The notes under the pieces were generated by a model. The model saw nothing but the letters and a program-made list of their open reading frames with translations, searched no databases and was not told where the DNA came from. Shown here one piece after another: positions 1 through 43,841 of a stretch of DNA of 43,841 nt (within the stretch, counting starts at the first letter, position 1; each line of letters opens with the position of its first letter). The translations under genes were made by a program, and so were the position numbers. Location of the stretch: contig JAMOAB010000147.1 of assembly GCA_023621995.1 (NCBI GenBank), positions 1-43,841 of the forward strand, read 5' to 3'. Origin of the DNA: Bacillota bacterium (GTDB lineage Bacteria; Bacillota; Clostridia; Caldicoprobacterales; Xylanivirgaceae).

Positions 1-835
1 GTGCTATTCCAATGCCATTATCTTGGACAGTGATATATATATACCCTGTTTCTCTTACAACCCTTAAGATAATTTTATTTTCACTAGATGTAAATTTTAT
101 ACTATTGTCTACAAATATTCGAATAGCTTGTTTTATAAGCTGTCTATCGGCCTCAATATAAGCATGCCCCTTTAACTCTAACTCAAAATTGTGAATTTCA
201 TGGATCATCTGGGTTTCACGAATTATCTCCTCTATAACTTTACAAGAGTCAAATACCTCTCTATGCAGTTTTATAGTCTCATTATCCCCACGTGCAAGGA
301 ATAGGAGTTATTCTACAAGCTCCTTAATATTTTCTGTCTTACTCTTAATTGCATCGATTGATTCTTGCATTGTCTCCTGGTCCTCTTTGCCCCAACGATC
401 GAGGAGATTGATATATCCCTGTATTACAGATATGGGTGTGCGCAGTTAATGGGATGCATCAGAGACAAACCTCACCTGAGATTGATAGGAATCATTAATC
501 CGATTTAACATGTTATTTATGGCATATGCTAGGTCTTTAAGCTCGTTTTGAGAACTATCCACAGATATACCTGTCGAGCCTATTAGCATCTATACTGCTG
601 ATAGCACCTGCTAAATCCTTAATATGTGTATAATCGATCTTAGATCCCATAGAAGATACCTCTGCATTGAAAGTCTTTGCTGTTTCCGATAGCTCAGCTA
701 GAGGCTTAAGAGTTTTTCGTATGATCTTTGAGCCTTTACCTATATCACCTATTATTATGAGTAATTCAAATATTACTACAACGAAAAATAATGATATGAA
801 TAATCTCAAATTAGAACCTACAAGATATACTACTT
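1..835 (-). pseudogene. Sensor histidine kinase remnant (decayed, runs off left edge)
   Basis: Reading the minus strand through its stops recovers a HisKA-type sensor kinase: a membrane segment (ISLFFVVVIFELLIII), a HAMP-like linker, an H-box reading RFVSDASH*LRTPI, an N-box with DNSIKFT, and DNGIGIA at the left edge. The gene is broken in several ways. A TAA at 446-448 replaces the residue after the phospho-accepting His, where the family has Glu. A second TAA at 308-310 lies in LVE*LLFLA. The frame shifts near 570-577, between DANRLD and GISVDSSQNELKDLA. The N-terminus (first membrane segment and most of the sensor) is missing, and the remainder is joined directly to a response-regulator fragment at about 835. 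The true C-terminus lies outside the window. It resembles ArlS/CssS-type kinases, but the exact subfamily is inferred. Confidence 0.85.
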
Positions 836-1012
836 GATAATATCTGGCAACATAATATCAAGCAATACAAGATCGAAGGGGTGGGGTTTAACAAGCTCTA
901 ACCCATCCCCTCCATTAAAAGCCTTTTTTACTTCATATCCCTCATATTTAAGCTCTCACTCTATAAAACGTGCTATTTTTTCTTCATCTTCAATTATGAG
1001 AATCCTCTCCAT
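830..1012 (-). pseudogene. Response regulator receiver-domain remnant
   Basis: From an ATG at 1012, preceded by an AAAGGTGG ribosome binding site, the minus strand encodes the start of an OmpR-type receiver domain: MERILIIEDEEKIARFIE, a TGA stop at 956-958, then ELKYEGYEV, and then PFDLVLLDIMLPDI with the phospho-acceptor Asp in LLDIMLPD. The match ends right after LPDI at about 836-840, and the sequence continues as the neighbouring kinase remnant. The rest of the receiver, the whole DNA-binding domain and the kinase N-terminus are therefore missing, best explained by one internal deletion of a regulator-kinase pair. The internal TGA shows that the fragment is no longer under selection. Confidence 0.85.
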
Positions 1013-1178
1013 CTAAATTCCCACCTTTGACTTCCCTTTTTATATTCTATGCCATATCTGCAACAGAATCCATGGCACAGTTGATCTTTTCCCTTCCCAA
1101 ATCAGGACCACTAAACATGTATCTATATCCGAAAAAGAGTTCTAAAATCATAATATGTGAAAAAAATCGATATTTGTC

Positions 1179-1205
1179 ACATAATATCGACTGCAGCATA
1201 TTATA
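1179..1205 (+). promoter_or_regulatory. Possible mother-cell (sigma-K/E type) promoter of the Cys-rich gene
   Basis: An AC dinucleotide (1179-1180), 16 nt of spacer and CATATTATA (1197-1205) fit the sigma-K pattern AC-N16/17-CATAnnnTA. It lies 39 nt upstream of the ATG at 1245. No good sigma-A promoter is seen here: TTGTCA at 1174-1179 is 19 or more nt from any TATA-like element. The short AC element makes chance matches easy, so this is tentative. Confidence 0.35.
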
Positions 1206-1244
1206 TTATTAAAGATTTTCCTTATCAAGGAAAGGAGTGCTATC

Positions 1245-2024
1245 ATGACCAATTTAGATAAAAAGATAAATGATATAGAGGAAGCTAGCGAACAAATAGC
1301 TGCTATGTTAAATAAAAAAGAAATGTCTACTGCTCCAGAACAATCTGGACTTTTATCCGAAATAGATGAAGTCTCTAAGGATGAAATGATTGCCGAATAT
1401 ATAAAAGATGATTTAACAGAAGATCAAATAGCAGAACTCAAAAATAATACCTGTAAGGGGGCTTGCGATGATGTAGATCAAAACCAAGTTACTCCCCAAC
1501 CATGTAGCAGACTCGCCAACTTTTGCTGTATAACAGATATTCCAGACGGGTTGGCAATACGTTCTAGTGCATCAGATTTTAGAGTAGTATATGATCCTAG
1601 AGGATTAAGGTGCTGCGTTGAAGAGACTAATATCACTGTTACACCTCCTTCTGGTTGTGTAGATTTAACAATACCTGTATTTGCAGTTCGTGTAGTAGGA
1701 TGCATACCAGTTAGCATTAGCTTGCTCGCCTTTGAAAGTCGCTGTGGTGTCAACCTAGTTCCCAGACCTTCTCAAGATAATAGGGTGGCACTATGTTGTA
1801 GTACCACAGTCTGTGTTGATAATGTGATTTGCTATAGGGGTACCAGAGCTCAAGCAGAAGCAGCTTGTGCCGCTATTCGTGCTGCCATTTCCACAGATCC
1901 ATGCACCAATGTACCCTTATTATCAGCTTTCGCTCGGGCTTTCACTATACCTTTTGGTTCATGTGCCGATAGGGCTAGGGTCTTAGCATTTACTGGAACA
2001 TTCCAATTGCCTGATTGCCCATAA
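1245..2024 (+). CDS. Cys-rich protein of unknown function, possible spore-coat component
   Basis: This 259-residue protein starts at an ATG with a good AAAGGAG site and is followed by a hairpin terminator. Residues 1 to about 68 are charged, mostly acidic, and Cys-free (many Asp, Glu and Lys). The remaining two thirds are Cys-rich: 18 Cys in all, including CC pairs in NFCC, RCC and ALCC, mixed with hydrophobic beta-like stretches such as LTIPVFAVRVVG and a final segment ending PDCP. There is no signal peptide or membrane segment. I do not recognise the family. Cys-rich composition and a possible mother-cell promoter upstream make a spore-surface or disulfide-crosslinked structural protein a reasonable guess, but this is inference. 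Confidence 0.75.
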   Translation: MTNLDKKINDIEEASEQIAAMLNKKEMSTAPEQSGLLSEIDEVSKDEMIAEYIKDDLTEDQIAELKNNTCKGACDDVDQNQVTPQPCSRLANFCCITDIPDGLAIRSSASDFRVVYDPRGLRCCVEETNITVTPPSGCVDLTIPVFAVRVVGCIPVSISLLAFESRCGVNLVPRPSQDNRVALCCSTTVCVDNVICYRGTRAQAEAACAAIRAAISTDPCTNVPLLSAFARAFTIPFGSCADRARVLAFTGTFQLPDCP

Positions 2025-2036
2025 TAGAGCCTTTAA

Positions 2037-2085
2037 AATCTATCCTTGAATAGAGGTTGACATCTGTTCCAGGATAGATTTTTAT
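2037..2085 (+). terminator. Terminator after the Cys-rich gene
   Basis: A 10-bp perfect stem AATCTATCCT (2037-2046) / AGGATAGATT (2071-2080) with a 24-nt loop, followed by TTTATT. It starts 12 nt after the stop codon. Confidence 0.6.
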
Positions 2086-2177
2086 TGCCATTATAATTAT
2101 ATCTTCCTTTATAAATGTCTTTTAATCTACTAGATTCCCTATTCAATGATTTTCCTTATCTTGTCCGATAAAATTGT

Positions 2178-2206
2178 TTGTCAATTATTTTTTATTAAGT
2201 TATAAT
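2178..2206 (+). promoter_or_regulatory. Sigma-A promoter of the M55 peptidase gene
   Basis: TTGTCA (2178-2183), 17 nt of spacer and TATAAT (2201-2206), 35 nt upstream of the ATG. Spacing and hexamers are near consensus. Confidence 0.7.
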
Positions 2207-2241
2207 TGGTATATAATTACTAAAACTTAGGGGGAATTGCC

Positions 2242-3039
2242 ATGAAGATATTTATAAGTGCCGATATAGAAGGTGTAACTGGGGTAACCCACTGGGACGA
2301 AACAGAAAAGACTAAATCTGATCACAGGGAGTTTGCGCATCAGATGACCTTAGAAGTAAAAGCCGCCTGTGAAGGTGCCATAGACGCAGGAGTTGATGAA
2401 ATATGGATAAAAGATGCCCACGATACTGCAAGAAATATAGACCACAACCTTCTTCCTAGAAATACTAAACTAATTAGGGGATGGAGTGGTCATCTATATT
2501 CTATGGTACAGGGACTTGATGAAACCTTTGACGCACTGATTTTCATAGGATATCATTCAGCAGGAGGTACAGATAGCAATCCCTTAGCCCACACCATGAA
2601 TACTGGTATTGACTCAATAAAACTAAATGGAGAGTACATAAGCGAATTCTTGCTCCACTCTTATATTGCCGGTCAACTAGACGTACCTGTGGTATTCTTA
2701 AGCGGTGATTTAGGCCTATGTAATGAAGTAAAAAAAGTAAACAATAATATAACAACAGTTCCAGTAAAAGAAGGTATTGGCAATGCCACTATAAACATTC
2801 ATCCCCAACTTGCATTGGATCTCATAAGAGATGGAGTTAAAAAGAGTTTGAAAGGGAATATTGATCTATGCCATATTGAACTCCCAAACGAATTTGAACT
2901 GGATATAAGATATAGGGACCACACCATGGCCCTTAGACGATCTGCCTATCCCAATACAGAACAGATAGCTCCCAAAATAGTGAGATTTAGAACCAATAAT
3001 TATATGGAAGTACTTAGGGCAATAGAATTTTTATTATAA
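2242..3039 (+). CDS. M55 family D-aminopeptidase (DppA-like)
   Basis: 265 residues, close to the length of Bacillus subtilis DppA, a self-compartmentalising zinc aminopeptidase that releases N-terminal D-amino acids such as from D-Ala-D-Ala. The N-terminus MKIFISADIEG carries the paired metal ligands Asp8 and Glu10. His60 in KDAHD, His105 in GYHSAGG and Glu135 in YISEF sit within one or two residues of the zinc ligands of DppA, and His117 (LAHTMN) matches the conserved catalytic His. No signal peptide is present, so it is cytoplasmic. The start follows AGGGGGAATTGCC. It stands alone under its own promoter rather than in a dipeptide-transport operon, which suggests wall-peptide recycling rather than the dpp system; that role is inferred. 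Confidence 0.9.
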   Translation: MKIFISADIEGVTGVTHWDETEKTKSDHREFAHQMTLEVKAACEGAIDAGVDEIWIKDAHDTARNIDHNLLPRNTKLIRGWSGHLYSMVQGLDETFDALIFIGYHSAGGTDSNPLAHTMNTGIDSIKLNGEYISEFLLHSYIAGQLDVPVVFLSGDLGLCNEVKKVNNNITTVPVKEGIGNATINIHPQLALDLIRDGVKKSLKGNIDLCHIELPNEFELDIRYRDHTMALRRSAYPNTEQIAPKIVRFRTNNYMEVLRAIEFLL

Positions 3040-3044
3040 TAAAA

Positions 3045-3080
3045 AAAGATAAGGAGTTCTTGTCGCTCCTTATCTTTTTA
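3045..3080. terminator. Bidirectional terminator between convergent genes
   Basis: A 12-bp perfect stem AAAGATAAGGAG (3045-3056) / CTCCTTATCTTT (3066-3077), flanked by A-runs on the left and T-runs on the right. It can serve both the plus-strand peptidase gene (ends 3039) and the minus-strand DUF4127 gene (ends 3093). Confidence 0.85.
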
Positions 3081-3092
3081 ATAATTTCAATA

Positions 3093-4616
3093 CTATTTAG
3101 GCGCTACAGATATACTCATACCTATCTCAAACATCCTATTCCATGGTGCGTATATATCTTCTATTACTATATTGAAATCCTTGAAACTATTTCTTATGTT
3201 TTCATTCCAATGTCTATCTAATTTTTCCTTTATTATAGGTGTTATTTTGCTTTCATTTTCGTTTAATGTAGTAGATCCACCGTTTATACTCTGTATTTCG
3301 TTGTCTATGACGTCGAACCTCACAATGCTCTGATAACACCAATCTTCTATAAATCTAAATACAAGGTTAAAGATTCGCTGGTGGTCATCTTCAGTATCAT
3401 ATCCAACAAGTCCAGTAGCAATGGCAGTACCCATTGTATTACACACAGTATTCCATCCAGCATATCCATATAACTTATCCATTATACCTGCGTCATCTAA
3501 CATATATACAAGTTCTATATCTCCACCATTTATGAATGCCACATCTGCTATAACGCATTTCTTTCCTTGGTCAATATAGTGCCTTGCTCTTTCTACAAAC
3601 TCCCTTAGGCTTCTATGACTTGAATAGGTTATGTCCTTGCTTTTTTGGTCCCTAGACCCTTCAGTCATCTTTCCAGGTGTATTTATTAGCAATATAAGAT
3701 CACTCTCAGAAGCACTATCAGTTAATAGCCCGCCAGCCGCTATTACATGCGCCTTAACACTCTCGCCAATGGGCCTATCTTCAAGACTTGGTATTATAAA
3801 AGGTCCATTCACTGAACTATATACAGGATATACTTTAGGACACCTTCCATGATGTTCATTATAAGCTCTAGAAAGTAGTGTACAACCTACCTCATCAGCT
3901 CCTGGATAATTGTGTACCTTAAAGTTCAATCTCCAATTGGAAATGCTACTTTCCACCACTTCATGATCCATAGGAGTAAAACCAAACTCAGAACAATCAT
4001 CTTGTGGTATTGAGAGAAAATCTATAAAGCCATCTCTCACAAGTTCGATTGCTGCCTGGTTTATAGCTAAGTTTACTTCTCTTCTTCCCACATAATCATC
4101 TAGATATTCATAAGGTATAGACTCTTTGACCTTTTCCAATTCCTTCTCTTCAGATGGAGTTATAAGTCCACGCTTCTTCTTATCTGTCAAATATCCAAAG
4201 GTAAAAATATCCCTGCCGTAATTTTCATAGTACTCAGGCTCTTCATCACTACTATTATACGAAGGAGTACGCATGATTAAATTCGATGCATATATTTTGA
4301 TATTTGGATCATGCTCCTTTATCATTTCTATCCTCTTGAGGTTTGCTAGACATTCCTCTATTGACATATGATGTAGCCTAGAAGGTACTAGACCGCCGTA
4401 TACAAACATTTCAATAGACAGAATAAGGGCATTACAACCAGCGAGATTATTCTTAATCCAACTCCACAACTCATCTGTATCTGCCTTTTCCTTCTTACGC
4501 CCTAATAGCTCTAAAGGTGGAACAACAAGTTCTATATCATCCTTTAATCTAGCAATCATAGCTGGATATTGATAATTACATGGACGCTCATCAAGTGGTA
4601 TGTACATAATCTTCAT
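3093..4616 (-). CDS. DUF4127 family protein
   Basis: About 507 residues, the full family length. Family hallmarks are MYIPLDERPCNYQYP near the N-terminus, PSRLHH, LSIPQDDCSEFG in the middle, and a C-terminal part with VIADVAFINGGD. No function is established for the family; it is common in Firmicutes and often sits near peptidase or sugar genes. There is no signal peptide or membrane segment. The reading frame extends to an ATG at 4625, but a GAGGTG site lies immediately in front of that codon and 6 nt in front of the ATG at 4616, so the latter (protein start MKIMYIPLDERP) is chosen. It is convergent with the M55 peptidase and shares its terminator. Confidence 0.85.
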   Translation of the reverse strand: MKIMYIPLDERPCNYQYPAMIARLKDDIELVVPPLELLGRKKEKADTDELWSWIKNNLAGCNALILSIEMFVYGGLVPSRLHHMSIEECLANLKRIEMIKEHDPNIKIYASNLIMRTPSYNSSDEEPEYYENYGRDIFTFGYLTDKKKRGLITPSEEKELEKVKESIPYEYLDDYVGRREVNLAINQAAIELVRDGFIDFLSIPQDDCSEFGFTPMDHEVVESSISNWRLNFKVHNYPGADEVGCTLLSRAYNEHHGRCPKVYPVYSSVNGPFIIPSLEDRPIGESVKAHVIAAGGLLTDSASESDLILLINTPGKMTEGSRDQKSKDITYSSHRSLREFVERARHYIDQGKKCVIADVAFINGGDIELVYMLDDAGIMDKLYGYAGWNTVCNTMGTAIATGLVGYDTEDDHQRIFNLVFRFIEDWCYQSIVRFDVIDNEIQSINGGSTTLNENESKITPIIKEKLDRHWNENIRNSFKDFNIVIEDIYAPWNRMFEIGMSISVAPK

Positions 4617-4953
4617 CACATTCACCTCTACTGTATTTTTTATATCTATTATATCTTGGTATTTAATAATGTATACTACACTGGCAATTTTTATAGTTAA
4701 CTAAATGCAAAACTAATGAAATAAAAACATACCATCTCAATTATAGACAATTTTTTCAAACTTGTATTTGTTTTAATTTGACCTCTTTTTGCTCTTTTTT
4801 TTGTATCTTTCTATAGAATTGGCTTTAAGCTATGCTAGTTCCCCTAAATAGTTTTAGCATAAATCCTAATACCTTGAATATATCCTTGGAAATGGTTATA
4901 ATATAAAAGCCTTATAAACTATAGCTCTCATAGATATGAAGAAAGGAGTATTA
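4617..4953. other. Divergent intergenic region without a gene
   Basis: AT-rich spacer between the divergent DUF4127 and DUF457 genes. It holds the promoter at 4874-4902 and a small dyad, TATGCTA (4831-4837) / TAGCATA (4855-4861), of unknown meaning. No convincing reading frame is seen. Confidence 0.6.
4874..4902 (+). promoter_or_regulatory. Sigma-A promoter of the DUF457 gene
   Basis: TTGAAT (4874-4879), 17-nt spacer and TATAAT (4897-4902), 51 nt before the chosen start. Confidence 0.7.
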
Positions 4954-5541
4954 ATGACTGGGAAAACACATATAGCAATAGGAATTTCAGCAGCACTGAC
5001 AATATCAATAGGACAACCGATAGAAAATCAAGTATTTTTAGTACTAGCTTCTGCAATTGGCTCTTTAATACCAGACTTAGACCATCCTAGAGGTAAGTTA
5101 AATCAAAAATTACTGCTAGTTAGTAGCAATTTTTGCAGGATATTATTCTATATATCTTTAGGTGTTGTGTCCATATATCTATCCCATATTATAGATAATA
5201 ATACTTTAAAACTCTTAGGAATAATCTTAATTCTTATAGGAATATCTAGCCATAGGAGTTTTACCCATAGCATAGTAGGGTTTCTAGCATCTGCTTCCAT
5301 AGTTAAAGTAGCTACTATAAGCTATGGATTGTCATCCATCTATTCCGGTTTTGTAATAGGATATGGACTACATTTAATAGCCGATTTTTTTAATCCAAAG
5401 GGCATACAGCTGTTTTACCCCTTAAATATGAACGTTGCATTTCCAATTACAATTAAGACGAATAGCAGCTTAGAAAAAATGCTCTTTATGCTCTTAAGCG
5501 TATATTCTGTCTGGATTTTATTTGGATATCTGAACTTCTAG
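4954..5541 (+). CDS. DUF457 (YdjM-like) integral membrane protein, putative metal-dependent hydrolase
   Basis: 195 residues from the chosen ATG. The frame also has an ATG at 4936, but AAAGGAG lies 5 nt before the one at 4954, giving the family-typical start MTGKTHIAIG. Conserved polar residues within the hydrophobic protein are His in TGKTH, SLIPDLDHPRGK after the first membrane segments, HRSFTHS in the centre, and GYGLHLIADFFNPKG later. This His/Asp set is the reason the family is annotated as membrane-bound metal-dependent hydrolase. About five membrane segments are visible. Substrate is unknown. Its stop codon lies inside the 42-bp palindromic terminator shared with bioB. Confidence 0.85.
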   Translation: MTGKTHIAIGISAALTISIGQPIENQVFLVLASAIGSLIPDLDHPRGKLNQKLLLVSSNFCRILFYISLGVVSIYLSHIIDNNTLKLLGIILILIGISSHRSFTHSIVGFLASASIVKVATISYGLSSIYSGFVIGYGLHLIADFFNPKGIQLFYPLNMNVAFPITIKTNSSLEKMLFMLLSVYSVWILFGYLNF

Positions 5542-5579
5542 CAAAAAAGGGACTGTAGCTACAGTCCCTTTTTTGCTAG
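5538..5579. terminator. 42-bp perfect palindrome, bidirectional terminator holding both stop codons
   Basis: Two 21-nt arms, with no unpaired base between them, are exact reverse complements, centred between 5558 and 5559. The left arm begins CTAGCAAAAAAGGGACTG. The TAG of the plus-strand gene (5539-5541) and the TAG of minus-strand bioB (5576-5578) are the outer ends of the two arms. A6 and T6 runs flank the GC-rich centre, so it terminates transcription from either side. Confidence 0.9.
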
Positions 5580-6538
5580 AAAACATAACTTATCTCCTTA
5601 AATATCTTTAATTCTTCTTCCACATCTTGTCCCTTAGTGGTCAAATAATTCCCTACCAAAGCACCATTTATACCACCCATATAGGCCATCTTTTCGTATA
5701 TGCCCAATCCCTTTTCTTTACCTCCGGCCAATCTAATTATCTTTGTAGGCATTATAAGCCTAAAAAGTGCTATACTCTTTAATATTTCTTCATGCGGTAT
5801 AAGCTCAATGTTCGCTAAAGGCGTTCCCTCTATGGGATTTAATATGTTTATAGGTATGGAGTCTACGTCTAGATCTCTTATCTCAAATGCCATCTCCAGC
5901 CGCTCCTCCATACTCTCTCCCATAGATATAATACCACCACAACAGACTTTAAGCCCTGCCGCCTTTGCAGCCCTTATTGTCTTGACTCTATCGTCATAAG
6001 TATGAGTTGTACATATCTTGGAGAAAAAGTTTCGCGATGTCTCCACATTATGGTGATACATAATGACACCAGACTCCTTCAGGGCATGTGCCCTATCCTC
6101 ATCAAGACTACCGAGGGAGGCACATAGCTTTAAATCTGTCTCTTTGTTCAATAGGGTATATATATCGAGTACCCTGTCAAACTCCCTGTCTGTTAGCCGC
6201 TCTCCACTTGTAACTAGACAAAACCTATGGGCTCCTGAGTTTTCTATCTCTTCTATACGCCTTAATACTGCGTCATCATCTATAAGTTCATATACTTCCA
6301 CTCCACATGAATGATGGGCTGATTGGGAGCAGAACTTACAATCCTCAGAACAGTGTCCAACCTTGGCAGCCATAATGGAACAAAGATCTATCCTATCCCC
6401 TGCATTCAGCTTCCGTACTCTATTTGCTAAATTTAAGAGTGATATTATATTATCTCCCTCAAGTTTTGAAATTTCCAGTGCCTCATTCCAAGTTATACCT
6501 CTGCCTTCTAATATCTTTTTTTCTATATTCTTAAGCAC
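5576..6538 (-). CDS. bioB: Biotin synthase
   Basis: Radical SAM enzyme that inserts sulfur into dethiobiotin in the last step of biotin synthesis. The radical SAM cluster motif C-x3-C-x2-C is seen in GHCSEDCKFCSQ, followed by VTSGERLTD and YHHNVETS, both typical of BioB, and NILNPIEGTPL near the end. Length (320 residues) is normal. The frame opens with a GTG at 6547, but the AGAGG site fits better with the GTG at 6538 (MLKNIEKK). It overlaps the end of bioY by 8 nt, so the two are translationally coupled. bioA, bioD and bioF are absent here, so the organism may import a precursor such as dethiobiotin or carry those genes elsewhere. Confidence 0.95.
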   Translation of the reverse strand: MLKNIEKKILEGRGITWNEALEISKLEGDNIISLLNLANRVRKLNAGDRIDLCSIMAAKVGHCSEDCKFCSQSAHHSCGVEVYELIDDDAVLRRIEEIENSGAHRFCLVTSGERLTDREFDRVLDIYTLLNKETDLKLCASLGSLDEDRAHALKESGVIMYHHNVETSRNFFSKICTTHTYDDRVKTIRAAKAAGLKVCCGGIISMGESMEERLEMAFEIRDLDVDSIPINILNPIEGTPLANIELIPHEEILKSIALFRLIMPTKIIRLAGGKEKGLGIYEKMAYMGGINGALVGNYLTTKGQDVEEELKIFKEISYVF

Positions 6539-7091
6539 TTTGACCACCTCTCATCCTAACGCGGCTACAAACTTCATTTGCCAACCATGAAGCAGCAACC
6601 ATCTTGGCTATATCCCAAGGCAAAAATACAAGACACCCACTCATCAATACCTTTGAAAAAGAAGTAGGAACTTCATTTACATATTTGAGAATTATATAGA
6701 GATGGGATACTCCAAACAAGTAACTTATAAAAAGCCCAACAAGTGAAGCCTTTAAATACTGTCTAAATGAAGATCTCTCTAATCTTTCGACCATCCTTCC
6801 TACCACAAAGGCTGCAATGGCAAAACCTATTAGATAACCAAAAGTAGGATGGAATATATATTGTATTCCGCCCCCCTTAGTAAATACAGGCACACCAATT
6901 AAACCAAGTGCTATGTAGACAAGTTGTGATGCAAGGCCCATACGTGAACCTAATAACAATCCCGCAAGTATTACAAAAAAAACTTGTAAGGTAAAAGGTA
7001 CAGGCGGTAGGGGAATCTTTATAAATGCTCCTACTGCCGTTAGAGCTGCAAATATAGATATTAAGATCATTTTGTATGTATTATTTCTCAT
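6531..7091 (-). CDS. bioY: Biotin ECF transporter substrate-binding component
   Basis: 186-residue membrane protein with about six hydrophobic segments. BioY signatures are IKIPLPPVPFTLQVFFV near the N-terminus, LLLGSRMGLASQLVYIALGLIGVPVF, and GGGIQYIFHPTFGYLIGF. It captures biotin and works alone or with the EcfA/A'/T energising module, which is not in this window. The start has an AGGAGA site. It is the first gene of the bioY-bioB operon and is directly preceded by a BirA operator, so it should be repressed when biotin is plentiful. Confidence 0.95.
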   Translation of the reverse strand: MRNNTYKMILISIFAALTAVGAFIKIPLPPVPFTLQVFFVILAGLLLGSRMGLASQLVYIALGLIGVPVFTKGGGIQYIFHPTFGYLIGFAIAAFVVGRMVERLERSSFRQYLKASLVGLFISYLFGVSHLYIILKYVNEVPTSFSKVLMSGCLVFLPWDIAKMVAASWLANEVCSRVRMRGGQSA

Positions 7092-7111
7092 AAAAACATC
7101 TCCTCATAACC

Positions 7112-7145
7112 ATTGTAAACTTCGTTTCATATCCCGGTTTACAAT
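7112..7145 (-). promoter_or_regulatory. BirA operator of the biotin operon
   Basis: Perfect inverted repeat ATTGTAAAC (7112-7120) / GTTTACAAT (7137-7145) separated by 16 nt. This is the Firmicute BirA arrangement (TTGTwAAC-N14-16-GTTwACAA). It starts 1 nt downstream of the -10 hexamer, so bound BirA would block initiation. Confidence 0.88.
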
Positions 7146-7146
7146 G

Positions 7147-7175
7147 ATTATATGATGGACTTCTACTCTTGTCAA
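7147..7175 (-). promoter_or_regulatory. Consensus sigma-A promoter of bioY-bioB
   Basis: On the minus strand TTGACA (7175-7170), exactly 17 nt and TATAAT (7152-7147): a perfect match to the housekeeping consensus, held in check by the BirA operator just downstream. Confidence 0.9.
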
Positions 7176-7239
7176 CCAAAATATTTCTTAAGTTTACATA
7201 TATTTTACCAACTGTATAAATATCAGTAGTTTAAACATC

Positions 7240-7262
7240 AAAAAATGCGCCCCAACGGCGCA
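7240..7262 (-). terminator. Terminator after the DUF89 gene
   Basis: Minus-strand hairpin TGCGCC / GGCGCA (7246-7262, 5-nt loop) followed by a T6 run; 25 nt after the DUF89 stop. Confidence 0.8.
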
Positions 7263-7287
7263 CTTTCCATATAATTGCATATAAAGG

Positions 7288-8151
7288 TTATTCCTTCATA
7301 AATATTCCTTCAAACTTTTTCATTCCAAATTGCTCTACAAAAAGATCACATTTACATAAGAATATATAATATATATTCTTACCACAACCTAATAATGTCT
7401 CAAAGTTTCCCTGTCCCTTTGCAATTATGAGATTACCTTCATCCATTGACCTTATTGTCTCCTCGTTGACCCTCTTTATATCAGTACCTGGAATATCTGT
7501 TCCATTTTGGACTATATCTCCGTAGTAATCTAATCCTACTTCCACTGCATCTTCCACTGTCACATCGTTTAAAGCTGGTCTTCCTCTAACTACTATATCA
7601 ATATCTATATCCTCATTTAGCTCCTTAATGACCTTCATAAACAACTTGTCAAATACAACCTCACCCGCATTATCCACAATATAGCATAATCTCTCAGCAA
7701 CTAATAGCTCTTCTCTAAACTCCTCATACAGTTTAGTATCAATCTCTTGCTCCAATGCCGTATCTATAATCTCAGTCAATATATCGTCATCTACTTCATC
7801 CATGGCACCAAAATCTATAAAGTTACCTACCATTGCATATTTAAGTCCTGCAAGAAGTTTATCCTCTGCATTATCTATACTTTCCCAAATATCCCTTTCT
7901 ATTGATAGCATTTTTTTATTATATTCCTTCTTTTCTTCTTGAAAGAGATCTTCAACACCTACCTTATCCTTCAATATCCTCATTACTTTTGAGGTTAAAA
8001 ATGGTGCAGTTGCACCATCATCATGGGAGCTAAGCTCCTTTAAAATCTTTTTTATAAACTTCAGCCGCTCTCCTTCGTTGTCCATATATTGACAAAACAT
8101 ATCATCTGCCTTTTTAAGAATACAATATATACATTCCACAGAAGTATTCAT
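7288..8151 (-). CDS. DUF89 family protein (ARMT1-like damage-control phosphatase fold)
   Basis: 287 residues. DUF89 proteins are metal-dependent phosphatases thought to hydrolyse damaged phosphometabolites. Visible signatures are the N-terminal CIYC pair (residues 7-10) typical of the prokaryotic subfamily, GNFIDFG, the acidic DNAGEVVFDK where the metal-binding Asp/Asn lie, VVRGRPALNDVTVEDA, and AKGQGNFETL. Substrate cannot be told from sequence. The start overlaps the stop of the DUF134 gene as ATGA, so the pair is one translationally coupled operon ending at the hairpin at 7246. The coupling to a DUF134 regulator suggests a link with the metal/Fe-S-related genes upstream, which is inference. 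Confidence 0.85.
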   Translation of the reverse strand: MNTSVECIYCILKKADDMFCQYMDNEGERLKFIKKILKELSSHDDGATAPFLTSKVMRILKDKVGVEDLFQEEKKEYNKKMLSIERDIWESIDNAEDKLLAGLKYAMVGNFIDFGAMDEVDDDILTEIIDTALEQEIDTKLYEEFREELLVAERLCYIVDNAGEVVFDKLFMKVIKELNEDIDIDIVVRGRPALNDVTVEDAVEVGLDYYGDIVQNGTDIPGTDIKRVNEETIRSMDEGNLIIAKGQGNFETLLGCGKNIYYIFLCKCDLFVEQFGMKKFEGIFMKE

Positions 8152-8516
8152 ATACCTCGTCCCCTCCTATGTCTAGTTCTATAACATCTATTACATCTTT
8201 CTGTTTCTCCTAGCTCACTGCACAGTCTATAGTCACCGCCCTCTATCTTGATTGTCTTTCCATTGACCATACAATCTGCAAGTTTTCCCCTAGCTATCTC
8301 ATATAACCTTTGAACTGTAGACCTGCCTACCCCCATAGCCTCACCACATTCTTCCTGGGTAAAACCCTCATAATCAATAAGCCTTATTGTCTCAAACTCT
8401 TCAACAGACATTTCTATAACGTCAGACATGACTATATCAGTATTCTCCAAATAGGGACCAAAAGTCTTTATATCAGGTTCCCTACAAACCCTCTTCCTCT
8501 TTCTTGGTCTTGCCAT
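8148..8516 (-). CDS. DUF134 family DNA-binding protein (first copy)
   Basis: 122 residues. It begins MARPRKRKRVCREPD, the usual basic start of DUF134, followed by a sigma-70 region-4-like helix-turn-helix: IRLIDYEGFTQEECGEAMGVGRSTVQRLYEIAR. The C-terminal part has a CNRCYRTRH pair of Cys in a basic tail. DUF134 proteins are predicted transcriptional regulators that co-occur with NifX-like and MinD-ferredoxin proteins, as here. It is the first gene of a two-gene operon with the DUF89 gene. A second member lies at 8999-9436. Confidence 0.88.
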   Translation of the reverse strand: MARPRKRKRVCREPDIKTFGPYLENTDIVMSDVIEMSVEEFETIRLIDYEGFTQEECGEAMGVGRSTVQRLYEIARGKLADCMVNGKTIKIEGGDYRLCSELGETERCNRCYRTRHRRGRGI

Positions 8517-8597
8517 ATAACTATCACACTCTCTAAATTAGATTTTCTATATATATATAATATTGAAATACTTAAGGGGGATCAAGTACATTAAAAA

Positions 8598-8627
8598 ACA
8601 GATAGTGGGCGTACACCCACTATCTGT
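8598..8627 (-). terminator. Terminator after the DUF5320 gene
   Basis: Perfect 12-bp stem ACAGATAGTGGG (8598-8609) / CCCACTATCTGT (8616-8627) with a 6-nt loop, followed on the minus strand by a T-run. It ends the DUF5320 transcript and insulates the DUF134-DUF89 operon. Confidence 0.88.
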
Positions 8628-8628
8628 A

Positions 8629-8898
8629 CTACTCTATTTCCTCTAACTCTCTTTTAATAGCCTCTAACTCCTCTTCTAAAAATTCCTTCTGCCTGAGGAG
8701 GATATCCCGCTCCTCTTCTAGGCTTATCCTGTAAGCCTGTGGATCAGTATAGTTATAGGGAAGTCTATCAAATCCCCTCCTATACCCTAGTCCCCTCCTA
8801 CCAAAAGGACGGAAATATCTATAACCACTACAATATCCAAAACCTCTTCCACTCATCGGTCCCATTCCCATTGGACCTGTACCATCTAACCTTGGCAT
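8629..8898 (-). CDS. DUF5320 family small protein
   Basis: 89 residues. The N-terminal half is a low-complexity Gly/Met/Arg/aromatic stretch starting MPRLDGTGPMGMGPMSGRG, the hallmark of the family, and the C-terminal third (from about residue 57) is a charged coiled coil rich in Glu and Leu. Function is unknown; the family travels with NifX-like, MinD-ferredoxin and DUF134 genes in anaerobes. The start has an AGGAGG site 8 nt upstream. It has its own promoter with a dyad operator related to that of the NifX/MinD operon, so the two are probably co-regulated. Confidence 0.85.
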   Translation of the reverse strand: MPRLDGTGPMGMGPMSGRGFGYCSGYRYFRPFGRRGLGYRRGFDRLPYNYTDPQAYRISLEEERDILLRQKEFLEEELEAIKRELEEIE

Positions 8899-8918
8899 AA
8901 CATCAACCTCCTAAATAG

Positions 8919-8974
8919 TTATGGGCATATACCCACTACCTATAGTATATACTCTTTTGGGTATATGTCAATAA
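8919..8974 (-). promoter_or_regulatory. Promoter and dyad operator upstream of DUF5320
   Basis: Minus strand: TTGACA (8971-8966), 16 nt, TATACT (8949-8944). Two inverted 16-nt half-sites surround it: one at 8959-8974 (minus strand TTATTGACATATACCC, covering the -35) and its inverted partner at 8919-8934 (plus strand TTATGGGCATATACCC), just downstream of the -10. The halves agree at 13 of 16 positions and resemble the pair at 11916-11975. A repressor bound to both would cover the promoter. Confidence 0.65.
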
Positions 8975-8998
8975 CTTTTTAGGGTCTATAGTGGATTT

Positions 8999-9436
8999 TT
9001 ATTCTCTTTCACACCATTTTCTACAAAACTCCGCCTTTTTACTACATATAACATTTTTAGAGCCACATGTGGGACAACTATATTTATCACGCTCAAAATT
9101 CACCTGATATATAGATTTACAATCTAGACATCTAAATTTACAATGTTTTGTAGTATAATAGCCTCCTCCTATTCTAATACTCCTGCCCTCTACTAAAGCT
9201 GTAGACACCTTCTCCCTTGCACTGTCAATTATATTTTGAAATGTTTGCCGTGACACGTTCATCCGCTCAGCACATTCTTCTTGGGTGAGCTTTTCTATAT
9301 CTCTAAGCCTCATAGCTTCAAGTTCTTCTATATTTAAAGCTGTCTCCTCCATCTCACATTTAGGCTTTCCCCAAGGTACGAAATAGGTATCCTCTGGGAA
9401 GAATTCTACCCTTCTAAACTTTTTTGGTCGTGCCAC
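8999..9436 (-). CDS. DUF134 family DNA-binding protein with zinc-ribbon tail (second copy)
   Basis: About 145 residues. The start is taken as the GTG at 9436 (MARPKKFRRVEFF), which parallels the other DUF134 protein and sits better behind the AGGGGGTG site than the GTG at 9442. The helix-turn-helix reads MRLRDIEKLTQEECAERMNVSRQTFQNIID. Unlike the first copy, it has a C-terminal zinc-ribbon-like region with CKFRCLDC, CPTCGSKNVIC and a final CRKWC. It is the last gene of the operon that starts with the NifX-like gene at 11883 and is a good candidate for the regulator binding the shared dyad operators. Confidence 0.88.
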   Translation of the reverse strand: MARPKKFRRVEFFPEDTYFVPWGKPKCEMEETALNIEELEAMRLRDIEKLTQEECAERMNVSRQTFQNIIDSAREKVSTALVEGRSIRIGGGYYTTKHCKFRCLDCKSIYQVNFERDKYSCPTCGSKNVICSKKAEFCRKWCERE

Positions 9437-9460
9437 ACTCACACCCCCTGCAATTGAAAA

Positions 9461-9817
9461 TTAGTCATTACAATGCCCTTCATGGGCATGTTCTCTACAT
9501 ACACTCCCTGTAGATTCAAGCTCTCCCCGTATATATTGCTCTACCACATCATCGCACAGTCCCTGTGCTCCTACTACAACATCTATCCCATTTTCACTGA
9601 ACAGTTCTTGTGCCATTGCGCCCATACCGCCTGCCACTATTACATCGGTACCTAGATCCTTTAAAAATACTGGAAGAAATCCTGGTTTATGCCCTGGATT
9701 TTCTACAAAATTCTTAGTTTTTACCTGCTTGCCGTCTACCTCATATACTGTAAAACCCTCACAATGTCCAAAATGTCCACTCACATATTTACCTTCACTT
9801 GCAATTGTTATCTTCAT
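9461..9817 (-). CDS. NifX/NifB-C family protein (dinitrogenase Fe-Mo cofactor biosynthesis domain), copy 2
   Basis: 118 residues from the ATG at 9817 (MKITIASEG), chosen because AGGAGG lies 10 nt upstream; the frame runs open to 9862 but that would overlap the preceding gene. The fold's signatures are present: SGHFGHCEGFTVYEVDG near the start, VIVAGGMGAMAQELF in the middle, and VVVGAQG followed by a His/Cys-rich tail (CREHAHEGHC). Such proteins bind Fe-S or Fe-Mo clusters in nitrogenase assembly, but in non-diazotrophic anaerobes their role is unknown. No nif structural genes are in the window. Same operon as the two MinD-like ATPases. Confidence 0.88.
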   Translation of the reverse strand: MKITIASEGKYVSGHFGHCEGFTVYEVDGKQVKTKNFVENPGHKPGFLPVFLKDLGTDVIVAGGMGAMAQELFSENGIDVVVGAQGLCDDVVEQYIRGELESTGSVCREHAHEGHCND

Positions 9818-9831
9818 CTTTTCTATTCCTC

Positions 9832-10680
9832 CTAAAAAATCAAACTTTTTATTGTTAACCACATATCTTTAATAGCCTTAGCCGCACTACTTCCCTCATA
9901 ATAGACTATTGGCTTTAATTCATGTATAGATTCCATTACCAGGTCATCAAAAGGGATCTTACCTACTAGTTGTAGCCCCTCTTCTTCTACAAAAGCCTCT
10001 ATCTCCTTGCCCATATCTTCATTGATATCATACTTATTTATACATACCATTGGATCTATGTCAAAATGGCGTGATAACTTCACCACCCTCTCAAGATCTG
10101 AAAGACCAGATTGAGTTGGCTCTGTTACAACAAGTACAGCATCACTTCCAGTTATAGAGGCGATAACCGGACATCCTATACCTGGAGATCCGTCTATTAC
10201 TGTCAATGTCTCGTCATCTGAATACTTACGTGCAATCCTGCGAAGTAATGTTATGAGCATTCCTGAACCATCACTGCCTATCTCCATCTCTGCCCTCGAA
10301 AGAATGCCATCATCTAATTGGGTTGTATACACATCCCCATCCTTTTCTGGCTTTAACTCTATGGCGTCTTGGGGACATATAAGAGTACAGGCCCCACATC
10401 CTTCACAGGCAAGGGGCATTACTCTAAAGTCCTCTATGGCGTCAAATCTGCAGACATGTTCACAGCTACCACATCTAGTGCATATATTTCCATCAATATA
10501 TGCTACTTTACCGCCGTAAAAATCCTCCCTTGCTATATCCTTCCCCTCATAGTAGAGATGGAGGTTGGCTGCATCCACATCACAGTCTACCCTAGTTACT
10601 TCCTTTGCAAGTTCTGAGAGGGCTGCTGCTATTGTTGTCTTTCCTGTTCCGCCTTTTCCACTGAGTACAACTAAGTCCAC
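9832..10680 (-). CDS. MinD-family ATPase with inserted two-cluster ferredoxin domain (copy 2)
   Basis: 282 residues. The deviant Walker A SGKGGTGKTT begins at residue 7. A ferredoxin insert follows at about 60-115 with two 4Fe-4S motifs, CTRCGSCEHVC and CEGCGACTLICP. The rest is MinD/Mrp-like, with VIDGSPGIGCPVIASITG and VTEPTQSGLSDLERV. This domain order matches COG1149. Such proteins are thought to load or move Fe-S clusters, or to couple ATP hydrolysis to electron transfer, but none is well characterised. The GTG start lies inside the end of the preceding gene (10-nt overlap) with GGGAGGTG upstream, so the two copies are translationally coupled and may form a heterodimer. Confidence 0.9.
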   Translation of the reverse strand: MDLVVLSGKGGTGKTTIAAALSELAKEVTRVDCDVDAANLHLYYEGKDIAREDFYGGKVAYIDGNICTRCGSCEHVCRFDAIEDFRVMPLACEGCGACTLICPQDAIELKPEKDGDVYTTQLDDGILSRAEMEIGSDGSGMLITLLRRIARKYSDDETLTVIDGSPGIGCPVIASITGSDAVLVVTEPTQSGLSDLERVVKLSRHFDIDPMVCINKYDINEDMGKEIEAFVEEEGLQLVGKIPFDDLVMESIHELKPIVYYEGSSAAKAIKDMWLTIKSLIF

Positions 10681-11501
10681 TCTAGCACCTCCCCTAGCCC
10701 CATTGCTAAATGGTCAAAAAGGGCTCTATTATCTTGAGTAGCATATAGCATCTCACCTTTTGAATAGGCAAGGGCAATTGAATCACTATATGGAACTGTT
10801 CCTATTATTTCAATTTGTCTATCCTTGCAATAGGATTTAACTATATTTTCTCTGCCATCATCTTTGTTTATTATTACGCCAAAAGGAATAGAAAACATAT
10901 CCACAAGCTCTACTGCCCTCTCTAGATCGTGGAGTCCAAATTTAGTAGGCTCTGTTACCAGTATTGCACCGTCTGCATATCTAAGTGATGTTACCACATT
11001 ACATGAAGTTCCAGGTGGACAGTCTATGATGTTTAGCCCGTCATCTAAATTCCTAAGGATACTCCTTATGACAGGTACAGCCATTGGTTCACCTATATTT
11101 AATATTCCCCTACTACAGTTTATACCATGGCCCATGCCTTTTTCTATTCTGCCTACTTCTCTCTTTCCATAGCCTAATGCTCCATACTTACATACTATTT
11201 CACAGGCGCCACAACCGTGGCATAGCTTTTCAAAGAGCAATATACCATTACCTGCACTTGCAAGGGCATTAAATTGACACACATCTACGCATACACCACA
11301 ATCTGTACACTTATCCTCATCTATTACAGGATATTCTACCATCACCTCTTCTGTATTGACTATATTGGGCTTTAGAAATAGAAAACCGTTTGGCTCTTCC
11401 ACATCACAGTCAATATATTTTGCCCCTAGGGCCAAGGCAAGGTTTGTAGAGATTGTAGTCTTCCCCGTTCCTCCTTTTCCACTTAACACTGCTATATTCA
11501 A
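10671..11501 (-). CDS. MinD-family ATPase with inserted two-cluster ferredoxin domain (copy 1)
   Basis: About 276 residues. The start is placed at the TTG at 11501 (MNIAVLSGKGGTGKTT), because GAGGAGG lies 8 nt upstream and the preceding gene ends at 11521; the frame is open to 11534 but that would overlap. The deviant Walker A is followed by the ferredoxin insert with CTDCGVCVDVC and CHGCGACEIVC, then GINCSRGILNIGEP, IIDCPPGTSCNVVTSL and VTEPTKFGLHDLERA. It is a paralogue of the gene downstream, which it overlaps by 10 nt. The two ATPases probably act as a pair with the NifX-like proteins on either side. Confidence 0.9.
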   Translation of the reverse strand: MNIAVLSGKGGTGKTTISTNLALALGAKYIDCDVEEPNGFLFLKPNIVNTEEVMVEYPVIDEDKCTDCGVCVDVCQFNALASAGNGILLFEKLCHGCGACEIVCKYGALGYGKREVGRIEKGMGHGINCSRGILNIGEPMAVPVIRSILRNLDDGLNIIDCPPGTSCNVVTSLRYADGAILVTEPTKFGLHDLERAVELVDMFSIPFGVIINKDDGRENIVKSYCKDRQIEIIGTVPYSDSIALAYSKGEMLYATQDNRALFDHLAMGLGEVLEWT

Positions 11502-11520
11502 ATTGTCTTCCTCCTCTAAG

Positions 11521-11883
11521 TCAATGTCCTCCATGATGGGCTGGACCTGACTCTTCTATCTCTAAAAGCTCTCCACTTCCATACTTCTCAAGAACATCTC
11601 TTATTACCATCTCATGGCATTTATATGCCTTAATGCCCGATTTTTCTATAAGCTCAAATGCATTGGGACCAAGATTGCCTGTAATTATAACTTCTACCCC
11701 TTCATCTATGAGCTGCTGAGATGCTGCAATTCCAGCACCTCCTTCAGAGGTAAGCCCTTTGTTTTCTACAGTCTCCACTTCTCCCGTCTCAGTGTCCTGT
11801 ATCACAAAATACTGACACCGTCCAAATCTCTTATCAAGCATGCTGTCTACTGTCTGTCCCGTTGCAGAAATTGCAATTTTCAT
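11521..11883 (-). CDS. NifX/NifB-C family protein, copy 1 (first gene of operon)
   Basis: 120 residues from the ATG at 11883 (MKIAISATGQTVDS) with GGAGGGAAGTAT upstream; the open frame continues to 11925 but would read into the operator. Family features are DKRFGRCQYFVIQD, VIITGNLGPNAFELIEKSGIKAY and a short His-rich end (GPAHHGGH) that could bind metal. It heads the five-gene operon NifX-MinD/Fd-MinD/Fd-NifX-DUF134. Its function outside nitrogenase assembly is unknown; a cluster-carrier role for the ATPases is plausible. Confidence 0.88.
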   Translation of the reverse strand: MKIAISATGQTVDSMLDKRFGRCQYFVIQDTETGEVETVENKGLTSEGGAGIAASQQLIDEGVEVIITGNLGPNAFELIEKSGIKAYKCHEMVIRDVLEKYGSGELLEIEESGPAHHGGH

Positions 11884-11915
11884 ATACTTCCCTCCTCTTT
11901 TTGTGTTCTTCCTTA

Positions 11916-11975
11916 TTATTGGCAAATGCCATTAATATAATACTTCTGTTTTTTGTTCTTGTCAAATGCCAATAA
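11916..11975 (-). promoter_or_regulatory. Promoter and dyad operator of the NifX/MinD operon
   Basis: Minus strand: TTGACA (11965-11960), 17 nt, TATTAT (11942-11937). A palindromic site TTATTGGCAAATGCCATTAA (11916-11935) lies just past the -10, and an inverted related site, minus strand TTATTGGCATTTGACA (11975-11960), covers the -35. All four half-sites at this locus and at 8919-8974 share the core TTATtGgCAtaTgcc, so one regulator probably controls both promoters. Confidence 0.68.
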
Positions 11976-11985
11976 CCAATTTGTA

Positions 11986-12021
11986 TAAAAATAGCCGCCT
12001 AACTCCATTATGAGTTAAGCG
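11986..12021 (-). terminator. Terminator after the MetV-NuoG fusion gene
   Basis: Minus-strand hairpin CGCTTAACTC (12021-12012) / GAGTTAGGCG (12005-11996) with one mismatch, 6-nt loop, followed by ATTTTTAT. Confidence 0.8.
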
Positions 12022-12042
12022 ACTCTACAGACTATTTTGATG

Positions 12043-13260
12043 TTATGACTGAAAGATCAGCTCTTCCTTCCAGTCCTCCCCTGTATAGTGGGCTATCTTT
12101 TCAGTTATTGCTCCAGTGGGACATGCAAATACACACGCAAGGCAAGTAACGCAGGGACTCTTAGCAAAATTCTTGTTTGCGCCGGCAACTACAACAGTCC
12201 TAAAGCCCCTATTTACAAAGCCTAAATTATCTTGACATGCTATCTCCCTGCATGCCCTTACACACCTTCCACACAGTATACATTTATTGGGATCATAGAG
12301 TAGCACAGGGCTAGTAGTATCCACAGGCATCTTTTCTTTGTCTTGCTCAAATCGAGATTCTTTGATTCCAAATTTTCGTACCAAGCTCTGAAGCTCACAT
12401 GCACCTGCAATGACTGGATTGCCCTTATGACAAGTCAAACAATTGTGCTCATGGGACGCCAAGAGCAATTCAAGTAATATTCTCCTGTTGTGATTTAACT
12501 CATCATCCTCTGTTATAATCTCCATACCATCCCTTACATGTACCGCACATGCAGGAGTAAACTCCCTCTCTCCCTTTACCTTGACTAGACATAACCTACA
12601 GTTGGCATCTGGCGTAAGATCAGGTGTACTACATAGATGGGGTATCTCAATACCACATTCCATGCAAGCCTCCATTATAGTCAAACCCTCTTTTACCCTA
12701 TACTCTGCCCCATTTATACTTACGCTCACCAAATTCTCGCCGCTGTCATCTCTAGCTTCATCTCTACCAAAGAAGGTTGGATAAAGACTTAGTTTTTCTG
12801 CAATCTCTGGATAGGAATAGCCCTCATCACTCTGTTCAAGTCCAGTAGACTCAAATGGTGCAGTAAGTACTGGACCCCTGTCCATTGTAAAGTTACCAAC
12901 GCCTAATGTCTTAACCACCTTGATTACCTTTTTGTCTTTGAAAACTGCCTCTGCAACTTCATATCCATCTTCACAGGATAGACATATTATAGCTGTGGCC
13001 TCTTCAAATAGCTCCCTCTTATTTGGATGATCTCTGTGTTGTTCGGTCAGAGAATACATACACGCAATGCCCACCAGTTCCTTGCCTATTACCTCATATC
13101 CATCTGCTGTGAGCATCTCTTCCAATAGTACCATATTGTCATAGCCACCTATGCCACAGAATTTGATACATGTATTACAGCTCCAAAGTACAATCTTATC
13201 GTCTTTACTGAGCTTATCTTTAAGCTCTGCATAACTTATATCTCTAAGCGATATAATCAT
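12043..13260 (-). CDS. Fusion of a MetV-like (MTHFR C-terminal) domain with a NuoG/HydA-type N-terminal Fe-S module
   Basis: 405 residues. Residues 1 to about 160 form a MetV-like domain (methylene-THF reductase C-terminal family): WSCNTCIKFCGIGG, VGIACMY and ICLSCEDG. From about 175 comes an electron-wire module. It holds a plant-type 2Fe-2S domain (CGIEIPHLC, CRLCLV, ACAV), a His-Cys 4Fe-4S motif (HEHNCLTCHKGN) and two 4Fe-4S motifs (CILCGRCVRACREIA and CVTCLACVFACPTGA). This is the arrangement at the N-terminus of HydA and NuoG, but no H-cluster or molybdopterin domain follows. It would pass electrons from NuoF to the partner site. It directly follows a stand-alone MetV-like gene (stop and start are adjacent) in the nuoE-nuoF operon. 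The reaction cannot be named from sequence. Confidence 0.88.
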   Translation of the reverse strand: MIISLRDISYAELKDKLSKDDKIVLWSCNTCIKFCGIGGYDNMVLLEEMLTADGYEVIGKELVGIACMYSLTEQHRDHPNKRELFEEATAIICLSCEDGYEVAEAVFKDKKVIKVVKTLGVGNFTMDRGPVLTAPFESTGLEQSDEGYSYPEIAEKLSLYPTFFGRDEARDDSGENLVSVSINGAEYRVKEGLTIMEACMECGIEIPHLCSTPDLTPDANCRLCLVKVKGEREFTPACAVHVRDGMEIITEDDELNHNRRILLELLLASHEHNCLTCHKGNPVIAGACELQSLVRKFGIKESRFEQDKEKMPVDTTSPVLLYDPNKCILCGRCVRACREIACQDNLGFVNRGFRTVVVAGANKNFAKSPCVTCLACVFACPTGAITEKIAHYTGEDWKEELIFQS

Positions 13261-13761
13261 CTATTCCACCCCCAGTTCTATAGGTATCTGCTCTTTCTCC
13301 ATCTTGTTCTTTCCGTCAGATCCTATGGGATATTCTTCACCTAGTTTATAACTATGCCGCTCGTAAGGCATTGCAATCTTTACAATACCTTTATTTGTAT
13401 CTGCCACTATAAGTCCTATATTATCCACTGTCTCAACCACTTTAATATGGGGATAATTTCGCCTAATATTGGATACCCCTGCTGTACATGCTAGTGAAAC
13501 TACTGTATTTACTTCAGGAGATAACTCTACTATGACTAGATAAGGCTCCATACACGCTATGGGTAGCATAATGCCATCTTTTACGTTGTATCCATCTTCC
13601 CTCAGCTTAAGTGCCAGCTCCCGCATCTTATCTGGTCCGCCGGCGCCGGAGACCCTTATACACGTATTACAGCCAATTATGGTAATCACATCGCTATTCC
13701 TATCTAGCTGGCTGGTTAATTCCTCATACTCTAATGAATTACTAAAAATCACAAGTCTCAC
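13261..13761 (-). CDS. Stand-alone MetV-like (MTHFR C-terminal family) protein
   Basis: 166 residues. It is a paralogue of the first 160 residues of the next gene: GCNTCIRVSGAGGPDKMREL, LPIACMEPYL and VSLACTAG keep the CNTC, AC and C-x2-G positions. MetV in acetogens is a small Cys-rich partner of methylene-tetrahydrofolate reductase and links it to electron carriers. No MetF gene is in this window, so the role here may be in building an electron-transfer complex rather than in folate chemistry. It sits 8 nt after nuoF and abuts the fusion gene. Confidence 0.8.
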   Translation of the reverse strand: MRLVIFSNSLEYEELTSQLDRNSDVITIIGCNTCIRVSGAGGPDKMRELALKLREDGYNVKDGIMLPIACMEPYLVIVELSPEVNTVVSLACTAGVSNIRRNYPHIKVVETVDNIGLIVADTNKGIVKIAMPYERHSYKLGEEYPIGSDGKNKMEKEQIPIELGVE

Positions 13762-13769
13762 CCCTCTAT

Positions 13770-15485
13770 CTATTCAACTATCTGTTCATATTCATCCCTA
13801 AAATATTTTAGCGTACTTAAAACTGGATTTGATGCAGTCTTTCCAAGTCCACAGAGAGCAGTTTCCTTTACCACATGTGCCAAATCTTCGAGTATATCTA
13901 TATCCTCTTTCGTTCCGTTACCACTGCATATCTTGTCCAATATATTCACCATCTGCCTTGTACCTTCCCTACATGGTAGGCACTTTCCACATGACTCGTC
14001 TGAGCAAAATTTCACAAAGAATCGTGCAATATCTACTGCTGATTTGTCTTCATCTATTGCTATCATTCCACCTGAACCCATTATAGTACCTAACTCTTTA
14101 AGAGGTTCGTAATCTAGAGGCGTATCTAAATACTCTAACGGAAGACAGCCGCCTGATGGACCACCGAGCTGTACAGCCTTAATGTTCTTGCCATTCTCTG
14201 GACACATTGCCATCTCCTCTATGACCGTTCTCACCGAAGTTCCTATTGGCACCTCAACACATCCTACATTTACTATATCTCCAGTTATGGAGAACACCTT
14301 AGTTCCCTTACTCTTTTCAGTACCTATACTGGCAAACCACTCACTGCCATTTAATATTATTGGTGCTATATTTGCCAAAGTCTCCACATTATCTATGATA
14401 GTAGGCTCCTTAAATAGTCCCTTTTCTGCTGGATAGGGAACCTTAAGCCTCGGATTACCCCTGCCACCTTCTATTGATCTTATAAGGGCGGTCTCCTCAC
14501 CACAGACAAATGCTCCTGCTCCTTCATATACCTCAATGTCAAAATCGAATCCTGAACCAAATATATCCTTTCCCAAAAGTCCGTAGCGCCTAGCTTGAGA
14601 TATTGCCCTATTTAACACTTCAACAGCCAATGGATATTCTGCCCTACAATATATATAACCCCTTGTAGCTCCAATTGCCTTACCTGCCACTATCATACCT
14701 TCAATTACCGAATGGGGATCGCTCTCTAACACACTTCTATCCATATATGCACCTGGATCGCCTTCATCTGCATTACATATTATATATTTGTCCTTTGAGT
14801 CTGCCTTTGAAGCAAACTTCCACTTAAGTCCAGTTGGGAATCCAGCTCCTCCCCTGCCCCTCAAACCAGACTCTGATACAGTTTTAATAATATCTCCTCG
14901 ATCCATCTCTCTAAGTGCCCTATATGCTGCCCTATAGCCGTCCCTAGCAATATAGTCATCTATCTTAAAGGGATCTATAACCCCCCTATTTCTCATGACA
15001 ATCTGTTTTTGACGACTGAAATAAGGTATCTCTTCTATACCATCTATAGAATCATCTATAACTTCTTGACCCTCAATCCTACCATTGTTTTTGAGCCTTT
15101 TCTCCATATCGCATTCTCTACCCCTTGCAAATGCGTATTTACTCACAACCGTTCCATCTTTTATATGGGTATCGAATATTTCAGCTGCCTTACCAGCATC
15201 TATATATTCATATATAATCGGCTCCTGGTTCACCACCTCAACTGTTACAAGTGGCTCCCTAGAACATATTCCCATGCATCCTGTAGTATCTAATTTCACA
15301 TCCCTTGCCTTAGATTCCCTTACAAGGCCTTTGAATGTGTCGAATACATCCTTTGCCCCAGATGCTATACCACAAGTACCCATGTGCACTGTTACTCTCA
15401 CTCTCTTATCATCTTCGCTTAGTTGGCTTTTCTTAAGCGTCTTAATTTTTATATCCTCTAGCATCGCTAAGTCTTTAACTATCAA
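13770..15485 (-). CDS. NuoF-like NADH-binding flavoprotein subunit
   Basis: About 571 residues. An N-terminal thioredoxin-like 2Fe-2S domain (MGTCGIASGA, GCMGICSREP) is followed by the NuoF core. This has GRGGAGFPTGLKWKF (NADH/FMN site), CNADEGDPGAYMDR, EVYEGAGAFVCGEETAL, and SCGKCLPCREGT with a later Cys in ETALCGLG for the 4Fe-4S cluster. Many clostridial HydB/HndC homologues end with an extra two-cluster ferredoxin domain; this one stops at FRDEYEQIVE and lacks it. It would oxidise or reduce NAD(H) at FMN. The frame opens with a GTG at 15494, but that codon is part of the GGGGTG site, so the TTG at 15485 (MIVKDLAML) is preferred. Confidence 0.92.
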   Translation of the reverse strand: MIVKDLAMLEDIKIKTLKKSQLSEDDKRVRVTVHMGTCGIASGAKDVFDTFKGLVRESKARDVKLDTTGCMGICSREPLVTVEVVNQEPIIYEYIDAGKAAEIFDTHIKDGTVVSKYAFARGRECDMEKRLKNNGRIEGQEVIDDSIDGIEEIPYFSRQKQIVMRNRGVIDPFKIDDYIARDGYRAAYRALREMDRGDIIKTVSESGLRGRGGAGFPTGLKWKFASKADSKDKYIICNADEGDPGAYMDRSVLESDPHSVIEGMIVAGKAIGATRGYIYCRAEYPLAVEVLNRAISQARRYGLLGKDIFGSGFDFDIEVYEGAGAFVCGEETALIRSIEGGRGNPRLKVPYPAEKGLFKEPTIIDNVETLANIAPIILNGSEWFASIGTEKSKGTKVFSITGDIVNVGCVEVPIGTSVRTVIEEMAMCPENGKNIKAVQLGGPSGGCLPLEYLDTPLDYEPLKELGTIMGSGGMIAIDEDKSAVDIARFFVKFCSDESCGKCLPCREGTRQMVNILDKICSGNGTKEDIDILEDLAHVVKETALCGLGKTASNPVLSTLKYFRDEYEQIVE

Positions 15486-15499
15486 ATATATCACCCCGC

Positions 15500-15991
15500 T
15501 TACTTATATTGTTCTAATATTTTATCAATATCTTGGATTTTAACCTTTCCATAGACTTTCCCGTCTACAACCATAACTGGTGCCAGCCCACAAGTTCCAA
15601 AGCATCTGGCCTGTTCATAGGTAAATCTTCCATCCTCTGTACTCTCCCCAGGCTTTATATGGAACTTCTTTTCTATAAACTCCCCTATCTCCTTCCCACC
15701 TTTTACATAGCAAGCAGTACCTGCACATACTTGAATTCTGTGCCTAGCCCTAGGCTCCATTGTGAAATAAGAATAAAATGACACCACACCATAGATGTCA
15801 TTTTCAGGAATACCAGTTCTTTCGGATATCATCTCTTGCACAGCCACGGGAATAAAACCAAGCAGCTGTTGAACCTCTTCTAGTATAGGAATCAACTTAG
15901 ACCTAGTAGTACAGCTATCGATTATTTTGTCTAGTTCCCTTATTTGTTCTTCACTGAAGTTATAACTATCTAGAGTTATAGAGAGTTCCAT
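15500..15991 (-). CDS. NuoE-like 2Fe-2S subunit
   Basis: 163 residues with the NuoE thioredoxin-like fold. The four cluster ligands are seen in CAGTACYVKGG and CFGTCGLAPVM. The N-terminal helical part contains LLGFIPVAVQEMISERTGIP and VYGVVSFYSYF, both typical. It partners NuoF in NADH-linked complexes. It is the first gene of the operon nuoE-nuoF-MetV-like-fusion; the gap to nuoF is only a few bases. Two Rex-type operators lie upstream, so expression should rise when NADH/NAD is high. Confidence 0.93.
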   Translation of the reverse strand: MELSITLDSYNFSEEQIRELDKIIDSCTTRSKLIPILEEVQQLLGFIPVAVQEMISERTGIPENDIYGVVSFYSYFTMEPRARHRIQVCAGTACYVKGGKEIGEFIEKKFHIKPGESTEDGRFTYEQARCFGTCGLAPVMVVDGKVYGKVKIQDIDKILEQYK

Positions 15992-16053
15992 TACATTTCC
16001 CCCTTCCCTATTTTGTCATTAATGTGTTTTGTGGTAAATACTGTCAGAATAGT

Positions 16054-16071
16054 TTGTTAATCTTTTAACAG
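16054..16071 (-). promoter_or_regulatory. Rex operator, proximal
   Basis: TTGTTA-ATCTTT-TAACAG matches the Rex consensus TTGTTA-N6-TAACAA with one mismatch in the last base. It is 63 nt upstream of nuoE. Confidence 0.75.
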
Positions 16072-16169
16072 CGTCTATTTACAGTAGACTCCTACCTACA
16101 GGGTCTTTCAACCGTTTTTCATGTATTTCAATATCCCTACTTGATTTTTGGTTATATACCCTTTGAATG

Positions 16170-16187
16170 TTGTTAAATTTTTAACAA
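16170..16187 (-). promoter_or_regulatory. Rex operator, distal
   Basis: TTGTTA-AATTTT-TAACAA is a perfect Rex box. With the proximal site it points to NADH-responsive control of the nuoE operon. Confidence 0.85.
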
Positions 16188-16495
16188 GTTTTTTCCGTGT
16201 AATATTATCCCAATAATTTAAAAATCCCCCTTTCATGGCTCTTACATTAAAGACAAACTACGCTTAAACAAAATATTCTGTTCTGTACTTTATCATCATT
16301 AGAATTGAAATAATACTTTGGAGAGTTTTTCATATATTATTTTCCCTTTACCATTTCCCCATAGACCTTTTCTGATAAAATATTGCTAATACTGGTGAAT
16401 ATAGTTATGTAAGTTGTATACCTACATCTATGGAGATGGCACTCAAATGGCTTGATTAAGATAACATCATCACTACAGAGCAACTTTGATTAGTC

Positions 16496-16534
16496 AAAAA
16501 AAATGAGCCCACAGTTTAAATAGGCTCATTTTTT
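16496..16534 (-). terminator. Terminator after the DsrE-like gene
   Basis: Stem AAAAAATGAGCC / GGCTCATTTTTT (16498-16534, 13-nt loop), with A/T runs on both sides, so it may work in both directions. Confidence 0.85.
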
Positions 16535-16549
16535 ATCAAGTCAATTGAC

Positions 16550-16888
16550 CTATAGGGTTATAATGTCATAACCTTCACTCATATAGCGCTCCATAGAAGG
16601 ATGTCCCTTAAGTTCGTCTAGAAGGGGTATTTCAGACTTTTCGTTATACTCCAGTACCCCCATGGCACTAGAACATGCACGGCATACACCATCTATAAGT
16701 CCTAGCTCCTTGACCTCCAAAAAGAGAGGATTTTCTTTCTCCTCCTGCTCTTTAATGAGCTTGGTTGCCTGTCCTTCTAATATTATCTTGGCATCATTCC
16801 CCTTCTCATGGAGCTCTTTAGCATACAAAAGGACATGGACAAAACACATACTGTCAGCTCGGAATACGAAAAATGCCGTCTTTTTCAT
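16550..16888 (-). CDS. DsrE/DsrF-like family protein
   Basis: 112 residues with the DsrE-type alpha/beta fold: MKKTAFFVFRADSMCFVHVLLYAKELHEKG at the start, VEG-like strand KIILEGQATKL, and CRACSSAMGVLEYN with the Cys pair that lies at the position of the sulfur-handling Cys in related proteins. Members bind or relay sulfur, or are simply small redox proteins; the exact role is unknown. It follows the 2-oxoacid:ferredoxin oxidoreductase beta gene by about 60 nt on the same strand and probably belongs to that transcript. Confidence 0.75.
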   Translation of the reverse strand: MKKTAFFVFRADSMCFVHVLLYAKELHEKGNDAKIILEGQATKLIKEQEEKENPLFLEVKELGLIDGVCRACSSAMGVLEYNEKSEIPLLDELKGHPSMERYMSEGYDIITL

Positions 16889-16949
16889 AGTGAATCATTC
16901 CCCTTTCCTGTGTCTTTAATATACGATACATATGATATATTTGTAAAAC

Positions 16950-17801
16950 TTACATAAATTCTTTAAGAAGTCTCTCCCCCTCTTTCGGATTGAGCTTCTT
17001 ATCTACAAGTGGATCACCGTCCCTTATAAAATCAAATTTATCTTCATATGTCTCCTTCTCCACTTTGTATATTACTCCTACGGGTATCTTATCGCCAAAT
17101 TCTGAAGCCCTCCTAAAGGCTTCATCTCTGTCTGTAAAGTCATAATCCTCAGGTAGGTGGTATACCCTATCCCTATACCAGGCAAATGTATTCACCTTGT
17201 TCCAGACAACGCAGGGCTGGAGTATATCTACCAAGGCATACCCCCTATATGTTATTGCCTGTTTCATAATTTCTACCAAATGGGGAATATCGCCGGAAAA
17301 CCCCCTTGCTACAAAACCCGCTCCAGCGGCCATTGCCAACGTCAAAGGGTTGAGTGCCTCGAGTTTCACACCATCAAACTGCAATGTGGTCTTCTGCCCC
17401 ATTGCCGTAGTGGGTGATGCCTGTCCCTTAGTCAGACCATATACCTGATTGTCGTGTACAAAATGGGCTATATCTATATTCCGCCTTATAGTGTGAATGA
17501 AATGATTGCCACCTTCACCGTAGGTATCGCCATCTCCTGATTCTACAATCACCTTTAGGTCTTTATTAGCAAGCTTTATGCCAATTGCTGGTGGCAATGC
17601 CCTACCATGGAGTCCATTAAAACCATTTACCTTTATATATTGGGGCATCTTTGCTGCCTGGCCTATTCCAGAAGATATTACCACCTCATGGGGAGGTAGG
17701 TTGAGTTCCTCCAATGCCTGTTTTAGGGCAGTCCTTATAGCATAATTCCCACAACCAGGGCACCATGTAGGTTCATATAATTCATATTCATAACTTGTCA
17801 T
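16950..17801 (-). CDS. 2-oxoacid:ferredoxin oxidoreductase, beta subunit
   Basis: 283 residues. This is the thiamine diphosphate-binding subunit. It has the N-terminal WCPGCGNYA cluster-ligand motif, SSGIGQAAKMPQY, GLHGRALPPAIGIKLAN, the ThDP/Mg motif GDGDTYGEGGNHFIHTIRRN, and NQVYGLTKGQASPT. It decarboxylates a 2-oxoacid with CoA and passes two electrons to ferredoxin. The KorB-type layout suggests 2-oxoglutarate or a branched or generic 2-oxoacid rather than pyruvate, but the substrate is inferred. The start overlaps the end of the alpha-gene by 4 nt (ATGA), so translation is coupled. Confidence 0.92.
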   Translation of the reverse strand: MTSYEYELYEPTWCPGCGNYAIRTALKQALEELNLPPHEVVISSGIGQAAKMPQYIKVNGFNGLHGRALPPAIGIKLANKDLKVIVESGDGDTYGEGGNHFIHTIRRNIDIAHFVHDNQVYGLTKGQASPTTAMGQKTTLQFDGVKLEALNPLTLAMAAGAGFVARGFSGDIPHLVEIMKQAITYRGYALVDILQPCVVWNKVNTFAWYRDRVYHLPEDYDFTDRDEAFRRASEFGDKIPVGVIYKVEKETYEDKFDFIRDGDPLVDKKLNPKEGERLLKEFM

Positions 17802-19468
17802 AGTATATCCTCCTTTAAGGCAGTATATAGTTCATCACTACTAAAGGGGCGGCCATCGAATTTTAAAATTTTGTGGCTACATTTAAAGAGTACATTCTCT
17901 CTAATTAGGCTATCTAGCTGTGCTGTAGCATTTTGTTCCACATCTATTATCTTTCTTGCGTGGTTTGCAAGTTCCCGAAGCCGTTTAGTTGGAAATGGCC
18001 ATATGTCCCCAAATATAAGGGCACCTATCGATACACCTTCAGCGTTTAGCCTCTCTACAGCCTCCCTCACAGCTCCATAGGTAGAACCCCAACACACTAT
18101 CAAGTTTTCGGGATTTTTCTTGCCTACAAACCATGGCTCTTCTACATCTTCCTTGAGTCCCTCAAGTTTTCTCATCCGCTTTTTAACCATCTTGGTTCTG
18201 GTTACTCCATCTTCTGTTATATGACCAAACTCATCGTGTTCATCACTAGTCACCAGCACTACCTGCCCTTCCACCTTGCCTGGTATGAGCCTAGGAGAGA
18301 TACCACTTTCTGTGTATTTAAATCGCCTATATTCACCCTCTATATCCGCTTCATCTTCTATAATGTGTCTCTCTATTTCTATCTTGCTAAAGTCAAAGGG
18401 CTCAACCGTCATAGTGCTATCTGCTAGATGTTGATCGCTCACTAAGATTACCGGTATTTGATATTTATCTGCTAAATTAAATGCTCTGGCTGTCTGATAA
18501 AAAGCATCTTCAGGATTTCTCAGAGCTATAACCATGCGGGGAAACTCACCATGTCCTGCATGGATTAGAAATCTAAGATCAGACTGCTCTGTTCTAGTGG
18601 GAAAGCCAGTAGCCGGTGCTGGCCTCTGTACATCTATTAAGACTACTGGAGTCTCTATCATACCAGCAAGACTAAGTGCCTCTACCATTAGAGCAAAACC
18701 ACCACCTGATGAACCTGTCATAGCCCTAACCCCTGCATATGATGCACCTAAGGCCATATTAAGGGCTGCAACCTCATCCTCGACCTGCTCCACTACTATT
18801 CCCATATCCTTAGACTTAGAAGCCATATAGGTAAGTATCCCTGTAGATGGCGTCATTGGATATCCACAATAAAACCTACATCCTGCCCCTATAGCTCCAA
18901 GCGCCACTGCTTGATTGCCATTTACTATTATATTTTTGTCTTTAAGTGGTTTTAGACTATATGTGGCATCTACCATGTCATAGCCTGACAATAGGGCCCT
19001 TTGATTGAGCTTAGCTATCTTTTCATTAAATGTCTCACCAATTACCTCTTCAGCTACATCTGTAGGAAGCCCGAATATCTTGAGTATGACACCTAGACCC
19101 ACTGTAGTATGTACCTTAGGATTTTCAAGTTCCTTGGATGTCTCTACAAATGGCAAGTGAAGAACATCTCTTCCCGTTGCCACATCCTCATCACATATTA
19201 TAATGCCTTCAGCCTTTAATTTAGGACCATGAATATCTACCGTTTCATCGTTAAGTGCAAGTATGATATCTATATTGGAAGTGTGTGCATACATGGGCTT
19301 GTCTGAAAATCTGATTTGAACAAAATTGTGTCCTCCCCTTATCCTAGACATATAGTCGCTATAGGAGAACACGTAGAACCCGTGGCGCTTTAAAGTCTTT
19401 TCAAGAAGCCGACCTAATGTATCCATCCCTTGACCAGCCTCTCCACCTATCAGTATGCTATAATCCAT
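17798..19468 (-). CDS. 2-oxoacid:ferredoxin oxidoreductase, fused gamma-alpha subunit
   Basis: 556 residues. Residues 1 to about 180 are the gamma domain (GGEAGQGMDTLGRLLEK, SDYMSRIRGGHNFVQIR). The alpha part follows, with NGNQAVALGAIGAGCRFYCGYPMTPSTG, EQVEDEVAALNMALGASYAG, TGSSGGGFALMVEALSLAGM and TRTEQSDLRFLIHAGHGEFP. The C-terminal domain includes VCWGSTYGAVREAVERL. The fused gamma-alpha form is the common KorA type in anaerobes. No separate ferredoxin (delta) subunit is next to it, so a free ferredoxin is the likely acceptor. The NuoEF-like operon further downstream could re-oxidise this ferredoxin, though that link is inference. Confidence 0.92.
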   Translation of the reverse strand: MDYSILIGGEAGQGMDTLGRLLEKTLKRHGFYVFSYSDYMSRIRGGHNFVQIRFSDKPMYAHTSNIDIILALNDETVDIHGPKLKAEGIIICDEDVATGRDVLHLPFVETSKELENPKVHTTVGLGVILKIFGLPTDVAEEVIGETFNEKIAKLNQRALLSGYDMVDATYSLKPLKDKNIIVNGNQAVALGAIGAGCRFYCGYPMTPSTGILTYMASKSKDMGIVVEQVEDEVAALNMALGASYAGVRAMTGSSGGGFALMVEALSLAGMIETPVVLIDVQRPAPATGFPTRTEQSDLRFLIHAGHGEFPRMVIALRNPEDAFYQTARAFNLADKYQIPVILVSDQHLADSTMTVEPFDFSKIEIERHIIEDEADIEGEYRRFKYTESGISPRLIPGKVEGQVVLVTSDEHDEFGHITEDGVTRTKMVKKRMRKLEGLKEDVEEPWFVGKKNPENLIVCWGSTYGAVREAVERLNAEGVSIGALIFGDIWPFPTKRLRELANHARKIIDVEQNATAQLDSLIRENVLFKCSHKILKFDGRPFSSDELYTALKEDIL

Positions 19469-19551
19469 ATGTATACCTCCTCTATAAAGGATAGGTCATT
19501 TGATTATCTTTTAGATCTGCATAATATTAGACCCTTATCTTATACTTACAC

Positions 19552-20349
19552 CTACATGTCGATATTCAAACACTTGTATGCATTTTTCCATAAAATAAGT
19601 TCTAATTCATCGTCTGAAAGTCCAAGGGCGTGGATCCTTTTTAGCTCTTCCTCATGTGTCCACATGGGATAGTCTACTCCAAAGAGCACCTTCTCCACTC
19701 CATGCGTTCTTATCATCTTCAGGGCCTTATTTTTGTCTAAAAACATAAGCGTACTCGACGTGTCAAAATACACATCCCTTCCTACAAGATATTCCATAGA
19801 TTCATCCCACATACTATAGCCACCCATATGGGCAGCTATGACACTGAGCTTTGGAAATCTGTCGAGAATCTTTGCAAGCCTCTTTGGATGGGATAATGTC
19901 TTTCTCTCATCCCCCATGTGTATGAGCAAGGGAAGCCTACCTTCTATTGCCTCATATATGGGAAGGGCGCTATCGCTATCTATATTAAATTCTTGAAAAT
20001 CTGGGTGAAGTTTGATCCCCTTGAGCCCTAGAGATTCTATTCGCTCTACCTCTTCTTTAACATTCCCAAAATCTGGGTGAAGGGTACCAAACCCAATAAA
20101 TGAATCATTATGCTCCACAGCCGATGCAATAAAATCATTTACCGACTGTACCTGTTCTGCCTTTGTTGCAGTAGAATGGACTACGTATCTGTCTACCCCA
20201 ATTTTACTGCCATTTTCAAGTAGATTTGAGATTGTTCCGTCCCCCTGCATAGGGATCCCATAGTAATCACCTGTGGATTGTGCTGCCTTATTTGCAATCT
20301 TCTCTGGAAATATATGTGCATGTATATCAACTATCTTACCTTTAACCAC
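19552..20349 (-). CDS. Amidohydrolase family 2 protein (TIM-barrel metal hydrolase)
   Basis: 265 residues. The motif VDIHAHIFPEK near the start gives the metal-binding HxH. IGFGTLHPDF, GIKLHPDFQEF, LLIHMGDE, VIAAHMGGYSMWDE and VLFGVDYPMW are the remaining family signatures, including the later metal His residues and the catalytic Asp in GVDYP. The family includes decarboxylases (such as ACMSD) and hydrolases; the substrate is not clear. The start is a GTG with AAGGTGA upstream. It lies between the oxidoreductase genes and NAD synthase, all on the minus strand. Confidence 0.87.
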   Translation of the reverse strand: MVKGKIVDIHAHIFPEKIANKAAQSTGDYYGIPMQGDGTISNLLENGSKIGVDRYVVHSTATKAEQVQSVNDFIASAVEHNDSFIGFGTLHPDFGNVKEEVERIESLGLKGIKLHPDFQEFNIDSDSALPIYEAIEGRLPLLIHMGDERKTLSHPKRLAKILDRFPKLSVIAAHMGGYSMWDESMEYLVGRDVYFDTSSTLMFLDKNKALKMIRTHGVEKVLFGVDYPMWTHEEELKRIHALGLSDDELELILWKNAYKCLNIDM

Positions 20350-20402
20350 ACTCTCACCTTCACTCCATTAAACTACTAAAAATCTAATATTTATGATATA
20401 AA

Positions 20403-21314
20403 TCAGATACGGGGAGCATCTACCTCTCCTCTCCTAAGGGGCTCAGACAGCTCTATGAGCCTCTCTACATATGCAATCTTTGATCTATCTGCGTCTGCCT
20501 CACTGGCTATGGCATCGTGGTCTATTCCCCACTCTAGCCCAGCTAGTATTACATCTAAGCTGTCATATGATATATTTAGTATATCCTCGTCACTCATGCC
20601 AGGCATGAGATCCGGCGCCGGCGACTTATTTATTATACTATCTGGCACCATCATACTCTTAGACAGTTGCCTTATTTGAGTTTTGTAAAAGGGAATAAGA
20701 GGCTGTACATCAGTTGCTGAATCACCATGCTTTACAAAAAATCCTGTCATATATTCACTCTTGTTGAGGCTACCTAGTACAAGGAGATTATTTAACTCTG
20801 CATAATAATATATATATGTCATGCGAATACGCTGTTTCGTATTTAGGTATGCCATATGCTTTTGCAGATCCAAATCACCGTCTCCACCCTTTAACATCCT
20901 TAAAAAAGTAGGTTCATTTTCCTTAGAATGCTTCTTGTTTTTATTATATACATATTTTTCTTGCAGACCACGGGGTACGTAGAAAGCAGGAGGTTGGAGA
21001 CCATATACACCCATCTTCCTAATTATTGCTTTTATGTCTACTTCTTTAAAAGAAATGCCCAATATCTTAGATAGCATACGAGCATCAGTGTATGTGGTCT
21101 TACTAGTATCTCTCTCTGGCATAAAAAGTCCCATTACATTTTCCTTGCCAACTGACCTAACTGCTATATATGCTGTGAGTGCAGAGTCTAATCCTCCACT
21201 TATACCTAAGATACAACCATCCTTGTTATACTTATCTACGCTCTCTCTTATGAATTCCTCTATTCCCTTGAGTACCTCTTGAGGATTCTCTATATCAAGA
21301 CGTTCCCTTATCAT
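20403..21314 (-). CDS. nadE: NAD(+) synthase, ammonia-dependent type
   Basis: 303 residues. The PP-loop motif GISGGLDSALTAY is at about residue 38. Also present are LFMPERDTSKTT, the adenylation region GSLNKSEYMTGFFVKHGDSATDVQPL and YKTQIRQLSK. It makes NAD from deamido-NAD, ATP and ammonia; no glutaminase domain is attached. Compared with a typical short NadE, it carries an insertion of about 40 residues around position 110-150 (YVPRGLQEKYVYNKNKKHSK and on). It may be an NAD synthase-like protein with changed oligomer contacts, but the key motifs are intact. Confidence 0.88.
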   Translation of the reverse strand: MIRERLDIENPQEVLKGIEEFIRESVDKYNKDGCILGISGGLDSALTAYIAVRSVGKENVMGLFMPERDTSKTTYTDARMLSKILGISFKEVDIKAIIRKMGVYGLQPPAFYVPRGLQEKYVYNKNKKHSKENEPTFLRMLKGGDGDLDLQKHMAYLNTKQRIRMTYIYYYAELNNLLVLGSLNKSEYMTGFFVKHGDSATDVQPLIPFYKTQIRQLSKSMMVPDSIINKSPAPDLMPGMSDEDILNISYDSLDVILAGLEWGIDHDAIASEADADRSKIAYVERLIELSEPLRRGEVDAPRI

Positions 21315-21351
21315 AATTTTCTATCTGTCCTTTCATCATATTATGCTATTA

Positions 21352-21774
21352 TTATACCATATTTTTCATACCCAGAAACTCTAAACCCCTTTCAGTTGTG
21401 ATTGTAATATTTTCAGGCAGGTTCTCAACTGAAAACCACTTAATCGCACCATGCTTTTTAGGTTCCATATTCTTAACCTGGCCTCCTACAATTTTGGTTA
21501 GAAATGTAGGAGCTATCCAATGCATGCCTTCATCTTCCACTATATGATTTGTAACACCTACAAGCTCAACAATTTCAATATCTATTCCAAGTTCCTCCTT
21601 TACTTCTCTTTTAATGGCATCTTCTATGTTTTCAAAGAGCTCTACCTTTCCTCCAGGTATAGACCAACAACCTGCTTCAGGAGCCTTCTCCCTATGCAAT
21701 AACAATATCTCATCTTCTTCATTAAAAATAATCGCACCTACTCCTACACCTATGTAGTCTTTTCCAGCTTTCAT
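21352..21774 (-). CDS. Nudix hydrolase (MutT-like)
   Basis: 140 residues with an intact Nudix box: GGKVELFENIEDAIKREVKEELGI fits G-x5-E-x7-R-E-U-x-E-E-x-G-U. The N-terminus IGVGVGAIIFNEEDEILLLHR is the typical first strand. It hydrolyses a nucleoside diphosphate linked to another moiety; the substrate is unknown (perhaps 8-oxo-dGTP or NADH-type). A strong AAAGGAGG site precedes the ATG. It lies 37 nt upstream of nadE and may be co-transcribed with it, hinting at nucleotide-cofactor turnover. Confidence 0.92.
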   Translation of the reverse strand: MKAGKDYIGVGVGAIIFNEEDEILLLHREKAPEAGCWSIPGGKVELFENIEDAIKREVKEELGIDIEIVELVGVTNHIVEDEGMHWIAPTFLTKIVGGQVKNMEPKKHGAIKWFSVENLPENITITTERGLEFLGMKNMV

Positions 21775-21807
21775 ACAAAAGTCCTCCTTTAAATTACATA
21801 TTACGTG

Positions 21808-21839
21808 AAAAGGAGAGCCCTCTCTCTGGCTCTCCTTTT
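21808..21839 (-). terminator. Terminator after the sodium symporter gene
   Basis: Perfect 12-bp stem AAAAGGAGAGCC / GGCTCTCCTTTT with an 8-nt loop, ending 2 nt from the symporter stop codon (21841). Confidence 0.88.
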
Positions 21840-21840
21840 A

Positions 21841-23193
21841 TTATGCTCCAAACTTTTCAATTAAGTTCATAATCATTATAAAACATACGGCTATTGGAAT
21901 TATAACCATAATTAAAACCCTATATAGTGAACCAAAGGTGAGTTTTCCCTTGGGATTATTTATCTCCTCAGTAACCTTCTCTGCTTTCCATACATAGGCT
22001 GCAAAGAGACAAGTAAATAGCCCTGTAATGGGAAGAATCATGTTATTAGTTATAAAGTCATAGGTATCCAATAAATCCATACCCCAAAGCCTAACATGAC
22101 TTAAGGTACTATATCCAAGTGTAGCTGGTAATCCTATTATAAATATTACAATTCCTAGACCTATGGAAGCCTTTCTTCGATCCCAGCCCTTCTCATCTAT
22201 TAGCCATGCTACTACTACTTCCAATAATGACATTGCTGAGGTCAATGCAGCTACACTAAGCAATAGAAAAAATATAAATCCAAACACACTTCCCCCTGGC
22301 ATCTGTGAAAAGACAGCAGGAAGTGTAATGAAAGCAAGTCCTGCACCTGCATCAGGATCGTAGCCCATGGCAAATACCGCTGGAAATATGGCAAATCCCG
22401 CAATAACTGCCACCAAAGTGTCCATTCCACCTACCCAGCCTACATTATCAGGAATATTGTCCTCCCTACTCAGATAACTGCCATATGTTATAAGTGGACC
22501 CATCCCAATGCTTAGGGAATAAAAAGCCTGACTTATAGCAGCTTGGATCGTACTAAAAGTGATCTTGCTAAAGTCAGGCTTTAAGAAGAATTCAAGTCCT
22601 CCCGATGCACCTGGCAAGGTAAGGGACCTAATAGCCATTGCCAATAGCAAGAAAAATAGAGATGGCATCAAAATTTTAGACCACTTTTGGATACCATTGA
22701 TGACACCTGACTCAATTATTGCCAGGGTAAGTATCATGAATAGTCCATGCCATAGTATAGGCTGCCAAACTTGAGAGATATGCCCTGTAAATAAGTCTTC
22801 ATAGTTGACTCCAGGTTTAAAACCATGTATGACAGATTTTGTCATATATGCAAGTGACCATCCTCCAATTATTGAATAGTATGAAAGTATAAAGGCCGCT
22901 ACTACTACAATCAACACTCCCACTATGCGCCAAGGTTTACCTGGTGCTAAAGTAGAAAATGCGCCAATGGGATTTTTTTGAGTCTTTCTACCTAGGGCAA
23001 CTTCTGTACACATTAGGGGAAAACCAATAAATATGACTGCAATGAGATATATAAAGATAAAAGCTGCTCCCCCATTTTGACCTGCTGCATAGGGAAATCT
23101 CCATATATTCCCTAGACCTACCGCGGATCCAGCTGTAGCTAATATAAAGCCCATCCTAGATCCCCATTGTTCACGTTGTCCTGTTTTTTCCAT
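21841..23193 (-). CDS. Sodium-dependent transporter, neurotransmitter:sodium symporter (SNF) family
   Basis: About 450 residues with roughly 11-12 membrane segments. The family motif for sodium and substrate binding in TM1 is seen as ATAGSAVGLGNIWRFPYAAGQNGG, followed by GFPLMCTEVALGRKT. TM6-TM8 include SLSIGMGPLITYGSYL and FIFFLLLSVAALTSAMSLLEVVVAWLID. It imports an amino acid or related amine with sodium. The frame has an ATG at 23208, but GGAGG lies 8 nt before the ATG at 23193 (MEKTGQREQWGSR), which is preferred. Monocistronic, with its own terminator. Confidence 0.93.
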   Translation of the reverse strand: MEKTGQREQWGSRMGFILATAGSAVGLGNIWRFPYAAGQNGGAAFIFIYLIAVIFIGFPLMCTEVALGRKTQKNPIGAFSTLAPGKPWRIVGVLIVVVAAFILSYYSIIGGWSLAYMTKSVIHGFKPGVNYEDLFTGHISQVWQPILWHGLFMILTLAIIESGVINGIQKWSKILMPSLFFLLLAMAIRSLTLPGASGGLEFFLKPDFSKITFSTIQAAISQAFYSLSIGMGPLITYGSYLSREDNIPDNVGWVGGMDTLVAVIAGFAIFPAVFAMGYDPDAGAGLAFITLPAVFSQMPGGSVFGFIFFLLLSVAALTSAMSLLEVVVAWLIDEKGWDRRKASIGLGIVIFIIGLPATLGYSTLSHVRLWGMDLLDTYDFITNNMILPITGLFTCLFAAYVWKAEKVTEEINNPKGKLTFGSLYRVLIMVIIPIAVCFIMIMNLIEKFGA

Positions 23194-23343
23194 TTTTCCA
23201 TCCTCCATCTAGTATAAATAAAAGTCCTATTTGGATATTATATATACATATACATTCTTCGTCAAGGATTTTGCTACATTTATGTCATAATTTGTATAAA
23301 CATGCGCCATGTATTAAAAATGCAGTAATTTTTCCCAGTAAAA

Positions 23344-23365
23344 AAGCTTTCATAATGAAAGCTTC
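23344..23365 (-). terminator. Terminator after the sugar-isomerase-like gene
   Basis: Inverted repeat AAGCTTTCAT / ATGAAAGCTT around one central base, followed on the minus strand by TTTTTTAC. Confidence 0.75.
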
Positions 23366-23399
23366 TTTAGATACATAGATATATGATTTTTTATTTTTA

Positions 23400-24164
23400 C
23401 TATTTAACCATAGCTATAACTTCCTTTAGAGCCTTTGCATCCTCTAGAAACTGCTCTATAGTGTCATCCTTCACAAACTCTATCATTGCAAAACATTCCT
23501 TGTTTGCTTCCTCTACTATTGCAAAATACTCTTTCCATTCATCCAAACCCTCTCTTAAGGGGAGTCTCTCCCTATCATCCCAGTGATATGAATGGATATG
23601 AGCAAGATAAGGCAGAATCTGGGTAAGCCCCCTTATTCTCTCTGGAATATCTTGATCCAAGGGAGGTTGCCAGTAACTCTTTATATTGGAGTGGTCTATT
23701 CGCTTTATAAGCTCTAGGGCAGAATCATTGGTATCAGTTAGTGTGTTGGCATGATATTCAAATGCAACAACTATATCCACTTTCTCTGCCATAGTTGCAA
23801 TCCTTCGAGAATCCTCAACTACCTTCTCCCACCATGCTTCATCTGCCTTAGCCGAACCAATATTTCCTGCCCATACACGAATACACGGCGTCTTAAGCTC
23901 TACTGCCGTCTCTAGCACAGCATCAAACGATGGGTTACTAGGATCATCCCATGCAGTCCTATAGTAAGAACCATAAGAAGGTATGCTAAGCCCACTATCT
24001 TTAGTCATATTATAGACTTCTCTTGCCTTTTTCACATCTCCATGGGGTACATGGACATCACCACCCCATTCAATTCCATCTAATCCAGCTTCAGCTACTA
24101 AGTCAACTATCTCTTTAGGTGACAATTGCCTAAAGCTTACTGATACAAGACCTGTTGAAATCAT
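23400..24164 (-). CDS. Sugar phosphate isomerase/epimerase-like TIM-barrel protein
   Basis: 254 residues of the AP-endonuclease-2/xylose isomerase-like barrel. The N-terminus ISTGLVSVSFRQLSPKEIVDLVAEAGLDGIEWGGDVHV is typical. The expected metal ligands are seen as Glu in VAFEYHANT, a later His in YLAHIHSYHWDD, and Glu in FAMIEFVKDD near the end. It probably isomerises or epimerises a sugar or inositol derivative; the substrate is unknown. It stands between a symporter and a permease-like gene, each with its own signals, so no pathway is evident. Confidence 0.85.
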   Translation of the reverse strand: MISTGLVSVSFRQLSPKEIVDLVAEAGLDGIEWGGDVHVPHGDVKKAREVYNMTKDSGLSIPSYGSYYRTAWDDPSNPSFDAVLETAVELKTPCIRVWAGNIGSAKADEAWWEKVVEDSRRIATMAEKVDIVVAFEYHANTLTDTNDSALELIKRIDHSNIKSYWQPPLDQDIPERIRGLTQILPYLAHIHSYHWDDRERLPLREGLDEWKEYFAIVEEANKECFAMIEFVKDDTIEQFLEDAKALKEVIAMVK

Positions 24165-24286
24165 TAAATTGCCTCCTTATTATATACAACTAATATAGAT
24201 GATCTAAATTCTTTATCTGATTTTTAAATCCATATACATATAGACAATTCTACGCCTGTGATATAAGTCCTCCTTTTTCTAGCCTT

Positions 24287-25897
24287 TTAATTTCTTATAT
24301 GAGTCATAAATACCCTCTCATCGGCAAAAACACATATAAATATACCTATAATTAGAGATGGTAAGCTAATAAGTAATCCTAACAACATAAAGGATACATT
24401 GAAATTTTCCCCTATATTTATGGCTATATTTTTAAATAGCATTACAGGAGAAAAAACTTCAGGATTACTTATATACATAATTTGAGATGGATAATAAGAA
24501 TTCCACATGGTGATAAATTGAAAACCTGCTAGAGCGAGGGCTGGTTTATGTATCCTCTCTGTATATTCTCTAAAATTTGAAAATGAATATTCGCTAGTAT
24601 ATATACTTCCCAATACTAATACATTCATTATAGAAAAAAATCCATTTAGTATATACGGGTAGATTGTATTTATCATACCAAGACTTCTATAATATAGATA
24701 TTCATGCACTCCTCCTTGCCCTGACACCAATAATATGAGAAGAAATATCTCATATAATATCTTTCCCTTGGAATGGGGTATGGTGAGAGGATATGCAAAT
24801 AAAAGTGTAATAACAAAGTTAAGCATAGCTGCAAATAATGTAATAATAATGTATCGTATAAATGCAGAAAATATATCTATATTCGCAAACTTATTTCCAT
24901 CTGCTTTGACAATCAGATCGCTACCAGCATTGAGGGCAGATAAAAATGGTATTAAAAGTAATGCAGCGTATATGATACATAGTATTATACCTAAAAAGTG
25001 GGTTGACTTATTTTTTTTAAATCCAACTCCTCTATGGTCTGGTTCAGAAGGAGAGTCATCCACCAAAGTCTCCCTTCCTAGTAACTCCTCATAATATGTA
25101 TGCTTTACTGTATAATAAACCCCTATTGTTATAAGGAGTTGAATTATAAATCTCAAAATCCAAAGAGAAGAAGCTCTATTTATATCTGCATTTATTATTC
25201 CATTCCTGAATATAAATGTATCTATTGTATCTGCCGCATTATATACTAGGGGGTTTATAAATTCATTTAGCATCTCTAAATTTATAGTCATAAGAGAAGA
25301 AATTTGAACAAATAAAAACAAGGCAACGGCTTTAGCTGCAACCATTCCATTAGTATTTCCATCCTCCCTATCATTCTCAATAAAAGAAAACACTATTATA
25401 GACAATACACCACTTGCCCTTAACGATTCTATTAATATATACAATGACCTAAAACGTTCTGGATCTAGTAGTGCTTCTTTAGGTGGCAAAAATGGCAATG
25501 GATGAACTCTGAGTATGTAAAATATCACATGGCTAAACACCGACGCAGGAATAAAAAAAGGTATGGTAAATAGTATGATAAATAACTTCCTGAACCATCT
25601 CTTTTCTATATGGCTTAGAGCCCACCCTAGTATAAAAGCTATTATACCTGATATAAAGACAAAACCAAACTTTAAAATAAGGGTGTTTGATACTAAGCGT
25701 CTGAAATAATATGTAGAAAAAAGATCAGAAAAATTTTTAAGTCCTATATATGGACTCCCCCCAATTCCCATTGTGAACTTATAATCAACAAAAGGCAGTT
25801 TAAAAGCACCAAACAAAGGGATTAATTTGAAAATCAACGCCAATATTATGGCTGGCATAGCTATTAAATAGGCAATATTTTCGTCTTGTCTCCCCAT
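24287..25897 (-). CDS. Double-length ABC sugar-type permease (tandem LplB/LplC-like fusion)
   Basis: About 536 residues, roughly the sum of two permeases. The first half resembles LplB/MalF-type permeases (MPAIILALIFKLIPLFGAF, GGSPYIGLKNFSDLFSTYYFRRLVSNTL). The second half, from about residue 300, starts with another hydrophobic segment and resembles the partner permease (IFSAFIRYIIITLFAAMLNFVITLLFAYPL and then FITMWNSYYPSQIMYISNPE). A hydrophilic linker near residues 280-305 (SPSEPDHRGVGFKKNKS) joins them. The usual EAA loop is poorly conserved. No ATPase or solute-binding gene is nearby, so it is an orphan. The ATG at 25897 is chosen over one at 25924 because GGGGGAG is just upstream. Confidence 0.75.
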   Translation of the reverse strand: MGRQDENIAYLIAMPAIILALIFKLIPLFGAFKLPFVDYKFTMGIGGSPYIGLKNFSDLFSTYYFRRLVSNTLILKFGFVFISGIIAFILGWALSHIEKRWFRKLFIILFTIPFFIPASVFSHVIFYILRVHPLPFLPPKEALLDPERFRSLYILIESLRASGVLSIIVFSFIENDREDGNTNGMVAAKAVALFLFVQISSLMTINLEMLNEFINPLVYNAADTIDTFIFRNGIINADINRASSLWILRFIIQLLITIGVYYTVKHTYYEELLGRETLVDDSPSEPDHRGVGFKKNKSTHFLGIILCIIYAALLLIPFLSALNAGSDLIVKADGNKFANIDIFSAFIRYIIITLFAAMLNFVITLLFAYPLTIPHSKGKILYEIFLLILLVSGQGGVHEYLYYRSLGMINTIYPYILNGFFSIMNVLVLGSIYTSEYSFSNFREYTERIHKPALALAGFQFITMWNSYYPSQIMYISNPEVFSPVMLFKNIAINIGENFNVSFMLLGLLISLPSLIIGIFICVFADERVFMTHIRN

Positions 25898-26012
25898 TAC
25901 GCTCCCCCTTTTTGTGATATACATCTATAGCCAATTATATATCAATATGATGCCCTTTACAATAAATTCAATATATTTTTCTGTGCTTTACTACTAATTT
26001 CTTTATAGATAT

Positions 26013-26052
26013 AAAACATGCCTAAGCTCCAATATTTAAAGCCTAGGCATGT
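26013..26052 (-). terminator. Terminator of the feo operon
   Basis: Stem ACATGCCTAGGC / GCTTAGGCATGT (minus strand, one mismatch, 13-nt loop) followed by TTTATA. Confidence 0.8.
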
Positions 26053-26059
26053 CTATTGT

Positions 26060-26209
26060 CTATGAATCTCTTCTCTTGCTGCAGCTATATGGACACGATG
26101 AACACGATCCGCACTTATATTCCCTTACTGTATTTCTATATAACATATATATAGCTCCCGCTATGGCCGCTCCAATAAGTATAATCTCTAATACTATATT
26201 AGCGCGCAT
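26060..26209 (-). CDS. FeoB-associated Cys-rich membrane protein
   Basis: A 49-residue protein. It begins MRANIVLEIILIGAAIAGAI, a single membrane segment, continues with a basic patch (YRNTVREYK), and ends with four Cys in CGSCSSCPYSC. This is the pattern of the small proteins encoded after feoB in many Firmicutes, thought to help FeoB assembly or iron handling. AAGGAG lies 7 nt before the ATG, and it starts 17 nt after the feoB stop. It ends just before the operon terminator. Confidence 0.9.
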   Translation of the reverse strand: MRANIVLEIILIGAAIAGAIYMLYRNTVREYKCGSCSSCPYSCSKRRDS

Positions 26210-26226
26210 ATCTTCACTCCTTTATT

Positions 26227-28245
26227 TTAAAATCCCAATAGTGTTCCTATCTGATATATGAGGACAGATAGAACCCATGCAACTATAAAACCATATGCAA
26301 CCGTTATAAAAGTCCATTTACGAGATTTGGTCTCATTTCTGATGGCACCAATGGTTGCAATACACGGTGCATAGAGCAGGGTCATGACCATAAAGGAATA
26401 TGCAGAAAGTGGTGTGAATTGTTGGGCAATTACCGCCTCTAGCTCTGCTCCTCCTGCACCATATACTACACCTAAAGTTCCTGCAACTACTTCTTTTGCA
26501 AGTATACCAGATATCAACGCAATTGTTGCCTGCCATGTCCCAAATCCGGCCGGTTTAAATATGGGGGCTATAAACGAACTTATCTTTCCAATTACACTCT
26601 CATCACTTGCATACTCTACACCAAAGGGAATGCTCGAGAGAAACCATATGACTATGACGGCCGATAATATTACAGTACTTGCCCGTTTTAAGAAGGCACT
26701 TACACTCTTCCACATGTGTAGAAATATACCCCTCATGGTAGGAAATCTATATGGAGGAAGTTCTATTATAAACGATGTATCCTCCTCTTTAAAAACTTTT
26801 TCACCAAAGAGCTTCGTTGTAAGAACTGCCATCAATATCCCAATCAGATATAGGGATATTACTATAAGTACCCTATGGCTTGGGAAAAACACCTTGGCAA
26901 ACAGTACATATACAGGCAAACGGGCCCCACATGAAATAAATGGATTGGCGATTATGGCTAACATCCTATCCCTGTGACTGTCCAGAGTCCTAGTTGACAT
27001 TATAGCTGGTACATTACAGCCAAATCCCAATAAGAACGGTATAAAGGCCTTTCCATGAAGTCCAATCGCCCTCATAGGTCTATCCATTATATATGCTATC
27101 CGAGCCATATATCCACTGTCTTCTAAAACACCAATCATCAAAAAGAGTAAAAATAGTAGTGGAACTATCTCAAGGACTGCACTTAGCCCATGTATTACGC
27201 CATCCACTAAAAATGATATGAATATGGGTGAAGCACCTATTCCTGCTAAGGTTGACTCTACCCACTCACCAAAAGCATCTAGCCCATCCCCTACTAAATC
27301 TTCCAAAGGTTCACCAAGGGCAAAGGTAAATGCAAACACAAGCACCATTATTCCAATGAATATAGGCAACCCCCATATTCTATGTGTTACGATACTATCT
27401 ATCTTTTCAGTAGTGGTAGGCTCTTCGCCTTCCTTAACAAATAGACTCTTATCTATTATATGTTCAATAAGTTCATATCGTTTTTTAATTATATATGAAT
27501 CCATTTTCGTATCTAGTTCTTCAGCTAGGCATATCCTTAAGTCTTTAGCCTTACTTAAAATGTCAGCAGCATAATCGTATCTGCTTAGATCATGTATTAT
27601 CCCTTCGTCGGCCTCTAACAACTTTATGGCAAGCCATCTAGAAGGATATCGGGCTATGAGCTCTTCCTTCTTATTTATGCAAACTATCAGTTCTTCTATA
27701 CCTTTTTCTACCTCTGTGCCATAATCTATAGTAAATACCCTATTTTTATTCTTTTTGTCTAGTTTGATTGTTGCATCAATTATAGCATCCATTCCTATAC
27801 ACCTAGATGCAATTGTAGATATTACAGGTACACCTAGTTCCTTTGAAAGGCTATCTATATCTATGTCTATATTATATTTTTTTGCCTCATCCATCATATT
27901 CAAGGCAACTACTACATCAGCCCCTGCTTCCAATAGCTGAATAGTGAGATATAAGTTCCTATAAAGATTTGTAGCATCCACTACATTTATTACTGCATCT
28001 GCCTCACCTGACATTATATAATTACGTGCAACAAGTTCATCTTCTGAAAATGCTCCTAGGCTATAAGTTCCAGGAAGATCTACTATACGTATGGTCCTAT
28101 TTCCATATCTTATATCCCCTTCCTTTTTCTCTACTGTAACGCCAGGCCAGTTTCCTACCTGTTGCTTTGAACCTGTCAAGTTGTTAAATACACAGGTCTT
28201 CCCAGTATTTGGGTTGCCAGCTAAGGCTACAACATAATTCCCCAT
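26227..28245 (-). CDS. feoB: Ferrous iron transport protein B
   Basis: 672 residues, full length. The N-terminal G domain has GNPNTGKT (G1), VGNWPGVTVEKKEG (G2), DLPGTYSL (G3) and NMMD (G4). A helical GDI-like region follows, then the membrane part with the gate motif GFGCNVPAIMSTRTLDS and the second core region LAKEVVAGTLGVVYGAGG. It imports Fe2+ in anaerobic conditions. It follows feoA by 21 nt and precedes the small Cys-rich FeoB partner. Confidence 0.97.
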   Translation of the reverse strand: MGNYVVALAGNPNTGKTCVFNNLTGSKQQVGNWPGVTVEKKEGDIRYGNRTIRIVDLPGTYSLGAFSEDELVARNYIMSGEADAVINVVDATNLYRNLYLTIQLLEAGADVVVALNMMDEAKKYNIDIDIDSLSKELGVPVISTIASRCIGMDAIIDATIKLDKKNKNRVFTIDYGTEVEKGIEELIVCINKKEELIARYPSRWLAIKLLEADEGIIHDLSRYDYAADILSKAKDLRICLAEELDTKMDSYIIKKRYELIEHIIDKSLFVKEGEEPTTTEKIDSIVTHRIWGLPIFIGIMVLVFAFTFALGEPLEDLVGDGLDAFGEWVESTLAGIGASPIFISFLVDGVIHGLSAVLEIVPLLFLLFLMIGVLEDSGYMARIAYIMDRPMRAIGLHGKAFIPFLLGFGCNVPAIMSTRTLDSHRDRMLAIIANPFISCGARLPVYVLFAKVFFPSHRVLIVISLYLIGILMAVLTTKLFGEKVFKEEDTSFIIELPPYRFPTMRGIFLHMWKSVSAFLKRASTVILSAVIVIWFLSSIPFGVEYASDESVIGKISSFIAPIFKPAGFGTWQATIALISGILAKEVVAGTLGVVYGAGGAELEAVIAQQFTPLSAYSFMVMTLLYAPCIATIGAIRNETKSRKWTFITVAYGFIVAWVLSVLIYQIGTLLGF

Positions 28246-28266
28246 AATTCTCCATCCCCTTCGTTG

Positions 28267-28521
28267 TTAGTTGTTACTAACATTTTCGTATGCTTTTTCT
28301 ACTTTTATCTTTCTAGCAATGCCCTGACCTAAGGCAAATCTGCTATTACCTACTGTTATTATGAGAGGACCTCCTCCACTATTTGCTATATCTATTATTA
28401 CCCCTTCCATTATGCCAAGTTCCATCAAACGATTGGTAACCTTCCTTCCTCCATCTATCTCAACAACCCTTACTCTATCACCAATCTTTGCATCACTTAA
28501 ATTGAATATATTGTTCGTCAT
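28267..28521 (-). CDS. feoA: Ferrous iron transport protein A
   Basis: 84 residues with the FeoA SH3-like fold: NLSDAKIGDRVRVVEIDGGRKVTNRLMELGIMEGVIIDIANSG and then ITVGNSRFALGQGIARKIKV. It is a cytoplasmic partner of FeoB. Gene order regulator-feoA-feoB-small Cys-rich protein is a standard iron-uptake operon. Confidence 0.95.
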   Translation of the reverse strand: MTNNIFNLSDAKIGDRVRVVEIDGGRKVTNRLMELGIMEGVIIDIANSGGGPLIITVGNSRFALGQGIARKIKVEKAYENVSNN

Positions 28522-28540
28522 ACCCTATTGCCCCCTTATG

Positions 28541-28930
28541 TTAATTATCTATATAGTTTTCACAAAACTCTATAAGTTTATCGATGGTGGTCTGACTTAT
28601 AACATGCTCTATAAGACAGGCATCGTCATGGGCGGTTTCATAGTCTACACCTAATATTTGAGTAAAAAATTTTACTAACAAATCATGTTTATTGCGAACC
28701 TTTAGTGCTTCTTTTCTACCCTTTTCAGTAAGCTCTAGAGGTCCATATCTTTCATGCTCAACAAACCCTGCCTTATCTAGCTGGGTAACTGCCTGATGGA
28801 CACTAGATTTAGCCACATCTAGCTCCGTTGCAATATCAGTTATCCTAACCTTTTCATTGTGCTCACTCAAATTTAAAATAGCCTCCAGATAATCTTGCAG
28901 AGACGGAGTCACTGTTATCTTATTTGTCAT
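28541..28930 (-). CDS. DtxR/MntR-family metal-dependent regulator
   Basis: 129 residues from the ATG at 28930; a GTG at 28939 is an alternative. The winged helix includes SLQDYLEAILNLSEHNEKVRITDIATELDVAKSSVHQAVTQLDKAGFVEHE, followed by the dimerisation and metal-binding helices with KHDLLVKFFTQILGVDYETAHDDACLIEHVIS, in which Glu, His and Asp/Glu ligands are visible. There is no SH3-like C-terminal domain, as in MntR. It is first in the feo operon, so it is probably the Fe2+-responsive repressor of its own operon. Confidence 0.93.
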   Translation of the reverse strand: MTNKITVTPSLQDYLEAILNLSEHNEKVRITDIATELDVAKSSVHQAVTQLDKAGFVEHERYGPLELTEKGRKEALKVRNKHDLLVKFFTQILGVDYETAHDDACLIEHVISQTTIDKLIEFCENYIDN

Positions 28931-28943
28931 TTTATACACACCC

Positions 28944-28977
28944 TAATAAATATTAGTCTTACCTAACATTTATTATA
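28944..28977 (-). promoter_or_regulatory. DtxR-type operator overlapping the feo promoter -10
   Basis: Inverted repeat TAATAAATATTAG (28944-28956) / CTAACATTTATTA (28963-28975) with a 6-nt centre and one mismatch. The core TTAGTCTTACCTAA resembles the DtxR box. The -10 TATAAT (minus strand 28977-28972) overlaps one arm, and a weak TTGATT lies 16 nt upstream of it. Binding would block the promoter. Confidence 0.7.
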
Positions 28978-29077
28978 TGCCTTTTTATCAAAAAATCAAT
29001 ATGTAAACAGCAACTACTTGTCTTTTTGTTGGCCCAGTTCTATAATATATGTATGGATTATTCAGGAAGTGATATTA

Positions 29078-29968
29078 ATGACCAAAAAAATACAAAAATC
29101 CAAAAAGGTGACCGTGTTCTCCATATCGATTTTAGTTTTATTCTGTATAGCCATGATAGCCTTTGAGCAAAAAGCCCATACCGAGGCTGGAAATAAAACA
29201 ATACCAACTACTTCAGAATATATAGATATGCAATCAAATTATGATATATATAGACATATTCGAATAGTAGATGAAAAAAATAGTAGAAAAGAAAATAATA
29301 AATCTAAAGACTTAAAGGATGACATTGGCAGAAGGTATTCCCTAGAAGATACAATATATATAGACGAAGATGGAAAAGCAATTATAACTAATCCAGATGA
29401 CATACTGGTATTAGTAAACAAAGACAGAAATCTATCTCCATACTATGAGCCAGATGATTTAATAATGCCTGATGTTCCATTCCCGTTCGATGGCGATATA
29501 CCAAAAAAATATATGCGTAAAGAAGCTGCCCATGCACTGGAAGAACTCTTCAAAGATGCCAAAAAGGCAGGCGTAGAGCTCTACGCCCTATCAGGCTACC
29601 GTCCATATAAAGCCCAAGAGCATAATTTTAAAAGAGAAGCCCAAGAGAAGGGGAATACCAAAGCAAATGAGACGGTTGCATATCCAGGTCAAAGCGAACA
29701 TCAGACGGGGCTTGCCATGGATATCACACGAAAATGTGCACCTTACCTCTTAGACTATGATTTTGGACAAACCACTGAAGGCATATGGCTCTATAACAAT
29801 TGCTATAAGTATGGCTTTATAATCAGATATCCAGAAGATAAAGAAGATATAACTGGCTATAAGCACGAGCCCTGGCATATAAGATATGTAGGATGTGAAG
29901 TTGCAAAATATCTATACGATAACAACCTTGCTCTAGAAGAACTCTTTATCGAATATAGGAATAACTAG
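29078..29968 (+). CDS. D-alanyl-D-alanine carboxypeptidase, VanY type (M15B)
   Basis: 296 residues from the ATG at 29078, which follows AGGAAGTG; the frame is open from 29018. The N-terminus is a signal-anchor (KVTVFSISILVLFCIAMIAF), so the catalytic domain is outside the membrane. After an acidic linker come the M15 signatures: YALSGYRPYKAQ, SEHQTGLAMDI (the zinc-binding SxHxxGxAxD motif) and HEPWHIRYVG (catalytic Glu and third zinc His). It trims the terminal D-Ala of wall peptides. It is the only plus-strand gene in this stretch, divergent from the feo operon. Confidence 0.92.
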   Translation: MTKKIQKSKKVTVFSISILVLFCIAMIAFEQKAHTEAGNKTIPTTSEYIDMQSNYDIYRHIRIVDEKNSRKENNKSKDLKDDIGRRYSLEDTIYIDEDGKAIITNPDDILVLVNKDRNLSPYYEPDDLIMPDVPFPFDGDIPKKYMRKEAAHALEELFKDAKKAGVELYALSGYRPYKAQEHNFKREAQEKGNTKANETVAYPGQSEHQTGLAMDITRKCAPYLLDYDFGQTTEGIWLYNNCYKYGFIIRYPEDKEDITGYKHEPWHIRYVGCEVAKYLYDNNLALEELFIEYRNN

Positions 29969-29975
29969 TAAACAT

Positions 29976-30015
29976 AAAAAGTCCAGACAGATAATATTTA
30001 TCGTCTGGACTTTTT
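29976..30015. terminator. Bidirectional terminator between vanY-like gene and pgi
   Basis: Perfect 13-bp outer stem AAAAAGTCCAGAC (29976-29988) / GTCTGGACTTTTT (30003-30015); inside it GATAA/TTATC adds a second stem. It serves both convergent genes. Confidence 0.9.
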
Positions 30016-30017
30016 AG

Positions 30018-31454
30018 CTATATAATATATTCTTCCCTCTTCTTAGGTCTGCCATCTAGTTCTGCCTTTTTGTCTTCATAACCTGGCCTACCTAGCATTG
30101 CATATGTGGCATTCTTGCCTTCTTCTACACCTGGTTGATCGAAGGCATTTATATTTAATAGTTCACCCATAAATGCTGTTTCTACCTCAAGGAAATATAA
30201 TAACTGTCCTATTGTAAATTCGTTCACCTCTGGAAGTGTGATAGTCCTATTTAGTTTTTGTGCTTTAAGTAGAGCATATTCTGTGGCCATCTGCTCCGTC
30301 TTTATAAGCTCATTTAAAGTATGACCTCCTAAAAATGACACAGCAGGAATATCCCCATATCCATGTGGAATATCTATGCTTGCCCTATATCTATCTACTC
30401 CTATAAAGGTTATCACCTTATCAAACGGTCCCTCAGTATAGAGCTGTATCTGAGAGTGCTGATCTGTTACACCTAGTGCCTTTACAGGCGTCTGTCCAGT
30501 ATAGACTAACTTTCCATCCCGGTCCACTTCTTTTCCCAAGCTCTCTGCCCAAAGCTGTGCATACCAATCAGCTATAAACTTAAGCGAATCAGCATAGGGC
30601 ATCATGACCGAAACATTCTTTCCAGCATTGAAAGCTATATATTGAAGCGTAGCTGCCATATAGGGTCCATTTTCAAATACATTACTACTCTTACAGTTCT
30701 CATCCATAAATGCAGCGCCGGCCAGCATCTCTTCAATATCTATACCGCATACGGCCGCCGGCAATAGACCTACAGGACAGAGCTCTGAGTATCTTCCGCC
30801 TACTCCATCTGGTATATAAAAAAGCTTAAAACCTTCATCTTTTGCAATCTTTATGAGATTCCCCTTAGAACTATCTGTTGTAGCAATAATATGCTCATTG
30901 TAGGAATCACCTAGTTTCTCCTTTAGCATATCCCTCACTATTAAAAACTGTGACATGGTCTCTGAGGTGCTACCTGACTTTGTTATTACATTAAATACTG
31001 TCTTTTCAATATCTATGACATCAAAAAGTGCCGACATTCTCTCTGGATCCACGTTGTCTACCACATAAAATCTTGGATATCCTCCCCGCTTCTCCTTAGA
31101 TAGCTCATTGTAATGCAAGTGGTTTATCGCCTGCTGTACGGCAATAGGTCCTAGTGCAGAACCACCAATACCTAGTACAACAAACGTATCGAAGTTCTCC
31201 TTTATATACTCTGCTGTAGCTAAGATATCTGCTACCACTTCACTTTGGGTATATGGTAGATCCATCCACTGAAGTTCCCCTGCATCCCTCTTTGCTTTTA
31301 GATCTTCAGCCGCCTTTTCCAGCTTAGGTCTTAGCTTTTCTATATCTTTCCTCTCTATGCCCTGTTCTTCACCTATGTATTCAGCCATCATATTATTAAA
31401 GTCAAAACGTAGTCTCATGCTCTCTTGCCATGTTTTATCTTTATATCTACTCAT
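30018..31454 (-). CDS. pgi: Glucose-6-phosphate isomerase
   Basis: About 478 residues. Family motifs are VLGIGGSALGP, VITKSGSTSETM (phosphate site), GVGGRYSELCPVGLLPA and QLYTEGPFDKVITFI. The active-site His and later Lys regions are seen in GYGDIPAVSFLGGHTLNELI and GEL-NINAFDQPGVEEGKN (the second PGI signature with QPGVE). It interconverts glucose-6-phosphate and fructose-6-phosphate. The ATG at 31454 (MSRYKDKTWQ) is preferred over a GTG at 31463 that falls within GAGGAGTG. Confidence 0.96.
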   Translation of the reverse strand: MSRYKDKTWQESMRLRFDFNNMMAEYIGEEQGIERKDIEKLRPKLEKAAEDLKAKRDAGELQWMDLPYTQSEVVADILATAEYIKENFDTFVVLGIGGSALGPIAVQQAINHLHYNELSKEKRGGYPRFYVVDNVDPERMSALFDVIDIEKTVFNVITKSGSTSETMSQFLIVRDMLKEKLGDSYNEHIIATTDSSKGNLIKIAKDEGFKLFYIPDGVGGRYSELCPVGLLPAAVCGIDIEEMLAGAAFMDENCKSSNVFENGPYMAATLQYIAFNAGKNVSVMMPYADSLKFIADWYAQLWAESLGKEVDRDGKLVYTGQTPVKALGVTDQHSQIQLYTEGPFDKVITFIGVDRYRASIDIPHGYGDIPAVSFLGGHTLNELIKTEQMATEYALLKAQKLNRTITLPEVNEFTIGQLLYFLEVETAFMGELLNINAFDQPGVEEGKNATYAMLGRPGYEDKKAELDGRPKKREEYII

Positions 31455-31529
31455 ATAACTCACTCCTCAGCTAGTATGATATTTAATATTATCCCCAATA
31501 TCCATGATGATATTTTATCATATTACCCT

Positions 31530-33920
31530 TTAGAATTCATCCAAAATCATACATTTAACCTTCCAACCACCTTTTCTATATCTGCATATTACTGCACCAT
31601 GGACATCAGTCCTATATACTCTTATATCTTTTATCTTGAATCTATCTATTACATCTTCATGAGGGTGATTAAATGTATTCTTTCCAACCTGTATCACTGC
31701 AAACATTGGCCCTACCCCTTCTATCCACTCCTCAGTAGATGAAGTTATACTCCCATGGTGAGCCACTTTTAACATATGTGAGGTTAAATTGTCATCTCTT
31801 ACCAGCATATTCTCTACTTCACCTTCAATGTCACCTGTAAACATAAGGGAGGTATCTTTATATTTAACATGCATTACAATAGAACGATTGTTTTCATTGT
31901 CTGTGGCAATTCCAGCATAGGGATGTAATATGGAACACTCCATAAGACTTCCTACTTTATAGGTCTGTCCTCTCTCCACTTCAACCCTAGCTATATCCCT
32001 TCTCTCCAATAAATCCATCAATTCTCTATATACATCATTGCTCTCATATGGAGGATAGTATAAAAATGTATCTGTACGTATATTATCTAGCACGCTAAAG
32101 AGACCTCCCACATGGTCATCATGCCAGTGGGACGCTACAACAAGGTCGAGTTTGTGAACACCATTTTTAAGTAGGAAGGGTAGCACAATATGGGCACCTG
32201 TATCAAAGCTAGTTTCATAACCCCTATAGGGAACTCCTCCAGCATCTATGAGTATATGTCTTTTATCAGGTGTTCGTATATATATGCAATCACCTTGACC
32301 TACATCTAAAAATACTACCTTAAAATCTGCAGGATATACGGAAATTACTAATATGAATATGACTACAGCAGATATAATTATAGTAAACATTTTTCTAATA
32401 TCCACCGATGCTGGTCGTTCATCAGATAAGAGCCAAATGGACACATAGTAGCATATAATTATAAATATGGGAGGCGATATGACCACCTTACTAGATAAAG
32501 GAATAGATCCAAGCATATAATTACCCTCTATAAATATAAAGGATAAATAACCTATAATGTAGCCAATGAGTTTGGCTAATGGAGGAAATATAAGGCTAGA
32601 TATGATCAGTAAAAAACCAAGCTGTACTATAAGCCCAGCCAATGGTATAAATAGCAAATTTGCTACTATCGATATTGGCGATACAATGTTATAGTGATAT
32701 GCCACAAACATTCCTACACCTAACTGGGCACCGATTGTGACTGTGAGAATATCAGCTAATCCCTTAGGTATAAAATATAATCTATCCTTAAAACGTGTAT
32801 ATAGGAGCATTATGCCTCCCACTGCTCCAAATGACATTTGAAAACCCACATCAAAGAGCTGCCCTGGCTTTACGAGAAGTATTATAAGACCTGCAAACGC
32901 CAAGGTATTGGCCCTATCCTCTGGTCTATTAAGTGCATATCCTCCTAAAGATATAATTGCCATTATTGTAGCACGCATAGCCGACGGTGGTGCACCTATT
33001 AAAATACAATAGGTGGAAAGAACCGCCGTCTGTATGAAAAACATAGTGGAACGGCGTAAATAAAATCTTCTTAAGCAAAGATCAATTCCCATCATTATAA
33101 AACCTACATGAAGACCTGAAATGGCCAATATGTGTGCTGTCCCTGTCTTCGAAAAGGTATCCCTAATCTCAGATGGAAGTTCCCATCTCTGACCAAGTAT
33201 CATGGATTTTAAAAGTCTGCTTCCCTCTCCCATTGCATATCGCCCTATAGCCTTGTCCATCCAATTTGCTATGGCATGTAATATGTTTTTTCTATTTCTC
33301 TTATCCTGGGAATAAGGCTTAATTGAATTTTCATCTATAGACATTATATTGTATATACCCTTATTTTTAAGATATAACCTATAGTTGGAACCTTTAGGAT
33401 TACGTTGTGCAGGAGGGTTTTCTAGTCTACCTTCAAATAGTATTCTGTCGCCTCGTACGTATAGACTATCTGTATATCCATCAGCTCTTAACTTCCCTTT
33501 CCCCTTATAAACTGTAAGGCGTATCTTTGTATTTACAGCATATTCCCTATTTTCATAAATTATCTTCTCTGTCTTTACAATATATACGTCCCTATTATCA
33601 TAATACTGAGGAAAATCGACAATCTCACCTACTACATATATATCCCTATCTGTATACATGTAAAGTGGACTTTCCCTATTTAGAAATGTCAACCCCCTAA
33701 GCCATCCTAACATTAAAAACATGACTAAGACATATGCAAAATCTAACCTGTGTATAAAATGAAGATAGACAATATAAAGGAGAAAGACCATGGCCCCTAT
33801 TAATAGTATACTGGTATTTATATGTACAAAATAGGATAATACTATTCCAAACCCATAGGAAAATACAGTCCATATAAGGGGGCGTCTAATCCAAACTTCC
33901 ATGTAGCGTCTCCTATCCAT
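31530..33920 (-). CDS. comEC: DNA internalisation competence protein ComEC/Rec2
   Basis: 796 residues, full-length three-domain form. The N-terminal membrane and OB-like domain (DUF4131 region) is followed by the ComEC core, starting near TGTAHILAISGLHVGFI with many membrane segments. The metallo-beta-lactamase domain starts at about residue 545 with FLDVGQGDCIYIRTPDKRHILIDAGG, SHWHDDHVGGL (the HxHxDH zinc motif) and VAHHGS. It forms the channel for uptake of single-stranded DNA and may degrade the other strand. comEA and comEB are not adjacent. Start ATG at 33920 follows AGGAGG; a second ATG at 33902 also has an AGGAG site. Confidence 0.95.
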   Translation of the reverse strand: MDRRRYMEVWIRRPLIWTVFSYGFGIVLSYFVHINTSILLIGAMVFLLYIVYLHFIHRLDFAYVLVMFLMLGWLRGLTFLNRESPLYMYTDRDIYVVGEIVDFPQYYDNRDVYIVKTEKIIYENREYAVNTKIRLTVYKGKGKLRADGYTDSLYVRGDRILFEGRLENPPAQRNPKGSNYRLYLKNKGIYNIMSIDENSIKPYSQDKRNRKNILHAIANWMDKAIGRYAMGEGSRLLKSMILGQRWELPSEIRDTFSKTGTAHILAISGLHVGFIMMGIDLCLRRFYLRRSTMFFIQTAVLSTYCILIGAPPSAMRATIMAIISLGGYALNRPEDRANTLAFAGLIILLVKPGQLFDVGFQMSFGAVGGIMLLYTRFKDRLYFIPKGLADILTVTIGAQLGVGMFVAYHYNIVSPISIVANLLFIPLAGLIVQLGFLLIISSLIFPPLAKLIGYIIGYLSFIFIEGNYMLGSIPLSSKVVISPPIFIIICYYVSIWLLSDERPASVDIRKMFTIIISAVVIFILVISVYPADFKVVFLDVGQGDCIYIRTPDKRHILIDAGGVPYRGYETSFDTGAHIVLPFLLKNGVHKLDLVVASHWHDDHVGGLFSVLDNIRTDTFLYYPPYESNDVYRELMDLLERRDIARVEVERGQTYKVGSLMECSILHPYAGIATDNENNRSIVMHVKYKDTSLMFTGDIEGEVENMLVRDDNLTSHMLKVAHHGSITSSTEEWIEGVGPMFAVIQVGKNTFNHPHEDVIDRFKIKDIRVYRTDVHGAVICRYRKGGWKVKCMILDEF

Positions 33921-34303
33921 GTGGCCCGCTCCTCCTATCAGATCAGAACTATTCCTCCATCCTCTACAGAACCATTATGCACCAAATCACAATTGATTAT
34001 ATGCATCTGTTCTACATAACATAACCAAATAAAACTCCAGCAACCCTATTATGTTGAAGATAACATCCATACACCTTACTCTTATAGCTATTTCCTACTC
34101 ATATGTATAGATTATTTGTGAATACTTTCACATATACCGTAGCAATTTCGTCATCTAAAGTCCGTGCTTTTTCATCACACATTACGTCTATATTTAAGTT
34201 CCTCTTTATATGCGTTAGCAGTTCTTTTAATATAAAAAATTGCATTCCCACATGAAAAATACCACATTAAGTATAGACTTGATTCTCCATTTTATCAAGT
34301 CTA
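33921..34303. other. Intergenic region between comEC and the radical SAM gene
   Basis: Contains only a weak 48-codon reading frame (34099-34245, minus) and an inverted repeat at 34273-34304. I see no clear promoter or RNA gene. Confidence 0.5.
34099..34245 (-). CDS. Short open frame, doubtful
   Basis: 48 codons starting MQFFILKELLTHIKRN and ending VFTNNLYI. The composition looks protein-like (amphipathic, charged), but the ribosome site (GTGGGA immediately before ATG) is poor and I recognise no family. It may be a small gene, the tail of a decayed gene, or chance. Confidence 0.2.
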   Translation of the reverse strand: MQFFILKELLTHIKRNLNIDVMCDEKARTLDDEIATVYVKVFTNNLYI

Positions 34304-34304
34304 T
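34273..34304 (-). terminator. Inverted repeat at the end of the radical SAM gene, possible terminator
   Basis: Perfect 11-bp stem ATAGACTTGAT (34273-34283) / ATCAAGTCTAT (34294-34304) with a 10-nt loop. The T-tract on the minus strand is weak (ACTTAATG), so termination is less certain. It touches the stop codon. Confidence 0.5.
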
Positions 34305-35221
34305 TAAAACATTATTCCTTGATAGCTATCTCGTCTCTTAAGCTCCATATCTATACCTGATAATACCCGCAGTTTATCGAGACTCCACCTTGGAGCCACC
34401 AATAGTTCCCTCTTACCATCTCCTGTCAGACGATGTATTACCATATCCGGTGGAAGTAGCTCAATGCTATCTGTGACTAGGGATATATACTCATCTCGTG
34501 TCAATATATGAAATGGCGACTCAGTATATAATCTATATATATCTGTATCTTGTTGTATATATAATAGATGGAATTTTACCCCCCATGTATCCGTGTTTGC
34601 TGCAAATCTCACTGAATCTAGTATGTCCTCATGGGATTCACCAGGAAGTCCAAATATTAAGTGTGTGACAACTTTAATGCTCCTTTTTTTAAGTTCAGCT
34701 ATAGCCATCTCATAGCACGCAAGGTCATAGCCTCTTCTTATTAATTGGGCTGTGCCCTGATGTATTGTCTGAAGTCCTAGCTCTATCCATAAAAAAGTCT
34801 CCCTATTCAGTTCTTCGAGTAGATTAAGTACATCTTGAGGTAGACAATCTGGTCTTGTGGCTATGGCAAGTCCTATTATATCTTGGCAAGATAGGGCCTC
34901 CCTGTACTTCCTCTCCAAGTCTTTACAAGAGGAATATGTATTAGTGAAGTTCTGAAAGTATGCTATATATTTACCACTGGCCCATTTATTTGATAAAAGT
35001 TTCTTTTGCCTCTGTATTTGCTCTGGTATACTGAGGTATCTAGAAGAAGCAAACTCACCAGAACCTACCTCACTGCAAAATATACATCCTTCCCTGCCAA
35101 TAGTCCCGTCCCTATTAGGACAGGTAAAACCCCCGTCCAATGATAATTTCATGACCTTCTGCCCAAATATCTTTTTAAATTCATAACTTAGAGATCTATA
35201 TCGTTTGTCTCCCCATATCAT
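34304..35221 (-). CDS. YhcC-like radical SAM protein (TIGR01212 family)
   Basis: 305 residues. It starts MIWGDKRYRSLSYEFKKIFG, as is typical of the family. The cluster motif is SLDGGFTCPNRDGTIGREGCIFC, where the spacing between the first Cys and the CxxC pair is longer than the normal CxxxCxxC. Also present are YFQNFTNTYS, LAIATRPDCLP, WIELGLQT and HLIFGLPGES. Substrate is unknown. GAGGT lies 8 nt before the ATG. Confidence 0.92.
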   Translation of the reverse strand: MIWGDKRYRSLSYEFKKIFGQKVMKLSLDGGFTCPNRDGTIGREGCIFCSEVGSGEFASSRYLSIPEQIQRQKKLLSNKWASGKYIAYFQNFTNTYSSCKDLERKYREALSCQDIIGLAIATRPDCLPQDVLNLLEELNRETFLWIELGLQTIHQGTAQLIRRGYDLACYEMAIAELKKRSIKVVTHLIFGLPGESHEDILDSVRFAANTDTWGVKFHLLYIQQDTDIYRLYTESPFHILTRDEYISLVTDSIELLPPDMVIHRLTGDGKRELLVAPRWSLDKLRVLSGIDMELKRRDSYQGIMF

Positions 35222-35449
35222 AAGTAATTACCTCATCTTTCAATGATATGAACTATCATAGGAATAACTACTATCAATATTATAAATAAATTAATGGAGC
35301 TATCTATAAAATTGTTTAAGTTCATAAGCTAATATTTTTACTGTTCCATTTGAATAATTATAGCATAATTTTCTTAAATTATATGCAAAATGAGAGTATA
35401 ATATTTTTCAAAAAATAGTGCACAATAATATCTAGGTATTTAAAAGAAG

Positions 35450-35722
35450 GTGATTGCCATAATTGATAAAATAAGAGAGAAAAAGATACGCAATAAAGAT
35501 GATTCTTATATTTCTGTTCTAGAGATATCAGATAAAGATTTTTTTGAGCTATATGATAGTATTGATACTGAAATAGCCGAGGAGATAGTTGCAGATTACC
35601 TTATAGAACGGGAAGACGATGGAAGACCTGATAATATTGAGGTCAAATACGATAAGGCTAATAATGTGGTGACTATAAGATATAATCTTCATTATGTTGG
35701 AAATGACCACACCCACTACTAA
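35450..35722 (+). CDS. Small acidic protein of unknown function beside the CRISPR trailer
   Basis: Up to 90 residues, rich in Asp, Glu and Ile, with no membrane segment, ending NDHTHY. I do not recognise the family. The only listed start is a GTG at 35450, but that codon is inside the strong Shine-Dalgarno sequence AAGAAGGTGA (35445-35454). Spacing would favour ATA at 35459 or ATT at 35462 as the initiator, both rare. The sequence between 35459 and 35722 has normal protein-like composition, so I take it as a real gene with an odd start. A hairpin follows. Confidence 0.6.
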   Translation: MIAIIDKIREKKIRNKDDSYISVLEISDKDFFELYDSIDTEIAEEIVADYLIEREDDGRPDNIEVKYDKANNVVTIRYNLHYVGNDHTHY

Positions 35723-35728
35723 TCAAAT

Positions 35729-35782
35729 AATAGGGATGGACATACTAGTGTAAAAAGTATAATTAGAACGTCCATCCTTATT
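35729..35782 (+). terminator. Hairpin after the small acidic gene
   Basis: Stem AATAGGGATGGAC (35729-35741) / GTCCATCCTTATT (35770-35782), one mismatch, with a smaller ATACT/AGTAT stem in the loop. It lacks a T-tract; it could stop transcripts from the gene or protect the CRISPR trailer end. Confidence 0.5.
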
Positions 35783-35805
35783 GTAGTAAATTATTAAATA
35801 TGGCA

Positions 35806-35835
35806 ACTTGAATTCTACTATAGATGCAATTATAC
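35806..35835 (-). repeat. Degenerate terminal CRISPR repeat (trailer end)
   Basis: Differs from all other repeats at positions 2 and 5 on the plus strand (ACTTG instead of ATTTC), that is, inside the crRNA handle. Decay of the repeat farthest from the leader is normal. Confidence 0.9.
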
Positions 35836-37433
35836 TAGTAACTACATTACTGCTATTACTGCTGTCAGCCCTATTTCAATTCTACTATAGATGCAATTAT
35901 ACCAATCAACAACATTATTATATCCAATATCATAACACATATTTCAATTCTACTATAGATGCAATTATACACGGTGGCGAATGGGATGAAGTGACCAAAG
36001 AATACACATTTCAATTCTACTATAGATGCAATTATACAGTCCTTATGATGAGCTGGTGATAGAGGCGTTAGAAAATTTCAATTCTACTATAGATGCAATT
36101 ATACCCATTCTTCGTGATGATTTTCTTCTATCTGTTCTCTATTTCAATTCTACTATAGATGCAATTATACGCTCACACACTTGTCGTCCTTCAGGTACAT
36201 ATTCACATTTCAATTCTACTATAGATGCAATTATACCATAATTGGTATACTCTAGATAGGTAATACTCTCGTATTTCAATTCTACTATAGATGCAATTAT
36301 ACAAGTAAAAGCTAAAGTAAATGAAGTATTCCCTAATAATTTCAATTCTACTATAGATGCAATTATACCTTCCATCTAACCCCTCCCTACCTCACTGGCT
36401 CTTCTATTTCAATTCTACTATAGATGCAATTATACTTGATAAATAGTTGAACTATATTTCCTATAATACATTTCAATTCTACTATAGATGCAATTATACC
36501 AAGACAGAAACCAAACCACAATCAAAAAAGACATATTTCAATTCTACTATAGATGCAATTATACGTTCTACTGCCTCTTGTAGCTGGTCATCTAGTGTTA
36601 AATTTCAATTCTACTATAGATGCAATTATACTTCGATATTCTCCTCCGCTAAAATGGGGGTCCCTGCATTTCAATTCTACTATAGATGCAATTATACCCG
36701 TCTGTATCTATCAAGGTTGGCTGCCGCCATAGCATTTCAATTCTACTATAGATGCAATTATACCAAACAACAATGAAAGATTTTATGGATCCTTCAAAGG
36801 AATTTCAATTCTACTATAGATGCAATTATACGATATCTTGAAGGTCTAGAGCTAGATGGGATACTAGATTTCAATTCTACTATAGATGCAATTATACGAG
36901 GAAGTGTTATAGAGGAGGGTAGCTATGGACAAAGATTTCAATTCTACTATAGATGCAATTATACTTAAAGAAGTAAGGACCAAGGATGCTTTATTAAGGC
37001 TATTTCAATTCTACTATAGATGCAATTATACTTTATCACCTTTTTTATACAACATTCCTAAGTTATCAATTTCAATTCTACTATAGATGCAATTATACTA
37101 GTCTGTATTTCTATATTACAAACCAAAGTCAGTCTAATTTCAATTCTACTATAGATGCAATTATACTATCGGTTATATCTGCTTGTGTAATTGTTGTTGC
37201 TCCATTTCAATTCTACTATAGATGCAATTATACTATTCTAATGTCTATTGTTATTCCCCACTTTTTACTAGATTTCAATTCTACTATAGATGCAATTATA
37301 CTTAGTCTGTCCCTATACCTTTGTCTTTCCTCTCTTTTATTTCAATTCTACTATAGATGCAATTATACCTTTCTAATAAAGCTAAGGCCCAAGCTAAGGC
37401 TGCATTTCAATTCTACTATAGATGCAATTATAC

Positions 37434-37469
37434 CTCACCTACACCTATTACTTGTGGGCCATCAAATAT
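37434..37469 (-). repeat. Spacer of duplicated pair A (older copy, 36 nt)
   Basis: Plus strand starts CTCACCTACACC and ends CATCAAATAT. Same protospacer as 37764-37800; the high-coordinate ends match exactly, but this copy is 1 nt shorter at the low-coordinate end. Confidence 0.9.
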
Positions 37470-37763
37470 ATTTCAATTCTACTATAGATGCAATTATACT
37501 CTCTAACTTTTAAATCTGATGTGATACTTCTAACCATTTCAATTCTACTATAGATGCAATTATACGCAAATTTTTCAGGCTTTCCATCCGCAACTTCAAC
37601 TATTTCAATTCTACTATAGATGCAATTATACATGGGGTAGAGTAAAAATCAATCCAAATGACACTGAATTTCAATTCTACTATAGATGCAATTATACAAG
37701 GTCAATTCTCATACTATCCTCAACCTTCTCGTAATTTCAATTCTACTATAGATGCAATTATAC

Positions 37764-37800
37764 CCTCACCTACACCTATTACTTGTGGGCCATCAAATAT
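37764..37800 (-). repeat. Spacer of duplicated pair A (newer copy, 37 nt)
   Basis: Same as 37434-37469 with one extra C at the low-coordinate end. The minus strand can be read as IFDGPQVIGVGE, which may be phage protein, unverified. Confidence 0.9.
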
Positions 37801-38960
37801 ATTTCAATTCTACTATAGATGCAATTATACTCTGCCCCTTTCATACCTCTATTAGCTAGTATTCCTATTTCAATTCTACTATAGATGCAATTATACTCGG
37901 CGATATATTCAGCTCTCTCCCTGTCTTCTTTGGTATTTCAATTCTACTATAGATGCAATTATACCATATACTCCAAAACCTAATGACAATCCAATTACAA
38001 TATTTCAATTCTACTATAGATGCAATTATACAATAATTTACAAGCAATGTTAACAATAACAACAGACAATTTCAATTCTACTATAGATGCAATTATACGT
38101 TATATAGTAGTTTTAAGTTACTTTCCAACCTATTATTTCAATTCTACTATAGATGCAATTATACCCGTCTAACCTATAGACTTCTATATCGAAGTCATTA
38201 TTTCAATTCTACTATAGATGCAATTATACTTGGCCTTATACAGGCTCTAACAATATCACTTTTATAAATTTCAATTCTACTATAGATGCAATTATACCTT
38301 GCTGACACTTTTGTTGACAACCTACTTAAAAATATTTCAATTCTACTATAGATGCAATTATACTGTTTTTTCAACGCGATTTTTAATATACCTAATTCAA
38401 TTTCAATTCTACTATAGATGCAATTATACAAGGGGATCGAGAACCACCTTGTAAAACTGCCGGTAATTTCAATTCTACTATAGATGCAATTATACCCGAT
38501 TAAAGGTACGGTTAATCTAGCTAAAAAAGGATTTCAATTCTACTATAGATGCAATTATACCCCATTAAAATTTTTGTGGGTTGGCTTCCAGGTATGAATT
38601 TCAATTCTACTATAGATGCAATTATACTTTTCTAATTGGTAAGTATCTTAATTGTGGATCTGCATTTCAATTCTACTATAGATGCAATTATACCTGATGT
38701 GCTTACGTGTTCTCCACTCTCTATATCAATGATTTCAATTCTACTATAGATGCAATTATACGAAGAAGCTCAAGCCGACATGGAACACCCCAGCCCTATT
38801 TCAATTCTACTATAGATGCAATTATACTGGTTCTCCATCTGCTATTTGTAGATACAGTCCGATATTTCAATTCTACTATAGATGCAATTATACACTAATT
38901 TTAGTTTTGAAAATGGGGTGCCTATGACGGATTTCAATTCTACTATAGATGCAATTATAC

Positions 38961-38996
38961 TGAAATCCTTTTTTCATCTTAGACCAATGGTTTTCT
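38961..38996 (-). repeat. Spacer of duplicated pair B (older copy, 36 nt)
   Basis: Plus strand starts TGAAATCC and ends GGTTTTCT. Same protospacer as 41034-41071, sharing the high-coordinate end. Confidence 0.9.
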
Positions 38997-41033
38997 ATTT
39001 CAATTCTACTATAGATGCAATTATACCTAGTAGCTTCTATCCCAAACCATTCATAGATCCAATTTCAATTCTACTATAGATGCAATTATACCTGGAGATC
39101 AACGATTTTAACAGCTGTTCGGGTTAAATCATTTCAATTCTACTATAGATGCAATTATACTCGTTTACCCTGTTTCCGACTACTGCCCCTTTAAATATTT
39201 CAATTCTACTATAGATGCAATTATACAAGACTTACAGAGCGGCAACTCTATAAGTCCTAGACAATTTCAATTCTACTATAGATGCAATTATACGATCCAA
39301 GAGGATATAACACAGACTAAAAAGGATATATTTCAATTCTACTATAGATGCAATTATACCTGACAACAAGCCTCTTGATGGACAAGCTGACAGCTAGATT
39401 TCAATTCTACTATAGATGCAATTATACTTATTTGCCCGTTTAACTGTGTACCAGCCGACAAGCATATTTCAATTCTACTATAGATGCAATTATACACTTG
39501 ACTTCATCTTTCCTTGTGGCATTTGACTGCCTAGATTTCAATTCTACTATAGATGCAATTATACAACTACAACTGACATAGGGAGCGCTATACTTGGTAT
39601 ATTTCAATTCTACTATAGATGCAATTATACTCCGGTATCCTCGATAGTCGTTATCGTTAATACACCATTATTTCAATTCTACTATAGATGCAATTATACG
39701 AAACAAAAGGAGGATGAAGGATAATGCTGGTAAAGATTTCAATTCTACTATAGATGCAATTATACCCGACATCCTGACCCTTCCAATTGACATCATGTCT
39801 GCATTTCAATTCTACTATAGATGCAATTATACTTTCCTTTAAAATGTTGGTTATCTGGTTGTACACGCTTATTTCAATTCTACTATAGATGCAATTATAC
39901 CCTCTAAATATTCAGGAATATCATAGTATCCACTTTCAATTTCAATTCTACTATAGATGCAATTATACGTGGCATACCAAGTTTTACCAAACTCTTATAT
40001 ATATTATTTCAATTCTACTATAGATGCAATTATACTTTTTTCATATGATTAACTATCCTCCTGTGAATAATATTTCAATTCTACTATAGATGCAATTATA
40101 CTATACAGCTTAATATTCTGTAACCTACGCCACCAAGAATTTCAATTCTACTATAGATGCAATTATACTATGCGATATACCCGACCGTCCCTATAATCTC
40201 TAGAATTTCAATTCTACTATAGATGCAATTATACCAATAAGACCTGAAACAGTATCTAATTGGTTTTTAAATTTCAATTCTACTATAGATGCAATTATAC
40301 TCTCTCACAAGTGCCTTAGCTATTTTGTCTATATCATTTCAATTCTACTATAGATGCAATTATACACTATATAAAACAAAATGGCGATGTAGTACTAAAA
40401 GAATTATTTCAATTCTACTATAGATGCAATTATACCCTTTGTTTGACTTGAGCGTATCTCTTTAATAAAAAATTTCAATTCTACTATAGATGCAATTATA
40501 CTAGAGCGACTTGGGACAAGACCATAGATGGGCAACAAATTTCAATTCTACTATAGATGCAATTATACCTGCACTATTCATCATCACACCTGTTAATAGT
40601 GCTTTATTTCAATTCTACTATAGATGCAATTATACCTGAAACAGCTGGACAATTAGGGGTAGAAAGAGAGATTTCAATTCTACTATAGATGCAATTATAC
40701 GGGACCAATAATGGAGGTGTAACCATGACTAGAAAAATTTCAATTCTACTATAGATGCAATTATACTTTCACCGTCCCTGGACCATTCCATATGGGAATT
40801 ACTCTATTTCAATTCTACTATAGATGCAATTATACAGACTTTCTAAGGGCCTCATTCTCTGATTCGGACAAATTTCAATTCTACTATAGATGCAATTATA
40901 CGAGATTCAACGACGTTTCTTTCCCTCAACTGCTCAATTTCAATTCTACTATAGATGCAATTATACATGATGCTCTGGCCCCAGCTGCCATAGAATTGGC
41001 AAGATTTCAATTCTACTATAGATGCAATTATAC

Positions 41034-41071
41034 TATGAAATCCTTTTTTCATCTTAGACCAATGGTTTTCT
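41034..41071 (-). repeat. Spacer of duplicated pair B (newer copy, 38 nt)
   Basis: Same as 38961-38996 with two extra bases (TA) at the low-coordinate end. The minus strand can be read as ENHWSKMKKGF. Confidence 0.9.
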
Positions 41072-43708
41072 ATTTCAATTCTACTATAGATGCAATTATA
41101 CCTAGTCTTTTAAAAGGCGGCACTGTAGATACAAAAGAATTTCAATTCTACTATAGATGCAATTATACCCTGGTTTTCCGTCCATTCGAACGCCATCTTC
41201 TCTAATTTCAATTCTACTATAGATGCAATTATACACGGCAAGTCAATATATAGAGTACCTGATAGAGCTAATTTCAATTCTACTATAGATGCAATTATAC
41301 GCTATCACTCGATGACGAACAGACAAGAGAAATCATGAATTTCAATTCTACTATAGATGCAATTATACGTGAAAGACAAGGATATACGTAAATATCTTAA
41401 AACAGATTTCAATTCTACTATAGATGCAATTATACCTGTTCATCCCACACGCAATGTGTGGGACTTCCGCCTATTTCAATTCTACTATAGATGCAATTAT
41501 ACACCCATACACCTACTGGAGGATACACTGTATCCGTATTTCAATTCTACTATAGATGCAATTATACGGGCGGTAGCCCGCCATTTACTTGAAAAAGAAA
41601 GAGGAACATTTCAATTCTACTATAGATGCAATTATACGTAGCCGGGAAGGAGGAGACGATGATTGTAAAGGCAAAATTTCAATTCTACTATAGATGCAAT
41701 TATACGAGTTGAGGCACTTGATAGCCTTGAGACATGCTTATTTCAATTCTACTATAGATGCAATTATACCGTTACACGATTTCCAGTCGTGCTTATTAAA
41801 TTCTAATTTCAATTCTACTATAGATGCAATTATACCCTGCGTTCGGGCTTTCGCCCATAGCGGTCAGAGAGCATTTCAATTCTACTATAGATGCAATTAT
41901 ACAGACATTATATCCTTCCCTATTTGCAGCATTTCTCCTATTTCAATTCTACTATAGATGCAATTATACCTTTTTGCTTCTGCTTCCATGTTGGCCATGC
42001 AGTTCTTAATTTCAATTCTACTATAGATGCAATTATACACTCACCTCCTTTGTTTACCTCCTAACAAACTTAAATTATTTCAATTCTACTATAGATGCAA
42101 TTATACTTGAGCTGCTAGATGAATATAAGACATGGTGGAATGATTTCAATTCTACTATAGATGCAATTATACGATCTGTGCTACATATCTTCTGCCAAGG
42201 CCGATAACAATTTCAATTCTACTATAGATGCAATTATACTTGCCCTATTCGGTGTTGCAACATCTCTTTGTTGCGTATTTCAATTCTACTATAGATGCAA
42301 TTATACTCTTCAATTCGTCTTTTTAACTCCGAATATACAAAAGGATTTCAATTCTACTATAGATGCAATTATACTGTCCATGGGGTAGCTTTATCTCCTT
42401 TTTCTAGTTTATTTCAATTCTACTATAGATGCAATTATACCTCTCGGGCTATCACGAAGTGGTACACCCATCTCAAATTTCAATTCTACTATAGATGCAA
42501 TTATACTAGACCTTCCCATAGCTTTACTAAAAATTCTACTATATTTCAATTCTACTATAGATGCAATTATACCCCTTCCATGGCTTCTATTTGCTTATTC
42601 ATACTCTTATTTCAATTCTACTATAGATGCAATTATACCGATGGTACTGTATGCGACATGATAGAAGTCTATAAATTTCAATTCTACTATAGATGCAATT
42701 ATACTTTTCATAGCTTCCATAGTCAAAGGCAAGGCTTTTACATTTCAATTCTACTATAGATGCAATTATACTGGAAGACGATGAGATCAATACTTTATAT
42801 ACAGTGAATTTCAATTCTACTATAGATGCAATTATACGGGAAAATTTTATCTAACTGATTGGCAGAGTGATGAAGGATTTCAATTCTACTATAGATGCAA
42901 TTATACACTCAATCCTCAGGCAATAAAAAAGATAGAAGATGCATTTCAATTCTACTATAGATGCAATTATACGATAATAATGTTCAATTTCTAGTGTAGT
43001 TTCATAATTATTTCAATTCTACTATAGATGCAATTATACCATCTCGCTTCCCTTTAATATCGCCTGTCTTTTAAAATTTCAATTCTACTATAGATGCAAT
43101 TATACATTACTATTTGAACCTAGTCCTTCTCTATCTATTTTTATTTCAATTCTACTATAGATGCAATTATACCATAGCCCTCTTCGACTGCTCTTCCTTC
43201 AATTGCGTATTTCAATTCTACTATAGATGCAATTATACAGGTTCGTGTCTCTGCTTGTATTGTGCGTTCATAGCATTTCAATTCTACTATAGATGCAATT
43301 ATACAAAGCTTACTTCCTTTTCTTTGTCTGTGCCCTTGTAATTTCAATTCTACTATAGATGCAATTATACTGACATATTGTCAAAATGTTCTTTGGTAAT
43401 TAAAACTATATTTCAATTCTACTATAGATGCAATTATACAATATTTACACCAAACTTAGGATGTTCTACGCTGTATATTTCAATTCTACTATAGATGCAA
43501 TTATACCAATATGGCTAGGGGTAGGCTCTATATGGCTATCCCTATTTCAATTCTACTATAGATGCAATTATACCCCATTGGTAAACCAGTCAACCGAACA
43601 CCGTTTACCAATTTCAATTCTACTATAGATGCAATTATACAAGAAAGCTTAGACAATGTATTTGGTAAAGATATATATATTTCAATTCTACTATAGATGC
43701 AATTATAC

Positions 43709-43841
43709 ATAAACTTAAAAGATATTAAAGTGTGTGTCAAGTTTTCGTTGGCACCTTTTTCTTCCAGAAAGTCAATCGCTATAATAATCAAGAAAAACAT
43801 CTTAAATTTTACCATTTACCAAAGTTGTCAAGCCTAAAATG
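43709..43841 (-). promoter_or_regulatory. CRISPR leader (partial, runs off right edge)
   Basis: AT-rich, no repeat, next to the last intact repeat on the side expected for the leader of a minus-strand array. On the minus strand it has two TTGACA elements (about 43826 and 43739). The nearer one is followed 17 nt later by TAAGTT, a weak -10, so the promoter is not fixed. The left part of the leader is visible; more may lie past the window. Confidence 0.7.

What the first reader, a model, noticed from the sequence alone, without database searches (positions are those of the whole stretch)
37434..41071. Spacer pairs re-acquired from the same protospacers with one fixed end
Pair A (37434-37469 and 37764-37800) and pair B (38961-38996 and 41034-41071) share their high-coordinate ends exactly but differ by 1 and 2 nt at the other end. 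Copying by recombination inside the array would give equal lengths. Independent acquisition anchored at the PAM, with loose measurement at the far end, gives this pattern. The fixed end is next to the crRNA handle, where a type I PAM would be, which independently supports the minus-strand orientation. In both pairs the copy nearer the leader is the longer one.
Basis: partly seen in the sequence, partly recalled or inferred. Interest (0 to 1): 0.7.

Follow-up and report, generated by a model that had tools for sequence, protein, structure and literature searches.

The report
CRISPR spacers captured twice, PAM-anchored
A bacterial immune memory array contains phage snippets that were captured twice from exactly the same spot, cut at a fixed signal on one side and loosely on the other, which shows how this common CRISPR type measures its snippets but agrees with a mechanism already described.

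Summary
The window holds a 119-repeat, 118-spacer CRISPR array read on the minus strand (35806-43708). Pair A (36/37 nt) and pair B (36/38 nt) share the handle-side (high-coordinate) end and differ at the other. A third such pair (35/37 nt) lies in a second array with the same repeat, beside a type I-B cas operon with one Cas4. Independent re-acquisition from the same protospacer is the best explanation. (1) Protospacers carry a (T)GCW PAM on the handle side (10 of 18). (2) Pair B's extra "TA" continues the homologous phage terminase gene; pair A's extra "G" fits the tape-measure motif but also equals the repeat's first base, so pair A alone is ambiguous. (3) In 62 Cas1b-linked arrays (3246 spacers), 26 same-origin pairs keep the handle end and differ by 1-2 nt at the far end; none does the reverse; six of the 26 also differ internally. 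"The longer copy is nearer the leader" is chance (10 of 21 elsewhere). An imprecise ruler measured from the PAM was described in Sulfolobus in 2012. This is a clear natural type I-B example, not a new mechanism.

The parts
35806..43708 (-). CRISPR array A: 119 repeats, 118 spacers; repeat on the minus strand GTATAATTGCATCTATAGTAGAATTGAAAT
35806..35835 (-). degenerate terminal repeat (2 mismatches at its handle end), marks the leader-distal (old) end
43709..43841 (-). leader-side flank (133 bp, then the contig ends); no similarity to the flank of the second array
37434..37469 (-). spacer s94, pair A short copy (36 nt): ATATTTGATGGCCCACAAGTAATAGGTGTAGGTGAG
37764..37800 (-). spacer s89, pair A long copy (37 nt); extra G at 37764; encodes IFDGPQVIGVGE(A), a tail tape-measure motif
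38961..38996 (-). spacer s71, pair B short copy (36 nt): AGAAAACCATTGGTCTAAGATGAAAAAAGGATTTCA
41034..41071 (-). spacer s40, pair B long copy (38 nt); extra TA at 41034-41035 continues the terminase large-subunit gene of phage homologues
38762..38797 (-). spacer s74: matches the DGR variable region of phage contig C157 (28/36), PAM TGCT
42173..42209 (-). spacer s23: perfect protospacer on phage contig C157, PAM TGCT
36303..36338 (-). spacer s111: protospacer with 1 mismatch on an IMG/VR phage, PAM TGCA

Best explanation
Each pair is two independent acquisitions from the same phage protospacer by a Cas4-containing type I-B system. Shown here: the PAM ((T)GCW) lies next to the handle end, that end is invariant between copies, and the far end varies by 1-2 nt. 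Inferred: Cas4-Cas1-Cas2 cuts the prespacer exactly at the PAM, the other end is trimmed by an imprecise length measure, and the prespacer is integrated next to the leader. The same protospacer was used again in a later infection, or again in the same episode for the adjacent pair on C119.
For: Pairs verified and a third one found. Type I-B operon with Cas6b, Cas7b, Cas5b, Cas3b, one Cas4b, Cas1b and a Cas2-sized 87-aa ORF (length and position only) directly upstream of the second array with the identical repeat. PAM: 10 of 18 independent protospacers carry GCA/GCT at -3 to -1 on the handle side, binomial p about 3e-11, with T at -4 in 13 of 18. Pair B's extra TA equals the next two bases of the terminase gene in phage Spoks, and in clear terminase homologues position +37 is T or C and +38 is nearly always A (Tyr codon then Lys). 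Pair A's extra G equals the first base of the following Ala codon. Comparative test: 26 pairs 5'-fixed/3'-different against 0 the other way, sign test 3e-8, in 14 genomes; differences of 1 nt (19) or 2 nt (7); six of the 26 also have 1-2 internal differences, so they come from variant phages and not from copying. Isolated pairs are equal in length in 14 of 36 (39%), against 31% expected for independent draws, p=0.28. Precedent: Erdmann and Garrett 2012 (PMC3468723) report homogeneous PAM ends, heterogeneous far ends and an imprecise ruler.
Against: The exact protospacers of the three pairs were not found, so the context rests on homologues. Pair A alone can be explained by a G-run indel. Homologous context excludes an insertion in the long copy of pair B but not a 2-nt deletion from the short copy. 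4 of the 26 comparative pairs are adjacent, where tandem duplication plus an indel is not excluded. In this set far-end differences never exceed 2 nt, slightly less spread than independent draws predict (P about 0.02-0.045).
Confidence: 0.94

Rival explanations
1. One copy was made by recombination or replication slippage inside the array and later gained or lost 1-2 nt at the spacer/repeat junction.
For: Arrays do duplicate: in relatives 20 block pairs and 8 adjacent pairs are equal in length. Pair A's difference is one G next to the repeat's G. The C119 pair is adjacent.
Against: Pairs A and B are 5 and 31 units apart with no neighbouring spacer duplicated. All three indels would have to fall exactly at the PAM-far edge although 118 of 119 repeats and all shared spacer bodies are identical. 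Pair B's extra bases match phage sequence. 26:0 asymmetry, and only 5 of 26 extras equal the repeat start. Six length-different pairs carry internal substitutions.
Confidence: 0.04
2. The spacer was inserted 1-2 nt into the leader, so the extra bases are leader bases and not phage bases.
For: It would also give variation only at the repeat-start side of the spacer (reasoning, no tool result).
Against: Extra bases G, TA (array A) and AG (C119 array) do not match the leader ends TTTAT and TAAA that precede the first repeats. Pair B's TA matches phage terminase.
Confidence: 0.01
3. A refinement of the best explanation: the far end is not merely imprecise but partly set by the protospacer sequence or structure, so copies of one protospacer are closer in length than random spacers.
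For: No difference of 3 nt or more in 26 unequal pairs (2.85 expected, P=0.045); summed difference over 36 isolated pairs 26 against 37 expected, P=0.019.
Against: Weak statistics; equal pairs may include recombination copies; Erdmann and Garrett saw no sequence specificity at the far end in Sulfolobus.
Confidence: 0.2

Closest known systems
PAM-anchored imprecise ruler in Sulfolobus solfataricus acquisition (Erdmann and Garrett 2012, PMC3468723; review PMC4390879)
   Same: Near-identical overlapping spacers share a homogeneous PAM-side end and differ at the far end; spacer lengths vary; the PAM side is leader-proximal in the array.
   Different: That was experimental acquisition in a crenarchaeal system with a CCN PAM and 36-43 nt spacers, and overlapping spacers were said to be rare inside natural Sulfolobus loci. 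Here it is a natural bacterial type I-B array with a (T)GCW PAM, 34-41 nt spacers and copies kept within one array.
Cas4-Cas1-Cas2 prespacer processing in type I-C (PMC6519985)
   Same: Precise PAM-side cut, with the PAM-distal end not shown to be defined by Cas4; a single cas4 gene.
   Different: Different subtype; no biochemistry was done here.
Clostridioides difficile type I-B adaptation (PMC8406132)
   Same: Type I-B with Cas1-Cas2-Cas4 and a 5' PAM that selects spacers.
   Different: C. difficile acquires mainly from CCN PAMs; here the PAM is GCW, and the Cas8-position protein matches no NCBIfam or PADLOC model.

Membership tests
Type I-B CRISPR-Cas | Cas1b/Cas4/Cas3/Cas5b/Cas7b/Cas6b in one operon | tested here: met
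   (Cas1 HMARI 443 bits, Cas7b, Cas5b, Cas3b, Cas4b, Cas6b)
Type I-B CRISPR-Cas | Recognisable Cas8b large subunit | tested here: inconclusive
   554-aa ORF in the right place, but 0 hits in NCBIfam and PADLOC
Type I-B CRISPR-Cas | Cas2 next to Cas1 | tested here: inconclusive
   87-91 aa ORF between cas1 and the array, Cas2-like by size and position only; not scanned
Type I-B CRISPR-Cas | 8-nt handle with 5' PAM next to it on the target | tested here: met
   repeat ends ATTGAAAT; GCW on the handle side in 10 of 18 protospacers
PAM-anchored imprecise-ruler acquisition | Same-origin spacers share the PAM end and differ at the far end | tested here: met
   3 of 3 pairs here; 26 against 0 in 62 arrays
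PAM-anchored imprecise-ruler acquisition | Extra bases of the longer copy belong to the protospacer | tested here: met
   met for pair B from homologous terminases; pair A consistent but ambiguous; third pair not testable, no informative homologue
PAM-anchored imprecise-ruler acquisition | Biochemical precise PAM cut and loose distal trimming | not testable with these tools
   needs purified Cas4-Cas1-Cas2 or an acquisition assay
Array duplication by recombination | Equal-length copies, usually in blocks or tandem | tested here: not met
   lengths differ and no neighbours are duplicated for pairs A and B; true duplications in relatives are equal in length

The most novel reading that the evidence does not exclude
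In type I-B systems the PAM-far cut is set partly by the protospacer itself (sequence, structure or a second weak signal), so repeated captures of one protospacer fall within 1-2 nt of each other although spacers in general span 7 nt.
Probability: 0.2. Interest if true: 0.5.

Novelty: new member of a known kind. Interest (0 to 1): 0.33.

Why it matters
Natural arrays hold repeat captures of the same protospacer, so the precision of prespacer cutting can be read from genomes alone. The 26:0 asymmetry gives a protospacer-free way to find array orientation and the PAM side, and a way to separate re-acquisition (different lengths, internal substitutions) from array duplication (equal lengths, blocks). 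It also shows the same phages, or close variants, returning to one host lineage. The mechanism itself is known.

Tried and rejected
Peptide-degenerate patterns for pair B and the third pair in IMG/VR, and for pair B in the genome collection, found nothing. A shorter pattern for the third pair hit two contigs of one protein whose sequence diverges before the variable end, so it says nothing about the extra AG. Own-genome search found no copy of the three paired spacers outside the arrays. A scan for Cas1 relatives in named genomes gave one distant archaeal hit, so unnamed class-level genomes were used instead. Mis-set integration into the leader was tested and rejected (extra bases differ from leader ends). 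No correlation of spacer length with position in the array. One locus with an irregular repeat boundary (L102) was left out of the comparative count. A first version of the comparative script failed and was rerun.

Full report
What is there. The window's right end is a CRISPR array of 119 repeats and 118 spacers (35806-43708). On the minus strand the repeat reads GTATAATTGCATCTATAGTAGAATTGAAAT; 118 copies are identical and the low-coordinate terminal copy has two changes, which marks the old end. The leader side is therefore 43709 onward, where the contig ends 133 bp later. The same genome holds a second array with the identical repeat (35 repeats, 34 spacers, G000:C119:49225-51537) directly downstream of a type I-B operon: WYL regulator, Cas6b, an unassigned 554-aa protein in the Cas8 position, Cas7b, Cas5b, Cas3b, Cas4b, Cas1b and a Cas2-sized ORF. 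The ten window genes nearest the array that were scanned are not cas genes, so array A is most likely served in trans by that operon (inference from the identical repeat).

The observation. Spacers s94/s89 (pair A, 36/37 nt) and s71/s40 (pair B, 36/38 nt) are identical over the shorter copy and flush at the high-coordinate end, which on the minus strand is the 5' end next to the handle. A comparison of all 152 spacers of the two arrays found a third pair, b22/b23 on C119 (37/35 nt), with the same geometry, and nothing else above shuffled background. For pair A the extra G sits next to the G that begins the repeat (GAG|GTATAA against GAGG|GTATAA), so taken alone it could be a G-run indel. Pair B and the third pair cannot be read that way.

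PAM. The same assembly contains two phage fragments, C157 and C163, and a related IMG/VR phage record was found with a baseplate protein. Matching all spacers to these and to other phage and genome hits gave 18 independent protospacers with at most 8 mismatches. The three bases 5' of the protospacer are GCA or GCT in 10 of 18, with T at -4 in 13 of 18 (binomial p about 3e-11 against 1/32). These include the best matches: s23 (0 mismatches, TGCT), s111 (1, TGCA), s76 (4, TGCA), s84 (5, TGCT) and s104 (5, TGCA). s79 (2 mismatches) has TGGT. The PAM is on the handle side, the end that is fixed in all three pairs. Some of the matched sequences are homologues and not the phages sampled, which probably explains the exceptions.

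Context of the extra bases. Pair B matches the terminase large-subunit gene of Psychrobacillus phage Spoks over all 38 nt (32/38). The two bases that only the long copy has, TA, are the third base of a Tyr/His codon and the first base of the next Lys codon. In clear terminase homologues from IMG/VR the two positions are T or C, then nearly always A, and one homologue (L157) carries TGCT at the PAM position. So the long copy contains real phage sequence, not an array insertion. Pair A encodes IFDGPQVIGVGE, a tail tape-measure motif; the next residue is Ala (GCN), so the extra G fits. No informative homologue was found for the third pair.

Comparative test. Arrays beside Cas1b genes in other genomes of the class were fetched and parsed: 62 arrays, 3246 spacers, 46 loci, including three arrays of this genome. 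Orientation was set from the repeat's handle end. Same-origin pairs within a genome fell into: 26 with the handle end equal and the far end different (19 by 1 nt, 7 by 2 nt; 14 genomes), 0 with the far end equal and the handle end different, 42 equal at both ends, and 3 other overlaps. Of the 42 equal pairs, 20 are block duplications and 8 adjacent, which is what recombination gives. Among isolated pairs 14 of 36 are equal in length, against 31% expected if lengths are drawn independently (p=0.28), so isolated repeats as a class look like re-acquisitions. Six of the 26 length-different pairs also have 1-2 internal substitutions and must come from variant phages. The longer copy is on the leader side in 13 of 24 pairs (10 of 21 outside this genome), so that part of the finding is chance.

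How often. Three repeats among 11,476 spacer pairs correspond to an effective pool of about 3,800 protospacers (95% interval about 1,300-18,500). Phage DNA here has about 0.05 GCW sites per base over both strands, so that is roughly two phage genomes' worth of sites. Re-use is expected if a small set of related phages returns.

Known or new. Erdmann and Garrett (2012, PMC3468723) reported for Sulfolobus that overlapping spacers have homogeneous PAM-side ends and heterogeneous far ends, and inferred an imprecise ruler measured from the PAM; the 2015 review repeats it (PMC4390879). Cas4-Cas1-Cas2 of type I-C cuts the PAM side precisely (PMC6519985). C. difficile type I-B acquires mainly from CCN PAMs (PMC8406132), so the GCW PAM here differs, in a system whose Cas8-position protein is not recognised. 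The finding is a clean natural type I-B instance of a known mechanism. A weak extra signal, that two captures of one protospacer are slightly closer in length than random spacers (P about 0.02-0.045), is left as a lead.

Noticed in passing
window 38762-38797; L028 3711; L029 (G000:C163): Spacer s74 targets the variable region of a phage diversity-generating retroelement (28/36 match to C157, PAM TGCT). 6 of its 8 mismatches align with adenines of the template repeat on C163 (9 of 36 positions; hypergeometric p about 0.001 by hand), so the locus the spacer targets is one the phage can rewrite. Spacer s76 targets the avd gene of the same element.
   Followed up: partly
G000:C157 (L028) and G000:C163 (L029): Two phage fragments in the bin carry related tail/baseplate genes. 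C163 has the variable protein, Avd, template repeat and reverse transcriptase; C157 has the variable protein and only a fragment of the reverse transcriptase, with a 255-aa ORF of unknown function before it.
   Followed up: partly
window 41770-41805: The last 23-26 nt of spacer s29 match what appears to be a tRNA-Ser core in many genomes (including C28 and C36 of this one), suggesting capture from a phage tRNA or an attachment site. Not checked with a tRNA finder.
   Followed up: no
G000:C119, G000:C173, G000:C109: The genome has three Cas1b genes. C173 lies beside a 53-spacer array with a different repeat; none of its spacers is shared with the arrays studied here.
   Followed up: partly
L009:11427-13091: The 554-aa protein in the Cas8b position matches no NCBIfam or PADLOC model although the rest of the operon is ordinary type I-B; the PAM (T)GCW is also unlike the CCN of C. 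difficile.
   Followed up: no
window 43709-43841 and G000:C119:48925-49224: The flanks upstream of the two arrays' first repeats share no significant similarity although the repeats are identical (longest match 9 bp).
   Followed up: partly
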